Positions 1-64,000 of a stretch of DNA of 64,000 bases are shown here, piece after piece (position 1 is the stretch's first letter; each line of letters begins with the position of its first letter). The position numbers and the translations under genes were made by a program. The stretch covers positions 1,178,001 through 1,242,000 of the forward strand of contig NZ_CP030051.1 in assembly GCF_004114975.1 (NCBI RefSeq), in the 5' to 3' direction. The stretch is from Bradyrhizobium guangdongense. Its GTDB lineage: Bacteria; Pseudomonadota; Alphaproteobacteria; Rhizobiales; Xanthobacteraceae. The notes below the pieces were generated by a model that saw only the letters and a list, made by a program, of their open reading frames with translations, searched no databases and had not been told where the DNA came from.

Positions 1-107
1 AGCCGGGCCATTTGGAACGATTGAAAACCAGCTCTCAACTGCCGACCAACACTAAGAAAGCGGCAACGCCCGTGAAGAGGCGTACGTGGTTCGAAATCGC
101 ACGCGAT

Positions 108-134
108 CGTGTCGCGAACCTTCCAGCGTGTCGC
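108..134 (+). promoter_or_regulatory. Possible upstream activator region of fixR (direct repeats)
   Basis: The octamer CGTGTCGC occurs at 108-115 and again at 127-134. The second copy lies about 75-80 bp upstream of the transcription start implied by the downstream -24/-12 element. In Bradyrhizobium the fixR-nifA operon is known to carry a RegR-dependent activator site near -68, so the placement is right, but I could not fit a full RegR consensus. Inference only. Confidence 0.25.
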
Positions 135-182
135 AAAGCCGACGTCCCGCGGCGAAATCTGCTGCGACCGAGCGGCGGCGCG

Positions 183-197
183 TGGCCCAATTCCTGC
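183..197 (+). promoter_or_regulatory. Sigma-54 (-24/-12) promoter of fixR-nifA
   Basis: The sequence reads TGG-N9-TGC, which keeps the GG-N10-GC spacing of RpoN promoters. It lies about 60 bp upstream of the fixR GTG. The Bradyrhizobium fixR-nifA operon is known to have overlapping -24/-12 and housekeeping promoters, so a NifA-autoactivated promoter is expected at this place. The core fits but is not a perfect TGGCAC/TTGCA. Confidence 0.6.
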
Positions 198-255
198 AAA
201 GTTGCTGCCATTGTCATTTTGTCAGGCGTTCGGTTGGACGCGGCGAGGAGCTTGC

Positions 256-1095
256 GTGACGCTCGATTTGCTGGATCGCGATGGGGAGCCGTCCGGCGCG
301 CCACCGCCCGATGCCGCGCTGTGTCCGTTTCACGGCGACAGGTCGCGCGCGCAAGACGGCGAGCGGAAGACGCTCGTGCTGACCGGCGCCTCGCGCGGCA
401 TCGGTCACGCCACGGGAAAGCTGTTTTCCGACGCCGGTTGGCGGATCATCACCTGTTCGAGGCAACCGTTCGACGGCGGCCGCTGTCCCTGGGATTCAGG
501 GGCAGACAACCATGTGCAGGTCGAATTGAGCGACCATCGCGCGCTGCCGCGCGCGGTCGCCGAGATCAAGGAGCGGCTCAACGGCAGCCCGCTGCACGCG
601 CTGATCAACAATGCCGGGATCTCGCCGAAGGCCGCTGACGGCTCGCGGCTGAACTCGATGACAACACCGGTCGAAACCTGGATGAGTGTGTTCCACGTCA
701 ACCTGCTGGCGCCGGTGCTGTTCGCGCAAGGCTTGGTGGAGGAATTGAAGCGGGCCGCCGGTTCGATTGTCAACGTCACATCGATCGTGGGCTCGCGGGT
801 GCATCCGTTTGCGGGTACGGCCTATGCGACGTCGAAAGCCGCGCTCGCGTGTCTCACCCGGGAGATGGCGCACGATTACGCGCCGTTCGGAATCCGCGTC
901 AATGCGATTGCGCCCGGCGAGATCAAGACCGACATCCTGTCGCCGGAGACCGAGGCGCAACTGGCGCCGATCATTCCGCTGCACCGCGTCGGCACGCCGG
1001 ACGAGGTCGCCAAGGTGATCTTCTTCCTGTGCTCGGATGCGGCCAGCTACGTCACAGGTGCGGAAGTACCGATCAACGGAGGGCAGCACGTGTGA
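256..1095 (+). CDS. fixR: FixR, short-chain dehydrogenase/reductase family protein
   Basis: This is a 279-residue SDR protein. It has a GASRGIGHA nucleotide-binding loop near the N-terminus, an NNAG-type motif, and the catalytic Tyr-x3-Lys in YATSK, followed by a Rossmann C-terminus ending in NGG. The GTG start is chosen because GAGGAG precedes it at good spacing and because known FixR is about 278 residues; longer in-frame starts add a non-conserved tail. FixR is co-transcribed with nifA in Bradyrhizobium. Its enzymatic role is unknown and it is dispensable for fixation there. Identification rests on family match plus position directly before nifA. Confidence 0.85.
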   Translation: MTLDLLDRDGEPSGAPPPDAALCPFHGDRSRAQDGERKTLVLTGASRGIGHATGKLFSDAGWRIITCSRQPFDGGRCPWDSGADNHVQVELSDHRALPRAVAEIKERLNGSPLHALINNAGISPKAADGSRLNSMTTPVETWMSVFHVNLLAPVLFAQGLVEELKRAAGSIVNVTSIVGSRVHPFAGTAYATSKAALACLTREMAHDYAPFGIRVNAIAPGEIKTDILSPETEAQLAPIIPLHRVGTPDEVAKVIFFLCSDAASYVTGAEVPINGGQHV

Positions 1096-1135
1096 TCAAA
1101 AGGTAAGCGCCGATCGCCAAAGAAACTTTGCCGAT

Positions 1136-1149
1136 TTGCGCTAGATCAA
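1136..1149 (+). promoter_or_regulatory. FixK/FNR-type box between fixR and nifA
   Basis: TTGC-N6-TCAA (TTGCGCTAGATCAA) matches the FixK2-type palindrome TTG(A/C)-N6-(T/G)CAA. It is 132 bp upstream of the nifA ATG. If the site is centred at -41.5, transcription would start near 1184, upstream of nifA. Function is inferred from the motif only. Confidence 0.45.
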
Positions 1150-1281
1150 TGCGGTAAACCGGCTTTCGCGCGTGGCGCCCTTTCCGGTGGAAAATTCCAC
1201 GAACCGGATCACAAAGCGTGCAAGTGGGACGGAATCTTTTTGCAGCGATGCTGACAAGTTGAGCGCGACTCCCGACACAAC

Positions 1282-3081
1282 ATGAATCAGAATACGACAA
1301 ATTCCAAAGAAGGCCGCAGGGAGGATGTCACAGGCAACGGAGATTCCGTCATGCTGCCCGCAGCTCCCACGGTTGAACGCCCGCAGACCCATGAGACCGC
1401 GCCGCTCGTGCCGCTGAACGAGATCGCGCTGACCGGCATTTTCGAGATTTCCAAGATATTGACGGCGCCGACGCGGCTGGAGACCACGCTCGCCAACGTC
1501 ATCAACCTGCTGCAATCGTTTCTCCAGATGCGCCATGGCGTGGTGGCGCTGCTCTCCGACGACGGCGTCCCGGATCTGGCTGTGGGCGCCGGCTGGAGCG
1601 AGGGCAGTGACGAGCGCTATCGCACCCGCCTGCCGCAGAAAGCCATCGACCAGATCGTCGCGACCGCGATGCCGCTCCTTGCGGAGAACATCGGGACCCA
1701 TCCCGCTTTCAATCCGGCGGACGTCGAGACCCTCGGAGCGTCGGAGACGACTCGTGTGTCATTCATCGGCGTGCCGATCCGGATCGATGCCAAGGTGGTG
1801 GGTACGCTGACGATCGACAGGGTCTGGGACGAGCGTCCGTTGTACCGGCTCGATTCCGATGTTCGTCTGTTGACCATGATCGCCAACCTGGTCGGGCAGA
1901 CCGTGAAGCTGCACCGCGTCGTCGCGCAGGACCGGGAACGGCTGATGCATGAGAGCTATCGGTTGCAGAAGGAGCTGTCTGAGCTCAAGCCGGCGCGGGA
2001 TCGCCGCAAGATCCAGGTCGGCGGGATCATCGGCGACAGTCCAGCCCTAAGAGGGCTGCTCGACAAGATCGCGGTCGTGGCGAAGTCGAACTCCACGGTG
2101 CTGCTGCGCGGCGAATCCGGTACGGGCAAGGAGCTGATCGCGAAGGCCATTCACGAGCTGTCGCCGCGCGCCAAGCGTCCGTTCATCAAGATCAATTGCG
2201 CGGCTCTGCCGGAAACGGTGCTGGAGTCCGAATTGTTCGGCCACGAGAAGGGCGCCTTCACGGGGGCGCTCAATTCCCGCAAGGGCAGGTTCGAGCTCGC
2301 CGACAAGGGGACCTTGTTCCTGGACGAGATCGGCGAGATCTCGGCCTCGTTCCAGGCCAAGCTGTTGCGGGTGCTGCAGGAGCAGGAGTTCGAACGCGTC
2401 GGCGGCAACCAGACCATCAAGGTCGATGTTCGCGTCATCGCCGCGACCAACCGCAATCTGGAAGAGGCCGTCGCGCGCAACGAATTCCGGGCCGACTTGT
2501 ATTATCGCATCAGTGTCGTGCCGATGCTGCTGCCGCCGCTGAGAGAACGGCGCAGCGACATTCCGCTATTGGCCAACGAGTTCCTGAAAAACTTCAACAC
2601 CGAGAATGGCCGCACGCTGAGCTTCGATCGGCACGCGATCGAAGTGCTGATGAGCTGCGGCTTTCCCGGCAACGTGCGCGAGCTCGAGAATTGCGTCCAG
2701 CGCACGGCGACGCTGGCGCCAGGTCCGGAGATCGTCCGGAACGATTTCGCCTGCTGTCACAGCCAGTGTCTATCCGCGATTTTGTGGAACGGTGGATCCG
2801 AGCTCGCCTCGCCGCGGTCCTTGCCGATCGTGCCGCTCTCGGTGCTTCCGCCCGCCGCCCAACGCGAGTCGGCCGGCGGTGGTTCGCAGCAACCCCTCGA
2901 GCCCGGGGGGAACGCCCCCAGCCCGTCGCCGGCCGCGGGCGCTGCCGACCGCGATGGCGTCATTGCCGCGATGGAGAAGTCCGGCTGGGTTCAGGCCAAG
3001 GCGGCGCGTTTGCTCGGGCTGACGCCACGCCAGATCGGCTACGCGCTGAAGAAGCACGGCATCGAGGTCAAGCGGCTCTGA
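1282..3081 (+). CDS. nifA: NifA, sigma-54-dependent activator of nitrogen fixation genes
   Basis: The 599-residue protein has an N-terminal GAF domain (about residues 50-200). A sigma-54 AAA+ domain follows, with Walker A GESGTGKE and the sigma-54-contacting GAFTGA loop, then a C-terminal Fis-type helix-turn-helix. Between the AAA+ domain and the linker lie cysteines at about 459, 471, 491 and 496. Their spacing C-x11-C-x19-C-x4-C is the redox/oxygen-sensitive signature of rhizobial NifA, which does not need NifL. The start matches the usual family length of about 600. Two NifA activator sites lie immediately downstream, in front of fdxN, so this protein probably drives the adjacent ferredoxin-suf operon. 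Confidence 0.96.
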   Translation: MNQNTTNSKEGRREDVTGNGDSVMLPAAPTVERPQTHETAPLVPLNEIALTGIFEISKILTAPTRLETTLANVINLLQSFLQMRHGVVALLSDDGVPDLAVGAGWSEGSDERYRTRLPQKAIDQIVATAMPLLAENIGTHPAFNPADVETLGASETTRVSFIGVPIRIDAKVVGTLTIDRVWDERPLYRLDSDVRLLTMIANLVGQTVKLHRVVAQDRERLMHESYRLQKELSELKPARDRRKIQVGGIIGDSPALRGLLDKIAVVAKSNSTVLLRGESGTGKELIAKAIHELSPRAKRPFIKINCAALPETVLESELFGHEKGAFTGALNSRKGRFELADKGTLFLDEIGEISASFQAKLLRVLQEQEFERVGGNQTIKVDVRVIAATNRNLEEAVARNEFRADLYYRISVVPMLLPPLRERRSDIPLLANEFLKNFNTENGRTLSFDRHAIEVLMSCGFPGNVRELENCVQRTATLAPGPEIVRNDFACCHSQCLSAILWNGGSELASPRSLPIVPLSVLPPAAQRESAGGGSQQPLEPGGNAPSPSPAAGAADRDGVIAAMEKSGWVQAKAARLLGLTPRQIGYALKKHGIEVKRL

Positions 3082-3085
3082 CGAC

Positions 3086-3101
3086 TGTCGCAGATGCGAC
3101 A
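3086..3101 (+). promoter_or_regulatory. NifA upstream activator sequence 1 (TGT-N10-ACA)
   Basis: A perfect TGT-N10-ACA lies 80 bp upstream of the fdxN -24 element. The half sites are additionally palindromic (TGTCGCA/TGCGACA). It is directly followed by a second copy. Confidence 0.8.
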
Positions 3102-3104
3102 TGC

Positions 3105-3120
3105 TGTCGGGGCCACGACA
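3105..3120 (+). promoter_or_regulatory. NifA upstream activator sequence 2 (TGT-N10-ACA)
   Basis: This is a second perfect TGT-N10-ACA (TGTCG...CGACA), starting 19 bp after the first. That is close to two helical turns, so two NifA oligomers or one cooperative assembly could bind the same DNA face. Confidence 0.8.
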
Positions 3121-3165
3121 ATCGCCTTGGGCGAAATACCCGTTGAGTTTCCGGGGCTTCGCTGT

Positions 3166-3181
3166 TGGCATGACGCTTGAA
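3166..3181 (+). promoter_or_regulatory. Sigma-54 promoter of fdxN-suf operon
   Basis: TGGCATG-N4-TTGAA matches the -24/-12 consensus TGGCACG-N4-TTGCA apart from two positions. It is 59 bp upstream of the ferredoxin ATG and 46-65 bp downstream of the two NifA sites, which is a normal enhancer distance. Confidence 0.75.
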
Positions 3182-3224
3182 GGGGAAGTGTTCGACGGCA
3201 TCATCCACTTAAGGAGTCGAACCC

Positions 3225-3419
3225 ATGGCCTACAAGATCGTCGCCTCGCAATGCACGGTTTGCGGCGCGTGTGAGTTCGAGTGTCCGAACGCCGCGATCA
3301 GCCTCAAGCGGGACATGTACGTGATCGATCCGAAGAAGTGCACCGAGTGCGAAGGGCACTTCGACACAGCGCAATGCGCGGTGGTCTGCCCGGTTCCCGA
3401 CACCTGCATTCCGGCCTGA
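3225..3419 (+). CDS. fdxN: 2[4Fe-4S] ferredoxin, FdxN type
   Basis: This 64-residue bacterial-type ferredoxin carries two cysteine clusters: [12 protein letters not shown] near residues 10-21, and a second, CTEC...C...CP. The longer spacing in the second cluster is typical of nif-associated ferredoxins. It would donate low-potential electrons to nitrogenase reductase. Strong purine-rich AAGGAG precedes the ATG. NifA activator sites and a sigma-54 promoter lie upstream and sufB begins 52 bp downstream, so it probably heads a NifA-controlled operon. Confidence 0.9.
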
Positions 3420-3471
3420 GAGCTGGTCGATGATGCAGGCTGCGCGATCTCCATTGCGAACGGAGCGATAG

Positions 3472-4968
3472 ATGGCTGCGGTTCAGGAAACCGTCGAACG
3501 GGTCCGCGGCATCGACGTCGACCAGTATCGTTATGGGTTTGAGACCCTGATCGACTCCGAGAAGGCCCCCAAGGGGCTGTCGGAAGAGATCGTCAAGTTC
3601 ATCTCGCAGAAGAAGAACGAACCCGACTGGATGCTCCAGTGGCGGCTGGAGGCTTACAGGCGCTGGCTGACCATGCAGGAGCCGACCTGGGCCCGCGTCG
3701 ACTATCCCAAGATCGATTTCCAGGATCTCTACTATTACGCGGCGCCGAAGCCGAAGAAGACGGTCTCGTCACTGGATGAGATCGACCCGGAGATCCTGAA
3801 GACCTACGAGAAGCTCGGCATTCCCTTGCGGGAAGTCGCCATGCTCGAAGGCATCGAGCCCAAGGTGGGCGAGGAAGACCCGGCCCGTCGCAAGATCGCG
3901 GTCGATGCCGTGTTCGATTCGGTCTCGGTTGCGACCACCTTCAAGGCCGAGCTGAAGAAAGCCGGCGTGATCTTCATGCCGATCTCCGAAGCCATCCGCG
4001 AGCATCCTGAACTCGTGCAGAAATATCTGGGTTCGGTGGTGCCGACCTCTGACAATTTCTACGCGACGCTGAACTCGGCGGTGTTCTCCGACGGCTCGTT
4101 CGTCTACGTGCCGCCGGGCGTGCGCTGCCCGATGGAGCTGTCGACCTATTTCCGCATCAACGAGCGCAACACCGGCCAGTTCGAACGCACGCTGATCATC
4201 GCCGACAAGGGCGCCTACGTCTCCTATCTCGAAGGCTGCACCGCGCCGCAGCGCGACGAGAACCAGCTGCACGCCGCCGTGGTCGAGCTCGTCGCCCATG
4301 ACGATGCCGAGATCAAATATTCGACGGTACAGAACTGGTATCCCGGCAATTCGGAAGGCAAGGGCGGCATCTACAATTTCGTCACCAAGCGTGGCGACTG
4401 CCGCGGTGCCAATTCCAAGATCTCCTGGACCCAGGTCGAGACGGGGTCGGCGATCACCTGGAAATATCCGAGCTGCATCCTGCGCGGCGATAACTCACGT
4501 GGCGAGTTCTACTCGATCGCGATCTCGAACGGCTTCCAGCAGGTCGATTCGGGCACCAAGATGATCCATCTCGGCAAGAACACGTCGAGCCGCATCATCT
4601 CCAAGGGCATCGCCGCCGGGAAGTCGCAGAACACCTATCGCGGTCTCGTCACCGCGCACCGCAAGGCGCTAGGGACGCGCAACTTCACCGCCTGCGACTC
4701 GCTGCTGATCGGCGACAAATGCGGCGCACACACCGTGCCCTACATCGAGGCCAAGAATTCCTCGGCGACGTTCGAGCACGAGGCGACGACCTCGAAGATC
4801 TCCGAGGACGTGCTGTTCTACTGCATCCAGCGCGGGCTCAGCCAGGAAGAGGCCGTCGGCCTCGTCGTCAACGGCTTCGTCAAGGACGTGCTGCAGCAAC
4901 TGCCGATGGAATTCGCGGTGGAAGCGCAGAAGCTGATCTCGATTTCGCTTGAAGGGAGCGTGGGATGA
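3472..4968 (+). CDS. sufB: SufB, Fe-S cluster scaffold subunit
   Basis: This 498-residue protein is full length for SufB of the SufBCD scaffold, where Fe-S clusters are built in the cytoplasm with SufC ATPase energy. The conserved SufB core is easily read (for example [16 protein letters not shown] and the C-terminal CDSLLIG region that carries the catalytic cysteine). Its stop overlaps the sufC start by 4 bp (ATGA). Being downstream of fdxN in a NifA-regulated unit, it probably supplies clusters during nitrogenase synthesis in place of, or besides, NifU/NifS. Confidence 0.96.
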
Positions 4969-5723
4969 CGGTGCTTCTCGATATTCGCGGACTGAAGGCT
5001 GAGATCGATGGACGTCAGATCCTCAACGGTCTCGATCTCACCGTGAACAAGGGTGAGATCCACGCCATCATGGGCCCGAACGGCGCCGGCAAGTCGACGC
5101 TGTCCTACGTACTGTCCGGCAAGCCGGGTTACGAGATCACCGGCGGTGAGGTGTCATTCAACGGCGAGGACCTGCTTGCCATGGACCCCGACGAGCGGGC
5201 TGCCAAGGGGCTGTTCCTGGCCTTCCAATACCCGCTCGAAATCCCGGGTGTCGCCACCCTGACGTTCCTGCGCACGGCCCTGAATGCCCAACGCAAGAAG
5301 CGCGGCGAGGAGGAGTTGTCGTCGCCCGACGTACTCAGGCGCGTCCGTGAGCTTGCTAAGCAGTTGAGCATAGATCCGGAGATGCTGAAGCGGCCGCTCA
5401 ATGTCGGCTTCTCCGGCGGCGAGAAGAAGCGCAACGAGACGCTTCAGATGGCGCTGCTCGAGCCAAGGCTGTGCGTGCTGGACGAGACCGACTCAGGCCT
5501 CGATATCGACGCGCTGCGCATCGTGGCCGATGGCGTCAATCGCCTGCGCGCGTCCGATCGCGGCATGATCGTCATCACCCATTATCAGCGGCTGCTCGAC
5601 TACATCGTGCCAGATGTCGTGCACGTGCTCGCGGCCGGGCGCATCGTCAAAACCGGCGGCAAGGAGCTCGCGCTCGAACTGGAGGCGACGGGCTATGCGC
5701 AGTATCAGAGCAAGGCGGCGTGA
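4965..5723 (+). CDS. sufC: SufC, Fe-S assembly ATPase
   Basis: The 252-residue ABC-type ATPase has Walker A GPNGAGKS near residue 35, a signature FSGGEKKR near 150 and Walker [20 protein letters not shown] is the SufC-specific form of the D-loop region. It energises the SufB2C2D complex. The start overlaps sufB (ATGA), which implies translational coupling, and sufD begins 5 bp after its stop. Confidence 0.96.
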
Positions 5724-5727
5724 TCCC

Positions 5728-7047
5728 ATGAATGCCGAGATTCGCCCCGTGAAAACCGCCGCCGAGATCGGCTTTGCGGATCTCTTCGCAACCACGCGAC
5801 AGAGCCTGCCCGGTGGACCAAGGACCAAGGCTCTCCGGCGTGATGCTTTCGACCGTTTCGTAGCGCAGGGGCTACCGAACTCCCGGGTCGAGGCCTGGAA
5901 GTATACCGACTTGCGGCGTCTGGTGCGCGACGCCAAGCCGCTGGCGCCTCGCCCCGGCGCGGAGGCCCGGACTATCGCCCGCAGCGCTGGTGCGGCCTTC
6001 GCCGGCCTCGACATGCGCCGGCTCCTGATCGTCAACGGCGCCTTCGTGCCGGAACTCTCCGATCTCGCAGGCCTCGAACCCGGGATCAGCATTCGCGCGA
6101 CTGCCGAGGCGCTGGGAGCGGACGAGACGGTTCTCCCGCTCGAGATGGCCGGGACCGATCCGGCCGCAGCGCTCAACACCGCACTCGCCGCCGACGGCGT
6201 CGTGATCACAGTCGGTGTCGATGTGGCTGTGGAACGGCCGATCCATCTCGTCTTCGTGACGACTGGCACTGCGCCTGCAGCAATGTTCACGCGCTCGCGA
6301 CTGGAGATCGGCAGCGGGGCTGCGTTCACGTTGGTCGAGACGCATGAGGGCCCGGATCAGTCCGACTACCAGGTCAATGCGGCGTTGCAGATGAACATCG
6401 GCGACAAAGCTCGCCTCGACCACATCAAGATCACCGGTGAAGGTACGGCGGCGTTGCATATCGCCACGCTGGAGGCCTCGATCGGAGCCGGCGCGGACTA
6501 CCGCGAATTCGGCTTTGCGGCGGGCGGCGCGGTGGTGCGCAACCAGATGTTTCTGCAGCTTGCTGGCGAGGGAACCAACGCAAGCGTGCATCAGGCCAGT
6601 CTGCTCTCGGGCCGCCAGCACGCGGATACCACGCTCACCATCGATCATGTCGCCGCGGGCTCGCAGAGCCGCGAGGTCTTCAAGGCGGTCGTCGACGACG
6701 AGGCGCGCGCGGTGTTCCAGGGCAGGATCACCGTGCAGCCTGGTGCGCAACAGACCGATGCCAGGATGATGGCGCGGGCGCTGCTGCTGTCGGACGACGC
6801 CGTCGCCAACTGCAAGCCGGAGCTCGAGATCTTCGCAGACGACGTACAGTGCGGTCATGGCACCACCACCGGCGCGCTGGACGATCAGTTGAAATTCTAT
6901 CTGATGGCTCGCGGCATTCCGGAAAAGCAGGCCGAAGCGCTGTTGATCGAGGCCTTCGTCGGCGAGGTGATCGACGCCGTCGCGCGCGAGGATTTGCGCG
7001 ATGCCTTGTCGCGGATGATGCTCGTCTGGCTCAAGGGACGGGAATGA
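5728..7047 (+). CDS. sufD: SufD, Fe-S assembly scaffold partner
   Basis: A 439-residue SufD: the N-terminal helical part includes the conserved WKYTDLRRL, and the C-terminal beta-helix has the family signature DDVQCGHGTTTGALD. The ATG 5 bp after sufC is chosen because homology starts there; an upstream in-frame extension runs into sufC and is not conserved. It forms the heterodimeric face with SufB in the scaffold complex. Confidence 0.94.
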   Translation: MNAEIRPVKTAAEIGFADLFATTRQSLPGGPRTKALRRDAFDRFVAQGLPNSRVEAWKYTDLRRLVRDAKPLAPRPGAEARTIARSAGAAFAGLDMRRLLIVNGAFVPELSDLAGLEPGISIRATAEALGADETVLPLEMAGTDPAAALNTALAADGVVITVGVDVAVERPIHLVFVTTGTAPAAMFTRSRLEIGSGAAFTLVETHEGPDQSDYQVNAALQMNIGDKARLDHIKITGEGTAALHIATLEASIGAGADYREFGFAAGGAVVRNQMFLQLAGEGTNASVHQASLLSGRQHADTTLTIDHVAAGSQSREVFKAVVDDEARAVFQGRITVQPGAQQTDARMMARALLLSDDAVANCKPELEIFADDVQCGHGTTTGALDDQLKFYLMARGIPEKQAEALLIEAFVGEVIDAVAREDLRDALSRMMLVWLKGRE

Positions 7048-7051
7048 TGCC

Positions 7052-8294
7052 ATGCATCCGGCGGTGAGCAATGGAAGCTATGACGTCGACCGCGTCCGTC
7101 AGGATTTTCCGATCCTTTCGACGCAGGTGTACGGAAAGCCGCTGGTCTATCTGGACAATGCCGCCTCGGCCCAGAAGCCGAGGACAGTGCTCGACCGGCT
7201 AACGCAGACCTACACCAGCGAATACGCCAACGTGCATCGCGGCCTGCATTACCTCGCCAATGCCGCGACGGAGGCCTATGAGGGCGCGCGCGACAAAGTC
7301 GCGAAATTCCTCAATGCGGACCGGCGCGAAGAGATCGTGTTCACGCGCGGCGCCACCGAGGCGATCAATCTCGTAGCGCAGACCTTCGGGCGCGAACGGG
7401 TCGGCGAGGGCGACGAAATCTTGCTCTCGATCATGGAGCACCACGCCAACATCGTGCCATGGCACTTCCTGCGTGAGCGTCAGGGCGCCGTGATTAGATG
7501 GGCGCCGGTCGATGATCACGGCAATTTCCTGATTGGCGAGTTCGAGAAGCTCCTGACGCCGAAGACGAAGCTGGTCGCGATAACCCAGATGTCGAACGTG
7601 CTGGGCAGCGTCGTGCCAGTCAAGGAGGTCGTCCGTTTGGCGCATGCGCGCGGGATTCCAGTCCTGGTCGACGGCTCGCAAGCGGCGGTCCACATGGATG
7701 TCGATGTCCGCGACATCGATTGCGATTTCTACGTCATGACCGGTCACAAGCTGTACGGACCGACCGGCATCGGCGTGCTCTACGGCAAATACGGGCATCT
7801 GGCGGCCATGCCCCCCCTTCAATGGCGGCGGTGAGATGATCCGGGAAGTCTCATGCGAAGACGTCAGCTATGGCGATCCGCCGCATCGTTTTGAGGCGGG
7901 AACGCCGCCGATCGTGCAGGCCATTGGTCTGGGTGCGGCGATCGACTATATCGAATCCATCGGCAAGACGCGGATTCGCAGCCACGAAAGCAATCTGCTG
8001 TCCTATGCCCAGGAGCGGCTGCGCGGGATCAATTCGCTGCGGATCATCGGGCTCGCCCTGGACAAGGGGCCGGTCGTGTCGTTCGAGATGAACAACGCCC
8101 ACGCCCACGACTTCGCGACGGTCATCGACCGCTCCGGCGTTGCGGTGCGGGCCGGCACTCATTGCGCGATGCCGCTGCTCGACCGACTCGGCGTGACCGC
8201 GACCTGCCGTGCCTCCTTCGCACTCTACAATACCATGGACGAGGTCGACGCGCTCGCCGAGGCCCTGACGAAGGCGCAGGAGCTGTTCTCATGA
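7052..8294 (+). pseudogene. sufS: SufS cysteine desulfurase, frameshifted
   Basis: PLP-dependent group II cysteine desulfurase, which would supply persulfide sulfur to SufBCD. The first frame (7052-7834) holds the N-terminal domain through the PLP-lysine motif TGHKLYGPTGIG. It then breaks in a C7 run at 7811-7817. A second frame (to 8294) restores the C-terminal half, including RAGTHCAMP with the active-site Cys loop. With C6 the reading would be MPPFNGGGEMI, the usual SufS sequence, so a single inserted C explains the break. It could be a sequencing error in a homopolymer, phase variation, or a real null mutation. All other parts are intact. Confidence 0.85.
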
Positions 8295-8644
8295 GTGATC
8301 CGGTCGCCGCCAAACGACGGCCCGCCAAGTTGCGGCCCGTTGCCCGCATCGTCTGTGATGCCCGCCGGCGCCGGACGATGCGCAACATGGAGCGGCGGTT
8401 CACCGGCGAGTTTTCGCCCGGCGAGCCGGTCCGCGCCTCGGCTGTGATCAGGAACGATGGCATGTATCCGCACAAGGACGTCGGCGAGCCGCTGGTGCAT
8501 CCCGGCGACACCGGGATCGTCCGCGAGAGCTGGCGCTTTCTGGGCGAAGTGTACTATACGGTCGAGTTCGTGGCCCGATCCGTGTTTGTCATCATGCGAG
8601 GCCACGAAATGGCACGAATGGGAGCTTCGTTCGACCACGCCTGA
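8291..8644 (+). CDS. nifZ: NifZ-domain protein
   Basis: The 117-residue protein has a basic N-terminal tail and a NifZ-type domain (about residues 45-110) with the recognisable YPHKDVGEPLVHPGDTG stretch. NifZ assists P-cluster maturation of the MoFe protein. It starts by a 4-bp overlap with the sufS stop, so it is the last gene of the fdxN-suf transcript. The domain is shorter and its N-terminus differs from classic NifZ, so a NifZ-like relative is possible. Confidence 0.7.
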   Translation: MSDPVAAKRRPAKLRPVARIVCDARRRRTMRNMERRFTGEFSPGEPVRASAVIRNDGMYPHKDVGEPLVHPGDTGIVRESWRFLGEVYYTVEFVARSVFVIMRGHEMARMGASFDHA

Positions 8645-8658
8645 CGCGCCGGCGGATA

Positions 8659-9042
8659 TCACATGGCTTCGGCCATGACCGTGGTCGCGTCTGCCCGCAT
8701 CCGTGACACCATCGATCGGAAGCCGTTCGAGCGTTGTGGCGTCAGATGCTCGCCGAGCCCGAGGCGCTCGAACAGCGCGTGTGGATCTTCGCCGACGATC
8801 TCCGCCGCGGAGCGCCCCGACAGAAGCGCAATCAGGATGGCGACTAGACCGCGCACGATGTGAGCATCGCTGTCGCCGGCAAAGCCGAGCAACGGCCGCC
8901 CATCCCGGTGCTCGACGGTGGTCGCCAGCCAGACCTGGCTGACGCAGCCCGGCACCTTGTTGGCGTCGGTGCGCTGCGCTTCGGGAAACGGCGGCAACCT
9001 GCGCCCGAGTTCGATCACGTAGCCGACCTCGTCGTTTCCCAC
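8659..9042 (-). CDS. sufE: SufE sulfur-acceptor protein, N-terminally truncated
   Basis: The minus-strand reading has clear SufE sequence: YVIELGRRLPP, ANKVPGC with the acceptor cysteine in GCVSQVWL, and the C-terminal helical part. SufE takes sulfur from SufS and activates it. The usual first 15-20 residues cannot be found. Homology begins just after 9042, where the DNA on the other strand becomes hypF. The GTG at 9042 is only a possible start and has no clear ribosome site. The gene is inverted relative to sufBCDS, suggesting that a rearrangement fused sufE to hypF head to head. Confidence 0.65.
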   Translation of the reverse strand: MGNDEVGYVIELGRRLPPFPEAQRTDANKVPGCVSQVWLATTVEHRDGRPLLGFAGDSDAHIVRGLVAILIALLSGRSAAEIVGEDPHALFERLGLGEHLTPQRSNGFRSMVSRMRADATTVMAEAM

Positions 9043-10224
9043 GACCGAGACATCGTCACTCGTTCCGATGATTCCGTGGCGATGGTCGTCGCCGGCCGGA
9101 CGCAGTTCATCCGCCGTGCCCGGGGCTATGTGCCCGAGCCGGTCCGCCTGGCGCGGCCGGTGCCGCCGATTCTTAGCGTCGGCGGCGCGCTGAAGTCGAC
9201 GGTGACGGTTACGCGCGGCAACGAGGCCTTTGTCTCCCAGCACATTGGTGACCTCGATACCGCGGAAGGTGTTCGCTTCTTCGAGGAGACGGTCGACCAT
9301 CTATTATCGACCTTGGACGTCGATCCGGTCGTCGTTGCGCACGATCTGCACCCGAACATGGCCTCGACCCGTTTTGCCGAGGCGAGCGGGCGGCGACTGA
9401 TCGCGGTCCAGCACCACCATGCCCATGCCGCCTCGGTGATGGCCGAACACGGCGTCGTGGCGCCGGCGCTGGCTCTGGTGCTCGACGGCTTCGGCCAAGG
9501 CAGCGACGGCGGCGTCTGGGGCGGCGAATTGTTGCTGTGCGAGGGCGCACAGTTCCGGCGGCTCGGCCATCTCGCGCCGATGAAGATGCCGGGCGGCGAT
9601 CGTGCCGCGCGCGAGCCGTGGCGCATGGCGGCGAGCGTTCTGCATGGGTTGCAGCACGGTGACGCTATCGCGACGCGATTTGCAACGCAGCCGCAGGCCG
9701 TGCGTCTCTGCGCGATGCTCGATCAGCCCGGCGTTCCCCTGACCACCAGTGCGGGCCGGCTGTTCGACGCCGCCGCAGGGCTGCTCGGTGTTTGTCCGGT
9801 GCAGGGTTACGAGGGCGAAGCCGCGATGAAGCTGGAGGCCCTGGTTCGCATGCCCCGCATCATGCACGACGGTTGGACCGTCACGCGCGGCGTGCTGTCT
9901 TTGTTGCCGTTGCTTAGTCGCCTGGCCGCCAAAGATATCGATCCGGTCGAGGGAGCCGAGCTGTTTCATGGCACCTTCGCGGCCGCCTGCGTCGACTGGA
10001 TCGTGCGCGCGGCCCGCGAGACCGGCATCACGACGGTCACCTTGAGCGGTGGCTGTTTCCTCAACGCGATCCTGGCGGAGGAGGTCGGACGCGGCTGCGT
10101 GGCCGCCGGTCTCAATCCGCTGCTGCCGCGGCAATTGCCGCCCAATGACGGCGGTCTCAGCCTCGGTCAGGCCTGGATTGCCGCGCTCCAACTCGAACAG
10201 CACGGCCTGGAAGGAACCGCCTGA
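9025..10224 (+). pseudogene. hypF: HypF carbamoyltransferase, 5'-truncated
   Basis: The reading frame corresponds to the C-terminal half of HypF, which makes the carbamoyl group for [NiFe] hydrogenase cyanide ligands. It starts in the end of the YrdC-like domain (HDRDIVTRSDDS). The whole Kae1-like domain follows, with the metal-binding HHHAHAASVM motif, to the normal end. The acylphosphatase domain, the zinc fingers and most of YrdC (about 350 residues) are missing; that DNA is occupied by sufE on the other strand. No convincing start codon or ribosome site exists. Its stop overlaps hypC (TGATG). A residual separate Kae1-domain product cannot be excluded. Confidence 0.75.
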
Positions 10225-10460
10225 TGTGTCTCGCGATACCGGCTGAGGTCACAAAACTCCTGCCTGACGAGATGGCGATCGTGTCCATCGACGGGGTCAG
10301 CAAGGAGATTTCGGTGGCCCTGATCGAGGACCTCGCTGTCGGCGACTACGTGATCATCCATGTCGGCTATGCCCTGACCAAGATTGATCCTGATGAGGCG
10401 AAGCGGACGCTCGACTTGCTGCGCGAGCTCAGCGCCGAGGCACAGGGAGCAGCGTCATGA
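10224..10460 (+). CDS. hypC: HypC hydrogenase assembly chaperone
   Basis: This 78-residue HypC begins with the diagnostic MCLAIP, whose Cys2 holds the Fe(CN)2CO precursor with HypD. It ends after a helical tail. Its start overlaps the hypF stop and its end overlaps the hypD start (ATGA). The gene itself is intact, but its partner hypD is frameshifted here. Confidence 0.93.
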   Translation: MCLAIPAEVTKLLPDEMAIVSIDGVSKEISVALIEDLAVGDYVIIHVGYALTKIDPDEAKRTLDLLRELSAEAQGAAS

Positions 10461-11597
10461 AATATGCCGACGAGTTTCGCGATAAGGAGATCGCGCTCGG
10501 GCTCGCCAAAGCGATCCGCGCGGAGGCCGATCCGCAAGAGCCCTATCGCTTCATGGAATTCTGCGGCGGTCACACCCATGCGATCTCGCGCTACGGCCTC
10601 GAGGACATGCTGCCGAAGAACGTGCGGATGATCCACGGTCCAGCGTCCGGTCTGCGTGCTGCCGGCCGGGCGCATCGACATGGCCATCCGCCTCGCGATG
10701 CGGCCGGACATCATCCTGTGCGTCTATGGCGACTTGATGCGCGTTCCAGGCTCGCAAGGTGCCTCGCTCCTGAAGGCGAAGGCGCGCGGCGCCGACATTC
10801 GCATGGTCTATTCCACCATCGACGCGATCAGGATTGCCGAGGATAATCCCGGGCGGGAAATCGTGTTCTTCGCCATCGGCTTCGAGACCACGACGCCGCC
10901 GACGGCGGTCATGATCCGGCTTGCGGAGAAGAAGCAGCTCGAAAACTTCACCGTCTTCTGCAATCACGTGCTGACGCCGCCGGCGATGCAGAACATCTTG
11001 GAGAGCCCCGATATCCGCAATATCGGCCGGGTCGAGATCGACGGCTTCGTCGGGCCGGCGCACGTTTCGACTATCATCGGCACGGCGCCTTACGAGTTCT
11101 TCGCCGAGGAGTTCGGCAAGCCCGTGGTGATCTCGGGCTTCGAGCCGCTCGACATGATGCAGGCGATCCTGATGCTGGTGCAGCAGGTCAACGAGAACAG
11201 GCACGAGGTCGAGAACCAGTATAGCCGCGCCGTGAGCCGCGACGGCAATCTGCGCGCCAAAGAGGAAGTCTCCGACATTTTCGAGCTGCGCGACCAGTTC
11301 GAATGGCGCGGTCTCGGTCAGGTGCCCTATAGCGGGCTGAAGCTGAAGCGCGCCTACGCCCGATACGACGCCGAAATCCGTTTCGACATGACCGAACTGC
11401 GTGTCGACGACAATCCCGCGTGCGAATGCGGTGCCATCCTGCGCGGCGTGAAAAAGCCGGTCGATTGCAAGCTGTTCGGCACCGTCTGCACGCCGGAGAC
11501 CCCGATGGGATCCTGCATGGTGTCCTCCGAGGGCGCCTGTGCCGCGCACTGGACTTACGGCCGCTTCCGCGACCACCAGCAGAGGCGGGCGTCATGA
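10457..11597 (+). pseudogene. hypD: HypD Fe-ligand assembly protein, frameshifted
   Basis: HypD with HypC assembles the Fe(CN)2CO moiety. The first frame (10457 onward) gives a normal N-terminus with the FCGGHTHAISRYG motif, then fails at about 10641-10645. The second frame resumes at VLPAGRIDMAI and continues normally through the C-terminal cysteines (ACECGAILRG, GTVCTPETPMGSCMVS) to the end. The conserved text at the break should be GPGCPVC; two bases appear to be missing, which also destroys the catalytic cysteines. Either an assembly error or a true null allele. Together with truncated hypF it argues for a non-functional hyp locus. Confidence 0.85.
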
Positions 11598-12634
11598 AAG
11601 CCTATCAGCGCAAGCTCGACATCAGGAACGGCTGCGTCGACCTGTCCCACGGCTCCGGCGGCCGGGCCATGGCGCAGCTGATCTCGGGCCTGTTCCACGA
11701 GGCTTTCGGCAACGAATGGCTGGCGCGCGGCAACGACCAGTCGGCGTTCGACGTCGGCGCAGGGCGCATGGTGATGACGACCGACGGCTACGTCGTCTCG
11801 CCGCTGTTCTTCCCCGGTGGCAATATCGGCTCGCTCGCGGTGCACGGCACCGTCAACGACATCGCCATGGCCGGCGCGAAGCCGCTCTATCTGTCGGCGA
11901 GCTTCATCATCGAGGAGGGCTTTCGGTTCGCCGATCTCAAGACCATCGCGGAATCGATGGGGGAGGCGGCGCGCGCGGCCGGCGTCCACATCATCACCGG
12001 CGACACCAAGGTGGTCGAGCGCGGCAAGGCCGACGGCCTTTTCATATCGACCGCCGGCGTCGGGGTTGTGCCTGATGGCCTCGATCTCTCGGCCGGGAAC
12101 GCGCGCGTCGGTGACCGCGTCCTGATCTCCGGCACGCTCGGCGATCACGGTGTGGCCATCATGTCGAAGCGGCAGAATCTCGCCTTCGAAACCGAGATCG
12201 TCTCGGATTCGGCGTCGCTGAATGGGCTCGTTGCAAGCATGGTGGCGGCGGCGGGCCGCGGCATCCGCCTGATGCGCGATCCCACCCGCGGCGGCCTCGC
12301 CGCCACGCTCAACGAGATCGCCCAGCAGTCCGATCTGGGTTTCCACCTCCGCGAGGAGGCGATCCCGGTGAAACCCGGCGTCGCGGCGGCCTGCGAGCTG
12401 CTGGGGCTCGATCCGCTTCACGTCGCCAACGAAGGCAAGCTGGTCGCGATCGTGGCGCCTGAGGATGCAGGTGCGGTGCTGGCCGCGATGCGGGCGCATC
12501 CGCTCGGCCGCGACGCCGCCGATATCGGCGAGGCCGTTGCCGACGATCATCATTTCGTTCAGATGGCGACGAGCTTCGGCGGCGGACGAATCGTCGATTG
12601 GCTGTCCGGCGAGCAGCTGCCGAGAATTTGTTGA
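11594..12634 (+). CDS. hypE: HypE, thiocarboxamide dehydratase
   Basis: This 346-residue AIR-synthase-fold protein dehydrates the carbamoylated C-terminal cysteine to thiocyanate, giving the hydrogenase CN ligands. It ends with the conserved PRIC tail carrying that cysteine. The N-terminal HGSGGRAM and TTDGYVVSPLFFPGG motifs are intact. The ATG overlaps the hypD stop by 4 bp. No disruption is seen. Confidence 0.95.
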   Translation: MKAYQRKLDIRNGCVDLSHGSGGRAMAQLISGLFHEAFGNEWLARGNDQSAFDVGAGRMVMTTDGYVVSPLFFPGGNIGSLAVHGTVNDIAMAGAKPLYLSASFIIEEGFRFADLKTIAESMGEAARAAGVHIITGDTKVVERGKADGLFISTAGVGVVPDGLDLSAGNARVGDRVLISGTLGDHGVAIMSKRQNLAFETEIVSDSASLNGLVASMVAAAGRGIRLMRDPTRGGLAATLNEIAQQSDLGFHLREEAIPVKPGVAAACELLGLDPLHVANEGKLVAIVAPEDAGAVLAAMRAHPLGRDAADIGEAVADDHHFVQMATSFGGGRIVDWLSGEQLPRIC

Positions 12635-12643
12635 GGCACCACG

Positions 12644-14344
12644 ATGCGCATCCTGCTCCTGTCGCATTCCTTCAACAGCCTGACGCAGCGGCTCCATGTC
12701 GAGCTGAGGGAGCGCGGCCACGACGTTGCGGTCGAGCTCGACATCTACGCCGACGTCACCCGCGAGAGCGTGGCGCTGCATCGGCCGGATCTTGTGATCG
12801 CGCCGTTCCTGAAACGGGCGATTCCCGACGACGTCTGGCGTAGCGTGCGCTGCCTGGTTGTCCATCCTGGACCGCCCGGGGATCGCGGCCCGGCCGCGCT
12901 CGACTGGGCGGTCCTGGAGGGCGTCGCCGAGTGGGGCGTCACCGTGCTGCAGGCGGACGACGAGTTCGATGCGGGTCCCGTCTGGGCATCCCGCAGCTTC
13001 CCGATGCGGCGTGCCGCCAAGTCCAGCCTCTATCGCAGCGAGGTGACATCATGCGCCGTTGCGGCGGTGCTCGAGGCCGTCGCGGCGATCGAATCGGGAC
13101 GGGCCGCTCCGAGGCCGATGCGGGCGGACGATCCGCGCATCCGCGTCCGCGGACCTTGCCGCCAGGCGGACCGGGTGATCGACTGGCAGCACGACACCAC
13201 GGAGGCTGTCCTGCGCAAGATCAACAGCGCCGACGGCATGCCGGGTCTGGTCGACAGCCTGTACTTCCAGGACGTCAGGCTGTTCGACGTGCACGAGGCG
13301 CACGACATCTCGGGTGTCCCGGGCACGGTCGTCGCGCAGTGCGACGGCGCACTGGCGCGCGCCACGGTCGATGGCGCGGTCTGGATCGGCCATGTCAGGC
13401 GGCTCGCGCCGAAGAGCCTGAAGCTGCCGACGGCCAAGGTCTTTGCCGCCGAGGCGGCGCGTCTGCCGCATCGGCGCGGCTGCGGCTACGCCCCGATCCG
13501 CTATCGCGAGCATGGCGAGGTCGGGGAGCTTGCCTTCTCCTTCTATAATGGTGCCATGAGCACAAGCGACTGCGAAGCGCTGCTCGCCGCCTATCGCGCA
13601 GCGCTCGCGCGGCCGACCAAGGTGCTGCTTCTGACTGGCGGCGAGGACTATTGGTCGAACGGGATTCACCTGGCCGCGATCGAGGCGGCCGACAGCGCCG
13701 CGGACGAGTCCTGGCGCAACATCAACGCGATCGACGATCTTGCCCGCGCCATCATCGAGACCACCGACCGCCTGGTCGTCTCGGTCATTCGCGGCAACGC
13801 GGGTGCGGGCGGCGTCTTCCTGAGCCTGGCCGCCGACGAGGTCTGGGCGAGCGACCAGGTCGTCCTCAATCCGCATTACAAGGACATGGGCAATCTCTAC
13901 GGCTCGGAATACTGGACCTATCTGTTGCCGCGCCGGGCGGGGGCCGCAAATGCAAAGCGGATCACGGAATGCCGGCTGCCGATGGGCGCAGCGGAAGCGC
14001 ACCGCCTAGGCATCGTCGATCGCGTGCTGTCGAGCGCGGAGCTTGGCGAGGCAAATCTGGTGAAGCATGGCGCCGCCATGGCGTCGGACACCGATTTTGC
14101 CGCGCGCCTGGCTGCCAAGCAGACGCGGCGGGCAGCCGATGAAGCCGAGAAGCCGCTGCAAGCCTACCGCGACGAGGAGCTGCGGCGAATGAAGCTGAAC
14201 TTCTACGGCTTCGATCCGAGCTATCATGTCGCGCGCTACAACTTCATTCACAAGGTACCGAAGTCGCGCACGCCGCTGACCATCGCAAGTCACCGGTCGA
14301 CGCGCGCGCATGGGCGCCCCACAGGCATGGCGGTGCCGTCGTGA
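12644..14344 (+). CDS. hypX: HypX (HoxX), CO-ligand forming hydrogenase maturase
   Basis: The 566-residue two-domain enzyme has an N-terminal formyl-tetrahydrofolate hydrolase/transferase-like domain (about 1-270, with VVHPGPPGDRGPAALDWA). A C-terminal enoyl-CoA hydratase/isomerase-like domain (about 280-540) follows. HypX converts the formyl group of formyl-THF to CO for the Fe site under air, in aerobic hydrogen oxidisers. It lies 9 bp after hypE, and its stop overlaps hoxA (GTGA). Confidence 0.93.
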   Translation: MRILLLSHSFNSLTQRLHVELRERGHDVAVELDIYADVTRESVALHRPDLVIAPFLKRAIPDDVWRSVRCLVVHPGPPGDRGPAALDWAVLEGVAEWGVTVLQADDEFDAGPVWASRSFPMRRAAKSSLYRSEVTSCAVAAVLEAVAAIESGRAAPRPMRADDPRIRVRGPCRQADRVIDWQHDTTEAVLRKINSADGMPGLVDSLYFQDVRLFDVHEAHDISGVPGTVVAQCDGALARATVDGAVWIGHVRRLAPKSLKLPTAKVFAAEAARLPHRRGCGYAPIRYREHGEVGELAFSFYNGAMSTSDCEALLAAYRAALARPTKVLLLTGGEDYWSNGIHLAAIEAADSAADESWRNINAIDDLARAIIETTDRLVVSVIRGNAGAGGVFLSLAADEVWASDQVVLNPHYKDMGNLYGSEYWTYLLPRRAGAANAKRITECRLPMGAAEAHRLGIVDRVLSSAELGEANLVKHGAAMASDTDFAARLAAKQTRRAADEAEKPLQAYRDEELRRMKLNFYGFDPSYHVARYNFIHKVPKSRTPLTIASHRSTRAHGRPTGMAVPS

Positions 14345-15798
14345 GCATTCAGGGAACCATTCTCGTCGTCGACGACGAGGTCCGCTCGCAGGAAGCGCTG
14401 CGGCGCGTGCTCAAGGAGGACTTCGAGGTGCTCTGCGTCGGCAACGCGGCCGATGCCGAGAGGTTGCTGGAGGGCGAGATCGTCCATGCGATTCTCTGTG
14501 ACCAGCGGATGCCGCATGAGTCCGGCGTGAGCTTCCTGAAGCGCGTCCGCGAGCTCTGGCCGGATCCGGTGCGGATGATCATCTCCGGCTATTCGGAATC
14601 CGAAGACATCATCGCGGGACTGAACGAGGCCGGCATCTATCAATATATCACCAAGCCCTGGCAGCCCGATCAGCTGGTCGAGACCGTCAAGGAGGCGGTT
14701 CAGCTTTATCGGCTGCAGAAGGAGACCGAGACCGCCGGCGTCGACGTCAAGGCGACGTCGGGTCACATCAAGAAAGTGGTCTCGGTCAAGCGTGGAGCGG
14801 CCAAGCAGCTCTACGATTTCGACCGCATCGTGCATTCGGTGGAAAGTCCGATGCACGGCGTGATCGAACTCGGCAAGCGTGCCGCCGATTACGATATTTC
14901 GGTGCTCATCACCGGTGAGTCCGGCACCGGCAAGGAGCTGCTGGCACGCGCCATCCACTACGGTTCGGCGCGGGCCAGCAAGGCCTTCGTCGTCGAGAAT
15001 TGCGGCGCGTTGCCTGACGAGCTGCTGGAGAGCGAGCTGTTCGGCTGCAAGAAGGGCGCCTTCACCGGCGCCTATCAGGATCGCATCGGCCTGTTCGAGG
15101 TCGCCGACGGCGGCACGATCTTTCTCGACGAGATCGGCGAGACTTCGCCTGCGTTCCAGGTCAAGCTGCTTCGCGTGCTGCAGGAGAGCGAGATCCGGCC
15201 GCTCGGCGCCCAGCGCGTCCGCAAGGTTGACGTCCGCGTGGTGGCGGCGACCAACCGCGATCTGGAAGCCGAGGTCGAAGCCGGCCGCTTCCGGCGCGAT
15301 CTCTATTACCGTCTCGCCGCATTCCCGGTGCACATGCCGGCACTGCGCGAGCGCCCCATGGACATCCCGCTGATTGCCGAGGGCGTGCTGTCGGCGGTGA
15401 AGGTCTCGTTCAACCGGCCCAACCTGCGCTTCGCCCGTTCGGCGCTGGACGAATTCGTCAAATATCACTGGCCTGGCAACGTGCGCGAGCTTCAGAACGA
15501 GATCCAGCGTATGGCTGTGCTCGCCGACCAGGACGAGCTGCGCGCTCCGCCGCTGCTCGGCCGTCGCAATGCGAAGCGATCCGCACCATTGCCGACCCAT
15601 GGCAAGCTGAACGGATCGGCCTCGCTGAAAGACAAGGTGGAGGATCTCGAGAAGTCGGTTATCGTGAACTGCCTGGAGAGGTATGACGGCAATATCAGCC
15701 GTGTCGCCAGCGAGCTGGGCCTGTCACGGGTGGGTCTCAGGAACAAGCTGTCCAGGTATGATTTGAGAAAAAATGCCAAAGGCGACGCATTCTCCTGA
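14341..15798 (+). CDS. hoxA: HoxA/HupR response regulator, sigma-54 activator
   Basis: The 485-residue NtrC-family protein has a receiver domain with the phosphoacceptor Asp in ILCDQRMP, an AAA+ domain with GESGTGKE and GAFTGAY, and a Fis-type HTH at the C-terminus. HoxA/HupR activates hydrogenase structural gene promoters. It starts with GTG in a GTGA overlap with hypX, and its 3' end overlaps the kinase gene by 26 bp. The [15 protein letters not shown] text confirms the ATPase is intact. Its usual targets (hupSL) are not in this window. Confidence 0.92.
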
Positions 15799-17161
15799 AG
15801 CAAGCGAGACGGATTCGCTCCTGAAGCTGGTGACCAGCGGAGGCGCGATCGAGTTCGATCGCGAGCGCGAAGGCGCCTGGATCGAAGTCATTCGCAAGAT
15901 GGACGAGGTCTATTCGGACCTGTTGCGCTACGAGGTCGACCTCGAGCACAAGAACGCGGAGCTCGAGGAAGCGCAGGCCTTCGTCACCAACGTCATCGAA
16001 TCCGTCTCTGATATCCTTGTCGTCTGCGATGCCAGGGGACTGGTGCAGCAAGTCAATTCCGCGTTTCAGCACGCGATCGGCCGCAGCGTCGGGGACGTGG
16101 TCGGCAAGAACATTGCCGACGTCATCGATGCCGCGGACAGTCCCAAGCTGGTGCCGTTGTTGAAGCCGCGCGGGACGCCTGACGTCGTCGACGGCGAATT
16201 GAGATTCTTGACGGATGGCGGCAGCACGGATCTGTTCGCGATCAACAGCTCGCCGCGCCACGATCATCGCGGCCGCTTCATCGGCGTGGTGCTGACGGGC
16301 CGGCCGATCGGCGAGCTGCGCCGCGCCTATGAGGCGCTGCACAAGGCGCATCACGAATTGCAGCGTGCCCAGCGGCAGCTGGTCGAGCAGGAGAAGATGG
16401 CGAGCCTCGGCCGTCTGGTCGCCGGCGTGGCGCACGAGCTGAACAATCCGATCAGCTTCGTCTACGGCAACATTCACACCCTGATCCGTTACCGCGCGGC
16501 CATCGTCGCCTATCTCGATGCGATCCATGGCGAGGGGCGTGCGAGCGACCTTGCCGCGCTGAGGAAAAGCCTGCGCATCGACGATGTCCTGGAAGATTTC
16601 GGTCCGTTGATCGAGGGCACCATGGAGGGCGCGGTCCGCATCAGCGAGATCGTGAAGAACCTGCGGCGGCTCTCCTTCAGCAAGCTCGGCGAGGTCGAGC
16701 GCGTCAATATCGAGCGGCTGATCAACACCGCCGTGCTGTGGGCCGTCCGCACCAAGCAGGTCCGTATCGACCTGCAGATGGAGCTCGAGCCGGAGCTGTG
16801 GATCTCCGGCAACGAAGGCCAATTGCACCAGGTCATCGTCAATCTGGTCGAAAACGCGATCGATGCGATGCGCGGCACCGAAGCGCCCCGGCTGGTTGTC
16901 TCGGCGGCGCGTAAGGGCAACGAGGTCCTGTTCCGGATTTCGGACAACGGCCCCGGAATCGACAAGGACCATATCAGCCACATCTTCGAGCCGTTCTTCA
17001 CGACCAAGCGCGTCGGCGAGGGCACGGGGCTCGGTCTCTGGATCAGCTACGGCATCGTGCGCGAGCACGGCGGCGAGCTGGTTGCGACCAACGAGCCGGA
17101 AGGCGGCGCGACCTTTTCATTTGCGCTGCCGCAGGCCATCGCAACGGTGGTGTCTGAATGA
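15773..17161 (+). CDS. hoxJ: Hydrogenase-regulating sensor kinase (HoxJ/HupT type)
   Basis: This 462-residue soluble histidine kinase has an N-terminal coiled-coil start, a PAS domain (about 70-180), and a phosphoacceptor H-box in GVAHELNNPISF. The HATPase domain has N box VNLVENAIDAM, DNGPGI and GTGLGLW. No transmembrane segment is seen, as expected for a kinase that listens to the regulatory hydrogenase HupUV/HoxBC. It overlaps hoxA by 26 bp. The cognate sensor hydrogenase genes are not present here. HupT would be the equivalent name in Rhodobacter. Confidence 0.88.
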   Translation: MPKATHSPEASETDSLLKLVTSGGAIEFDREREGAWIEVIRKMDEVYSDLLRYEVDLEHKNAELEEAQAFVTNVIESVSDILVVCDARGLVQQVNSAFQHAIGRSVGDVVGKNIADVIDAADSPKLVPLLKPRGTPDVVDGELRFLTDGGSTDLFAINSSPRHDHRGRFIGVVLTGRPIGELRRAYEALHKAHHELQRAQRQLVEQEKMASLGRLVAGVAHELNNPISFVYGNIHTLIRYRAAIVAYLDAIHGEGRASDLAALRKSLRIDDVLEDFGPLIEGTMEGAVRISEIVKNLRRLSFSKLGEVERVNIERLINTAVLWAVRTKQVRIDLQMELEPELWISGNEGQLHQVIVNLVENAIDAMRGTEAPRLVVSAARKGNEVLFRISDNGPGIDKDHISHIFEPFFTTKRVGEGTGLGLWISYGIVREHGGELVATNEPEGGATFSFALPQAIATVVSE

Positions 17162-17267
17162 TCGGGTGCTACGGAGCCGGACCACGATCCCTGAACCGGC
17201 GACCGTAAGGCGCCTCGCGGTGCGCCGGCAGGTCTGTAGTGGCTTGTTATTACTTCTATTTTCAGCG

Positions 17268-17283
17268 TGGTGCCCCTGGCCGG
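17268..17283 (-). repeat. tRNA 3'-end-like sequence, candidate attachment-site core
   Basis: Read on the minus strand this is CCGGCCAGGGGCACCA. That looks like the 3' half of a tRNA T-stem, the acceptor stem and the CCA end. The rest of a tRNA is not present beside it. Genomic islands commonly use this part of a tRNA as att core, and this copy lies exactly where the core-like genes end. The intact tRNA and the other att copy are not in the window. Confidence 0.4.
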
Positions 17284-17449
17284 CAGTCACCTATTTCCTT
17301 AACTATCCGAATTTATGGCGATTTTAGTCACGGATTGCTGCCGATACCAGCAGAAATACCAGCAAGCTGAGACGCGCGGTACTCGCTGGCAAAAAATAAG
17401 CCAGCAGGCTCCCCGGCAGCAGGCGCGCCCCATGCCGTTCTGGTCTCCA

Positions 17450-17480
17450 CAAGCGCCACGACCGGAATCGAACCCGGCTC
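17450..17480 (-). other. tRNA T-arm-like fragment
   Basis: On the minus strand this reads GCCGG-GTTCGATT-CCGGT. It forms a five-pair stem (one G-T) around a TTCGATT-containing loop with one extra base. It resembles a degraded T-arm, but no other tRNA parts can be folded around it. It may be a tRNA relic of earlier integration. Confidence 0.3.
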
Positions 17481-17807
17481 CGACTCGAATCCCGATAGGA
17501 TCGCCCAAACTTGATATCGCGAGGTCAAGGGAGCGCCTTGTCATGCGTAGTCTTTACACTTTGCCCCACGATGCCGAGCGAGATACGTACCTCGTGTTGA
17601 ACGACTTCGGGGCGAGTCGGTTGCGCCTGGCCAGACCAACACTGAAAGCGCCGGCAGCGACCACTACGCCCGCGGCTTCCGCTCGATCGCCTCGACCCTG
17701 CTTAACGATGAGGGCACGTCGGCAACCGGAAAGCAGAAAGCCGCCGTGCGCCTCCGTTTGGCGTTTGCGTGATAGTGGTAATGAAATCATGACCGCAGGA
17801 TCATGCC

Positions 17808-18410
17808 ATGGCTGATGTGCCGAAGCTCGTCGAGGAATTGTGGAGCTTAACGCTGCTCGAAGCTATAGAACTCGCCGAGATTCTGAAGAAGAAGTGGCGA
17901 CCGCCGGAGGTATCTCTAGCCGATATAAAGCGCTATCTTCCGCATTGGCCCGATGCAGTCATTGAACTGTGGCTGTTCTACCTCGCAAACCGCAGCGCTG
18001 GCGATACGGGTTGGCCGCCGCCGGAGCCGCTCGGCAATCACGCATGGGCAGCCATCCTTGGATACAGGCCCCTTTCATGGTGGCGAGAGGTTAGCTGGAA
18101 GCGCGAAACGACTGACTGTGGCTTTGCAAATCTCTGCCAGGGTACGAAGGTCATTGTGGCGCAGATATTGATGGAGAAAGCAAGCGGCACCATTGATGAG
18201 GAGACCGGGAGGCGATTCAAGAGGGGGGCCGATTACCTGATGAAGAATGGCGTCTTCGAAAAGCCGCTAGTTGCGATAAGGCTTCCCGATGGCTTGAGCA
18301 TCCTCGACGGTAATCACCGGATAAGCGCATTCTGTGGCCTGCAAGAAACCCCCGCCGAATTACTGGAGCCGCGCGGTTTAAAGAAGCCGGCGCCCGAACA
18401 AGACCTATAG
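17808..18410 (+). CDS. L7/L12 N-terminal domain fused to ParB-like domain
   Basis: The protein is 200 residues. Residues 1-30 (MADVPKLVEELWSLTLLEAI..., ending near LKKKW) match the N-terminal dimerisation domain of ribosomal protein L7/L12. That domain in rhizobia typically reads [29 protein letters not shown]. The remainder is unlike L7/L12. It carries a C-terminal ILDGNHRISAF motif typical of ParB/sulfiredoxin-like DG(N/H)HR domains, seen in nucleases and NTP-binding proteins. The start has AGGA upstream. It stands alone at the island edge. The role is unknown; recruitment to the ribosomal stalk base (L10) is a speculation. No paralogue of it is in the window. Confidence 0.75.
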   Translation: MADVPKLVEELWSLTLLEAIELAEILKKKWRPPEVSLADIKRYLPHWPDAVIELWLFYLANRSAGDTGWPPPEPLGNHAWAAILGYRPLSWWREVSWKRETTDCGFANLCQGTKVIVAQILMEKASGTIDEETGRRFKRGADYLMKNGVFEKPLVAIRLPDGLSILDGNHRISAFCGLQETPAELLEPRGLKKPAPEQDL

Positions 18411-18460
18411 ATTGGGACGCACAGCGGCGGCGAAGTGCCGCTGGATTATCTGCCTAGCCT

Positions 18461-19294
18461 TTAGGCCGCGCCGTCTACCGCTTTGATGCCGAGCTTGCCG
18501 AGTTCATCGCGGAGGAAATCGAGGTCGCAGCCGGGGCCGGGAAAAACCTCCGTGATCGTGCCATCTGTCATGGCCTTTCGATAATCAAAGCCGAGTTCGA
18601 GTCCGGGGGCAAATTCCATTTTCGTGCCATCGGCCAAGACAAAATGTCCCATGCCAATCGCCGAAAGCGAAATACGCAACTCGCGCTCATCAGCATAGCT
18701 CTTGTCCTTGACGTAGGTGTAGCGGATCGGATTGGGCATCCGATCGATATTTTCCCGCACCTCTTCCCACGACAAATAATCGACGATTCCGTAGTTTACG
18801 GAGAATATCTGCTTGCAGGCGTTTCCCCGGTACAGCAGTCCATTCCTGACGCTCATGATCTCATTGATGACGGCACGCAGCTTCGCGAAATCGAAAGCGA
18901 TGCCGACTTTACCATGTGCGCTGCCGTTCCCGTACTCGTGCCAGATGTAGTCGGAGTTCTCCAGCGAGAAGCAGCACGCATAGGTCCGGTTTCGGCAGCG
19001 GTCATAATAGTCCGCCCCAGAGAAATCGGGTGCCCTTTCGAACTTGGCGGCCTCATTGGCGGCGCGATCTTGTTGCAACTGCTCACCGTCATGCCCGTCG
19101 GCATTCCGGAAGTCCTTGTAGCTATCGACCCGGTTGAAATAGAGGTATCCGCCGCTCACCGACCGGAGCAGGTTCTCAATCGTCATGATTTTGTAAAGCT
19201 GTTGCCCGTCCGGCGGTGCGGTCAGCGTTCCGGCGTGCGGTTCGATGGCCCCCAGCGCGGGGTCGAACGGAGCATTATCGGTGTTTTCGGTCAT
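18461..19294 (-). CDS. DUF2971 family protein
   Basis: The 277-residue protein has the DUF2971 pattern: an N-terminal LYK-x-YSF-like region here read as LYKIMTIENLL, then FNRVDSYKD. The central CFSLEN...WHEYGNG region follows, where family members read CFSxxxDxxxMWxxYG. DUF2971 proteins are of unknown biochemical function and are common in defence islands. The ATG gives the longest conserved N-terminus. It lies 41 bp downstream of a small HTH gene on the same strand and may share its transcript. Confidence 0.75.
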   Translation of the reverse strand: MTENTDNAPFDPALGAIEPHAGTLTAPPDGQQLYKIMTIENLLRSVSGGYLYFNRVDSYKDFRNADGHDGEQLQQDRAANEAAKFERAPDFSGADYYDRCRNRTYACCFSLENSDYIWHEYGNGSAHGKVGIAFDFAKLRAVINEIMSVRNGLLYRGNACKQIFSVNYGIVDYLSWEEVRENIDRMPNPIRYTYVKDKSYADERELRISLSAIGMGHFVLADGTKMEFAPGLELGFDYRKAMTDGTITEVFPGPGCDLDFLRDELGKLGIKAVDGAA

Positions 19295-19335
19295 GGCAGC
19301 AGTGTGAGGACTTAGCGGCTGCGCAGATCGGCGGC

Positions 19336-19545
19336 CTAGCTTGCTCTCGTTTCGACCCTCGGCAGCGAAGCATGATATTCATCTATGCTGTTGAGATCAA
19401 TCATGGTCTTGCCCCCCATCTTGTAGGCCCTGATCCTCTCGTGGGCGATCAGCTCATAAGCTTTAGTTCTTCCAAATTTGCCATAGCGGCAACCATCCTT
19501 GAACTCGACGAGCCGGCGCCGCTTGTTGTTATCACTCTCAACCAT
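19336..19545 (-). CDS. Small helix-turn-helix/excisionase-like protein
   Basis: A 69-residue basic protein. The text YGKFGRTKAYELIAHERIRAYKMGGKTMID resembles MerR/excisionase-type wHTH domains that choose a site by a short helix followed by a beta hairpin (GRTKAYELI...R...KMG-KTMI). An upstream in-frame extension to 19701 exists but looks non-conserved. It is likely a regulator or an excisionase of the element. It precedes the DUF2971 gene on the same strand. Confidence 0.6.
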   Translation of the reverse strand: MVESDNNKRRRLVEFKDGCRYGKFGRTKAYELIAHERIRAYKMGGKTMIDLNSIDEYHASLPRVETRAS

Positions 19546-19954
19546 GAGTCCCTGCAAGCGCTTCGATGATCCCCCGATAAGATCAAAACCGCGCTGAGTG
19601 AGATGCGCATATCCATGGCGCGACGCTGTCGGTGCGGGCTCGCCAGAAGACCTACCGTTGTGGTGGCTGACGAGATTCCTGCTGACCCGTTTCGGCGCCA
19701 TCTACGCGTAACCCAATTGCCATGCATCGATCTAAATTGTCTACGATGCCAAACAAAGGGTCCCCTGATGCCGCCCCCAAGTCCAGAGTGCTGTAGCGTG
19801 CAAATCGGATGGACGAGGAAGCGCGGCTCGCGGACGCTTGTATTGTCACCTAGTGCTTTTGACGTGAGAGGTTGCGCTGCATGCTGTGGAACAGGCCTGT
19901 GCTGCCAACTGCTCGAAGTTTGATATCGGGGACCTGCTCGCCGGAAATGGAAGG
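19546..19954. other. Gap without a supported gene
   Basis: No supported gene is seen. Weak readings exist on both strands (a 5' extension of the HTH gene; a Cys-rich plus-strand frame), but neither has a ribosome site or a recognisable domain. Transcripts from the DUF4238 gene on the right and the HTH gene on the left run in the same direction across it. Confidence 0.4.
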
Positions 19955-21229
19955 CTACAAGCGGTTGCGATCGAGACGCTTGCCTAACTCTCTCAAACTG
20001 GCATCGCGGTGAACTACGCGGAACCAGCCATCGGCTGTGTTTCCAAGAGGCTCCACCATGGCAGCGCCCAAGGTGCGCATGGGGCGTCCATCGACGTAGA
20101 GTTCGACACGGAGCATGCCCTGATCCGATGCCATTTGGGCTAACAATGTGATCTGGCCGGTCCGAGCGGTGATCCCTTCTCCGGAAGGATCGATTTCCTC
20201 GATTGTGAGGATCCCGTGATCGGCAGGACCGCGTACTACGAGGTGTATTCCCGATTGCATCTCTGAATGTCGTTTAGACGGCCGTCCCATTTCGCCGAAC
20301 GTAAGGTGTGTCGTGACGGACCGAAGGTGAGGTTGCTGTTCCAACGCTTCACGCGCGCGATCGAATGTGTCGGTGGCCGCGTAGAGGTACCGCGCACTAT
20401 GAACCGTTTGCTGATGATTGAGGAACAGGACCGCATCTTCATCAATATCGATCGGATTGCCGGACCTGAGGCCGTCTCTGTATCGGAACACTCGCTCCTT
20501 TTGATCTGCCTCGAGACTCGCTTGTTCAGCGAACTCATAGCGCTTCACAATTGTCGGGCAGTGCAAGGCAATCATAATCTCTGGTGAGATCGGCAGGACG
20601 ACTAGTATGCCGTGCGAAGTAAGTCCGAGTTCCCCATAGGGAAAAGCATTCATCACTGCGGTGGGATGATCAGAGATTATGAACCGATGGTCCCCGTTTG
20701 CTCGGTATAAGGCGGGATACAGGCGCAGAAGCGCGACGACCTGCTCGCTGCGATCAAGGAATGTCCGTACTGCGCCGAGGCGCAGTGCTGCATCGGGGGG
20801 CGTCGCCATGGTCGGATTCTGATCCGGATCGTAGCCGAGCTGCCGTGTGATCTCCCGAAGACGATCAGCGAGGTGCGCCCGCGTGGTTCGACTGAAATGC
20901 GTGCGAAGCATCTGGGTGGCGAACAAGTCGGCCAAAGCAAGCCGATCATCCTCGGATAGCCAGGCTAGCGATTTGCGCGAGAGGATCTCCGCAATAAGCA
21001 AAGCCGACCGGGTGTCGACTTCCTGGAACAGATCTTCGAAGTTCCACTTGCTGGCGCCGAGACTGATGGTGTTGAAGTCGTTCTCTGAGCCAGCGTTGAG
21101 GATCGAAGTTCGGAATGATCGATCCGTTTGTTTGTCGAGCACATAGAGAAAACGGCGCTCCGCGTCCGCAGAGAAATTTCGAAGCTGCGCCTGTGGTACG
21201 AAGTGGTGCTTTTTAGAAGGCCGGTTCAT
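19955..21229 (-). CDS. DUF4238 domain protein
   Basis: The 424-residue protein opens with the DUF4238 hallmark KKHHFVPQ-x-LRNF. A conserved middle region includes FNTI...FEDLFQEVDTRS, then DDRLALADLFATQMLRT and a later RFIISDHPTAV motif, also typical of the family. DUF4238 has no defined function and is frequent beside defence genes. The ATG at 21229 is preferred over a GTG 8 codons upstream because homology starts at KKHHFVPQ. It sits 39 bp downstream of a CoiA-like gene on the same strand, in a likely operon. Confidence 0.8.
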   Translation of the reverse strand: MNRPSKKHHFVPQAQLRNFSADAERRFLYVLDKQTDRSFRTSILNAGSENDFNTISLGASKWNFEDLFQEVDTRSALLIAEILSRKSLAWLSEDDRLALADLFATQMLRTHFSRTTRAHLADRLREITRQLGYDPDQNPTMATPPDAALRLGAVRTFLDRSEQVVALLRLYPALYRANGDHRFIISDHPTAVMNAFPYGELGLTSHGILVVLPISPEIMIALHCPTIVKRYEFAEQASLEADQKERVFRYRDGLRSGNPIDIDEDAVLFLNHQQTVHSARYLYAATDTFDRAREALEQQPHLRSVTTHLTFGEMGRPSKRHSEMQSGIHLVVRGPADHGILTIEEIDPSGEGITARTGQITLLAQMASDQGMLRVELYVDGRPMRTLGAAMVEPLGNTADGWFRVVHRDASLRELGKRLDRNRL

Positions 21230-21268
21230 TGTCTCTATGCGGTGTATTGACACAGAACATCCGAGTTC

Positions 21269-23134
21269 CTATCGACGCGAACGTTTCGTAGGTAGCAGCT
21301 CACTACACCGCTGCCGGGTAGCATCATCAACCGTGAACTCCTCCGGCGATTTACCACCTAATTCCCGCCTCCTGCCTCGCATCCATAAATTAGCTCGCTC
21401 GTCGTCGTAATACCGGGATTGGGCGAGCGCGGCGAGCTCCGCCACGGCTTTTGCCTTCCGCTCGCTTGCTCGATGCTGAACCTCAATCTCTCTTGCTCGG
21501 TAATGGAGCGCGCGGACCGCATCCTCGTGACCAGCTTCGCTATCCAAAGCGACCTCGATGGGAGGGCGTCCCCCAGTGTTAGAGTTTGTCGTCACGAGCC
21601 AGAGTTCCGCTTCTCTCCCGATCTGTCGAAGCGCGCGATGCTGCAGATCGGCGACGCGGGCAGCTTTATCTGCCTCGATTTTCGCTTGATTGGCGCGTTG
21701 ACGTTCGGCTTCTTCTGCATGCTTGCGCTCAAGTGCGCGCGCCAGGGCGCCGTGGTAGGGAAGCCCAAAAAGGTCTAAGCGTTCTCGCGGCGAGAACCGG
21801 ATTTGCGTCGCGATATTATCCAGGTCGTTCGTGAGCGATCGCCACTTCGTTTCATCGAAGTCGATCGCATCACGAGGTGAATGGCCGCGTTCCGGGAGCA
21901 TTGAACTCCACCATTGTTCAAATACGAAAGCAGCGGTCTCATCCGCTGGAAGAGTGGCAATCAGCTCCTCAACTAATTGACGGAGCTCGCGCGTACGCTT
22001 GACCGGTCGCGCGCGGAGCTCGCGCGCCTTATCGATCCGTGCCTGTAGCGTATGTGAGGGCCGCCAAATCTCAGTCGGATCCGAATGAACGAAGCCAAGG
22101 CGCTCGAGTTGCGTTAGATATGCTTCGACGGCCTGGAAGGGGGAGTTGAACGGAATCCCGGCCGCTCGCACCCCACATACGATTTCGTCCGAAATGTCAG
22201 CAAACGATGAGTCGAGCCATCGTCTGCTTCGGAGTGCCGCGAGCCCATTTCGAGTTCGGAAAGGCGTTTTCGTTGGAGCGAGCAATGCTTCCAGAATAGC
22301 CGCTTGCCATTCCGCAACGGCCACTGTGAAGCAACCAGCCCCATATACCGGCAGATTGATGAGGTCGGCGAGGCCGTTTTTCCGGGCCGAAGATTCGCAT
22401 GCCCCGCTTCCCGGGGATTCTGACGGTGAACGATGGCGATAGGAGCCGCGGTAATTTTCGATTTGCGTCCGCCTCTCCTCTGCTCGCTGTAGCGCTCTCA
22501 CTTCGAGGCGTGCGCGCGCTTCACGTTCCCGCGGATTGTGCAGCCATGTTCGCGGCGCGTCGTAAAGTATCCGGTCTCCGATCTCGCTGAGCTTGTGGTC
22601 GCGGTACTGGGAGAGGTCGATCTCGATTGCGCCGACATCCATCGCTTGGATCCGGGCGATTTTTATTGAGTCGCACGGATGAGTGACCTTGAATTCTACG
22701 ATGAGCCTGCGATCGCGTAAGAGCAGCACGACGTCGGGAACGATCTGCCCATCTTTGGTTTCTAGGATCGCTCGATCGAAAGTACGCTTCGCCGCCCGGA
22801 CAACAACTTCGCGATCCTTCTGCTCCTCCACGACCTGCGCTGGCAAAGTAATTTCCAGGCGCTCATCCAAAATGAGTTTCGCAAACTTATGCAGGGCCGT
22901 CTCGCCGGCGGACGCGCATGACCGGCCATCTTGCTGAGCATTGTGCGCAAAATGGTGGGCCTGCACATCTCCCTTTTTCGCAACCATCCGCCTTCCGCAG
23001 CCGGGACAGACGCAGTTGCAGGCGAGCCCGGAGGGCACCTCGCCAATATGCAGGAGTCGACCATCGGCAGATTCGGCGACGAAAGCGCCGCCTTGCTCCG
23101 TACAGGCAAACAGTTCTCTCAGGCGTATAGACAT
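21269..23134 (-). CDS. CoiA-like zinc-finger nuclease
   Basis: This 621-residue protein resembles competence protein CoiA. It has an N-terminal zinc cluster (CNCVCPGCGRRM, residues 39-50) followed by HHFAHN, a helical TALHKFAK stretch, and a PD-(D/E)XK nuclease core PDVVLL-x8-EFK (D134, E147, K149). The C-terminal 350 residues are helical and charged with no assignment. CoiA relatives act on DNA during competence; those in islands are presumed defence nucleases. It is 39 bp downstream of a SIR2 gene and 39 bp upstream of DUF4238, so the three probably work together. Confidence 0.75.
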   Translation of the reverse strand: MSIRLRELFACTEQGGAFVAESADGRLLHIGEVPSGLACNCVCPGCGRRMVAKKGDVQAHHFAHNAQQDGRSCASAGETALHKFAKLILDERLEITLPAQVVEEQKDREVVVRAAKRTFDRAILETKDGQIVPDVVLLLRDRRLIVEFKVTHPCDSIKIARIQAMDVGAIEIDLSQYRDHKLSEIGDRILYDAPRTWLHNPREREARARLEVRALQRAEERRTQIENYRGSYRHRSPSESPGSGACESSARKNGLADLINLPVYGAGCFTVAVAEWQAAILEALLAPTKTPFRTRNGLAALRSRRWLDSSFADISDEIVCGVRAAGIPFNSPFQAVEAYLTQLERLGFVHSDPTEIWRPSHTLQARIDKARELRARPVKRTRELRQLVEELIATLPADETAAFVFEQWWSSMLPERGHSPRDAIDFDETKWRSLTNDLDNIATQIRFSPRERLDLFGLPYHGALARALERKHAEEAERQRANQAKIEADKAARVADLQHRALRQIGREAELWLVTTNSNTGGRPPIEVALDSEAGHEDAVRALHYRAREIEVQHRASERKAKAVAELAALAQSRYYDDERANLWMRGRRRELGGKSPEEFTVDDATRQRCSELLPTKRSRR

Positions 23135-23173
23135 CGTCCGGCTGCTCCCTGGCCGGTATCGCCAGGTGGAGTG

Positions 23174-24964
23174 TCAGCGCCACTCCATCCATCGTGCTAC
23201 CCGTGATAGGTTTTCCAAGAATAGATCGAGGTATGCTTCACTGCCCAATGCGAACCCTGCTTTAAGCAGTTGTTGCCTGGTAGGAGTTGATTTCAGCTCG
23301 TGTTCTATTGAGCGTCGCCCCTCGCTTCGCCAGCCGATGCGACCGACAGACATCCTAGCCTTCCTGTCGCCGTTCTCCAGTTGATCCTTCAGTGCCCTTT
23401 CACTGTTCTCTTCAAGGTGGACCAACGCCCCCAGCGCCTCAAAACGATCGAACAGCAGAGCATTGTCTGTGGGGACGCCCAAAAACGCCGTGCCCCACTC
23501 GAAGGATACGTCGAATAGATGGTCGCTGAGTGGTGTTTTTCGGCGGTTGTTGCCTGTCGTGAAACCTTCAACGTTATTCCAGAGATTGTCGTCTGACCCC
23601 CTCCAGTCCCACAGGAAGAGCGAATTCACGAGACGTTTTGGGTCCCGCTCGTCCCTAGGCATCGAGAGAGAAAACAGGTCATGCAAGGTCTTCCAACGCT
23701 CTGCTCTCGCAAGTCCGAGCCCATATGCAGTCATGAGCAGAACGGCCGGATACGTCCTTAGATCAAGCCATATATTCAGGCCGCTGCCCACCTTGTTCGC
23801 CCTGGCAACGACGCCGCGGATCGTATCGGCAATGAGTGCAAGCTCGGCGTCATCCCCCCATCGTCCGAGAACACCAAAGGCTTTCGCGAGCGGCTCGGTA
23901 GTGGCCTCATAGAGTTTAAGGCGTCGGCGGAATTCCTCAACGGACCACACACCCTGCGGAGAGAGCTCCTTCGCGTCGAGGCGGTCGAAAAGCTTGTTAA
24001 CTTCCTGTGTGATGACTTCATCGAGTCGAATGCGAAATTCCGGCCTCGCAACGTACCGCTTGATAGAGCCGACGAGGATATCAATCGTCAGCGGACTCTG
24101 CTTCCGAGTCTCGGCGAGTGTTTTCACCAGCTCGGCCAACTTCAGAAAAAAGCTATCGGCGTCGGCAACCGGAATGGTCACAGCCTTACGCTGACTGATG
24201 ATGGGCTCTGCGCCGCTCCCAACTTTCCCCCGTATGCTCCAGAAAGTAGGGTAACGCCTGTTAGGAGCGCGCAACAATGCTGCCCGTAGCGCGTCATCCC
24301 ACTCGCCTGACCAACCGCAAACTATAAGACCGTGCTCATCCAAAATGCGGTCGAGCAGCGCATCGTATTGCGGCGGATACACGCCTAACTCTTCGTCGGT
24401 ATTCAGGATGCGTGCATCCTTGTAGTCACCATGAAGCTTCAGCACGTAGCACGGGCTATGTGTGAGCGGCTCGGCTCCTGACAAGCTGTCGACGGAGGTG
24501 ACGACAGTTGGCTCAACGCCAACTTCTCGCAGTGCATTTTCTAATAGCCGATCGAAATTGGTCGTTAGTATCACTCGGACATACCCGTCGCGAACCAGGC
24601 CCGCGATTGCATGGTGCGCGGCTGTCGGAAGTTTCTTACCCTCTGCACGATCGTCTTCGTCAGGCTCGATGTACGAATGTAAGATGGATCGCCGTTCGGC
24701 AGGCGAGGCCGCCAGTCCTGCTAGAATCGCTGAATAATCGGGTTCCGCACCATACGTTTTGCGATACCACGTCGCCCAATCGGACTGATTCTTGACGCCT
24801 TGCGCGAGCGCGACTCGTCGAACTAGGTCCAAAGTGATTTCCCATCCAGTTGGAATCCCGGCTGCACGAGAGAGACCAGAGCCGAGAAGCAAAGCATAGA
24901 CACCCTTGCTCTCGAACATCGAGAATGCGAGCTGAGTAATCGGATCGCTTGATAAAATGCTCAT
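23174..24964 (-). CDS. SIR2-domain effector protein
   Basis: The 596-residue protein has a SIR2 domain at residues about 20-270. It shows GSGLSRAAGIPTG (NAD loop, 28-40), TTNFDRL (134-140) and the catalytic histidine in LHGD (about 179). About 320 helical residues without a recognised domain follow. SIR2 proteins of this shape (Thoeris ThsA, DSR, AVAST-associated) deplete NAD+ on phage infection. Here the partner downstream is a CoiA-like nuclease. The start at 24964 leaves the family N-terminus intact. It is adjacent to a broken ardC copy. Confidence 0.88.
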   Translation of the reverse strand: MSILSSDPITQLAFSMFESKGVYALLLGSGLSRAAGIPTGWEITLDLVRRVALAQGVKNQSDWATWYRKTYGAEPDYSAILAGLAASPAERRSILHSYIEPDEDDRAEGKKLPTAAHHAIAGLVRDGYVRVILTTNFDRLLENALREVGVEPTVVTSVDSLSGAEPLTHSPCYVLKLHGDYKDARILNTDEELGVYPPQYDALLDRILDEHGLIVCGWSGEWDDALRAALLRAPNRRYPTFWSIRGKVGSGAEPIISQRKAVTIPVADADSFFLKLAELVKTLAETRKQSPLTIDILVGSIKRYVARPEFRIRLDEVITQEVNKLFDRLDAKELSPQGVWSVEEFRRRLKLYEATTEPLAKAFGVLGRWGDDAELALIADTIRGVVARANKVGSGLNIWLDLRTYPAVLLMTAYGLGLARAERWKTLHDLFSLSMPRDERDPKRLVNSLFLWDWRGSDDNLWNNVEGFTTGNNRRKTPLSDHLFDVSFEWGTAFLGVPTDNALLFDRFEALGALVHLEENSERALKDQLENGDRKARMSVGRIGWRSEGRRSIEHELKSTPTRQQLLKAGFALGSEAYLDLFLENLSRVARWMEWR

Positions 24965-25019
24965 GGCAGGCGCGAATCACTAGGAGGGAAGGGTCCGAGC
25001 ATAGCAAGATTGCGCAGCA

Positions 25020-25389
25020 ATCAATCGCCGCTCGCGCCTGCTCGGGCGCGCCGCTTCTCGTCGTCGGGTACGAATCGGTCGGCGTACACGACGGACGTGC
25101 CGCGCTCGCCGTTGCGGACATTGCCGCCGAGCGCGAGCGCCTGGCGGAAGGTGGGCCCGCTCTGGCCCGAAAAGCCGTGCCGCGGCGCTCCAAAGGATCA
25201 GCACGTTGATCCCGGAATAATTCCGCCCGGTCGCGGCGTTTGGCAAGTGGCGCCTTCGCAGCCGCCGTCCTCCAAGGTTGGACCCAGGCACGCGCCCGGC
25301 CTCAAGTTCTGCGATGATATTGTCGGTAAGTTCATCGTATAGCTCGCCCGGTCCTGGCCAGCCCGAGCTTGTCAGGTCTTTCTGGACAT
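25020..25389 (-). pseudogene. ardC: ardC fragment (antirestriction ssDNA-binding N-terminal part)
   Basis: The remnant is a decayed copy of the N-terminal third of ArdC. It contains GELYDELTDNIIAELEAGRVP and NYSGINVLILW, each nearly identical to the intact gene at 59425, but in several frames: the first codons are out of frame and frame changes occur after VP and after ILW. Homology ends just before the SIR2 gene start, so the catalytic part is lost. The upstream leader is retained. It could result from recombination that brought in the SIR2-CoiA block. Confidence 0.8.
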
Positions 25390-25471
25390 CACCGATCTCC
25401 GCGACCGGCGCCGGGGCCCCTCTTTCAGCCCTCAACCCGTCACGGCGAAGCCGGTCCGCACTCTCACTCTG
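25390..25471 (-). promoter_or_regulatory. Backbone leader element, copy with ardC fragment
   Basis: On the minus strand the element starts with CAGAGTGAGAG (25471-25461). The outer stem CCGTGACGGG (25445-25436) pairs with CCGGTCGCGG (25408-25399), with one mismatch and one G-T. An inner GC-rich hairpin carries a GAAAGAGG loop. The ATG homologous to that of ardC falls 82 nt after the start of the box, as in the other two copies. Confidence 0.65.
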
Positions 25472-25607
25472 AAGGGGGCGTTGCGGGGGCTCCCCGCAAA
25501 AGGGGGCGGCTGAGACGAAGGCCGGCCGCAGGGGATGGCGTTCCCCTCAGAAGCGCAAAGCCGGGTTTCAGCTTCTCAGGATTGGCATCTTTCCGCCTTT
25601 CAGGACA

Positions 25608-26111
25608 TCACTCGTCCGGCGGATACTCACGCGGATCGAGCTCGGAAAAGTCGGTCAGCGTGTCGCATCGGATGCAATAGTACATCTGCGAGGCTTCCTG
25701 AAAATGCATGCCGCATAGACATCCGCAGAACGGGCAGCATTCGTCGATTTCCAGATCGGCCCATTCCCACACGCCGAGGTATTCGGGAATGGCGTCGCGA
25801 TCATAACCGACGATCTGGAAAGCATCGGCGTTCTTGGCGACAAATCCAGCGCGGCCGGCGCGCTTGAGAATGGCCAGGATGTCACCCGGCTCGATGTCGA
25901 ACCATTCTCCACGCACATGGGTCGATCCAAAATGCTTGTGCAGCTCTCGTTCAAGCTGGAAGGCGTCGGTCGCTTCGATCCACCCGAGCAGTCGCAGCTC
26001 CAAAGGATTCCCCGTGTGGAGGTTGCGCTGGCGCGCCTCGATGTTCTTCGCCACGCCGATCTTGATCGGGGAGCATCCGTTTTCATCTTCGCCAATGAAA
26101 TAGACCGGCAC
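25608..26111 (-). CDS. GIY-YIG-like (T5orf172 type) nuclease-domain protein with zinc ribbon
   Basis: The 167-residue protein starts VYFIGEDENGC-PIKIGVAKN-EARQRNL, a T5orf172/GIY-YIG pattern (VYFI for the GIY strand, IKIG for YIG, and the following Arg in ARQ). RLLGWI and a HKHF region follow. The C-terminus holds Cys pairs (CCPFCGCLC and YYCIRC) that may bind zinc. GIY-YIG domains cut nucleic acids. It is the last gene of the minus-strand set with lit, 18 bp downstream of it. Confidence 0.7.
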   Translation of the reverse strand: MPVYFIGEDENGCSPIKIGVAKNIEARQRNLHTGNPLELRLLGWIEATDAFQLERELHKHFGSTHVRGEWFDIEPGDILAILKRAGRAGFVAKNADAFQIVGYDRDAIPEYLGVWEWADLEIDECCPFCGCLCGMHFQEASQMYYCIRCDTLTDFSELDPREYPPDE

Positions 26112-26129
26112 GTCGCGCTCCCCGCAGCG

Positions 26130-27052
26130 TCAACGGAGCCGGTCGAGCAGGGCCTCGACCATTTCCTGATTTGAGTACGCGATGATGTCGAGCGGCCGGC
26201 CCTCCTGCCTCATCAGCGTGATCAAAAGGCAGGCCGTGAAGGGCCAGAAGGACGAGCCGGGCGGCAGATTGTAGCCTCCGATCATCGCCGTCAGCCGCTC
26301 GGCGATCGGTGGATACTGCCGATTGCCCCAATGCGCGTGGGTCGGCGTCATCGCATGGATGATCACGGCGGCGAGCGCTATTCCCATCGCGCGCTTCTGC
26401 TGGACTTGAGCGTAGTTGTCCTATGCTCCTTCGCATAGGCGGCGAGGCCGCTGGTCATGAACTCGCGGGCCCAGTTATCGCAGCCGATTTCCTCCTCGGG
26501 CAGTGTCGACGGTGCGCTCTTGTCGGCGCAATACATGACGTGCCGGAATTCGTGCAGCAGCGCGAAGGCCAGGGCAAACGCGACGAGGTCGAACATCGTC
26601 TTGTGCTGGACATCTCCCAAGCTGTCGCGGTCAGCGGTCGGCTCGGGGATGTCCGCAGGCCAGGAAATCTGTGCGGTCTGTTCGGCCGCGATGAGCGATT
26701 GAGCGGTGCTGACGCGCTGCTTGTAATCGAATTCGTATTGCCCCCGTTCGGCATCGATCTTGAGGGCCTGATCAAGCGGCATTCCGGTCCATGTCGCCAC
26801 CAGCAGGGCCGGCGAATACACCTCGATGGCACGCCATGCGCTGAAGCCGAGCAGCCAGAAAAAGTCGATCGTCTTGGTGTCGAACTGGATGCGCTTGTCA
26901 TCGGCCTTCATCGTCACGCCCTTGGTGCTCGGCGCGACTTCCACACCATGACCATACTGGCTCCATAGGCCGCTGATCTCGTCGGCGCGCTCGGGTACAG
27001 CCCCGCGCAGGAGATGGAGGACGATGGTCCGGTCGGATGGTTCCGTTTCCAT
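26130..27052 (-). pseudogene. Lit-like phage-exclusion peptidase (U49), frameshifted
   Basis: The first frame (27052-26378, 224 residues) has a conserved N-terminal part (FFWLLGFSAWRAIE), the zinc peptidase motif HEFRHV (HExxH) and then EEEIGCDNWAREFM, as in Lit of MEROPS U49. E. coli Lit cleaves EF-Tu on T4 infection. The frame ends soon after AKEHRTTTLK. A second frame (from about 26405, through GIALAAV and QYPPIAERL to 26130) supplies the missing C-terminus. Joined, the product is about 305 residues, close to Lit (297). The break is near 26396-26412. An assembly error or natural inactivation are both possible. ATG 27052 has AAAGGAG upstream. Confidence 0.7.
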
Positions 27053-27107
27053 GTTCAACGATGCTCCTTTGATGGGCGAGGACGGCGACGCATGCATGGC
27101 GGGCAGA

Positions 27108-28502
27108 TCATGGCCGCTCGCTTTCGCCTTGCGCGCCGGCCATGCGCAGATGAGTGATCGATGAAATGACCGAGTTCGCCCACATGGTGTTGCACTCGAC
27201 GTCGCCGCCGCGCTCGAACCAATGGGTCGCGCCGGGTATGAGATCGAAGGGAATGGGGTGCGTCGCCTGTGGGTTGTGAAAGACCTCCAGTTCCTGACAC
27301 CAGGCTTCGCCCCAAGGCCAGAGCGCTTGGTATTCGGCGCTGTCGACCGACAGATCGAAATCAATGGGCTCCAGCGCGCCCGGCGTTCGGTCGAAGAGAA
27401 TGCCGCGGCGGGTCATCGTGAGGCCCGGCGGCCGCCATCCAGCGAGAAAGCCCATGCGGTTGAATTTGGCGAGCGTCGCCGCGTTGCTGAAGATGACGGC
27501 AGAGAGGTGAGCGAAGTCGGGATCGCGGAATAGCCCGGCCGGAATGCCGTGCCTGCCCGTAAGATTGTTGATCGGCGTGCCGATCGCACGTCGCCCGGCG
27601 CCTTCGCCTTCGACATCTGCCCGCAGGCCGTAGAGATAGGTCGGCAAAGCCTCGCGGCTCCAAACCATCGAGCCGGATTCATAGAAGTCAGCGATCGCCA
27701 GAGCGAAGGGTATCCCCTTTACATGATCCAGCTCATGATAGTTGCGCTGAAGCTTGCCGCGCAGCGTCTTGGCGAAGCGCTCAGCTGGCGCGCCGGTTAA
27801 GCGTTCATTTCGATCGACCGGAGCATGCACCCAGTCCCCGATCCCGCCGGAGCGGGGCGTCTCGGAATTCGCGGTCACGGCTTCGATCCAGCAGGCGGCG
27901 CCATCGTTCTCGATCAGGAAGTCCGGTGAGACATGCTTCTGCCGGACGATCAGGCCTTGCTCGCGGAAGCAGGCAAGAAGATAGAGTTCGAAGAGGCGGG
28001 ACGCGAAATTGCTGGTCTGCAGATCGGGGACGAAATTGGCATCCGGATTGGGAAGCGCGAGGTAGCATTCGCCGACCGCCATCAGCGCCGGGAAATGGCT
28101 GATCGTGCTCGTCAGCAGGTCGAACTCCGGCGATGTGCCTCGCGATCCGGTCTTCAGCAGAAGCGGCCGTCGCCGTGCGCCCGGCGGCAATGGCTCGGGC
28201 GGCTCGCCAGCGCGCATGCTGATGGTGAGCTGATCCAGCGCGGCTTCGGGAGTGGGATAGGGGCCGCCTTCATCGACGCGGACCCAGCGATGATCGACAC
28301 GCCTGCGCAAGGCCAGGGCGGTGAAGGTCCCGCGCTCCGGATCGAGGAGGATGCAGCCGCTCGCGCTGCCGTGTCCGGCTTGATAGCTCCCGAAGATCTG
28401 CGCGGGATCAAAATTGGGCCCACGTTCGAGCGACAGCGCATAGAGCTCAAACTGCCGCTGGCTGATCGGCGTGATCAGTCGCTGCTCATCGCCGACGGCC
28501 AT
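27108..28502 (-). CDS. PD-(D/E)XK-like protein A, function unknown
   Basis: I do not recognise the whole 464-residue protein. At residues 170-210 it has an FELYLLACF helix, then SPDFLI and, 10 residues on, WIEAVT. This PD-x(10-13)-ExA arrangement is that of a PD-(D/E)XK nuclease core in which the usual Lys is replaced or displaced. The rest has no known motif. The same FE(L/M)YL...PD...WIEA pattern is found in the next gene upstream, so the two are distant paralogues of a conserved pair. ATG 28502 with GAGG upstream is preferred to a GTG 13 codons earlier. Confidence 0.65.
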   Translation of the reverse strand: MAVGDEQRLITPISQRQFELYALSLERGPNFDPAQIFGSYQAGHGSASGCILLDPERGTFTALALRRRVDHRWVRVDEGGPYPTPEAALDQLTISMRAGEPPEPLPPGARRRPLLLKTGSRGTSPEFDLLTSTISHFPALMAVGECYLALPNPDANFVPDLQTSNFASRLFELYLLACFREQGLIVRQKHVSPDFLIENDGAACWIEAVTANSETPRSGGIGDWVHAPVDRNERLTGAPAERFAKTLRGKLQRNYHELDHVKGIPFALAIADFYESGSMVWSREALPTYLYGLRADVEGEGAGRRAIGTPINNLTGRHGIPAGLFRDPDFAHLSAVIFSNAATLAKFNRMGFLAGWRPPGLTMTRRGILFDRTPGALEPIDFDLSVDSAEYQALWPWGEAWCQELEVFHNPQATHPIPFDLIPGATHWFERGGDVECNTMWANSVISSITHLRMAGAQGESERP

Positions 28503-28553
28503 GATCAACCTCACGGAACGGAAGGCGCCAGACGCGGGCACTCGGGCGCATCG

Positions 28554-29480
28554 TCATGATGCCTCCGCTGCGGCTTGCGCCAGAATGTCGTTGGCCTCCC
28601 ACTCGTCGCCGCGCGGCGTGATGACGAACTCGCGATCCCAGACGCCCCAGCTTGTCGCCAGCGGAACCTGCGCCAAGGGGTTGTGGACATAGGTCAGCGG
28701 GCGGCTTCGACGCGAGAGGTTGCCGAGGCCAACGCGCGACCAGATCACACCTGAGATGTCAGCGAAACGCTCGTCGAGAAACGCCGTGCGCGGGATCGGA
28801 TTGCGTTCGCGGTCGATGAAGGGGGCCGGGTGAAATCCTTCGTCAACGACGTTGCCGGTCTCGCGATCGATGGTGATGTAGGCATCTCCGATCGGAAATA
28901 ACGTGGTCATGATCAGCGGCAACGGCTGGTCGGCGACATAGACGCCGAAGCGGCTCGCACTGATCGCGATGATCCTCGTGTCTTCCGGGCCGATCACACC
29001 CTGTTCGAGATAGCGCGCGATCCTCTGCGCCTTGGTCCAGAACGCCCCGGACGTGCGCAACTGCGCCTGACGGATCGGTGCGGCGAAGAGGCCGCCGCCC
29101 TCGTTGAGGGGGACCGGACGCACGATCTGGTCAGGACCCGGTGCGCCTTCATCTGGGGTAATGGCCTCGATCCAGATTCGGCGGCCATCTTCCAGGACGC
29201 AGAGGTCCGGCTGACCGCCTTCGCGCTGGCGCTCGACGACGGGAAGCAGGGTGCGGCCCGCCTCGAGCAGCGTGCAGCCCAGATACATCTCCCAAAATCG
29301 GCCATCGACATCGCGTGCGAAACCCTGCCGAAAGTCGGGGTCGGCATAAGGCTCGTAACGCCCCCACATCTCTTGCAGCATGGCGTGAAGCTGCTGCTCG
29401 ATCGGAAGCTCGGCGGCTTTCAGGTTTTCAAACCCGCGATCGAGATTGGCGCCGTCGACATCGAATAGATCAGTCATCAT
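28554..29480 (-). CDS. PD-(D/E)XK-like protein B, function unknown
   Basis: The 308-residue protein is of unknown function. Residues 62-106 read FWEMYLGCTLLEAG...QPDLCVLEDGRRIWIEAIT, the helix-PD-WIEA pattern also seen in the 464-residue neighbour. This suggests a shared PD-(D/E)XK-type fold (D92, E105) with the lysine lost or migrated. Otherwise it is not recognisable. It lies 51 bp upstream of its partner and 9 bp downstream of a 184-residue gene in the same direction. Confidence 0.65.
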   Translation of the reverse strand: MMTDLFDVDGANLDRGFENLKAAELPIEQQLHAMLQEMWGRYEPYADPDFRQGFARDVDGRFWEMYLGCTLLEAGRTLLPVVERQREGGQPDLCVLEDGRRIWIEAITPDEGAPGPDQIVRPVPLNEGGGLFAAPIRQAQLRTSGAFWTKAQRIARYLEQGVIGPEDTRIIAISASRFGVYVADQPLPLIMTTLFPIGDAYITIDRETGNVVDEGFHPAPFIDRERNPIPRTAFLDERFADISGVIWSRVGLGNLSRRSRPLTYVHNPLAQVPLATSWGVWDREFVITPRGDEWEANDILAQAAAEAS

Positions 29481-29489
29481 CTGCTCGTC

Positions 29490-30044
29490 TCATGCCCGGC
29501 GCAGCATCCGCTCGATGCGAACACGGTGGAAGCCGTGCGAATGGACCTGCTGACGAAGCTGCTTGATGTCGTTGACGCCGAACGCCACCGCCGCTTTTAG
29601 CGGGCTGGCGAAGGTAGCGTAGAAGGTCCAGCGCGCGCCGTTCGGCAGCGTCGGATTTTGCCGGCGATCGGTGATAACGACGTCGCGCGGATCACTGCTG
29701 TTGCGGAAGGCGTGAAAGGTGAACCAGTCAGGCCGGCGATAGCGTGCCGCCTTGCTGAAGGGCACCGACTGAACTTTCACATCGGTCTGGTCGAGCACCC
29801 AATCTCGCTGCTCCAGGATCTGCCGCACCATATGGCCGACCATCTGCTTCACGCGGTCGGCCAAGACCTCCTCGCGGAATTCCGCCAGGAGCTGCTCCTC
29901 GATGCCTTCGACCGCGGGCTTGCCGAGTTCGGACGCGGTCTCCAGGCGGGCGACGTTTTCGGGCCGCGTGAGAAAGGCCCAGATGCGCTGGCCAAGTTCG
30001 GAGGCGTAGAGCGACGCAAATTTTTCGGGGCTATAGGTAAACAT
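29490..30044 (-). CDS. Uncharacterised 184-residue protein heading the minus-strand set
   Basis: The protein has no family I can name. It has an N-terminal helical half (residues 1-90) and a beta-rich C-terminal half with WTFYATFASPLKAAVAFGV, and no membrane segment. It is the first gene of a minus-strand set whose followers are two PD-(D/E)XK-like proteins, the Lit-like peptidase and a GIY-YIG protein. ATG 30044 is chosen because AAGGAAGG lies 8 nt upstream; a longer in-frame reading enters the divergent gene. It could be an antitoxin, sensor or adaptor. Confidence 0.7.
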   Translation of the reverse strand: MFTYSPEKFASLYASELGQRIWAFLTRPENVARLETASELGKPAVEGIEEQLLAEFREEVLADRVKQMVGHMVRQILEQRDWVLDQTDVKVQSVPFSKAARYRRPDWFTFHAFRNSSDPRDVVITDRRQNPTLPNGARWTFYATFASPLKAAVAFGVNDIKQLRQQVHSHGFHRVRIERMLRRA

Positions 30045-30137
30045 GACAGGCCTTCCTTTACCGGGCAAATATGGCCGGTTATAAGCTCCTGTCAATGGTG
30101 CGCGCTGCGCGTCCGCAGATATCGCGGGGAGGCTGGA
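30045..30137. promoter_or_regulatory. Divergent intergenic region of the nuclease-TIR cluster
   Basis: The 93 bp between two divergent start sites must hold both promoters: AAGGAAGG serves the minus gene and GGGGAGG serves the TTG-start plus gene. The sequence is AT-richer than its surroundings. No repeat operator is obvious. Confidence 0.5.
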
Positions 30138-30773
30138 TTGGATTTCGAGGATCTCGTGACGGCGCTCGAGCCGCCGCCGAACCGCGCCGGAAAATCGGAC
30201 GGCGCCCACGAACATCATCTGTATGAGGGCGCGGTGATGGTCGCCTACGCGATGCACTTGCTCCGCACGCAGGGCGCACGGGACGTCCGTGTCCATCCCG
30301 ACGGCGAGCACGGAAAGCAGTTCGATTTCGCGGGCTGGCTGGGGCGGCGAGCGTTCACCAAGGTCTCCGGCGTCGGTAGCACCGCCTATGGCGGAGTCTA
30401 TCGAAATCCGGCGGGCCAGACGATCACCGTCAACCCGAAGTCCGGGCTCGGTGATGTCGTCGCGAATATCGGCGACCACGTCATCTCGGCCGAATGCAAG
30501 GGCGGCATTATCAACGCGCGGCATCCAGGCCAGTTGTCGCGGCTCTACCGGGGTCTTTGCGAGACCGTAGGCCTGCTGATGGCCACGCCATCGCAGGGGC
30601 GTCAGGTGGCCGTGGTTCCGCTGACGGACGGCACCTTGCGCCTGGCCGAGCGGCTCGCGCCGCGGTGCGCCTTGGCCGGCATCGAGATCGCGCTCGTCGG
30701 CAGCCGCGGCGAGGTTTTGGAAGTGAAAGCTAGAGAGGCGGCCAAGCAGGCGGCGGAAAGGAACGACACGTGA
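30138..30773 (+). CDS. PD-(D/E)XK nuclease-like protein of TIR operon
   Basis: The 211-residue protein begins at a TTG preceded by GGGGAGG at 5 nt. Residues 104-121 read LGDVVANIGDHVISAECKGG, a good PD-(D/E)XK core (D106, E119, K121). It is preceded by QFDFAGWLGR and followed by a helical RLYRGLCETVG, as in Holliday-junction-resolvase or restriction-like nucleases. Function is inferred as nucleic acid cleavage. Its stop overlaps the TIR gene start by 4 bp. No DNA-binding partner domain is visible, so specificity might come from its neighbours. Confidence 0.7.
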   Translation: MDFEDLVTALEPPPNRAGKSDGAHEHHLYEGAVMVAYAMHLLRTQGARDVRVHPDGEHGKQFDFAGWLGRRAFTKVSGVGSTAYGGVYRNPAGQTITVNPKSGLGDVVANIGDHVISAECKGGIINARHPGQLSRLYRGLCETVGLLMATPSQGRQVAVVPLTDGTLRLAERLAPRCALAGIEIALVGSRGEVLEVKAREAAKQAAERNDT

Positions 30774-31882
30774 AACGGGTGCTGACTGTCGGGCTGACTT
30801 ACACCGGCGACAAGATCGATGGCGTGGAGATCGAAAATCTCGGGCTCTGCCAGCCCGATGTCGATCGAGAGCGGGCGGCCTATCCGCTCTACGAATACGA
30901 CACGATCATCATCAATCCGGAGAGCTACACGCATTTTCTGTTCGGTAAGGCCGGAGAGTTTTCGAACGAACTTTACGAGCTGGGCAAGCTGAAGGGGCAG
31001 AATGACCGCTACGACCTCGACTCCGCCTTCGATGGCGAGGACCGACGCAAGGAGATGGAGGCCGCGATTGCGGGTGGCGCGACGGTCGTTTGGTGCCTGT
31101 CCGAGCCGAAGCGGGTGAACTTCTTCGGCTATCGCGAAACCCATCTTGGATATGTGGCGCCGAAAGTGGCGAGTTTCGTAAAGCGTTCGGAGCTTCTCAT
31201 TAAGAAGGGGCGCAGGATGGGGCCGGTCGATCTCGACAGCCCCTTCGCGCGCTATTTCGAGGTTCTGTCGCGGACCGGCGGCTGGACGCTGTGCCTATCC
31301 GATCCCGGCGAAGGCTATGGGTCGATCGCCGCGACGCCGGAGGGCTACAGCCTCGGCGGTCAGCTGATGCTCGGCACCCCGACGGGCTGGCTGCTGACGC
31401 CGCCGACGTCGCAGGAAGCCCAGAACCAGCTCGTTCGCGACAGCCTCGCGTTGGAGAAGGCCGATCCGGCGCATGAGAAGTATCACGGCATCTTCCTGAG
31501 CCATACTGGCGTCGACAAACCCTTCGTGCGCCAGCTTCGCAAGGATCTGCTCGCTCATGGCGTAGAGCATGTGTGGCTGGACGAGGCCGAAATCGACATC
31601 GGGGACTCGCTGATCGCCAAGATCGAAGAGGGGATGAAGCTCAGCCGCTACATCGCCGTCGTCCTGTCGAAAAAGTCGATCGGCGCTCCTTGGGTGAAGA
31701 AGGAGCTCGACGTGGCGATGAACCGCGAGATCGCGAGCGGCGAGGTGGTCGTGCTGCCGCTGCTCTACGAGGAATGTGAGCTGCCAGAGTTCTTGAAAGG
31801 CAAGCTCTACGCCGATTTCTCCAAGCCCGAGGAGTACGAGGCGGTCCTCGGCAAGCTTTTGCGGCGGCTCCGGATCTCCTGA
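30770..31882 (+). CDS. TIR-domain effector with unknown sensor domain
   Basis: In this 370-residue protein the C-terminal TIR domain (residues 238-370) opens with GIFLSHTGVDKPFVRQL and has the catalytic Glu in WVKKEL (about E312), expected to split NAD+. The N-terminal 230 residues have a Rossmann-like pattern (YDTIIINP, GATVVWCLSEP) and a segment TPEGYSLGGQLMLGTPTGWLLTPP that I cannot assign; it may sense infection. The stop of the upstream nuclease and the start of this gene overlap (ATGA), and its own stop overlaps the next start (TGATG), so the three genes are translationally coupled. Confidence 0.88.
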   Translation: MKRVLTVGLTYTGDKIDGVEIENLGLCQPDVDRERAAYPLYEYDTIIINPESYTHFLFGKAGEFSNELYELGKLKGQNDRYDLDSAFDGEDRRKEMEAAIAGGATVVWCLSEPKRVNFFGYRETHLGYVAPKVASFVKRSELLIKKGRRMGPVDLDSPFARYFEVLSRTGGWTLCLSDPGEGYGSIAATPEGYSLGGQLMLGTPTGWLLTPPTSQEAQNQLVRDSLALEKADPAHEKYHGIFLSHTGVDKPFVRQLRKDLLAHGVEHVWLDEAEIDIGDSLIAKIEEGMKLSRYIAVVLSKKSIGAPWVKKELDVAMNREIASGEVVVLPLLYEECELPEFLKGKLYADFSKPEEYEAVLGKLLRRLRIS

Positions 31883-33213
31883 TGAGCGAGACGGGTCCGA
31901 GAATGGCGATGCTGATGGCGATGACGGACCTGTGGCGCATACGACCGCCCGGGCCCGACAATATTCTTGCGCACCCGGCCTTCATGCGGCTGCGTGAGAT
32001 CTGCCGCGACGACTACCCAAACGCCGGCAAGAAGGGGCCGAACTTCGCGCTCTCGACGGCATTGCGGGCGTTGGGCCTTCCATGTCACCTGCAGAAGGAC
32101 ACGGCCCATCTTGCCATGCCTGTGGAGGAAGCGGCGAAGGGATTGGACGCGGCGCTGCGCGCTACCCGGGCCAGGCGCATTCACCTTGCGCCGCTCGATC
32201 TTGCCGCCGACCTGCCGCCGCACGCATTCGGTCCGGCCAGGGTGTGCCGGTTGAGCGCCGACGAGCTGCGCGGCGTGATCGATGCGCGCCGGCTGAGGCG
32301 GCTTTATCCGCGTCAGGACTTCGATGCCGAGCGCTTCGCCGAATTCCACTGGCTGATCGTTGAGGAGGTCGTGGTGCTCGAGCAGGAGCCGGAGGAACGC
32401 GCGGTCCCGGTCCTGTTCATGGACCTGAGCCTAGATCTGGGGCGGGTCGAACCGCATCAAGGGCGGTTCCCGACTGCCTTGGAAGAAGCGCTGTTCTTCC
32501 TCCTGCTGGCCCCCTGGGAGAGCTGGTCGACCATGCAGGAAGTCGATTGGCGGGGCTTCCGTGTGCCATGGGTCTACACGATCGACAGCGACATCTTCGT
32601 TCGTCCCAGTTCGCCGCCGTCCCCCGACACGTTGAGCTGGGAGGACCGGGTCTACGACGATGGCTATGGCGGGACATACGAGGAAGAGCGCCCGGTCGAG
32701 CTGCACCTAGAAGAGGATGCAAAGACCGAGCTGACGGTGTGGGACCAGAGCCGATGGACGACCGTCGAGCAGGCGAAGCAATCGGTTTTGTTTGAGACGC
32801 CGATCCCTCACTTCCTCGTCCGCGCGTTCCTGGCCGAGGGCGTGGATGAATTCCTTGCGCACATCACGACGATCGAGGCGGCGCTCGGCTTGCGCGCGGA
32901 CTATCAGAAGAATTTTCGCATCGCGCCTGACCGCCACAAAGGGATGCGCGCCACGAATAGAATTCGGGGACGGGTGGCCGGCCTGCTGGGCGATCGACGC
33001 TTCGCCGATCAGTATGAGCAGCTCTTCAACGTGCGAAGCGCATTCCTGCACGGCCGAGCCATGACCGCCATCTCGACGAAAGAGCGGGTGATGGCGCGGT
33101 CGTTGGCCCGCCAGATCGTCGAGGCGTTGATCCTTGCGACGCTCGCGGGGCCGATCAGCTCGCGGGAGGATTTCCTGGATGGTCTACTCGACAGGGGTTC
33201 GCCCTTGATCTAG
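31882..33213 (+). CDS. HEPN/ApeA-like RNase candidate
   Basis: The 443-residue protein has a long unassigned N-terminal part. A C-terminal helical domain ends in NVRSAFLHG (about 383-391), an R-x4-H of HEPN type as found in Apea-like and MAE_28990-like HEPN domains, which act as RNases or AMP transferases. DFLDGLL then ends the protein. Its start overlaps the TIR stop (TGATG). It is the last gene of the nuclease-TIR-HEPN trio; the AbiE operator follows within 41 bp. A full HEPN pair cannot be proven by eye. Confidence 0.65.
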   Translation: MSETGPRMAMLMAMTDLWRIRPPGPDNILAHPAFMRLREICRDDYPNAGKKGPNFALSTALRALGLPCHLQKDTAHLAMPVEEAAKGLDAALRATRARRIHLAPLDLAADLPPHAFGPARVCRLSADELRGVIDARRLRRLYPRQDFDAERFAEFHWLIVEEVVVLEQEPEERAVPVLFMDLSLDLGRVEPHQGRFPTALEEALFFLLLAPWESWSTMQEVDWRGFRVPWVYTIDSDIFVRPSSPPSPDTLSWEDRVYDDGYGGTYEEERPVELHLEEDAKTELTVWDQSRWTTVEQAKQSVLFETPIPHFLVRAFLAEGVDEFLAHITTIEAALGLRADYQKNFRIAPDRHKGMRATNRIRGRVAGLLGDRRFADQYEQLFNVRSAFLHGRAMTAISTKERVMARSLARQIVEALILATLAGPISSREDFLDGLLDRGSPLI

Positions 33214-33254
33214 CCGAAATAGACGGCTCCCCAGCAAGTCCGCTGGCTTGAAAA

Positions 33255-33284
33255 CTGTCAGAAAACCGCGTATATTTCTGACAG
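33255..33284 (+). promoter_or_regulatory. Perfect inverted repeat, probable AbiEi operator/promoter
   Basis: CTGTCAGAAA (33255-33264) and TTTCTGACAG (33275-33284) form a perfect 10-bp inverted repeat around a 10-bp spacer. It ends 10 bp upstream of the abiEi ATG; AGGAGAAC beside it is the ribosome site. AbiEi antitoxins are known to autorepress by binding inverted repeats in their promoters, so this is the expected operator. It may control the whole six-gene operon. Confidence 0.75.
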
Positions 33285-33294
33285 GAGAACGGCC

Positions 33295-33888
33295 ATGCAA
33301 CGGTTAACCGAACAGATTCTCGCGCATGCCGAAGGGTTGCCGGAAGGTACGCCCGTGGCGGCTAAGAGCTTGCTTCACCTCGGTAATCGCGCCGCGGTGG
33401 ATCAGGCTTTGTCGCGTCTGACTGAGCGGGGCCAACTGATCCGGGCCGGTCGCGGCGTCTATCTCCGTCCCATCACGAGCCGGTTCGGAACGAGGGCCCC
33501 CTCCGTCCAGCAAGCGGTCGAGGCGCTCGCCAACCAGCGCGGCGAAGTCATCGTCCCGAGCGGGGCGGCGGCGGCCAACACTCTCGGCCTGACGACCCAG
33601 GTGCCGGTTCGGTCGGTCTATCTAACCTCCGGCCGCAGCCGAACGATGAATCTCGGCAAACAGGTTGTCGAACTTCGTCATGCTCCGCGCTGGCAACTCG
33701 CCCTGGCTCATAAGCCGGCTGGCGAGGCGGTGCGGGCGTTGGCCTGGCTTGGGCCGGAGAAAGCGGAAGCCGCCTTGAAAACGTTGAAGCGGAAGCTCTC
33801 GCCGTCCACTTTCAGCGAACTGGTCGCGGCAGCGCCGCAGCTTCCGACCTGGCTCGCGCGCAGCGTAGGAAAGGCGGCGCATGGCTGA
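33295..33888 (+). CDS. abiEi: AbiEi-type antitoxin/transcriptional repressor
   Basis: The 197-residue protein has an N-terminal winged HTH (LTERGQLIRAGRGVYLRP, the typical AbiEi wing with the GRGVYLRP hairpin). The C-terminal domain is of the DUF6088/AbiEi_4 type. AbiEi neutralises AbiEii without stable contact (type IV toxin-antitoxin) and represses its own operon. A perfect inverted repeat sits just upstream. It overlaps the toxin gene by 8 bp, and it heads a run of overlapping defence genes. Confidence 0.85.
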   Translation: MQRLTEQILAHAEGLPEGTPVAAKSLLHLGNRAAVDQALSRLTERGQLIRAGRGVYLRPITSRFGTRAPSVQQAVEALANQRGEVIVPSGAAAANTLGLTTQVPVRSVYLTSGRSRTMNLGKQVVELRHAPRWQLALAHKPAGEAVRALAWLGPEKAEAALKTLKRKLSPSTFSELVAAAPQLPTWLARSVGKAAHG

Positions 33889-34897
33889 CGCCTTTCTCCA
33901 CCTTCCGGTCGCTGACCGCCGCGAGGCGCTAAGCGTCGCGGCCGATCAGTCGGGACGACCGGCGCACCTTCTCGAGAAGGATGTGTGGGTGGTTTGGGCG
34001 CTCGCCACGCTCTACGGGTCGGCGCTCGGCGAGCATCTGGTGTTCAAGGGCGGCACGTCACTGTCGAAGGCCTATGGGGTCATCCGGCGGTTTTCCGAGG
34101 ACGTCGACCTGACCTACGACATCCGGGCGATCGCGCCCGACCTGGTGGACGGCAACGGCGAGGCGTTGCCGAAAACACGTAGCGAGGAGAAGCGCTGGTC
34201 GAGCGAGGTGCGCAAGCGCTTGCCGGATTGGGTGGCGGGCACCGCGCAGCCGGTCGTCGCGGACGCGTTGGCTGCCGCGACGTTGGCGGCTGCCGTCCGC
34301 GTGGAAGGCGAGAAGCTGTTTGTCGACTACGAGGCGACCACCGCTGGCTCGGGCTACGTCGCACCGAGTGTGATGCTGGAGTTCGGGGCGCGATCAACGG
34401 GCGAGCCGGCGAGCCTCCGCGACATCAAATGCGATGCATCCGGCCTGGTTGAAGGCGTAACGTTCCCAACAGCGCGGCCGCGCGTGATGCACGCCGAGCG
34501 GACCTTCTGGGAGAAGGCGACGGCTGTCCACGTCTTCTGCCTCCAGCAGCGGCTGCGCGGTGATCGCTTCGCACGCCACTGGCATGACATAGCGCGTCTG
34601 GATGACGCCGGCCTGGCGGATGCGGCTTTCGCCGATAGGGAGCTGGCGAACGCGGTCGCGCGCCACAAGGGCATGTTCTTCGTTGAGAGGGCGGCCGATC
34701 GAAGTCCGATCGATTATGCGGCTGCCGTGAATGGCGGTTTGCAGCTCGTGCCTGGCGGTGATGCCGCGAAGGCGCTGGAAGAAGATTATGGTCGCATGGT
34801 CGAGGACGGTCTGCTGTTGGAAGATGCTGAAACCTTCGAGGTCCTCATGGCGCGGAGTGCAGATGTCGCGCGCCGGGCAAACGAGGCGGCGAAATAG
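33881..34897 (+). CDS. abiEii: AbiEii nucleotidyltransferase toxin
   Basis: This 338-residue nucleotidyltransferase-fold toxin has the AbiEii/AbiGii motif FKGGTSLSKAY (55-65) and RFSEDVDL (70-77), which holds the metal-binding acidic pair. AbiEii arrests growth by modifying tRNA (shown for related toxins such as MenT). It starts within the end of abiEi (8-bp overlap). The next gene, a SIR2 protein, follows after 18 bp, so toxin and SIR2 module share a transcript. Confidence 0.9.
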   Translation: MADAFLHLPVADRREALSVAADQSGRPAHLLEKDVWVVWALATLYGSALGEHLVFKGGTSLSKAYGVIRRFSEDVDLTYDIRAIAPDLVDGNGEALPKTRSEEKRWSSEVRKRLPDWVAGTAQPVVADALAAATLAAAVRVEGEKLFVDYEATTAGSGYVAPSVMLEFGARSTGEPASLRDIKCDASGLVEGVTFPTARPRVMHAERTFWEKATAVHVFCLQQRLRGDRFARHWHDIARLDDAGLADAAFADRELANAVARHKGMFFVERAADRSPIDYAAAVNGGLQLVPGGDAAKALEEDYGRMVEDGLLLEDAETFEVLMARSADVARRANEAAK

Positions 34898-34915
34898 AGA
34901 TTTGGGGGGAATGCG

Positions 34916-36220
34916 GTGGCGGATGCAGACAAGACGGAGCCATCGAAGCTCACATTCAAGTTTATTCGCGGCGTCGAGGGTGAGAAGGCTGATTATGATT
35001 GGCCTGATGGGGCGGATATTGTCAGAAAGGCGTTGGCTGAGTCACTGAATGCCAAAAATGTGGCGTTCCTCCTGGGAGCTGGCTGTTCTTCGTCGTGGGC
35101 TAATGACAAGGAGGTCGGCATCCCAACGATGGCGCCCCTCGCGAAGGAATTCACGGCGGCACCGAAGGAAGGGGATCAATCGTTCCCGACAGCCGACGAA
35201 CGTGATGCTCTGTTGAAGCAGTTTGGAATCGACCTCGGTGCCGCGGAGTATGCGCGCAACCTAGAGCGGCTGATGGAGCTTCTTTTCAGCCTGCGCTTCG
35301 TCTTAGTGCGCAGTTCGCTGAGTGATGCCGCCACAAGACTCAAGACTGTCGAATCGATCATCAAGAAGGTTCAAACATTTCTTTGGGCCAAATGCACGAA
35401 CGGCGCCTTCGCGAATGGCGACCATACCGTCGTTGGCCTTTATGAATCCTTCTATCGCAAGCTTGTGCTGCGCGACCGATCTCTTCCGCGTCCTTGGGTG
35501 TTCACCACGAACTACGATCTCTTCAACGAGACCGCAATGGATAGGCTCGGCCTGCCATACACGAACGGCTTCTCCGGCGTTGTCGAACGGCGGTTCAATC
35601 CAGCGACGTTTCGGTACGCCCTCGCTGAACAGCTCGATGTCACCAGCCGCAAGTGGTCTGCGGTCGATGGCTTTGTCTATCTGTGTAAGATTCATGGGTC
35701 CATTAGTTGGACAGAGGACGATCACGGACTTTTCCCGATCCGAGAAACGGCCGTCTCCAAAGAACCGGGCAAGGTGATGATCTATCCGACGCCTGCCAAG
35801 CAGAATTCGAGCCTTGGGTCTCCCTATGCCGATCTGTTTCGGGAATTCCAGTCACGCATTGTTCGCGAACAGAGCGTGCTATTTACGATGGGGTATGCCT
35901 TCGGCGACGAGCACATCAACAATATCATCTATCAGGCCCTGACGATTCCCACGTTCCGGCTCGTGATCTTTGTAGATCCAGATTTGGACGGGGAGATTGC
36001 GAAGCTTCGCGCGCTAAATGATCCACGAATTTGGATCATTGGGGGTGCCGGACGCAGCGCCGGACGCAAAGCCCATTACTTCGACACCATTATCGAAGAG
36101 TTCATGCCGCAACGCCCGAGCGAGCGCATTGATGACGCCGTTCGGAAGGTGATCGAGGCGATGGCCCCGAAGAAGGAGGCCGCGGCTCCCCAGAAGGGGG
36201 AGGATGACGATGAGTCGTGA
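34916..36220 (+). CDS. SIR2-domain protein of a SIR2-HerA pair
   Basis: The 434-residue protein has GAGCS (54-58) and a GIPTM loop at 68-72, TTNYD (197-201) and the catalytic His of KIHGS (260). Then comes a MGYAFGDEHIN segment (about 323) typical of SIR2_2-type defence proteins. It ends in a charged Lys/Glu-rich tail that overlaps herA by 17 bp. It probably is an NADase controlled by the HerA ring. The GTG start is preferred, with GGGGGGA upstream. SIR2 plus HerA pairs (Nezha) are known antiphage systems. Confidence 0.9.
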   Translation: MADADKTEPSKLTFKFIRGVEGEKADYDWPDGADIVRKALAESLNAKNVAFLLGAGCSSSWANDKEVGIPTMAPLAKEFTAAPKEGDQSFPTADERDALLKQFGIDLGAAEYARNLERLMELLFSLRFVLVRSSLSDAATRLKTVESIIKKVQTFLWAKCTNGAFANGDHTVVGLYESFYRKLVLRDRSLPRPWVFTTNYDLFNETAMDRLGLPYTNGFSGVVERRFNPATFRYALAEQLDVTSRKWSAVDGFVYLCKIHGSISWTEDDHGLFPIRETAVSKEPGKVMIYPTPAKQNSSLGSPYADLFREFQSRIVREQSVLFTMGYAFGDEHINNIIYQALTIPTFRLVIFVDPDLDGEIAKLRALNDPRIWIIGGAGRSAGRKAHYFDTIIEEFMPQRPSERIDDAVRKVIEAMAPKKEAAAPQKGEDDDES

Positions 36221-38240
36221 CGATCGGAAGCGCGCAATCGGCAAGGTGGTCTCGGTCGCGGCCGACCGTTTCGTGATCGAGATGCATGCGGGCACCGACA
36301 ACTTCACCGTCGTCGGATTCGACGACGTTCACTATGTCGCCAGGCTCGGATCGTTCCTGATGGTCGCGGTGCAAACCGAGTACGTGGTTGTCGAGGTCGT
36401 CGGCCTGCGTGAGCGCGACGTTGGTCATGTTAGTCGCAGTGAAGGGGAGCTGGATAAGGCTTCTTCGGCGAAGTACCTCGATGTCGTTCCCGTCGGGATG
36501 CTGCCTCAAGATCGGCGCGAAAGGTTTCGCTTCGGCGTCTCCGTGTTCCCGTCACTCTACGGCGACGCACTGTATGCGCTGGACGCTGAACTGGATCGAG
36601 TCTTCGAAACCGATCATCCTTCGGAGCCTACACCCCCGATCGACAATGTTCCACCCACGCCACCTGATGCCACCCGCTATCGCGCATTGACGATCGGCCG
36701 GTCCGTCATATTCGAGGGTTACGACGTTAAGGTCAGGATCGATGATTTCTTCGGCGGACACACTGCCGTCCTGGGAAACACAGGGAGCGGGAAGTCCTGC
36801 ACGGTCGCATCGGTCCTCCAATCCTTGTTCGAAAAGGCGGAAGAACACCATGCTCGCGGTGCCACGTTCGTCGTATTCGACGTCAATGGAGAATATGCGA
36901 AGGCGCTGTCGCCGCTCGCAAAGCGCAAGCAGATCGGCGTGGACCATGTCATTCTGGACGGCACCGCACGCACGGAGCGTTTTCGTCTGCCCCATTGGTT
37001 TCTGGAGCAGTCAGAGTGGGAGCTGCTTCTGCAGGCCAGCGAGCGCACCCAACTACCGATACTGCGCATGGCGCTCGGGCTGGCAACATTGTTCTCAGCG
37101 GGCAGCGCGGCGGAGCTGAAGGGGATCAAGAACCACATTCTGGCAACCTGCCTGAGCCAAATTCTTCGTGACGACACAGGCAGTCCGTCAAAACACGATC
37201 GCATGGTCGGTCTGCTGCAAAGATTCAACACGCCGGAGATCAACAATCAAAAGATCGCGCCATTCATCAAAATCGGCTTCGGCCAGATGGCCAACCCTGC
37301 CGGTTTAACAACCTATTTGTTGGGAAACGCCAATGGCGGCGGATTTATCATCGAAGGTTTGAAATTCCCGGCATATGCCAACCTTCCCTTTGAGTTTTCC
37401 GCGTTGGGAGAGGCGCTCGATCTGGCGATCCTATACGAGGAGGCTCACGGTAACCGTCAGATCCGAGATTACTGCTCGCAGATGCTGACGCGTTTTAAGT
37501 CGCTCGAGGAGCGACCTGAATATGCGTTCCTGCGCTACGACCTTCAAGGAAGCCAAGCTGGGCCGTCGCTCGAAAACTTCCTTGAGCAGCTCCTCGGTTT
37601 GGCACGCGACGGAGCGGGTTGGGTCAAACGCAACCAGATCGTCATCATCGACATGAATGCGGTGGAGGATGAGGTTGTCGAGCTCGTAGCGTCAGTGCTC
37701 GCTAGAATGGCCTTTCGGCTGCTCCGACAAGCAGATCCACGCAATCGGTTTCCGATCCATCTGCTTCTTGAGGAAGCGCATCGATACATCGCGGAGAAGC
37801 CATCCCGCTATGCCATAGACGCCAGCAGAGTTTACGAGCGGATTGCCAAGGAAGGGCGAAAGTACGGGCTGTTCATTCTCGCCGCTTCGCAGAGGCCCAG
37901 TGAACTCTCGAAGACCATTCTTTCGCAGTGCTCGAATTTCGTCATCCATCGAATCCAGAATCCCGACGACCTTGCTCATATACGGCAGATGACCCCGTTC
38001 ATCTCCGAGGCGGTCCTGAAGCGGCTCCCGTCGCTTCCGAAGCAGCATGCGCTGGTCTTCGGCACCTCCGTGAACCTTCCCACGACCTTTCGCGTGCGCG
38101 ACGCAAATCCTTTGCCTGCAAGCGATGACGCGAGAATTAGAGATTTGTGGTTCCATGAGGAGGGGCGAGCGGCTCAGGTTCGCATTACGCCGGCAACTTT
38201 CGAACATGGCGATGATAGCGTCGCGGCTGAGGGGAAATGA
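36204..38240 (+). CDS. herA: HerA-family hexameric ATPase/translocase
   Basis: This 678-residue HerA has an N-terminal HAS-barrel (about 1-110), Walker A GNTGSGKS (191-198), VVFDVNGEY (about 222), a helical insertion with many conserved segments, and Walker B LLLEEAHRYI (about 515) followed by ASQRPSELSKTILSQCSNF. Such proteins form hexameric DNA pumps; paired with SIR2 they activate NADase. The start overlaps the SIR2 end and the stop overlaps the next gene (ATGA), which implies equal production. Confidence 0.92.
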   Translation: MTMSRDDRKRAIGKVVSVAADRFVIEMHAGTDNFTVVGFDDVHYVARLGSFLMVAVQTEYVVVEVVGLRERDVGHVSRSEGELDKASSAKYLDVVPVGMLPQDRRERFRFGVSVFPSLYGDALYALDAELDRVFETDHPSEPTPPIDNVPPTPPDATRYRALTIGRSVIFEGYDVKVRIDDFFGGHTAVLGNTGSGKSCTVASVLQSLFEKAEEHHARGATFVVFDVNGEYAKALSPLAKRKQIGVDHVILDGTARTERFRLPHWFLEQSEWELLLQASERTQLPILRMALGLATLFSAGSAAELKGIKNHILATCLSQILRDDTGSPSKHDRMVGLLQRFNTPEINNQKIAPFIKIGFGQMANPAGLTTYLLGNANGGGFIIEGLKFPAYANLPFEFSALGEALDLAILYEEAHGNRQIRDYCSQMLTRFKSLEERPEYAFLRYDLQGSQAGPSLENFLEQLLGLARDGAGWVKRNQIVIIDMNAVEDEVVELVASVLARMAFRLLRQADPRNRFPIHLLLEEAHRYIAEKPSRYAIDASRVYERIAKEGRKYGLFILAASQRPSELSKTILSQCSNFVIHRIQNPDDLAHIRQMTPFISEAVLKRLPSLPKQHALVFGTSVNLPTTFRVRDANPLPASDDARIRDLWFHEEGRAAQVRITPATFEHGDDSVAAEGK

Positions 38241-40891
38241 GTCGACGATCGATAGTTGTCGAAGGGCCGCTTGCATTCCGTACAGCGCGGATCGCTGCCG
38301 CACAGCGAGCGGATTCTGGGCTGCAGATTTTCACACTTCCACTGCTTGCTGCACGTCTCGCCGGAGGCTTTAACCGACCGGCGCGATCCCAGGACCTCGA
38401 CCCAGCCATTCGCGCTGCACTCGCCGCCGGCGGCTTGACGGAGCTCGAAGGTATCCGTCAGCTTCCGGGCACGACACGGTCAATCGCCCGCACGCTCGCA
38501 AAGGTTTGGCAAGCCGACCTCGATCTTGAGGGGCTCGCTAGCCACAATGCTCGGCTTGCCGAGCTTGCGGAGGTCGAGCGCCGCGTTCGCGCCAACCTCC
38601 CAGCAGGGGTTCTGACACCGCGCGACTTGCGCGATGCCGCAATTGCGCACGCGGCCCATGCGGCTGCAGCGCTCGGGTCAATCGATATCGATCAGCTCAG
38701 TGAGATTGCATCGGTCTGGCGTCCGCTTCTTGCGACGCTCGCGAAGACGGTCCCACTCGCTTGGCGCAATCCTGGAACCTCCGATGCGAACTGGTTTCCG
38801 GGCCAGTTAATTACCAGCGACCGCGAGATGGCTGCGGACATATCCTTAGTTTCCTGCGCGAACCCGCGCGCCGAAGCAGTCGAAGCGCTACGTTGGATGC
38901 GTGAACTCATTGCCTCTGGCCGCGCGCGACCCGATGAGATCGCGATCTGTGCCACGGCCACCGAGGACTGGGACGAGCACTTCCTGGTTCTCGTCGCGGA
39001 CGCGGATCTCCCACTCCATTTCTCGCACGGCGTGCCGGTCCTCGCATCGCGCGAGGGACAAGCGTGCGCCGCACTTGCCGACGTCCTGCTCAACGGGCTT
39101 GGCCAGGATCGCCTCCGGCGACTGTTCGGCCATGCCGCGGGTCGAAGCCGTGCCTTGGCCGACTTGCCTGCGGACTGGTCGCTCGGCCTCCAGCCTGGTG
39201 CGGCGCTGTTCGAGATTGATCAGTGGCAGCGCGCGCTTGACGAGGCGACCGGCCGCCGCGCCGACGCAGGCGATCCAAGACCGGTCGTGATGCCCATTCT
39301 GCGGCTGCTTGCGAGTGGCCCCGAGGCGGCTGCGCAGGCCGGCGCGATGCTATTGGGCACAGCGGCCCGTGCGCTCTGGACCGAGGCGCTTCGACGCGCG
39401 CCGGCCGAAGGGCTCGAATTCTCACTAGAGGACTTGCGGCTGCCCGATGGACGCGATCCAGGCGCGAGCGCTGTCTGGTGCCCGGCGAGCCACCTTGCAG
39501 GTGCGCCGCGTCCCTGGGTGCGCCTGCTCGGCATGACATCGCGCTCTTGGCCGCGCCGCACGGCCGAGGACCCACTGATACCGGCCCACATCCTGCCGCG
39601 CTCTGTGCTTGACCCTGATCCCGTCGCCGAGCAAGATCGACGCGCCTTTGCCGTCATCACCAGTCAGGCGGCGCGCGGCTGCGTTCTCTCGCGAAGCCGG
39701 CGTAACGCTCAAGGTGGGCAGTTGTCCGCCAGCCCGCTGATCCCGCAGAGCGCATCTTTGCAGATCCTGAAGCGGGCGCGCATTCCGCAGCATGCATTCA
39801 GCGAGGCCGATCGTCTTCTTGCACGGCCGGACGAAGCGGCGACATCGCCGGCGCTCACCGCAGCCAATCTCTGCTGGCGCAACTGGCGGCGCCCGATCGT
39901 CACCGCCCACGATGGCCAGGTTCGCGCAGACCATCCCCAAATCGTCCGCGCAATCGGTGATGTCCAGTCCGCCACCTCCTTGCGGCTGATGTTGCGCGAT
40001 CCGCTCGCCTTCGTCTGGCGCTACGCGCTGGGCTGGCGCGCGGTCCCAGAAGACGATCAGCCCCTCACGCTGGACGCACGCTCTTATGGTGAGCTGGTCC
40101 ATGAGTTGCTGAAGCGCACGGTTGATGCGCTCGAACCTGTGCCGGGCTATGCGCGTGCGTCCCGGGAGGAAATCGAAGCTGCGCTCGCGACCTCGACGGA
40201 GACGGTCCGCACGCATTGGCCACTCAAGCGATCGGCGCCGCCCGCGTTGCTCTGGAAACACACGCTCGCTGCCGCAGCTCAGCTCGCCCTCAAGGCACTG
40301 ACGCTTGACGAGACGTTCCAACCCGGTACGCGAAGCTGGACGGAGCTTGCTTTCAGTCAAGCTGGCGATGGTGCGATGGCACACGATCTACCCTGGCGCC
40401 CCGATTCCCTTGTTACGATTCCCGGTACCCAGGTGCGCATCCGAGGCAATATCGATCGGCTCGATCTCACCGGCGACCGTCGCGGCGTGCGCGTGTCGGA
40501 CTATAAGACCGGCGTAGAACCGCGCCGAGCGGAGGAGATCGTGCTTGGCCGCGGTGCGGAGCTTCAGCGCGTCATCTATTCGGTCGCGGCCAGTCAGTTG
40601 CTCCCCGACAATCCGCGCGTGATCGCGCGCCTCGTCTTTCTCGGCAACAAAGAGCCGAGGCCCTATCGCCTACCGGACGTCGACCAGGCGATCGCCGAAC
40701 TCGGCGGGCATGTCACGGCGGCCATCACCCTCCTGCGCGGTGGCCATGCCCTGCCTGGCCCCGACGCTCAGGAAGAGCACAATGACTTCCGCATAGCCCT
40801 GCCGTCGTCGCCAGCAGCCTATCTTCAGCTCAAGAACGGCGCGTTCATGCGCGCTTTCGGAGGGTTTGCACGAGTGTGGGGCTGCCGATGA
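38237..40891 (+). CDS. AddB-like nuclease subunit
   Basis: The 884-residue protein resembles AddB/RecB-like subunits. The N-terminal 600 residues look like a degenerate helicase without intact Walker A. The C-terminus holds a RecB-type nuclease, IRGNIDRLDL (about 734) and VSDYKTG (about 754), matching GxxDRxD and DYKTG of PD-(D/E)XK. The four cysteines that bind Fe-S in classical AddB are not seen. Its gene overlaps both neighbours by 4 bp. It most likely forms a heterodimer with the UvrD-like product of the next gene. Confidence 0.8.
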   Translation: MSRRSIVVEGPLAFRTARIAAAQRADSGLQIFTLPLLAARLAGGFNRPARSQDLDPAIRAALAAGGLTELEGIRQLPGTTRSIARTLAKVWQADLDLEGLASHNARLAELAEVERRVRANLPAGVLTPRDLRDAAIAHAAHAAAALGSIDIDQLSEIASVWRPLLATLAKTVPLAWRNPGTSDANWFPGQLITSDREMAADISLVSCANPRAEAVEALRWMRELIASGRARPDEIAICATATEDWDEHFLVLVADADLPLHFSHGVPVLASREGQACAALADVLLNGLGQDRLRRLFGHAAGRSRALADLPADWSLGLQPGAALFEIDQWQRALDEATGRRADAGDPRPVVMPILRLLASGPEAAAQAGAMLLGTAARALWTEALRRAPAEGLEFSLEDLRLPDGRDPGASAVWCPASHLAGAPRPWVRLLGMTSRSWPRRTAEDPLIPAHILPRSVLDPDPVAEQDRRAFAVITSQAARGCVLSRSRRNAQGGQLSASPLIPQSASLQILKRARIPQHAFSEADRLLARPDEAATSPALTAANLCWRNWRRPIVTAHDGQVRADHPQIVRAIGDVQSATSLRLMLRDPLAFVWRYALGWRAVPEDDQPLTLDARSYGELVHELLKRTVDALEPVPGYARASREEIEAALATSTETVRTHWPLKRSAPPALLWKHTLAAAAQLALKALTLDETFQPGTRSWTELAFSQAGDGAMAHDLPWRPDSLVTIPGTQVRIRGNIDRLDLTGDRRGVRVSDYKTGVEPRRAEEIVLGRGAELQRVIYSVAASQLLPDNPRVIARLVFLGNKEPRPYRLPDVDQAIAELGGHVTAAITLLRGGHALPGPDAQEEHNDFRIALPSSPAAYLQLKNGAFMRAFGGFARVWGCR

Positions 40892-43800
40892 CACTCGCCG
40901 ACGATCCCGCACGGCTTCGCATCCTGACTGATCTCGACGCCACGTTGCTCGTCGAGGCCGCCGCCGGCACCGGCAAAACGGCGCTAATGGCCGGACGCCT
41001 GACCATGCTGCTCGCGCGTGGCACCGAGCCCGGCGCGATCGCCGCGATCACTTTCACAGAGCTTGCCGCGAGCGGGCTGGCGACGCGCGTGCAACGCTAT
41101 GTCGAGGAGCTGCTTGCGGGACGTGTGCCTCAACCTTTGCGGCTTGCTCTGCCCAACGGACTAAACGTGGACCAACGACGCGCACTTTCCGGTGCAGCGG
41201 CGAAGCTCGACGAACTGACAACCGCCACCATTCACGCATTTTGCCAGACGATCATCTCCAGCTATGCGGTTGAGGCCGACATTGATCCGGGCGCGCGCAT
41301 TCTTGACGCCGTTCAGGCGGCGGCGGCCTTCGATTCCGTCTTCGAGCAGTGGCTGAAACGGCGATTGAATGCGCCCGAGCGGCCAGGCGATGCCATCGCG
41401 ACACTCTCGCGCGATGATCCGCGTCGCATCGTCGATACTCTTCAGGAACTCGCACGCTTCCGTCTCAGATATCGCGGCGCACGCGCTCTGCCCGCCGAGC
41501 TCGGCGGTCGGCCCGACATCGACCTGGTCGACGCCGTCGCGGACTTCCGACGCTGGATTTCGTCGCAGCCGGTCGAGCCCAAGACCCTAGAATTGGTCGG
41601 AGAGCTTGAGACGCTCGCCAACTTCTACGCCGGTAGTTTCGACCCTCCACCGGATTTTGCCACGCTCTGGCGTCTCGCCCATCCGCCACAGCTCGCGTGC
41701 ATGCGCCGACACAGTTTCGATCTTCTCACGCCGAGACGGAAATCAGCTTGGGAGCGTGTCGCGGGCAAAGAGCGAGGCGCGCTCCTCAATGAAGAGGCGA
41801 CCGCATGCTTTGAGCGGGTCAATCGCTGCTACCGGACCGTTCTTGGTCGGTTCGCGACCGCGCTTGTCGCCCAGCTTGCGGCCGAGCTCGACGAAGTACT
41901 CGATGACTACGCCGCCTTCAAACGGGCCGCTGCAGTCTTGGACTTCGACGACTTGCTCGAGAAGGCGCGTGCGCTGGTGCGCCAGCATGACGACGTGCGC
42001 CGCGCGCTTGGAGAACGCTATCGCCACATCTTCGTCGACGAATTTCAGGACACCGACCCTGTTCAGACAGAGATCCTCTTCGGGATCGCGGGGAAGGATC
42101 GCGCCGGACGCTGGCAGGACAGCGTGCTGCGTGCCGGGGCTTTATTCATGGTCGGTGACCCGAAGCAGGCAATCTATCGCTTCCGAGGCGCCGATATCGG
42201 CTCATACTCGCAGGCGCGCGCCGCTGTTGAGCGGCAATTGCCGGAAAATATCGTTCAGGTCACCGCCAATTTTCGTTCGCGTCCCGACATCCTTAGGCAC
42301 ATCAACCGCTGCTTCGCGCGCCCGTTGTCGGGAGAAGGCCAGCCCGGTTACGTGCCGCTCACGTCGACGCTCGGCGACCCCGATCATGATCTGCCCTGCG
42401 CGGCGCGAATCACAGTGGATGTGCCGCCTGATTCTCGGCCCGCTCAAATCCGCGACGCGGAGGCCGAAGCCGTTGCCGATCTCTGCACCCGCCTTATCGG
42501 CAATCTCCCTATCCGCGACGAGGACGGCGCAATCGTACCGCTCACTGCCGGCGGCATCGCCCTGCTTGCGCCAACTGGCGCCGAGCTTTGGCGTTATGAG
42601 CGCGCGCTCGAGCAGCGCGGGCTGCCGATCGCCTCGCAGGCCGGCAAGAGTTTGTTCCGCCGGCAAGAAGTGCAGGACCTGCTCGCGCTAGCTCGCGTAC
42701 TCGCCGACGCTGGCGACACATTGGCCTTCGGCGCGCTGCTGCGTGGCCCACTGGTCGGGCTTACTGAGGAGGAGCTACTCGACATCACCGTGGGTCTTCC
42801 GCCGCATCTCGATCGCGCCGAAGCGCCCCAGCGCTTCTCGGTGCTGACCGATGTCGATCATGTCGCCCATCCTCTGGCACGTCGCACGCTCGCGATCCTA
42901 CAAGACCTCAGAAAACGCGTGCGGGCGACCACGCCTGCGCTGCTCTTGGCCGAAGCGATCGAACGCCTCGCGGTCCGTGCAACCCTCGCCGCGCGCGAGG
43001 GTGATCGTAGTGCGCGCGCGGCCGCCAATCTCGAAGCGTTCCTGGAACGTGCGCGGCCTTACGGTGTGCGAGGCCTCAGGAAGTTCGTTCGGGATCTCGC
43101 CCGGGAATGGCGCGACGGCGTGCCCCACAATGAGGGACGAGTTGATGCGGAAGGCGATGCGATCGAAATCATCACGATCCACAGCGCTAAGGGTCTCGAA
43201 TGGCCGGTGGTAATTCCGATCAACACCGGCACCTTGCTGCGCTCGCGCGAGGCATTCGTCTACCGCGCCGACGACGAAACACTGCATTGGCTGATTGGCG
43301 ACGTGGTTCCGCCGGAACTGCTTCGCGCACTCGAGTCTGAAGACGATAGCTTGGCCCGCGAGCGGGAGCGCCTCTGGTATGTCGCCTGCACGCGCGCCCG
43401 CGAACTTCTGATCGTTCCGGAATTGCCTCAGGCTGAGCAGCGGTCCTGGGCACGGATCGTTGATCTTGCGCATCGGGACTTGCCGCAGCTTGTCCTGTCG
43501 CACTTGACGCCGGTCGCCCGCGTGACCGACGTCGCGCCTCCGAATACGCAGACGCCGGAGCTGTTCGGGGCAGAGCGTGCCGCGATCGCCGCCGCGGCGA
43601 TGCCGCTCCAGTGGCTGCGGCCAAGCGATCACGATCCTGATCGAGCGCCAAGAGGTGAGGCGATCGCGATGGAGCCTGGCGAAGCCCCAGAAACCGAATT
43701 GCCGGTCGGCGCCGGCCGCGTGCGGGGCCTTATTCTCCACAAGCTGATGGAGGAGATGCTTACCGGCGAACTGGCCGAGGAGATGCCGGTCGTCGCTGCA

Positions 43801-44202
43801 CGTGCGCGAGTGCTGATGACGCAGCTTATAATTGATGCTGACAACGGAGCGAAGCTTCCGGACCCAGAGGAAATAGCGGTGACCGTCGCGCGCACCCTTG
43901 CACTGCCCGAAATCGCCGCACTCAGGCCAAGCCTCGCTCCGGAGTGGCCAATTTATGCGATGCTCTCGGCTTCACCCGCGGCGACTGCGCTGGCTGGGCG
44001 GATAGATGCCATCGCTGTTCAAGATGGTCAGCCTGCCGTTGTCCTGGATTGGAAGAGCGATGTCGCGCCCAGCGAGCAGGATAGGCGCGATCATGCCGCT
44101 CAGCTGAGCGACTATCTTCGTGCCACAGGAGCACCTCGGGGCGCCGTGGTTTACATGACGGATGGCGTCATTCGGTGGGTCACGACTAGAACGCCACGGT
44201 AA
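40888..44202 (+). CDS. AddA-like UvrD helicase with C-terminal nuclease
   Basis: The protein is about 1104 residues. It has AAAGTGKT (Walker A, near 30), VDEFQDTD (about 385), VGDPKQAIYRFRGAD, HSAKGLEW (about 767) and ERLWYVACTRAR, a complete SF1A helicase. The C-terminal PD-(D/E)XK nuclease has GRIDAIAV and VVLDWKSD (about 1036-1056). The ATG at 40888 (ATGA overlap with the addB-like stop) is chosen over a GTG 4 codons earlier. It is the last gene of the operon. A host AddAB homologue would not normally sit with SIR2-HerA, so it is probably a defence enzyme. Confidence 0.88.
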   Translation: MTLADDPARLRILTDLDATLLVEAAAGTGKTALMAGRLTMLLARGTEPGAIAAITFTELAASGLATRVQRYVEELLAGRVPQPLRLALPNGLNVDQRRALSGAAAKLDELTTATIHAFCQTIISSYAVEADIDPGARILDAVQAAAAFDSVFEQWLKRRLNAPERPGDAIATLSRDDPRRIVDTLQELARFRLRYRGARALPAELGGRPDIDLVDAVADFRRWISSQPVEPKTLELVGELETLANFYAGSFDPPPDFATLWRLAHPPQLACMRRHSFDLLTPRRKSAWERVAGKERGALLNEEATACFERVNRCYRTVLGRFATALVAQLAAELDEVLDDYAAFKRAAAVLDFDDLLEKARALVRQHDDVRRALGERYRHIFVDEFQDTDPVQTEILFGIAGKDRAGRWQDSVLRAGALFMVGDPKQAIYRFRGADIGSYSQARAAVERQLPENIVQVTANFRSRPDILRHINRCFARPLSGEGQPGYVPLTSTLGDPDHDLPCAARITVDVPPDSRPAQIRDAEAEAVADLCTRLIGNLPIRDEDGAIVPLTAGGIALLAPTGAELWRYERALEQRGLPIASQAGKSLFRRQEVQDLLALARVLADAGDTLAFGALLRGPLVGLTEEELLDITVGLPPHLDRAEAPQRFSVLTDVDHVAHPLARRTLAILQDLRKRVRATTPALLLAEAIERLAVRATLAAREGDRSARAAANLEAFLERARPYGVRGLRKFVRDLAREWRDGVPHNEGRVDAEGDAIEIITIHSAKGLEWPVVIPINTGTLLRSREAFVYRADDETLHWLIGDVVPPELLRALESEDDSLARERERLWYVACTRARELLIVPELPQAEQRSWARIVDLAHRDLPQLVLSHLTPVARVTDVAPPNTQTPELFGAERAAIAAAAMPLQWLRPSDHDPDRAPRGEAIAMEPGEAPETELPVGAGRVRGLILHKLMEEMLTGELAEEMPVVAARARVLMTQLIIDADNGAKLPDPEEIAVTVARTLALPEIAALRPSLAPEWPIYAMLSASPAATALAGRIDAIAVQDGQPAVVLDWKSDVAPSEQDRRDHAAQLSDYLRATGAPRGAVVYMTDGVIRWVTTRTPR

Positions 44203-44513
44203 AATTCGTGAGGCGGTCTTTTGGACGCTCCCGATCGGGGCTGCCCACCCGGCTAAGCACTGCAAACGGGTTGCGTTATGACGGCGTGGCTTTCACGACG
44301 GCAGATTTTTGGGGGTCATACCGATCTTCGTCGTAGTCTGTAGGAAAATCGGCGAGCTCGGTCTGCTTTGTATTTATCAGGCGTTTTGGCTGCGCCTGAT
44401 GATAGATGGCGAAAGGTTCTCTTTCCACCTTGAACAAAGAACTCAGCAATTTCAGCGCAATTGGCGCGCAGCGCGTTGACAATTTGGACGCAGCCCAAAA
44501 TACGTGTCAGATA
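44203..44513. other. Convergent gap between AddAB-like operon and Mokosh-like pair
   Basis: Two operons end towards each other here. A 68-residue minus-strand reading (44276-44482) has acceptable composition (EREPFAIYHQ...TELADFPTDYDEDRY) but no domain and no clear ribosome site. I count it as unsupported. No strong terminator hairpin stands out. Confidence 0.35.
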
Positions 44514-46253
44514 CTAATCGTCGAGTTGACTCTCGAACTTCATTAGGAGGAACTCGGCTATGCCAGGCCCTTCCAAATGGAGGCCGATCTCGTCGAGAGG
44601 ATTATCCGGTGAACCCGACTGAGAGCCCCAATTCATCGTGCTCACCACGACGTGATCTCTGTCCCACAAAAGAAACTTTGCATGGACTTGCGGATCCTCC
44701 ACGGCGATCAGATCGACTACACCATGTAGCCGTTCGCGGTGGGCCTTGACGTGCCGCCGTTTGATCGGCCCGGTCTGGCGCGAGTAGTAAACACGGACGT
44801 CGTCGAGTCGGCGTCCTGCGATTTCGGCGGGGTTAAAGATCGCCGGCACCATGGGAGCTCCGACCTTGTTGGTACAGCAGACAAATCGCTCTTCGGCTTC
44901 GTGAGCAACCCTCCGAATCAATCGCTCATGATCGTCAGCCTGGAGAATGCTCATCCGAACTGGAATACTCCCTCCAGCATCGGCGCTAGATGTTAAGGCG
45001 CTCCGCGAGCGCCTTAAATCCGATGCTATGAATTGGAGCGTCTCAATCGAACGGCTGGCGCTTGAAAGAGGTGACACGATAGAACGCAAAAGATCCAGGC
45101 CCGCCGCGGCCGCGCGGTTCTCTGTCAGCTCGACAGACACCTCCAAGGCAGAAAAGGGCGACGACAGCCAATTGGAGGAGCCGAGCACGACGACAGCGCC
45201 GCCGTGGCCGTCATCCGCGGCAAGGCATTTCACATGGCTTCGAACAGAATCGCGCTGCGTGAACACAAAGCCACGCGCGCGACGGACCGACGAGAGCCGC
45301 ATATTGAGCTCCTGCATCGCGATCGCGTTCTTTCTGTCGGTGTCTAGCGCAGTACCGTAGAACAAGTGGCAGCGCACGCCACGCTGCGCAGCCTGTTCAA
45401 GAGCTTTTCGAATGCGTTCATGTTGCTCCGTGTATTTTTCGCCGTGAAGCGTCACAAAAGTCGAAAGTACGAAAACGTCTTCCTCGGCCTGACCCACGAT
45501 GCGTTCGAAGCATTCGAGATGCTGTTCGCCGCCGACGATCAATTGATCGGTGCCAATCATCGTATCGACGGTCACTGACCGGCTTGGCTGCGGATCGCTA
45601 GCTTCCGGCAGAATACCAGTCCTGATTGTTGCTTGAAGAGCGCCGATCAAGTCCTGGCTGGCCCCCTCAGGGAGCAATCCGTTCTTGACGTCGTTCAGTT
45701 CGATCGCGAGATATTTTCTTTCGAGAACGGAGTTGATCGTTTGAACGCCGCGCAGCCATTCGCCGGGACGGAGCATGCCGGCGACGAGCTGCGTTACGCG
45801 GACCGCCATTGTGTCATCGGTCTCATCTGGGCCCGGAGGAAAGTTGACCTTGTGATCTGTATGGGTCATCCGATAGAGTGGAGCGGTCTCGACGTCGCGG
45901 TTGCGAAAGACCGAGTGTCCGACCTTCTCCAGCACTAGACTGATGTGAATCTCCCGATCTTCAGTTCGCTCCGGCAAGGCGCCACCCAACCGGATGAAGT
46001 CTTGACCGACGCCGCTTGTCGCCAATTGAGGGACAGGAGCCAGGCGAAGCTCGACCAGGCCGAACTGCATCAACCGCGCGATGGTCGAGCCCGCGACCTG
46101 GCTTGGAATCCCGAGCGACGTTGCCACCTCTTCGATCGTTTCTGGGGTGCGATCGAGCGCGAGCAGGATCATTTCTTCGATTGGACTCCATCCCCATGTG
46201 CGTTGAACGATGGCGCGCGCGCGATAGTGCCAAGCGGGAAGGTAGATTTTCAC
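44514..46253 (-). CDS. PLD-family nuclease (MkoB-like)
   Basis: This 579-residue protein has a winged-HTH-like N-terminus (about 20-75). Two HKD motifs follow: HVKCLAADDG...GSSNW (about 343) and HAKFLLWDRD...STMNW (about 522), together forming a complete phospholipase-D nuclease active site. It begins by overlapping the end of the kinase-helicase gene by 4 bp. In Mokosh type I a kinase-helicase (MkoA) is followed by a PLD nuclease (MkoB), so this fits MkoB. The exact length of the family is not known to me. Confidence 0.82.
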   Translation of the reverse strand: MKIYLPAWHYRARAIVQRTWGWSPIEEMILLALDRTPETIEEVATSLGIPSQVAGSTIARLMQFGLVELRLAPVPQLATSGVGQDFIRLGGALPERTEDREIHISLVLEKVGHSVFRNRDVETAPLYRMTHTDHKVNFPPGPDETDDTMAVRVTQLVAGMLRPGEWLRGVQTINSVLERKYLAIELNDVKNGLLPEGASQDLIGALQATIRTGILPEASDPQPSRSVTVDTMIGTDQLIVGGEQHLECFERIVGQAEEDVFVLSTFVTLHGEKYTEQHERIRKALEQAAQRGVRCHLFYGTALDTDRKNAIAMQELNMRLSSVRRARGFVFTQRDSVRSHVKCLAADDGHGGAVVVLGSSNWLSSPFSALEVSVELTENRAAAAGLDLLRSIVSPLSSASRSIETLQFIASDLRRSRSALTSSADAGGSIPVRMSILQADDHERLIRRVAHEAEERFVCCTNKVGAPMVPAIFNPAEIAGRRLDDVRVYYSRQTGPIKRRHVKAHRERLHGVVDLIAVEDPQVHAKFLLWDRDHVVVSTMNWGSQSGSPDNPLDEIGLHLEGPGIAEFLLMKFESQLDD

Positions 46254-49200
46254 GCCGGAAGCCTCCCGTTCTCGTCGATCGCGACGATGGATGCGCCTTT
46301 CACCTTAATGCTAGGAGCATCCTTCCTGACGAGCTCGTAATCGGTCCCGGCGAGGGTCGCGAGCTCCTTCAGCATCTTTCGTAGGAATTCAAGATCGTCC
46401 TTTTTTGCATCCGGATCGATTCCTTCGACCACTTCGCGAATGAAGCGCTGGCTTGTGGCAAGAATCAGCTTTTGCTTGGCGCGGCTGAGCAGCACATTCA
46501 TGCGCTGTGGGCTTTTGACGAATCCGAGCGCGCGCGATCCCACCATGACATTGTTGCGCGTAAGGCTGGCGGCCACGACATCGGCTTCGCCACCTTGGAA
46601 GCTATCGCTGGTAAAGACGAACTCACCATTACTGCGCGGGCTCGCGAAGCCGAACAAGGTCTTGTCTTTCCTGACTTGGCCGCGCAGTAAGCGCTTGAAC
46701 CATCTCACCTGCGCCGCGTAGGGCGAGATGATCACGAGGGTCGGTCGGCGGCCGTCCGCGCCAACTATCGGCCGCAACCCTTTCAAGGCCGCTATCAAGG
46801 CCTGCGCCTCAAGCTCGTTGCGGAATGATCGCTCCACTTTGTGTTCGAAATGTCGCCGTTTTGACATGCTGAGGGGCGGAAAATCGAGAAGAACGATTGG
46901 AGAGGTGAGGTACGCGACCGTGGACGTGACCGTTAGCGTGCGACGCTTGACGCGGTCGGAGGGAGCGAGCTTTCTGTCATAAAAAGTATTCGAGACGAGA
47001 TCGCCGATGGCGGGGTGCATGCGGCTCTGTTCCAGCAGCGTGTTGACGATCGTGCTCGGACGCCCCGTGTCCTTTTCGCGCTCAATTTCGCGCTCAGCTA
47101 TTGATCGAAACGGTTCTTCAAGACGCGCCGCTGTTGCGAGAGCCTCCCTCATCAGATGTTCGCTCGACTTAACTGTATCAAGCGCCTCAGTAACTTCCGG
47201 CGGTAGATCGGAGATGGTTTCAAGCCGCTCCTTCGCGTCCCGCAGCAGATCAACTGCGCGCTCGGGATCGTAGAATTGTTGCCGCTGGGCGGCATCGAAT
47301 GGAGAGAGTTGGTTGTGATCGCCAACCATGATTCTTCTGTTGCCCAGCAATAGCGCGCCGATCAGTTCCGCACCGTTGGCGCGGGCCGCTTCTTCGACGA
47401 TGACCCAGTCGAATTGATCGCCATCGGCAATCATCTCCTCGATGATGTGCGACGATGTCGTGGCAAGCGTGACATCGGAAGAGCGCAGCAGCAGATTGTC
47501 GGTATCGCGAAATACGCGTTCCGCAACCGTCGCTTCCGACGCATCAACGGGCCGGAGCGCCTGCTTGATTTGATAGCGTTGGTTGACCATCATGCTTTCA
47601 GCGGCGTGGTCGACCGTCGAAACGGACCTAAGAAGATCAACGGAGCTCGCACGCAAGGAGCTGACTTCATCGGTCGATCGTGTCCGCTCGACACGAACGA
47701 CGATCTTCGTGCCGCTCGCCAGTGTCGCCTTGAGTTCGTCCTCCATTTGAATCAAGGTCTCGTGGTTTTGCGCCGACACTAGAAGCCTTGCGTCCGGTGT
47801 TTTGTCCAGAATGCTTTTGACAAGATTCGAAATTAGGAACGTCTTGCCGACGCCAGGAGGGCCAACAACGACATTGATGGACTTGCCTGATACGATTGCG
47901 TCCCATGCCACCTTTTTCGAACCGTCCATCTCGTCCGGCGGCACCGCATTCGGGGTCGCAATATCACGTAATACTTCGTCCAGCGCGACCTGCGCCGGAT
48001 CGTCAATCGCTCTCAAGAGTTCAATATTCGTCCGGGCCGCCACAATATTTTGAAGGCGGCGGCGAATTGCGCGTTCAAATCCACCATCTCTTCGAGGACG
48101 AAGAAAAAGAAGCTGCCCCGGTACAACAGCTTCGCTTGTCGCGAACGTGAACGGTAGGCGGCCGTCGACGACACCGCCCGTTCCCTCATAACTGAGTTCC
48201 GGAAATCGCTCCCGATCGCCGGCGAGCGCGTCGCTGCGTGAAAGAGTCCAATTTGGTTTGCCGTCGTCGTACTTCAATTCGCGCGCCAAGGCGTCGTATG
48301 CCGGGCGCAGTCCCATCAGCTTGCGTCGCATGTCCCGGTCGGGATCTTCGCGGGAGGCGATCCAGGCCAAATCTGAATCCCCGCCGGACGGCGGGTGAAG
48401 CACTTCGACGGGATAGATTCGGAATTGCTCCCGCAGCCAAGTAAAGGCTTCGAGAAGAATGAGGGCGTACCAAGTGGGAATCTCTTCGACTGATCGGCTC
48501 ACTCCTGTTGTGACACTCGCGTCAATCCACGGTTTGGCGCCAGGGCCAAGCCTGCGTACTCGCTCTTCGGCGCTTCTCCGAGTTCGCGCAAGATGAATCC
48601 GGTGGCGAACCTCGACGGCATCATAGATGTAGTCGTCAGGCCGCCTCTTGTTGGCGTTCTCGATCATGCCGACATAGTCATCGATGACTTTCACGCCATA
48701 CGCGGCAAGGTCGGTGACGATACGCACGAAGGCCTCATCTACGACAACAGTGCGTACCGTTGGTCCGCTGAGATCCTCTTCGACAAAACGGAGGACCGCA
48801 TCCCTATCGTCAGCCGGGATGGTGCCCGATGTAAGCGATGCAAGGTCGCTTTGGGTAACCTGGGTGGAAGGGTAGAGAATTAGCTCGCCTTCGCCGCTTG
48901 ACCCCGACCGGTCAAGATCGGCCACGACCTCGGCGATCTCGTTTAGCACGATACTTCCGTCGAAAAGCTGGTAGCGTGGCGGATCGGCAAGACGATTAAG
49001 CATGCGTCGCTCGATCGACAGCAGGGAAGGACCGCCGCCGTCCTCGGTCAGGCCGAGGATCCGCGACGCTGCCTGCCCAAGATCACTCCAGTCCCGGCGA
49101 AACGAGACGGTGCCGGAGGGCCGCAGCAGATGTCCCGCGCCGCCCACATCGCCGTCGGCAATGTGTACGCACGCTTCGTAGCCGCCGAGTCGGAAATCCT

Positions 49201-49723
49201 CTTTTTCATCGCTATGCGAAAAGATCGTATGTTCGCTGACAGCGCCGTGCACGATGCCCGCATCATGACAAAGTGCAAGTCCTTCAGCTACGCGCAAGAT
49301 ATTGCGCCAAAACATCTTGCGGCCGGTCGTCGTAAGCAGCCGGCCTTCTCGCGCTCGAACCCTGTGCAATGACCCGCAGATCGGACTGCCAGGATCAACC
49401 ATTAAGATACCGATCTCTTCCTGGTCCTCGACGATCTCAAGAACCTCGACCAATAACTGGCGCGCACGGCGTGACGACAGAACACGCCGGACACGCCTGA
49501 GGCCGTGCGTGATGAGCCGCTTCAGGTCCTCGTCCAGCGGGGTTCCGGTCTTCTTGAACAGACGAAGAAGATAGTCCTCGCCGTCGGCGATGCCGGTGGC
49601 AAAACGAAGTTGAGAATTCCAACCTTCGGTGCCGCTCGAAAACGCGGTATCAGCAAACTTGAATCGTGCGTCGAGCGTCGCTTTGCCTTGCATGGTAGCT
49701 CGCGCCATAGCGCCGTAATCCAT
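46250..49723 (-). CDS. Pseudokinase-SF1 helicase protein (MkoA-like)
   Basis: The 1157-residue protein has an N-terminal protein-kinase-like domain (about 30-210) in which the HRD motif is HGAVSEHTIF and DFG is lost, so catalysis is doubtful. A UPF1-like SF1 helicase follows: GPPGVGKT (about 622), VEEAA for motif II (about 775), VGDHNQL, SFQGGEADVV and NVLLSRAK. With the PLD gene that follows it resembles Mokosh type I. The start at ATG 49723 is uncertain, since ATGs 4 and 10 codons later are equally plausible. Confidence 0.85.
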   Translation of the reverse strand: MDYGAMARATMQGKATLDARFKFADTAFSSGTEGWNSQLRFATGIADGEDYLLRLFKKTGTPLDEDLKRLITHGLRRVRRVLSSRRARQLLVEVLEIVEDQEEIGILMVDPGSPICGSLHRVRAREGRLLTTTGRKMFWRNILRVAEGLALCHDAGIVHGAVSEHTIFSHSDEKEDFRLGGYEACVHIADGDVGGAGHLLRPSGTVSFRRDWSDLGQAASRILGLTEDGGGPSLLSIERRMLNRLADPPRYQLFDGSIVLNEIAEVVADLDRSGSSGEGELILYPSTQVTQSDLASLTSGTIPADDRDAVLRFVEEDLSGPTVRTVVVDEAFVRIVTDLAAYGVKVIDDYVGMIENANKRRPDDYIYDAVEVRHRIHLARTRRSAEERVRRLGPGAKPWIDASVTTGVSRSVEEIPTWYALILLEAFTWLREQFRIYPVEVLHPPSGGDSDLAWIASREDPDRDMRRKLMGLRPAYDALARELKYDDGKPNWTLSRSDALAGDRERFPELSYEGTGGVVDGRLPFTFATSEAVVPGQLLFLRPRRDGGFERAIRRRLQNIVAARTNIELLRAIDDPAQVALDEVLRDIATPNAVPPDEMDGSKKVAWDAIVSGKSINVVVGPPGVGKTFLISNLVKSILDKTPDARLLVSAQNHETLIQMEDELKATLASGTKIVVRVERTRSTDEVSSLRASSVDLLRSVSTVDHAAESMMVNQRYQIKQALRPVDASEATVAERVFRDTDNLLLRSSDVTLATTSSHIIEEMIADGDQFDWVIVEEAARANGAELIGALLLGNRRIMVGDHNQLSPFDAAQRQQFYDPERAVDLLRDAKERLETISDLPPEVTEALDTVKSSEHLMREALATAARLEEPFRSIAEREIEREKDTGRPSTIVNTLLEQSRMHPAIGDLVSNTFYDRKLAPSDRVKRRTLTVTSTVAYLTSPIVLLDFPPLSMSKRRHFEHKVERSFRNELEAQALIAALKGLRPIVGADGRRPTLVIISPYAAQVRWFKRLLRGQVRKDKTLFGFASPRSNGEFVFTSDSFQGGEADVVAASLTRNNVMVGSRALGFVKSPQRMNVLLSRAKQKLILATSQRFIREVVEGIDPDAKKDDLEFLRKMLKELATLAGTDYELVRKDAPSIKVKGASIVAIDENGRLPA

Positions 49724-49927
49724 CCTTGAAACAGTACAAATGCGGTGATTCGTATATGATAGCGCAGTATATGCTTTGGGTCAGAGTTATCGACTGCAAA
49801 GCGATATTTTGCGCGTTTTCCCAAGCATGCTCTGTGTAAATTGGGGGAGTGGATGGCACCTATTGCAAGCAGCAACGAGATGCGGTTGGACCCGCCAAAT
49901 CAAGCCAGCATGAGTGGCAATTGATCA

Positions 49928-50965
49928 TCATCGAGCCCTGACCCAACAAACCCCCGAAACAGAGATACCGATTAACCGGATCGGCCTCTTTGGCGGCATA
50001 AGTTGCGCTAATAGTTCAAGAGCCAGGCTAGAGAGATCGTCCGCGGTGTCGTTCATGCGTACGGACGTGCTGCGAGTGATCAGCTCGAAATCTGAAAAGG
50101 ATCGCCGTTTGGCCTCGCGCGCCCGTCGCCTCGCAGTGTTGCCGGACCTTGTCGACCAGTGGGCGCAGTTCGATGGTCAGCGCTTCGTGGTCTGCCAAGT
50201 CCCGCGAAACGTGCTTTCGGCGCCGACGGACCTTCGGATTCGGTTGGCACGGACAGGACGCTCGTCAATCCCCCGCGAGATCCAGTAATAATACGCCCCA
50301 GCTTTCCCAAAATTGGCGTTCATGAACTCGAGCGACTGATTGCGCATATTCATGCCGGTGAAGATGCCAAGGCCATGCATCTTCGCACTGGTCGCCGGTC
50401 CGATTCAATGGAATTTGCCGACTGGGAGATCCTGAACGAAGCTCGGCCTCATCTTTGGCGTGATCACGAACTGTCCGTTGGGCTTCCGTTGGTCGGACGC
50501 AAGTTTTGCCAGGAACTTATTGTAAGAGATGCCGGCAGACGCGGTCAGGCCTGTCTCGCTCAGGATCTTGACTCTAATCAAGGTCGCGATCTCTGTCGCG
50601 ATTGGGAGGCCTTGGATGTTCTCGGTGACATCTAGGTAGGCCTCATCTAACGACAGGGGCTCAATGACGTCAGAATGCTCCGCGAAGATTGTCCGGACGT
50701 GTCGAGAGACCTCCTTGTAGACTTCGAAGCGCGGCGGCTTTACGAAAATTAGCTCTTTGCATTGCCGTTTGGCTGTCACTGACGGCAATGCCGACCTAAC
50801 TCCAAACTTTCGCGCCTCATAGCTCGCTGCAGCTACGACACCGCGCTCTTTCGATCCCGCCCACAGCGACTGGCTTGCCACGCAAGTCCGGATTGTCCCG
50901 CTGCTCCACTGATGCGTAGAAGATGTCTATATCGACAGAATGATCTTGCGCTGATGCGGTGCTGG
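49928..50965 (-). pseudogene. dinB: DNA polymerase IV (DinB), multiply frameshifted
   Basis: Parts of DinB are spread over several frames on the minus strand. They are: an N-terminal [22 protein letters not shown]; the central polymerase block with [10 protein letters not shown] (the catalytic SLDEA-D motif) and [16 protein letters not shown]; the HhH region GLGIFTG; and a C-terminal end near 49930. Frame changes occur near 50890, 50385 and 50235, and a stop lies in the first codons. The total span (about 345 codons) is full length, so this is recent decay and not truncation. Error-prone polymerase activity is lost here. Confidence 0.85.
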
Positions 50966-50991
50966 CCCCGTTTGGTAGTCGGTCTCGTCCG

Positions 50992-51717
50992 TCACGTCGT
51001 CGGCCCTATTGGGTCTTCCTTGACGCCGCGAGCGACGACCCGGAGGCTTCCGTCCGGAAGCGGCCTTTGCAATTTCAGTACTTCGTCCGCAGGGGCCGTC
51101 ATCCAGGTCTCGACTTCATCTGGCGTTGTCAGGATCACCGGCATCGCCTTGGGGTGGATGGCGCCGACCTCGGCGTTGGGCTCCGTCGTGAGGAACGCGT
51201 AGAGGTCGTTGGTCGTCTCGCCTTCCTTGACCTTCCGGACGGACGTCCAGTTGGTCCAGATACCGGCGAAGCAGGCGAGGGGACGTGTCTCATCGAGCGC
51301 GAACCAGATATCACCGCCCTCGGCCTTGTTGAACTCGCTGAACGAGTTGAACGGCACCACGCAGCGATTTTCAGTCCCCAGCCATCGCGTCCAGTGCTTG
51401 CTCTTCACATTGCGGATGTTGGTCGTGCCGCCGTCCGGCTCCATTCGCAGCAATTCCTTGAAATCCACTGCCTTGCCCTTGGCCTGCAGCTTCTCGGCTC
51501 GCTTCTTCGTGGCGTCCATCAGCGCCTTTGATGACGACGGCATTCCCCATCGCGCCGTAGCGAGCTCGCGGCCCTCCACTCCGTTGCGCACGATCGGTGC
51601 CTTGTAGTCGGGAAAATCCCCCGGCATCGGCGCCAGATTTCCAACGTATCGGTTGACAACGCGGAACAGCGCGTTGATCGCGGCTTGATTGGTCGTGATC
51701 GAATAAAGATTGCACAT
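50992..51717 (-). CDS. SRAP (YedK/HMCES family) DNA-protein crosslink protein
   Basis: This 241-residue SRAP-domain protein starts MCNLYSI, so Cys2 is exposed after Met removal and can crosslink to abasic sites in ssDNA. It has the conserved NARSE-like region (here [20 protein letters not shown]), the GIWTNW segment, and the active-site His-containing [11 protein letters not shown] motif. Such proteins shield abasic sites and prevent strand breaks. It is next to a dinB relic, Ku and two ligases, a repair neighbourhood common in rhizobia. It is transcribed in the same direction as the two small genes to its right. Confidence 0.93.
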
Positions 51718-51720
51718 CGG

Positions 51721-52170
51721 TCAGGATTCGGCTCGAGGGTGGCGCGGCTGCCAGGTCAACTGTAGCAGAGTCGCGGATGGACGCCGGCCGGCCTTGGCAC
51801 ATTTGCGACAGCGCAGCCGGCTGGCGAGATCGTGCACGAAGGTGGTCGGCGGGTGCTTCATCGCGGCCAGGTCGACATCGCTCGGCGTCTTGCAGCGCGC
51901 GCACCTGATCTCCAGCCAGGGGAAGCCTCCATTTACGGCCTGATCGATGGTCGGCGACGGATCGATCGGTTCGCCGTCACTCCACATCCGCTCGTTCCAG
52001 CTTTCGCAAAGCAGCCTGTCGGCTTGCTGGATCATCGCCCCGCCTTTGGCCCGCATCTCCGCCGATTGGGTCGCCAGCATGCTGGCCATCGCGCGTGCCT
52101 TGCCGAGCTCTTTCGCCAGAGCCTTGCGATCGCCGCCCGACAAGGGCGTAGGGTGATACTTCGGGGCCAT
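51721..52170 (-). CDS. Zinc-ribbon-like hypothetical protein
   Basis: The 149-residue protein is unrecognised, with two CxxC pairs (RCARC and RCRKC) about 43 residues apart that could bind a zinc ion. The preceding region is helical. The start is uncertain: the ATG at 52170 (MAPKYHPTPLSGG) is taken, but one at 52257 in the same frame adds 29 basic residues and would overlap the upstream gene. It lies 3 bp from the SRAP start in the same direction. Confidence 0.55.
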   Translation of the reverse strand: MAPKYHPTPLSGGDRKALAKELGKARAMASMLATQSAEMRAKGGAMIQQADRLLCESWNERMWSDGEPIDPSPTIDQAVNGGFPWLEIRCARCKTPSDVDLAAMKHPPTTFVHDLASRLRCRKCAKAGRRPSATLLQLTWQPRHPRAES

Positions 52171-52216
52171 CCAGACATCCAGGCGCAAAGAGATCGGATC
52201 GGCAAATCCAGAGCGG

Positions 52217-52612
52217 CTACGGCGTCTCGAACGCTGGCCAGCACCCGTCTTCTTCATGCCTGCCGGTGCGCTGCCGGCAGGTATTGTCGAGCAGCCGCTG
52301 CGCGACGTCCTTCCAGAGCGCGTTGGCGCCATACAGTCGAACGGCATCAGCGGTCTGGATTTCCACGGTCCGCTCGCAGCGGCGGCAGGAGACGCGCAGC
52401 ACGTGACGCTGAATCTCGGAAAGACGTCGCTGCCGCATCTGAGCCCCGGTCGTGCCGGCGCGTGCGTCTTTCAGGACCGATTCCCAATATTCGGCCGGGA
52501 GGGGGGCATCTGGACCCGCAGCGGGCGGCGCTCGTCTGCGGTCGGCTTCAGCGGCCAATTTTTCCATCTGTTTCGGGGTCGGCATGCGCCAGCTCGCGGG
52601 TCGGTCGGTCAT
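52217..52612 (-). CDS. Small Cys-rich hypothetical protein
   Basis: The 131-residue protein is of unknown function. It has a CRRC pair and, 36 residues on, a CRQRTGRHEEDGCWP tail, so four cysteines that could form a zinc knuckle. Similar small proteins with a GRHEEDGCWP ending are frequent in Bradyrhizobium accessory DNA; this is from recollection only. The ATG at 52612 is chosen as the start because the reading upstream of it overlaps the divergent ku gene. Confidence 0.55.
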   Translation of the reverse strand: MTDRPASWRMPTPKQMEKLAAEADRRRAPPAAGPDAPLPAEYWESVLKDARAGTTGAQMRQRRLSEIQRHVLRVSCRRCERTVEIQTADAVRLYGANALWKDVAQRLLDNTCRQRTGRHEEDGCWPAFETP

Positions 52613-52757
52613 GCCCGAATTAGAACATAACAAGAACAAATGTCGAGTCCGGCCAGGCAGGCCGATGAGAAAAATCCCGCTGTGGGGCGGGTCGCGATGT
52701 CGGAACCAAGCCCGGTCGTTCGTCTTTAATCCGGCATCAGTAATGGAGTTCCCCGCG

Positions 52758-53690
52758 ATGGCCCCCCGCGCCAACTGGAAAGGCTTCCTGCGTCTTTCCC
52801 TCGTCACCTGTCCGGTTGCGCTCTATCCGGCCACGTCGGAATCCGAAAAGGTCTCGTTCAACCAGCTGAATCGAAAGACCGGCCATCGGATCAAGTACGC
52901 TAAGGTGGATGCCGATACCGGCGAGGAGGTCGACAACGAGGACATCGTCAAAGGCTACAAGGTCGACACGGACACCTTCATCGAGGTGACGAAGGAGGAG
53001 CTAGAGAACGTCGCACTGGAATCAACGCGAACGATCGAAATCGACGAGTTCGTCGACCGCAGCGAGATCGATCCGCGATATCTCATTCGCCCCTACTATC
53101 TGCGTCCCGACGGTAAAGTCGGGCACGATGCTTTCGCCGTTATTCGGGAAACCATCCGCGAGATGAACAAGGTCGCGATCGGCCGTGTGGTGCTGACCAA
53201 TCGCGAGCACATCATCGCGCTGGAGCCGTTGGACAAGGGCCTGATGGGAACGCTACTGCGCTATCCTTACGAAGTCCGTTCAGCTGATGAGTATTTCGAC
53301 GACATTCAGGATGTCAAAGTCACCAAGGACATGCTTGATCTCGCCAAGCACATCGTCAATCAGAAGGCGGGCCATTTCGAGCCGGACAAGTTCGAAGACC
53401 AATACGAAACCGCCCTCATCGAACTGATCAATCAGAAGCGCGCCGGCAAACCCATCACCGCGAAAGCGCGTCCCCGCGGCGAGAACGTGGTGGACCTGAT
53501 CGACGCGCTGCGAAAGAGCATCGGAAGAGAGGGCGCCTCAGCGACAGAGGCACCCAAGAAATCAGGAAAAAAGCCGCGCAAGGCGGCGGCCGGGCAGAAG
53601 GAAATGCTGATGCCGATCGCAGGCAAGAAGCCGGCGAAGGAGGCCGCGGCGAAAAAGCCGGCGGCCAAGCCGCAGCGGAAGTCGGCTTAG
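52758..53690 (+). CDS. ku: Ku, non-homologous end-joining DNA-end binding protein
   Basis: This 310-residue bacterial Ku opens with the diagnostic MAPRANWKGFLRLSLV and has the KYAKVDADTGEEVDNEDIVKGY core. It ends in a Lys/Ala-rich basic tail that helps bind and slide on DNA. Ku binds broken DNA ends and recruits a ligase; two stand-alone ATP ligases are encoded downstream. An alternative ATG 5 codons earlier exists. Such extra Ku copies in rhizobia often lie on mobile or accessory DNA. Confidence 0.95.
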   Translation: MAPRANWKGFLRLSLVTCPVALYPATSESEKVSFNQLNRKTGHRIKYAKVDADTGEEVDNEDIVKGYKVDTDTFIEVTKEELENVALESTRTIEIDEFVDRSEIDPRYLIRPYYLRPDGKVGHDAFAVIRETIREMNKVAIGRVVLTNREHIIALEPLDKGLMGTLLRYPYEVRSADEYFDDIQDVKVTKDMLDLAKHIVNQKAGHFEPDKFEDQYETALIELINQKRAGKPITAKARPRGENVVDLIDALRKSIGREGASATEAPKKSGKKPRKAAAGQKEMLMPIAGKKPAKEAAAKKPAAKPQRKSA

Positions 53691-53805
53691 GTGTCGTGAA
53701 GCATCCGGTGACGCCGGACGGCACTCCTTCGTCGTCCGTGGCAGGCTCTGGCGAATGGCAAATCCGTCTCAACGAGGTCACGCGAGATCATCTCGTCGCC
53801 GTCTA

Positions 53806-53967
53806 ATGGCGACCCGGCGGGTAGGTGCGTGCGCCAGGAAGGCGGCCGAGCGCGAGGCCGAAGTAACGGTGCATAGGACCGCGGACGAAGCTAAGCAGGC
53901 GCTTGGCGAACGCGGTCCCGTATGGCGGGACGACGGCTCGCCGGCTCTCGATTGCTCTGCAAAGTAG
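53806..53967 (+). CDS. Small protein with GERGPVW motif
   Basis: The 53-residue reading has DEAKQALGERGPVWRDDGSP. That is close to a motif (ALGERGPVWWDDGAP) I recall from small rhizobial proteins of unknown function. The start is uncertain, since no clear ribosome site is seen. It is 7 bp upstream of the Nudix gene. The C-terminus is unlike the usual ending, so the gene may be partial. Confidence 0.4.
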   Translation: MATRRVGACARKAAEREAEVTVHRTADEAKQALGERGPVWRDDGSPALDCSAK

Positions 53968-53974
53968 GAGCCAT

Positions 53975-54481
53975 ATGGCTGCGGTGAAAAAGACTTCCAG
54001 GAGATCGACCTTGAGCGCGGGCATTCTCGCATACCGCAAGGGAGGAGCTCGGGGGCTCGAGGTTCTGCTCGTTCATCCCGGCGGTCCGTTCTGGCGTGAG
54101 AAGGATGATGGCGCCTGGTCCATTCCAAAGGGCGAAATCGATGCCAATGATGTTCCGGAGAACGTTGCTCAACGAGAATTTGCCGAAGAACTCGGCCCGA
54201 GCGCTTCGATTGGTCCACTCCAGGCGCTGGGGGAGGTCCGACAGCGAGGAGGCAAGCGCGTCATCGCATTCGGCGGCGAGGGACACTTTGATCCGGCAGC
54301 ACTGACCAGCAATACCTTCGATGTCGAATGGCCGCCTCGAAGCGGTCGACGGCAGAGCTTTCCCGAAGTCGACCGCGCGGAATGGTTTGATATCGAGTTA
54401 GCGCGGACCAAGATGCTGTCCGCTCAGGTAGAGTTTCTCGATCGTCTTTTGGCGATCTCGGCTGAGAGCGTCGGGAAATGA
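53975..54481 (+). CDS. Nudix hydrolase
   Basis: The 168-residue Nudix protein starts STLSAGILAYRKG, a typical first strand. The Nudix box region GAWSIPKGEI...NVAQREFAEELGP is complete, with REFAEELG holding the metal-binding glutamates. Substrates of this type include nucleotide sugars and diadenosine polyphosphates; it cannot be specified here. ATG 53975 is used with TAGGAG upstream. Its stop overlaps the phosphoesterase start by 4 bp. Confidence 0.88.
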   Translation: MAAVKKTSRRSTLSAGILAYRKGGARGLEVLLVHPGGPFWREKDDGAWSIPKGEIDANDVPENVAQREFAEELGPSASIGPLQALGEVRQRGGKRVIAFGGEGHFDPAALTSNTFDVEWPPRSGRRQSFPEVDRAEWFDIELARTKMLSAQVEFLDRLLAISAESVGK

Positions 54482-54942
54482 TGTTCAGGATTGGAGTCAT
54501 TTCGGACACGCACGGCCTGTTGAGGTCCGAGGCGGAGCGAGGCCTGACGGGCGTCGATCACATCATTCATGCCGGCGACATGGGACGCCCCGAGATCGTC
54601 GACGCGCTTCGCCGGATCGCACCCGTCACGGCCGTTCGTGGAAACGTGGACAGTGGCAAGTGGGCTCGCGACTACCCCGACACGAAACTCGTCCGTCTGG
54701 CAGGTAAGTCGATCTACGTTCTGCACGACCTGAAGACGCTGAAGACCGATCTCGGCGCCGGCTTCGACGTCATCGTCTCCGGGCATTCCCACGTACCGAA
54801 GATCGACACGGTCGGTGGCATTCTCTACCTGAATCCCGGCAGCGCGGGACCTCGGCGTTTCAAGCTGCCGATCACGTTTGCGACGCTCGAACTCACGCCT
54901 GACGGCATGCGACCGGAAATCCACGACCTTGGAGGCGAGTGA
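54478..54942 (+). CDS. YfcE-type metallophosphoesterase
   Basis: The 154-residue YfcE/MJ0936-type phosphoesterase has DTHG (11-14), HAGDMG (32-37), RGNVD (55-59) and GHSHVP, the full set of metal ligands. It probably cleaves phosphodiesters or phosphate esters. It overlaps the Nudix gene by 4 bp (ATGA), so both are made together. The link with the neighbouring ligase genes is unclear. Confidence 0.9.
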   Translation: MMFRIGVISDTHGLLRSEAERGLTGVDHIIHAGDMGRPEIVDALRRIAPVTAVRGNVDSGKWARDYPDTKLVRLAGKSIYVLHDLKTLKTDLGAGFDVIVSGHSHVPKIDTVGGILYLNPGSAGPRRFKLPITFATLELTPDGMRPEIHDLGGE

Positions 54943-54994
54943 GTGTCGGCGGAGAGTGCATCAATCCTTTTTGCCGGCTTTCGCCGAAGGGAAG

Positions 54995-55942
54995 CTACTT
55001 GCGCGGACGTTCTCGCTCACGCACGACATCCTTCGCCCGCTTGTCGGACCTGAGCCCGAGGTAGACGGGCTGGCGCAGTTCGCCCTTGCTCGTCCACTGC
55101 GCAAATTTGACCTCGGCGACCAACGAGGGCTTGACCCAGGTCGTGGCGGCCTCGTCCTTCACTTTGGCAGGGAAGGGTGATTTCGGGATCGTCAGCTTCA
55201 CGAGCTTGGCGTGGAGGTCTTCCAGGACCTTGTGGCTGAAGCCAGTGCCAACATGTCCGATATAGCGCCATGTGTCGTCTTCCCGCACGGCGAGGACCAG
55301 GGCGCCGAAGTATGGTCTTGTACGCCTCGGCGCCGTGAAGCCCGCGATCACCACTTCCTGCCGCTTTGCTGTCTTGATCTTCAGCCAATCCGCCGTCCGG
55401 CTTCCGGACGCATACGCGCTGTCGGCGCGCTTCGCCATGACGCCTTCCAGACCCTTCCGCTCGGCCTCGGCGAAGAATTTCATGCCGTTCGCTTTGCGGT
55501 GATGGCTGAAGGCGATCAACTTGTCGCGCGGCAGTATTGCCTTCAACCGCTTCTTCCGCTCGAGGAGGGGGTGGTTGCGCAAGTCCGCTGCGTTCTCAAA
55601 CATGAGATCGAAGGCGCAGTACAGCAGCTTCGCCTCATGGCGCAGCGCGTTTTGAAGCAACTGGAAATGTGAGACGCCATCCTTACCGATCGCGACAAGC
55701 TCACCATCGATCACGGCGTCGCCCTTCACGCCCTCCAGCGCTTTGGCGACCTCAATATAGCTGCGGCTGATTATCTTGCCGTTGCGGCTGTAGAGCGCAA
55801 CTTTGCCCCGCCGGATTTCCGCGATCATCCGGAAGCCGTCGTACTTGTCCTCGAAAACCCAGCTGGGGTCGTCGAACGGCGCCTCGGTAAGCGTAGCAAG
55901 CATCGGCTGCAGGCGCTTGGGCAGGGTCGACATCCGGCTCAT
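54995..55942 (-). CDS. Stand-alone ATP-dependent DNA ligase (LigC/LigD ligase-domain type), copy 1
   Basis: The 315-residue ligase has the adenylation lysine in FEDKYDGFR (about residue 33), GELVAIG, EGVMAKR and DWLKIK motifs, and a C-terminal OB fold (VGTGFS...KPSLVAEVKFAQWT). It lacks the polymerase and phosphoesterase domains of LigD. Such single-domain ligases work with Ku in rhizobial NHEJ. A second ligase lies about 1.4 kb away in the same direction. Confidence 0.93.
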   Translation of the reverse strand: MSRMSTLPKRLQPMLATLTEAPFDDPSWVFEDKYDGFRMIAEIRRGKVALYSRNGKIISRSYIEVAKALEGVKGDAVIDGELVAIGKDGVSHFQLLQNALRHEAKLLYCAFDLMFENAADLRNHPLLERKKRLKAILPRDKLIAFSHHRKANGMKFFAEAERKGLEGVMAKRADSAYASGSRTADWLKIKTAKRQEVVIAGFTAPRRTRPYFGALVLAVREDDTWRYIGHVGTGFSHKVLEDLHAKLVKLTIPKSPFPAKVKDEAATTWVKPSLVAEVKFAQWTSKGELRQPVYLGLRSDKRAKDVVRERERPRK

Positions 55943-56080
55943 TCAAGGCCAATCCTTAAGAGCGCGTTGCGAAATGCATGGACGTCCTTCAAGGATTGGG
56001 GAACGCTTCGGGGCCGCGTCGTGTTCCGCAGGCATGGTGGCGTGCGAGACGTTGACGATCGACGAGGGCGGATCAGACCG

Positions 56081-56683
56081 ATGGCCAGAAAACTGAAGAC
56101 CTATCAGACCTCGCTGGGCTTCTTCGATCTGGCGATCGCCGCTCCCTCCATGAAAGCGGCCCTCGAAGCCTGGGGCGCTGACAGCAATCTCTTCCACCAG
56201 GGCGCGGCGAAGGAAAGCGACGATCCGGACGTCATCGAGGCGACTATGGCTGCGCCGGGCATCGTTCTGAAGAGACCCGTCGGCTCCAACGGGCCATTCA
56301 GGGAGCATGCCGAGCTACCTACCGACCTTGCCAGCGGCAGCTCAAAGAAGACAGGCCGCCGTCAACCGCGGAAGCCTTCTAAGCGGGCCCACGACGATGC
56401 GGCCGACCGGAAGGCTGCACTTGCTTTAGAGAAGGAGCAGATGCAACGGGAGCGCGAACGTGCCAAGGAGGAGGCCGTCCGGCAGAAGGAGCGTGAGCGA
56501 CGGCAGCACGCCGTCGACAAGGCGCAAAGTGCCTTGGACGCGGCCCGTCGCAAGCACGAAGAAAAGGCCGCTGACATTCAACAACAGCTCGAAGTTCTTG
56601 AGGAAAGCGCGCGGGACGAGGAAGCGCGTTGGGAAAAGGAGAAGGCCCGGTTGGAAGTCGCGTTACGACGCGCGCGAGGCTAG
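56081..56683 (+). CDS. Coiled-coil, TolA-like hypothetical protein
   Basis: The 200-residue protein has a conserved-looking start (YQTSLGFFDLAIAAPSMKAALEAWGADSNLFHQGAA). A charged region follows, dominated by Glu/Arg/Lys/Gln heptads from about 105 to 195 and predicted as a long coiled coil. Similar proteins in Bradyrhizobium are labelled cell-envelope biogenesis/TolA by low-complexity match. No membrane segment is seen, so I do not accept that function. ATG 56081 is taken. Confidence 0.7.
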   Translation: MARKLKTYQTSLGFFDLAIAAPSMKAALEAWGADSNLFHQGAAKESDDPDVIEATMAAPGIVLKRPVGSNGPFREHAELPTDLASGSSKKTGRRQPRKPSKRAHDDAADRKAALALEKEQMQRERERAKEEAVRQKERERRQHAVDKAQSALDAARRKHEEKAADIQQQLEVLEESARDEEARWEKEKARLEVALRRARG

Positions 56684-56778
56684 GTCTCAAAGTGCGACCA
56701 TCTCGTGTCTTAGCGTTGACGCCTGATTTGCCGCCGAGACCGGAAATTGCCAGACTCTAAACTGCCAAGTCGCGAGCC

Positions 56779-56982
56779 TTAGCAGTTGCGCTCTTCCCGC
56801 AAGATGCGCTCCAGATCATCCTCGAAGATATTTTGCGTTGCTTCAAAGAGAGCCAGGAGCTTCAGAGCTTCTGCGATGTTTGCGCCACCCTTGCGGACCA
56901 TCCGTTGCTGCCTTTCGACGATCTGACGTCCTTTGGCAACATGGTGACGGGCAAGGATGACACGTTCGGAATAATGAGACAT
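56779..56982 (-). CDS. Small helical hypothetical protein
   Basis: The 67-residue protein (MSHYSERVILARHHVAKGR..., ILREERNC at the end) is largely helical with the amphipathic motif EALKLLALFEATQNIFEDDLERIL. This kind of protein is widespread in rhizobial genomes with unknown function. It lies between two DNA-repair genes. Its upstream region contains GCAGGAGCC as a likely ribosome site. Confidence 0.65.
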   Translation of the reverse strand: MSHYSERVILARHHVAKGRQIVERQQRMVRKGGANIAEALKLLALFEATQNIFEDDLERILREERNC

Positions 56983-57020
56983 TGGTGGCTCCTGCTGCAG
57001 GCGGGAGCGCGATTGGTCTC

Positions 57021-57206
57021 TCAGTCACCGGTGCCCGCGGGCAGAGTGCCTTTGCCGGTGATGACCAGATCATACTCCGTTTCGCGAATTCGGACACTGT
57101 CCAATTCAAGCAGGTCAATCTTGAATGGTGGGTCTCGAGCGGGCGCGCTCAGACTGGGCGCTCGCTGGTAACTATCGGTCGGAAACCGCCCGCCCTGCGG
57201 CCTCAT
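57021..57206 (-). CDS. Possible small ORF with an IRETEYDLVITGKG segment
   Basis: The 61-residue reading ends with DLLELDSVRIRETEYDLVI and TGKGTLPAG, which looks like real beta-strand coding sequence. The N-terminal part is basic and less convincing. It overlaps the 3' part of the 54-residue gene in another frame. No family is known to me, and the start is unsure. Confidence 0.25.
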   Translation of the reverse strand: MRPQGGRFPTDSYQRAPSLSAPARDPPFKIDLLELDSVRIRETEYDLVITGKGTLPAGTGD

Positions 57207-57336
57207 TGACCTTTGCGCGGTCCCGCCTGTCCTCCGGAGACAGCTCCATAACCGCTCGATGGAGCTCCGCAGGGATCGTCAGCGGACTATCGAGCGGCTT
57301 TTCCGCCCACTCCCAGAAGCGGTCAAAGGCATCCAT
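57172..57336 (-). CDS. 54-residue protein coupled to ligase 2
   Basis: MDAFDRFWEWAEKPLDSPL starts a 54-residue reading (ends AGRAVSDR). Its ATG overlaps the ligase stop (TAATG), and GGGAGGATCTGTA before it serves as ribosome site inside the ligase end. The protein has a helical, charged middle (PAELHRAVMELSPEDRRD). No known domain. The overlap suggests coupled translation with the ligase. Confidence 0.6.
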   Translation of the reverse strand: MDAFDRFWEWAEKPLDSPLTIPAELHRAVMELSPEDRRDRAKVNEAAGRAVSDR

Positions 57337-58256
57337 TACAGATCCTCCCGAAGCCCCCTGAAGAAGGGATGACGGACTTTTCCCTCCGCTGATTTTGCAC
57401 GGTACTCTATCTCGGCCAGCAGCTTGGGCTCGACCCAGATTCCTTTGTGCGCAATCCGCTTTGCATAAGGCTGCGTCTTGCGGATCAGCGGCTTCAGACG
57501 CTTCTGAAGGTCGGCGGCTGATGCCTTGTCGAATCCATGGTCCACCTTCCCGGCGTATATTAGATCGTCGCCCTTACGCCGGCCGACGTAGATGCCGTCC
57601 CACTTCGTTCCATCGAGCGCGAAACCCGCAATAGTCAGGGTCTCACGCTGCACGCAGGTCTTCTTGACCCAGTCATTCGTGCGTCCGGCCGGATAGGCGC
57701 CGTCCCGGACCTTCGAGACGACACCTTCGAGGCCAAGCTTGCAGGCGTGCGCAAACATCTCGCGGCCGTCTATCGCGAAGCTTTCGCTGAACTGGATGTC
57801 GGTGCCGGTCAGGATCTTCTTGAGTTCGGCCTTGCGCTGAAAAAGCGGTAGCTTCCGGATATCTCGGCCGTTCAGATAGAGCAGATCGAACGCCACGAGC
57901 ACGATGCTCCTCGACTTACCCTTGAGCTCGTTCTGCAGGACCGAGAAGTCGGTCGTGCCATCGGCAGCTGGCACCACGATCTCGCCGTCCACCACCGCAG
58001 AGTTCGCCTTGATCCGCCAGGCGTCATGAGCGACCTTCTTGAAGCGGTGCGTCCAATCGTGGCCGCGCCGGGTGGAGATCTTCGCCGTCTCGTTGGCCAG
58101 ATGGACCTGAACACGGTAGCCGTCGAACTTGATTTCGTGGATCCAGCGCTCTCCCGACGGCACTTTCTCTGTCGAGGATGCCAGGGCCGGTTCGATGAAG
58201 GCGGGGAAAGGCGCCTTGACGCCGATAGCCGCCGGCTTGTTACGCTGAAACGCCAC
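57336..58256 (-). CDS. Stand-alone ATP-dependent DNA ligase (LigD ligase-domain type), copy 2
   Basis: This 306-residue ligase has the catalytic Lys in HEIKFDGYR, VVDGEIVVP, VAFDLLYLNGRDI, EGVVSKVRDGAY and the OB-fold region VGRRKGDDLIYAGKVDHGF...HKGIWVEPKLLAEIEYR. It corresponds to the ligase domain of LigD with no other domain. GTG at 58256 is preceded by GGAG; a longer in-frame reading is not conserved. It is clearly distinct from copy 1, so the two probably have different jobs in end joining. Confidence 0.93.
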   Translation of the reverse strand: MAFQRNKPAAIGVKAPFPAFIEPALASSTEKVPSGERWIHEIKFDGYRVQVHLANETAKISTRRGHDWTHRFKKVAHDAWRIKANSAVVDGEIVVPAADGTTDFSVLQNELKGKSRSIVLVAFDLLYLNGRDIRKLPLFQRKAELKKILTGTDIQFSESFAIDGREMFAHACKLGLEGVVSKVRDGAYPAGRTNDWVKKTCVQRETLTIAGFALDGTKWDGIYVGRRKGDDLIYAGKVDHGFDKASAADLQKRLKPLIRKTQPYAKRIAHKGIWVEPKLLAEIEYRAKSAEGKVRHPFFRGLREDL

Positions 58257-58360
58257 TGAAGAACTCCACGCTACAGCCGATTCAAATTGGCACAGTTCGA
58301 ATCGTTCCGGAACCTGCGAATCCCTGTCGCGTTGCTTCGATGTCCCAACAGGAGGCACCG

Positions 58361-58549
58361 ATGGCGGCAGCGAAGAAGAGCAAAACGGCGCGCGGACGAA
58401 AGCAGGACCGGGCGCGGGTGGCAGGCGGGCAGGACTACGAAGTGCAGTACGAGGCGAAGAAGACCGGAAAGTCGGCGCCGGCGGTGAAAAAGGCCGTCAA
58501 AAAGGTCGGCAACGCGCGCAAGCGGGTGGAGAAACGGCTAGGCCGCTGA
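58361..58549 (+). CDS. DUF3606 family protein
   Basis: The 62-residue basic protein reads MAAAKKSKT...RVAGGQDYEVQYEAKKTGKSAPAVKKAVKKVG, the DUF3606 pattern (DYELQ...K...SKEELKKAVKKVG). These small proteins are common in Bradyrhizobium and Mesorhizobium, with unknown function. A GGAGG sits 8 nt before the ATG. It is divergent from ligase 2, so the promoter region is shared. Confidence 0.85.
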   Translation: MAAAKKSKTARGRKQDRARVAGGQDYEVQYEAKKTGKSAPAVKKAVKKVGNARKRVEKRLGR

Positions 58550-58574
58550 GTAGCAGACGGGTCGGCGTCGGTGC

Positions 58575-58853
58575 TTAGCGCGGGTCCTCCTCGTCAGGGG
58601 GGCATTCTGGGCAGGTATCGCCAATCGAGTCGAGCACGTCGTGAAGCGCGGCCTCCGCGGCTTGACGGGAGACGTCTGCTGGCGGGTCTCGACGGGCAAT
58701 ATCGAAGGCTCGCTCTCGTGCATGCGGATCGGCGCGGTCCTGCATCCAACCATGCTCTTCGCATTCGCGGATGGCGCCCGCTTCCTGGAGCACGTGGATC
58801 GCCCAACCCTGCAGTGTCCGTATCGCCGGCCTTCGCTCACTGGTCATCAGCAT
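58575..58853 (-). CDS. Hypothetical 92-residue protein
   Basis: The protein starts MLMTSERRPAIRTLQGWAIHVLQEAGAIRECEEHGWMQDRADPHARERAFDIARRDPP (two ATGs close together) and ends with CPECPPDEEDPR. The helical start and the charged end are like other small rhizobial proteins; nothing is known of its role. It converges with the DUF3606 gene. Confidence 0.55.
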   Translation of the reverse strand: MLMTSERRPAIRTLQGWAIHVLQEAGAIRECEEHGWMQDRADPHARERAFDIARRDPPADVSRQAAEAALHDVLDSIGDTCPECPPDEEDPR

Positions 58854-59342
58854 TGAATAACTCCGAATACACGAATCTAGTGGTCCGCCGTTTGTTCCGG
58901 CTGCTAACACAAGGCTGGGATTCTCAGTCAGCAGAGGACAAGGTTTTCGCCCGTTCTGAGACCACTGTGAAATTGCCAGGCTGTTCTCGCAGGATTGCCA
59001 GCATCACTTTCGCTCAAGTCTTTTAGTGGTTGTGCGCGTGCGGCCAGGGCCGCACCGGGCTCTCGTGAACCGAGCCGCGCCGCGTCTCGGCCTGCGGCTT
59101 CGATCCCTCGCGCCAGAGCTTTGGTGCTCCTCGCCGGGGGCACTCGGAAAAGGGGCTCGCCTGCGGCGATCGTTATCACTGCCCCGTTCCCGGGTGCCCT
59201 TTTAACCGGTCTCGTCGCTGCACTCGGTCCCGCGTGCCGCCTTCGGCGTCGCTATGCTCACGCTCCTGCGGGTGCCATTTCTCTTGGGGCGATGCGCCCC
59301 TGGCGCACGCCGGATCAGGCCTGCGGCCTAAGGCAAGAAGCT
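58854..59342. other. Gene-free upstream region of ardC
   Basis: I see no credible gene. Readings on both strands are Ala/Arg-rich, without motifs or ribosome sites. The region is the gap between the DNA-repair module and the ardC-parB backbone, and its right end is the leader listed next. Confidence 0.5.
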
Positions 59343-59424
59343 GAGAGTAAGAGTGCAGGCTGGTTTTCCGTGACGGGTTACAATCTGCGAGAGAGGCTCG
59401 CGGTGCCCGTCGCGGAGACCCGCG
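59343..59424 (+). promoter_or_regulatory. Backbone leader element, ardC copy
   Basis: The element starts with GAGAGTAAGAG (59343-59353). An outer stem CCGTGACGGG (59368-59377) pairs with CCCGTCGCGG (59406-59415) over 10 pairs (one G-T). The inner hairpin is GCGAG-AGAGG-CTCGC (59387-59401). The ATG is exactly 82 nt after the start of the box, as with parB and the ardC remnant. Confidence 0.7.
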
Positions 59425-60387
59425 ATGTCAAACCCTAATGCTTGCGCGCGCGCCGGCCAGGACCGGGCGAACCTCTACAACGAAATCACCGACAAGATCA
59501 TCGCCGAGCTTGAGGCCGGACGCGTCCCCTGGGTTCAGCCCTGGGGTACTGCCGCGGCGAAAGCGCCGCTGGCCATGCCGAAAAATGCGTCGACCAACCG
59601 GCAATACAGTGGTGTGAACATCCTCATCCTCTGGGGAGTCGTGATCGAACGCGGATTTACCGGTCAAAGTTGGCTCACTTTCCGCCAGGCACTCTCTCTT
59701 GGCGGCCACGTTCGCAAGGGAGAGCGCGGGACTACCGTCGTCTACGCGGATCGTTTCGTGCCGAATGATGAAAAGCGCCGCGCCGCCGAGACCGGCGAAG
59801 ACGCGCAGGCGATCCCGTTCCTCAAGCGATTTACCGTTTTCAACACCGATCAGTGCGAGCAACTGCCCGACGACATTGCCACCGCTGCGCCGCCGCCGCC
59901 GGCCGGCCTCATCGAACCGACGGTCGATGCCCTGATCACGGCCAGCGGAATTCCATTTCGGATCGGTGGAGATCGCGCATTCTATGCAACAGCCGAAGAC
60001 TATGTTCAGGTCCCGCCGCCGCAGGCCTATTTCGAACCCATCAACTGGCACCGTACGGCCTTGCATGAACTCGGTCATGCGACTGGGCACCCGTCGCGTC
60101 TCAATCGCGACCAGAGCGGATCCTACGGTACCAAGAAATATGCCTTCGAAGAGCTGGTCGCCGAATTGAGTTCCGCGTTCAGCTGCGCGTCGCTAGGGAT
60201 CGTCCCCACCGTGCGCCATGCCGACTATATCGGCTCCTGGCTCGAAGTCCTGCGTGAAGACAATCGCGCCATCGTGCGGGCCGCCTCGCAGGCGAGCAAG
60301 GCCGCGGACTATTTGCTCGGTTTCGTTCCCGGGTCCATTGAGCCCGCATCGCTGGATTCGGCTGTCGCCGATCACGAGACGGCGTGA
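59425..60387 (+). CDS. ardC: ArdC-family antirestriction/ssDNA-binding metallopeptidase-like protein
   Basis: The 320-residue protein has an ssDNA-binding N-terminal domain (about 15-150: NEITDKIIAELEAGRVPW, YSGVNILILW, WLTFRQALSLGGHVRKGE) and a zinc-metallopeptidase-like C-terminal domain with LHELGHATGHPSRLNR (HExxH, about 214). ArdC proteins bind single-stranded DNA and protect incoming plasmid DNA from restriction. The start is 82 nt after the leader box. parB follows after a gap of 97 bp. Confidence 0.93.
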   Translation: MSNPNACARAGQDRANLYNEITDKIIAELEAGRVPWVQPWGTAAAKAPLAMPKNASTNRQYSGVNILILWGVVIERGFTGQSWLTFRQALSLGGHVRKGERGTTVVYADRFVPNDEKRRAAETGEDAQAIPFLKRFTVFNTDQCEQLPDDIATAAPPPPAGLIEPTVDALITASGIPFRIGGDRAFYATAEDYVQVPPPQAYFEPINWHRTALHELGHATGHPSRLNRDQSGSYGTKKYAFEELVAELSSAFSCASLGIVPTVRHADYIGSWLEVLREDNRAIVRAASQASKAADYLLGFVPGSIEPASLDSAVADHETA

Positions 60388-60402
60388 TGCCTGGCCTCGC
60401 GC

Positions 60403-60484
60403 GAGAGTGAGAGGAGGGGAGGCTGTTCGCGACGGGTTGGAAGCCGAGAGAGAGTCTCACGGCCACCCGTCGTGGAGAGCCAAA
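60403..60484 (+). promoter_or_regulatory. Backbone leader element, parB copy
   Basis: The element starts with GAGAGTGAGAG (60403-60413). The outer stem TCGCGACGGG (60427-60436) pairs with CCCGTCGTGG (60466-60475), ten pairs including two G-T. The inner hairpin is GCCG-A-GAG-AGAGT-CTC-A-CGGC (60443-60463), with a loop like that of ardC (AGAGT against AGAGG). The box-to-ATG distance is 82 nt again. Confidence 0.7.
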
Positions 60485-62599
60485 ATGACGAAAGCCGTAC
60501 AAAAGATCACGCTGTCCCCTTCTCGGGACATTCCCTTCAACAAGCTCGTGCTCGGCCAGTCGAACGTTCGCCGCGTCAAGGCCGGTGTCTCGATCGAGCA
60601 GCTAGCCGAGAGCATCGCGCAGCGTACGCTTCTGCAAGGTCTGAGTGTCCGGGCCGTCGTCGATGCAGATGGCAACGAGACCGGCATGTTCGAGGTGCCA
60701 GCGGGCGGCAGGCGCTATCGCGCTCTCGAGCTCCTGGTAAAACAGAAGCGGATGTCAAAGACGCAGGCGGTGCCGTGCGTTGTGCGTGAAGGGGGCATCG
60801 CCGAGGACGATTCGGTGGCGGAGAACGATGAGCGGGTCGGCCTGCATCCGCTTGATCAGTTTAGGGCCTTCCAGACACTCCGCGATCTCGGCATGAGCGA
60901 GGAAGACATTGCCGCGCGTCATTTCGTGAACCCTGCAATCGTCAAGCAGCGCCTGCGCCTGGCGTCGGTCTCGCCAAAGCTGCATGAGGTCTATGCCGAA
61001 GACGGCATGACCCTCGAGCAGCTCATGGCGTTCTCGGTCACGGCCGATCACGCCCGCCAGGAGCAAGTCTGGGAGAATGTCAGCCGCTCCGGTTATGACG
61101 AGCCATACCAGATCCGCCGGCTGCTCACGGAGAACACCGTGCGCGGTTCCGATCCCCGGGCCCAATTTGTGGGCCTCGATGCCTATCAGAGCGCGGGTGG
61201 CGGCGTTCTGCGGGATCTGTTCGAGCACGACGACGGCGGCTGGCTTCAGGACGTCGTCTTGCTCGACCGCCTCGTAACCGAGAAGCTCAAGGCCGAAGCT
61301 GAGACGATTGCTGCCGAAGGCTGGAAGTGGATCTCGGTCGCCGTAGATTTCCCCTACGGTCACACTCAAGGCCTACGACAAATCGAAGGCAAGCCCGTCG
61401 ATCTCTCGCCTGAGGAGCAGGCCACCATCGATGCGCTGAACGCCGAGCAAGCCAAGCTGGAAGTCGACTACCGGGATGCCGACGAGTTGCCCGACGAGGT
61501 CGATCAGCGTCTCGGCGAAATCGAGTCGGCCCTGGCTGCATTCGAAGACCGGCCGATGCTTTACGAACCGGCGGAGATCGCCCGAGCTGGTGTCTTCATC
61601 AGCATCGACTCCGAAGGACGCCTCGCCGTGGACCGGGGTTACGTCCGGCCGGAGGACGAGGTGCCGGCAACTGATCCTGATGTCGGGCAGGGCGCCGATG
61701 CGTCGTCGACCGAAGGTCTTGAAGTGGGCCCTTCCGTCCAGCGCACGGTCATCGCGGTCGCAGGCGGCGCTGCTGATGCCGAGGAGGATGATGAGGACGC
61801 GACCAAACCTTTGCCGGATCGTCTCATCATCGAGTTGACGGCGCATCGTACACTGACATTGCGTGATGCGTTGGCGGGAAATCCAGCGGTCGCGTTCCAG
61901 GCAGTTCTGCATAACTTCGTGCTGACGGCCTTTTACCGGTTCGCATCGTCCGGGAGCTGTCTTGAGATCAGCCTTCGCACGCCGAACTTTCCCGCCCAAG
62001 CTCCGGGGCTGAGGGAAAGCGTCTCGGCCAAAGCAGTCGAGGCGCGACATGAGGTCTGGAAGGCACGGTTGCCAAAGAGCGAGAACGATCTCTGGGATGC
62101 GCTGACGGCTCTCGATGGTGGTGCACAGGCGTCGCTGTTCGCCCACTGTGCGTCGTTTGCGGTCAACGCCGTCCATGAGCCAGCCAATCGCTACAATCAG
62201 GGTCGCGTCTCCGCCCATGGCGTTCGCACGCGTCTCGACCAGGCCGATGTGCTGGCGCGCGCGGTCGGGCTCGACATGGTGCAGGCCGGCTGGCGACCGA
62301 CCGTCGACAACTATCTCGGCCGGGTTACCAAGCCGCGTATTCTGGATGCCGTGCGGCAGGCCAAGGGCGAGTCGTCGGCGCAACTGATCGACCATCTGAA
62401 GAAGGCCGACATGGCCAAGGAGGCTGAACGACTTCTGGATGGCTCGGGTTGGTTGCCGGAGCCGTTGCGTCTCCTCGATCCCGATGCGGCGTCAGAGCAG
62501 GAGAGCGAGGCGGGCCGGCTGCCCGAATTCCTCGCCGACGAGGAGGATCAGGAGACCGCCGCCGACGAAGATCCGCAACATCTCGACGCGGCTGAGTGA
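60485..62599 (+). CDS. ParB/RepB-family DNA-binding protein of the mobile backbone
   Basis: The 704-residue protein has an N-terminal ParB-like domain (about 10-110: LVLGQSNVRR...IEQLAESIAQRTLLQGLSVR, GRRYRALELL). An HTH region (about 120-200) follows with SEEDIAARHFVNPAIVKQRLRL. The C-terminal half is helical and unassigned. Proteins of this length accompany ardC and methylase/helicase genes in plasmids and integrative elements of rhizobia, and probably segregate or regulate them. ATG 60485 is preferred since homology starts there. No parA lies upstream. Confidence 0.9.
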   Translation: MTKAVQKITLSPSRDIPFNKLVLGQSNVRRVKAGVSIEQLAESIAQRTLLQGLSVRAVVDADGNETGMFEVPAGGRRYRALELLVKQKRMSKTQAVPCVVREGGIAEDDSVAENDERVGLHPLDQFRAFQTLRDLGMSEEDIAARHFVNPAIVKQRLRLASVSPKLHEVYAEDGMTLEQLMAFSVTADHARQEQVWENVSRSGYDEPYQIRRLLTENTVRGSDPRAQFVGLDAYQSAGGGVLRDLFEHDDGGWLQDVVLLDRLVTEKLKAEAETIAAEGWKWISVAVDFPYGHTQGLRQIEGKPVDLSPEEQATIDALNAEQAKLEVDYRDADELPDEVDQRLGEIESALAAFEDRPMLYEPAEIARAGVFISIDSEGRLAVDRGYVRPEDEVPATDPDVGQGADASSTEGLEVGPSVQRTVIAVAGGAADAEEDDEDATKPLPDRLIIELTAHRTLTLRDALAGNPAVAFQAVLHNFVLTAFYRFASSGSCLEISLRTPNFPAQAPGLRESVSAKAVEARHEVWKARLPKSENDLWDALTALDGGAQASLFAHCASFAVNAVHEPANRYNQGRVSAHGVRTRLDQADVLARAVGLDMVQAGWRPTVDNYLGRVTKPRILDAVRQAKGESSAQLIDHLKKADMAKEAERLLDGSGWLPEPLRLLDPDAASEQESEAGRLPEFLADEEDQETAADEDPQHLDAAE

Positions 62600-62609
62600 T
62601 CATCACAGA

Positions 62610-62633
62610 GCGGGGCGGCTTTGGCCGTCCCGC
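62610..62633 (+). terminator. Hairpin after parB, possible terminator
   Basis: GCGGGGCGGC-TTTG-GCCGTCCCGC is a 10-pair stem (one G-T) with a 4-base loop, starting 11 bp after the parB stop. No T-run follows, so it would be Rho-dependent, an RNA stabiliser, or a weak terminator. Confidence 0.5.
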
Positions 62634-62641
62634 GGTTGCTT

Positions 62642-62668
62642 GGGGACCGGTGTGTAGCGCTGGTCCCC
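62642..62668 (+). repeat. Perfect 7-bp inverted repeat after parB
   Basis: GGGGACC (62642-62648) and GGTCCCC (62662-62668) form a 7-bp stem with a 13-base loop, followed by ATTCTTATT. It may be a second terminator for parB or a protein-binding site. Confidence 0.45.
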
Positions 62669-62687
62669 ATTCTTATTGGGAACGGCG

Positions 62688-62785
62688 GAGAGTGAGAGTC
62701 GGGCCGGGAAGGGTTTGAGCCGTCGGGGGCAAAGGAGAGCGCCTGATGGTTCGACCCATTCCTGCTCTCCGAAAGAATTCCTGCC
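62688..62785 (+). promoter_or_regulatory. Partial leader element before the methylase/helicase gene
   Basis: The box GAGAGTGAGAG (62688-62698) is present, but the ATG is 98 nt away. The GACGGG/CCCGTC stem is not conserved. Instead GGAGAGC (62734-62740) and GCTCTCC (62764-62770) can pair. It looks like a divergent member of the leader family. Confidence 0.4.
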
Positions 62786-64000
62786 ATGACCGAATCTCTT
62801 GCCGGCGGCATCGCCACGCCGCTCTCCATGCGTGCCGCTGCAAATCTCACCTCTGCCGCTGTCAGGGCCGCGCGACAGGTCCTGACCGAGCTCGAACGCG
62901 GCCGTCGCATCGATGCCGCTGTTCTGCGTAGCGCCATGGAGTCTGCCTTTGGCGCCTCGGACACGGCCGGCGTTTGGAATTGGAAGACCGCCTATGACGT
63001 CTGCGAGGCGGCAGCCGTTCTGTTCCTTCGCAAGTTCGGCCCCGCGATGCGTGCCAAGGCTGGGTCGACGGCAGCAATGCTGCCGATGCTCACGAAGATC
63101 GCTAGCTGTCTGCCGACCCACACGCGGCGTTCCGAGGACAGCCAGGCGCTTCAGCAATTCTCGACGCCGATCCCGCTTGGGCTGGCCGCATGCGCCGCGG
63201 CTGGCATTACGCCGGCCGATCGCGTTCTTGAGCCTTCTGCTGGGACCGGTTTGCTCGCCGTCTTTGCCGAGCTCGCCGGCGGCGTTCTGGTCTTGAACGA
63301 GTTGGCCGAGGCCCGCGCGGCGCTGCTCGATCATCTCTTCGCAGGCGTTAAGGTCTCGCGGTTCGATGCTGCACAGATCGACGACCACCTCGACGCGAGT
63401 GTCGTGCCGAGCGTCGTTCTGATGAACCCGCCGTTCTCGGCATTGACGAACGTAGACCGACGGATGACGGATGCGGCTCTCCGTCACATCGCTTCAGCGC
63501 TCGCGCGTCTTGGCGACGGTGGACGCCTTGTCGCCATCACTGGCGCCAGCTTCGCACCGGATAACCCGGCATGGCGAGAAGCCTTTGTGCGGCTCCAGGA
63601 ACGCGGGCAGGTAGCGTTTTCTGCGGCGATCGACGGCGCCATCTACGCGAAGCACGGAACACAAATCGACACACGGCTGCTTGTGATCGACAAGCTGCCC
63701 GCTGCCGATCCGACGGCTTTTCCGGCTTCGCCAGGCATGGCGGCCGACGTCGCTACCTTGCTCGACTGGGTGAACCAGCATGTGCCTCCAAGGCTGCCCG
63801 TCGCCATATCACCGGAGATCGTCGCTATCGAGCGGCCGGCTATGTCGCGATCGCTGGGCGCCGTTGCACCACGCTCATCGTCTTCTTCGAGAGACGCCGC
63901 GCCAGAAGGCGTCGAACTTACATACGAAACGGTCGAATGGTCGCCGCCGGAAGGCACCCGGCTCACCGATGCCCTTTACGAGGAATACGGATTGCAATCG
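62786..64000 (+). CDS. Methyltransferase/Strawberry-notch-type protein, 5' part
   Basis: The reading runs off the window after 405 codons. Residues about 110-220 form a DNA adenine-methylase-like domain: QFSTPIPLG, VLEPSAGTGLLA (SAM loop) and VLMNPPFSA (NPPF catalytic motif). The following part has no stop. In rhizobial and sphingomonad plasmids a similar N-terminal methylase is fused to a Strawberry-notch SF2 helicase of about 1400 residues; that helicase part would lie beyond 64000. The ATG at 62786 is in accord with homology. It is co-directional with parB and probably in the same backbone operon set. Confidence 0.82.
   Translation, partial: MTESLAGGIATPLSMRAAANLTSAAVRAARQVLTELERGRRIDAAVLRSAMESAFGASDTAGVWNWKTAYDVCEAAAVLFLRKFGPAMRAKAGSTAAMLPMLTKIASCLPTHTRRSEDSQALQQFSTPIPLGLAACAAAGITPADRVLEPSAGTGLLAVFAELAGGVLVLNELAEARAALLDHLFAGVKVSRFDAAQIDDHLDASVVPSVVLMNPPFSALTNVDRRMTDAALRHIASALARLGDGGRLVAITGASFAPDNPAWREAFVRLQERGQVAFSAAIDGAIYAKHGTQIDTRLLVIDKLPAADPTAFPASPGMAADVATLLDWVNQHVPPRLPVAISPEIVAIERPAMSRSLGAVAPRSSSSSRDAAPEGVELTYETVEWSPPEGTRLTDALYEEYGLQS

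Follow-up and report, generated by a model that had tools for sequence, protein, structure and literature searches.

A head-to-tail array of AbiE, SIR2-HerA and AddB-AddA-like genes on a mobile island of Bradyrhizobium guangdongense

Six co-directional genes in a 64,000-nucleotide stretch of the Bradyrhizobium guangdongense genome (hereafter the window) encode an AbiE pair, a SIR2-HerA pair and an AddB-AddA-like pair, and probably represent three separable modules set head to tail, acting in parallel under one promoter rather than as one physical machine. The modules are regarded as separate because each occurs without the others, in AddB-AddA loci, in SIR2-HerA loci and in loci where AbiE has other cargo (L175) or no co-directional gene (L176) directly behind it. 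Against a separate stack stand an above-chance co-occurrence in a sample of the order and the SIR2- or HerA-type genes found near AddB-AddA in L069, L010, L075 and L130. AbiE and SIR2-HerA are modules of known kinds, and the part that appears to be new is the helicase-nuclease gene pair.

Layout, promoter and known modules

Six overlapping or closely spaced genes running in one direction had been described from the sequence only, and the open reading frame coordinates and profile matches bear this out (Table 1). The genes occupy 33295-44202, with junctions in array order of -8, +18, -17, -4 and -4 bp, the last with the ATG at 40888; if the AddA-like gene starts with the GTG at 40876, its overlap with the AddB-like gene is 16 bp. 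The array probably forms one transcription unit.

Table 1. Features of the array, in window coordinates
Feature	Position	Strand	Basis
Promoter TTGAAA-N17-TATATT with inverted repeat; putative AbiEi operator	33248-33284	+	Repeat arms 33255-33264 and 33275-33284
AbiEi antitoxin/regulator (DUF6088, AbiEi_4)	33295-33888	+	ORF; PDLC02226, 1.4e-69
AbiEii nucleotidyltransferase toxin	33881-34897	+	ORF; PDLC02289, 1.3e-97
SIR2, NADase-type subunit of Nezha-like SIR2-HerA pair	34916-36220	+	PDLC04090, 1.1e-228; N199, H260
HerA/DUF87 ATPase subunit	36204-38240	+	PDLC04102, E=0; Walker A 191-198
HerA/AddB junction	38183-38246	+	SIR2-HerA DNA homology stops at 38167-38183; L010 AddB-AddA homology begins at 38246
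AddB-like PD-(D/E)XK protein	38237-40891	+	PF12705 PDDEXK_1 only, 1.1e-20; D740, D755, K757
AddA-like UvrD helicase with C-terminal PF12705 nuclease	40888 (ATG) or 40876 (GTG) to 44202	+	UvrD 1.7e-49; PF12705 7.8e-6

AbiE is a type IV toxin-antitoxin, and the abiEi and abiEii genes of the window, both matched by their profiles, overlap by 8 bp behind an inverted repeat that lies on the promoter. The single perfect repeat previously noticed ahead of the array was confirmed: arms of 10 bp (CTGTCAGAAA-N10-TTTCTGACAG, 33255-33284) overlap a sigma70-like promoter at 33248-33276. Of 2000 mononucleotide shuffles of the 82-bp intergenic stretch, 3 contained a perfect 10-bp repeat whose loop was no longer than 20. 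The promoter is the sole sigma70-like site on the forward strand of 30500-44700. The two such sites found on both strands of that interval match the shuffle mean of 2.2, however, and thus support for the promoter comes from the related promoter/repeat element ahead of abiEi in all six relatives compared, in which the right arm has one or two mismatches; only in the window is the repeat perfect. Overlapping AbiEi and AbiEii genes and an inverted repeat on the promoter are shared with known AbiE systems. In S. agalactiae AbiEi represses its own operon through inverted repeats of this kind (PMC3985639); the repeat there has arms of 11 bp and a spacing of 27, in contrast with 10 and 10 in the window. 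The window also differs from known AbiE systems in its longer downstream operon. We infer that AbiEi-AbiEii brings a self-repressed promoter, from which the whole array would be co-transcribed.

The SIR2-HerA pair is best read as a Nezha-type NADase/ATPase pair whose activity is predicted. SIR2 carries GAGC at 54, TTN199YD and H260, and so has the catalytic Asn and His of a SIR2-like NADase, the histidine at precisely the position that the sequence-only reading gave; the HerA gene adjoins with a 17-bp overlap. While the GAG, TTNYD and HG motifs and the HerA partner are shared with Nezha (SIR2-HerA, GAO_19), the window pair has AbiE ahead and AddB-AddA behind, and it scores under the NCBIfam equivalog cut-offs (146 against 500 and 217 against 800 bits). 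The nearest solved relatives are 8yhx for SIR2 (6e-40) and 9c1m, 8yho and 8xau for HerA. V. cholerae Nezha requires N168 and H227 of SIR2 as well as HerA (PMC11559045). The two genes stand together in all 16 fetched relatives, HerA being broken in L090, and identity to the closest relatives found is 64-80% for SIR2 and 65-77% for HerA. The two proteins would be expected to assemble into one complex, 12:6 in Nezha, that depletes NAD+ upon infection.

Separate occurrence and borders of the modules

The neighbour surveys covered 15 close SIR2-HerA relatives and, apart from the window's own, 84 AddB-AddA loci, of which one or more entered the count twice. The sequence-only reading had proposed that AddAB-like processing feeds HerA and SIR2, and had named in advance conserved linkage in other genomes as its test; in the loci sampled no such linkage was found, as HerA lies directly ahead of AddB in 0/84 AddB-AddA loci and AddB-AddA adjoins SIR2-HerA in 0/15 close SIR2-HerA loci. 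Elsewhere the same six families in the same order were found only as near-identical copies of one island, not in unrelated genomes. On the loci of the two neighbour surveys, a conserved system of all six genes is rejected.

Looser associations do exist. A HerA-superfamily gene directly adjoins AddB-AddA in two of the 84 loci: in L069 a SIR2-HerA pair of another, distant family follows AddA by 0.2 kb, and in L010 a HerA-like ATPase lies directly behind AddA, AddB-AddA itself standing behind a TIR-APAZ/short-pAgo pair. Farther away are a distant SIR2-HerA pair 6.6-8.3 kb from AddB-AddA (L075), SIR2/HerA matches at 2.2-3.7 kb (L130) and, in the close SIR2-HerA locus L073, an AddB gene 10 kb off on the opposite strand. 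An AbiE-type pair directly beside AddB-AddA, behind it in L013 and in front in L131, leaves room for a separate AbiE-AddAB link. Among 397 genomes of the order the AddB-like gene is present in 4/7 with a close SIR2-HerA pair against 9/390 without (Fisher p = 2e-5), or in 3/6 when the genome of the window is left out (p = 4e-4); a loose partnership could explain this, and so could the residence of both in genomes with much defence cargo. Among the open-access papers listed, none was seen to describe SIR2-HerA alongside AddAB-like genes, or AbiE-SIR2-HerA-exonuclease.

The idea of AbiE as a head is supported for the SIR2-HerA operon, but not for a six-part machine: 6 of the 15 close loci (L078, L079, L085, L086, L087 and L101) have AbiEi-AbiEii-SIR2-HerA in this order behind a related promoter/repeat, and five of the six share an element backbone (ArdC, ParB-N), so that they are not independent. 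Neither AbiE nor AddB adjoins the pair in 9/15. An exonuclease lies directly behind HerA in 8/15, in pieces in two of these, and wherever neither gene is broken the two overlap by 14-17 bp; the exonuclease of L086 matches Pfam RNase_T and PADLOC DEDDh. In the window AddB-AddA takes the place of this DEDDh-type exonuclease, and the place may be an exchangeable nuclease slot.

DNA homology and GC content both shift at the module borders. Homology to the AbiE-bearing relatives begins at 33241-33248, runs in pieces and stops at 38173-38183. From 38246 to 44160 the AddB-AddA block shows 82% identity with L010, which has no match outside the block; GC is 66% in AbiE, 56-57% in SIR2/HerA and 64-66% in AddB/AddA. 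In unrooted trees the window AbiE groups with the exonuclease-bearing L101, SIR2 with the AbiE-less L084 and L100 (support 0.80) and HerA with L084, L077 and L100 (0.97).

The array sits on a recently spread mobile island, and the window matches the element backbone of L078, L079 and L085-L087 at 25043-25547 and 59344-62486. Mokosh and TIR modules adjoin the array, and genes for SRAP, Ku and two ATP-dependent DNA ligases lie at 50992-58358. New insertion of the TIR gene ahead of a 443-aa gene, first inferred from L135 and L139, was rejected: the two genes overlap each other as a pair on a Ti plasmid of Agrobacterium, and the match on at least 11 Agrobacterium plasmids covers both, which makes TIR loss in L135 and L139 as likely as insertion. 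Phage records and viral contigs (the latter searched for close relatives only) gave no relative, and scanning the window for Rfam families and tRNAs produced no hits.

The AddB-AddA-like pair and its possible roles

The name AddB reflects size, position and nuclease domain only, and the protein has no PADLOC profile match. Its nuclease residues are invariant in 31/31 aligned sequences, and the AddA-like protein has Walker A at 31-35 and nuclease residues D1044, D1058 and K1060. The AddB-like gene occurs in 62/265 genomes of the genus, its family numbers 849 proteins at E <= 0.001 among 8000 candidates scored, and in all 87 fetched loci, 84 of them not copies of the window island, it is paired with an AddA-like gene. 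Few families lie upstream of AddB among ten neighbours in each of two sets.

As in AddAB and RecB, a UvrD helicase that carries a PF12705 nuclease at its C-terminus stands beside a second PF12705 protein; helicase and nuclease motifs are intact, and the best solved relative of the AddA-like protein is the AddA structure 3u44 (5e-33). Canonical AddAB membership is nevertheless rejected: the AddA-like protein scores 245.8 bits against an alphaproteobacterial AddA cut-off of 860.75, the AddB-like protein has no TIGR02786 match at 0.001, and only its nuclease part aligns with the host AddB (hhalign probability 40%, E 3e-4). The host also has an AddAB of its own, whose proteins exceed their cut-offs (1324.9 bits for AddB, 1482.8 bits for AddA). 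The combination of UvrD helicase and PF12705 nuclease is also found in the UvrD-Cas4 fusions that Hudaiberdiev et al. (2017; PMC5704561) place in contexts of type III restriction and WYL and propose for an ancillary defence role; the window pair, however, comprises two genes with two PF12705 domains in contrast with one fusion, and the likeness is one of domains. AddB-AddA is apparently a widespread, undescribed helicase-nuclease pair, a candidate module for defence or DNA-end processing.

We tentatively entertain, as a joint claim, that the pair is an undescribed defence module widespread in alphaproteobacteria, a second AddAB that is mobile, and that the nuclease slot which it fills is exchangeable and coupled to HerA. 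Such a module would attack free phage DNA ends and plug in beside Azaca, Hma, SPARTA-like, Lamassu, Gabija-like and AbiE cores. It could instead be argued that AddB-AddA is no defence system but serves the DNA repair or the establishment of mobile elements, as an accessory AddAB alongside Ku, LigD and SRAP; this rather unlikely proposal bears on what the pair does and is compatible with a stack of modules. In its favour are Ku matches within about 9 kb in 9/52 and SRAP matches in 7/52 non-identical genus loci (raw counts), the SRAP, Ku and ligase genes of the window and the presence of the AddB-like gene on 62 plasmid records, of which 53 have a conjugative or mobilizable type. In the other set, however, Ku is found in 0/32 loci and matches to HmaA (9/32), ZacA (11/32) and WYL (14/32) lie beside the pair (raw counts); Lamassu- and Shango-like genes neighbour it in L063 and the TIR-APAZ/pAgo pair in L010, and the host already has its own AddAB.

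That the array is a chance stack in a hot spot for defence cargo, its order and overlaps functionless, is less probable still. The shared element backbone and the neighbouring Mokosh and TIR modules agree with such a stack, but the related AbiE promoter element in six relatives, the exonuclease directly behind HerA in 8/15 and the precise ATGA junction of HerA and AddB, a 4-bp overlap suggestive of translational coupling that a chance stack would not require, argue against it. A single six-part machine, in which AbiE has control and the AddAB-like pair, by unwinding phage DNA ends, supplies HerA and sets off the SIR2 NADase, is very improbable, for the tight overlaps, the genome co-occurrence and the L069 and L010 arrangements are set against the zero counts of both surveys and an order confined to near-identical island copies.

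Under the preferred explanation of three separable modules, AddB-AddA would be a free-standing mobile pair, distantly related to the host AddAB, that loads on free double-strand DNA ends, unwinds and degrades them, and holds the position behind HerA where many relatives have the exonuclease. Shared expression would then give parallel outputs: NAD+ depletion, DNA-end degradation and, upon disturbance of the operon, AbiE growth arrest. This analysis indicates that what looks like a new multi-gene defence system can consist of known modules joined recently, the joint being located here to within about 65 bp. It also points to a place behind SIR2-HerA where the nuclease can be exchanged, and highlights a common, unnamed helicase-nuclease pair whose role may be defence or element repair.

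The operon and its predicted operator

The sequence-only reading, which proposed one six-gene machine, described six ORFs, their overlaps and an inverted repeat, all of which were borne out on re-analysis of the window. The AddA-like gene has two possible starts, GTG 40876 or ATG 40888, the ATG giving the 4-bp overlap of that reading. Profile searches identified genes 1-4 as AbiEi, AbiEii, SIR2 and HerA, and gene 6 (AddA-like) as encoding a UvrD helicase that also carries a PF12705 nuclease domain. The sole domain found in gene 5 (AddB-like) was a PF12705 nuclease, and nothing matching this gene was found in PADLOC, NCBIfam or PDB sequences (PDB at E <= 1).

The inverted repeat overlaps TTGAAA-N17-TATATT, and elements related to this promoter and repeat lie upstream of abiEi in loci L078, L079, L085, L086, L087 and L101. 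AbiEi of S. agalactiae is reported to repress its own promoter via inverted repeats (PMC3985639), while in an S. suis ICE AbiEi is described as binding its promoter and AbiE as aiding ICE maintenance (PMC11062541). The repeat at the abiEi promoter is a predicted operator; it should be emphasized that this is a prediction, as the perfect 10-bp repeat occurs in the window only and the right arm carries one or two mismatches in the six relatives.

SIR2-HerA and AddB-AddA in other genomes

The strongest result against pure independence of SIR2-HerA and AddB-AddA is their co-occurrence in the order sample. The AddB-like gene was present in 4/7 genomes with a close SIR2-HerA, against 9/390 others (p = 2e-5), and in 3/6 of the former when the window's own genome was left out (p = 4e-4), close meaning SIR2 at >= 51% identity, a limit picked after the hits were known. 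A hand recount of this sample at SIR2 E <= 1e-20 gave 5/13 versus 8/384 genomes. In the four genomes the two modules are 0, ~10 kb, ~50 kb (one contig) and ~790 kb apart, and defence-rich genomes could be the source of the excess.

Sixteen SIR2-HerA loci were compared: six from 397 order genomes, three from 385 class genomes and seven from plasmids (the best six full-length plus one broken, of 649 records); G570, from the class sample, has the same coordinates as L087 and was counted once. HerA is 48-76% identical to that of the window in 15 loci, L102 being distant. AddB lies within the compared stretch of only one of these 15 (L073, 10 kb off on the opposite strand); in the L079 genome it is ~50 kb from SIR2-HerA on the same contig. 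AbiE is upstream in 6/15, five of the six having a common ArdC/ParB-N backbone, and these five thus approximate to one lineage. In unrooted trees, with support of only 0.50-0.80 at some nodes, the window's AbiE clusters with L101 whereas its SIR2 and HerA cluster with AbiE-less loci, suggesting that either AbiE joined this SIR2-HerA lineage separately or the nearest kin lost it.

An exonuclease gene is immediately 3' of HerA in 8/15 close loci (fragmented in L077 and L078); L084 retains a 47-residue remnant, and a match is absent from L080, L081, L088, L089, L090 and L100. As this family is frequent on plasmids anyway (354 records at E <= 1e-40), the arrangement indicates association rather than proving a complex. 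HerA and another nuclease, DUF4297, are reported to form a single complex of ~1 MDa (PMC11291478), which keeps viable the reading that the position 3' of HerA may be a slot for a HerA-coupled nuclease.

The AddB-like gene occurs in 2/150 genomes of the phylum (the window's own and one other of the class), 13/397 of the order, 62/265 of the genus (taken as Bradyrhizobium, fragments counted) and on 62 plasmid records, 17 of which were examined as loci. AddB and AddA are both present in 87/87 loci, including the own genome's second copy and two broken loci. Three (L112, L113 and L166, the last two taken as L005 and L011) are identical island copies; L155 and L092 have identical plasmid length and coordinates, so the 84 non-identical loci represent at most 83 distinct ones. 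The nuclease catalytic residues of AddB are kept in 31/31 aligned. A SIR2- or HerA-type match appears anywhere in the compared stretch in 5/84 (L010, L069, L073, L075 and L130), and directly adjoins AddB-AddA only in L069 (SIR2-HerA 0.2 kb 3' of AddA) and L010 (a DUF87 ATPase directly 3' of AddA). AbiE-type pairs of other families lie directly 3' of AddA in L013 and directly 5' of AddB in L131.

Single-query tblastn on sets of 32 and 52 loci gave the following raw neighbour counts, with no random-gene control: ZacA, 11/32 and 3/52; HmaA, 9/32 and 0/52; WYL, 14/32 and 8/52; GajA-type, 5/32 and 6/52; Ku, 0/32 and 9/52; SRAP, 0/32 and 7/52. The second AddB-AddA pair of the window's own genome (L063, G000:C1:686001-706000) is flanked by Shango SngC-like and Lamassu LmuB/LmuA-like genes. 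Positions 6670-18212 of L010 hold, co-directionally, TIR-APAZ, short pAgo, a 104-aa ORF, AddB-AddA and a HerA-like ATPase.

Module borders and the mobile island

Homology between the window and L010 spans exactly 38246-44160. Against SIR2-HerA relatives the match is discontinuous; its left limit is 33241-33248 in loci that have AbiE, and its right limit lies between 38167 and 38183. GC varies block by block along the operon.

Window positions 28237-50888 are 99.996% identical in L003, L005, L007, L009 and L011 (Afipia, Bradyrhizobium and one Bradyrhizobiaceae MAG) and 99.95% identical in L004 (Sphingorhabdus MAG), while L008 and L012 (the latter a Rhizorhabdus MAG) match parts of the island at 99.6-99.9%; binning errors are possible in the MAG comparisons. 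In genomes G832, G833 and G903 identity begins at 17264-17268 and continues through position 64000. The TIR and 443-aa genes are both matched on 11 Agrobacterium plasmids, among the matches listed; L135 and L139 each carry a gene related to the 443-aa one ~60 bp upstream of AddB. The SRAP, Ku and ligase genes are possible end-joining cargo, and the left backbone match resembles a partial duplication at the border of the cargo.

Features of the island around the operon
Feature	Position	Strand	Remarks
Mobile island, near-identical copies across genera	17264-64000 and beyond		left end ~17264, right end beyond window
DUF4238 protein	19955-21253	(-)	left part of island
Second SIR2_2 protein, 596 aa	23174-24964	(-)	left part of island
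Matches to ArdC/ParB-N backbone of elements in L078, L079, L085-L087	25043-25547 and 59344-62486
TIR protein and overlapping 443-aa protein	30770-33213	(+)	443-aa protein without family match
Mokosh-type pair MkoB/MkoA	44514-49723	(-)	PDLC03922 1.5e-89, PDLC03920 1.6e-214; convergent to operon
SRAP, Ku, two ATP-dependent DNA ligase genes	50992-58358		candidate end-joining cargo

Known modules in a new combination

DNA-end processing is the work of AddAB-type enzymes. According to a review, such enzymes aid the making of pAgo guides and CRISPR spacers (PMC12948488), and a preprint ties RecBCD action at DNA ends to Gabija defence (PMC12407980). Nezha-type SIR2-HerA is described as depleting NAD+ (PMC11559045), and an earlier proposal gave UvrD-PF12705 fusions an ancillary role in several defence systems (PMC5704561). 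If phage anti-RecBCD proteins do not bind it, a second AddAB would presumably be of use as a backup. The operon is a set of known modules newly combined on one mobile island, together with AddB-AddA, a candidate for an undescribed helicase-nuclease module.
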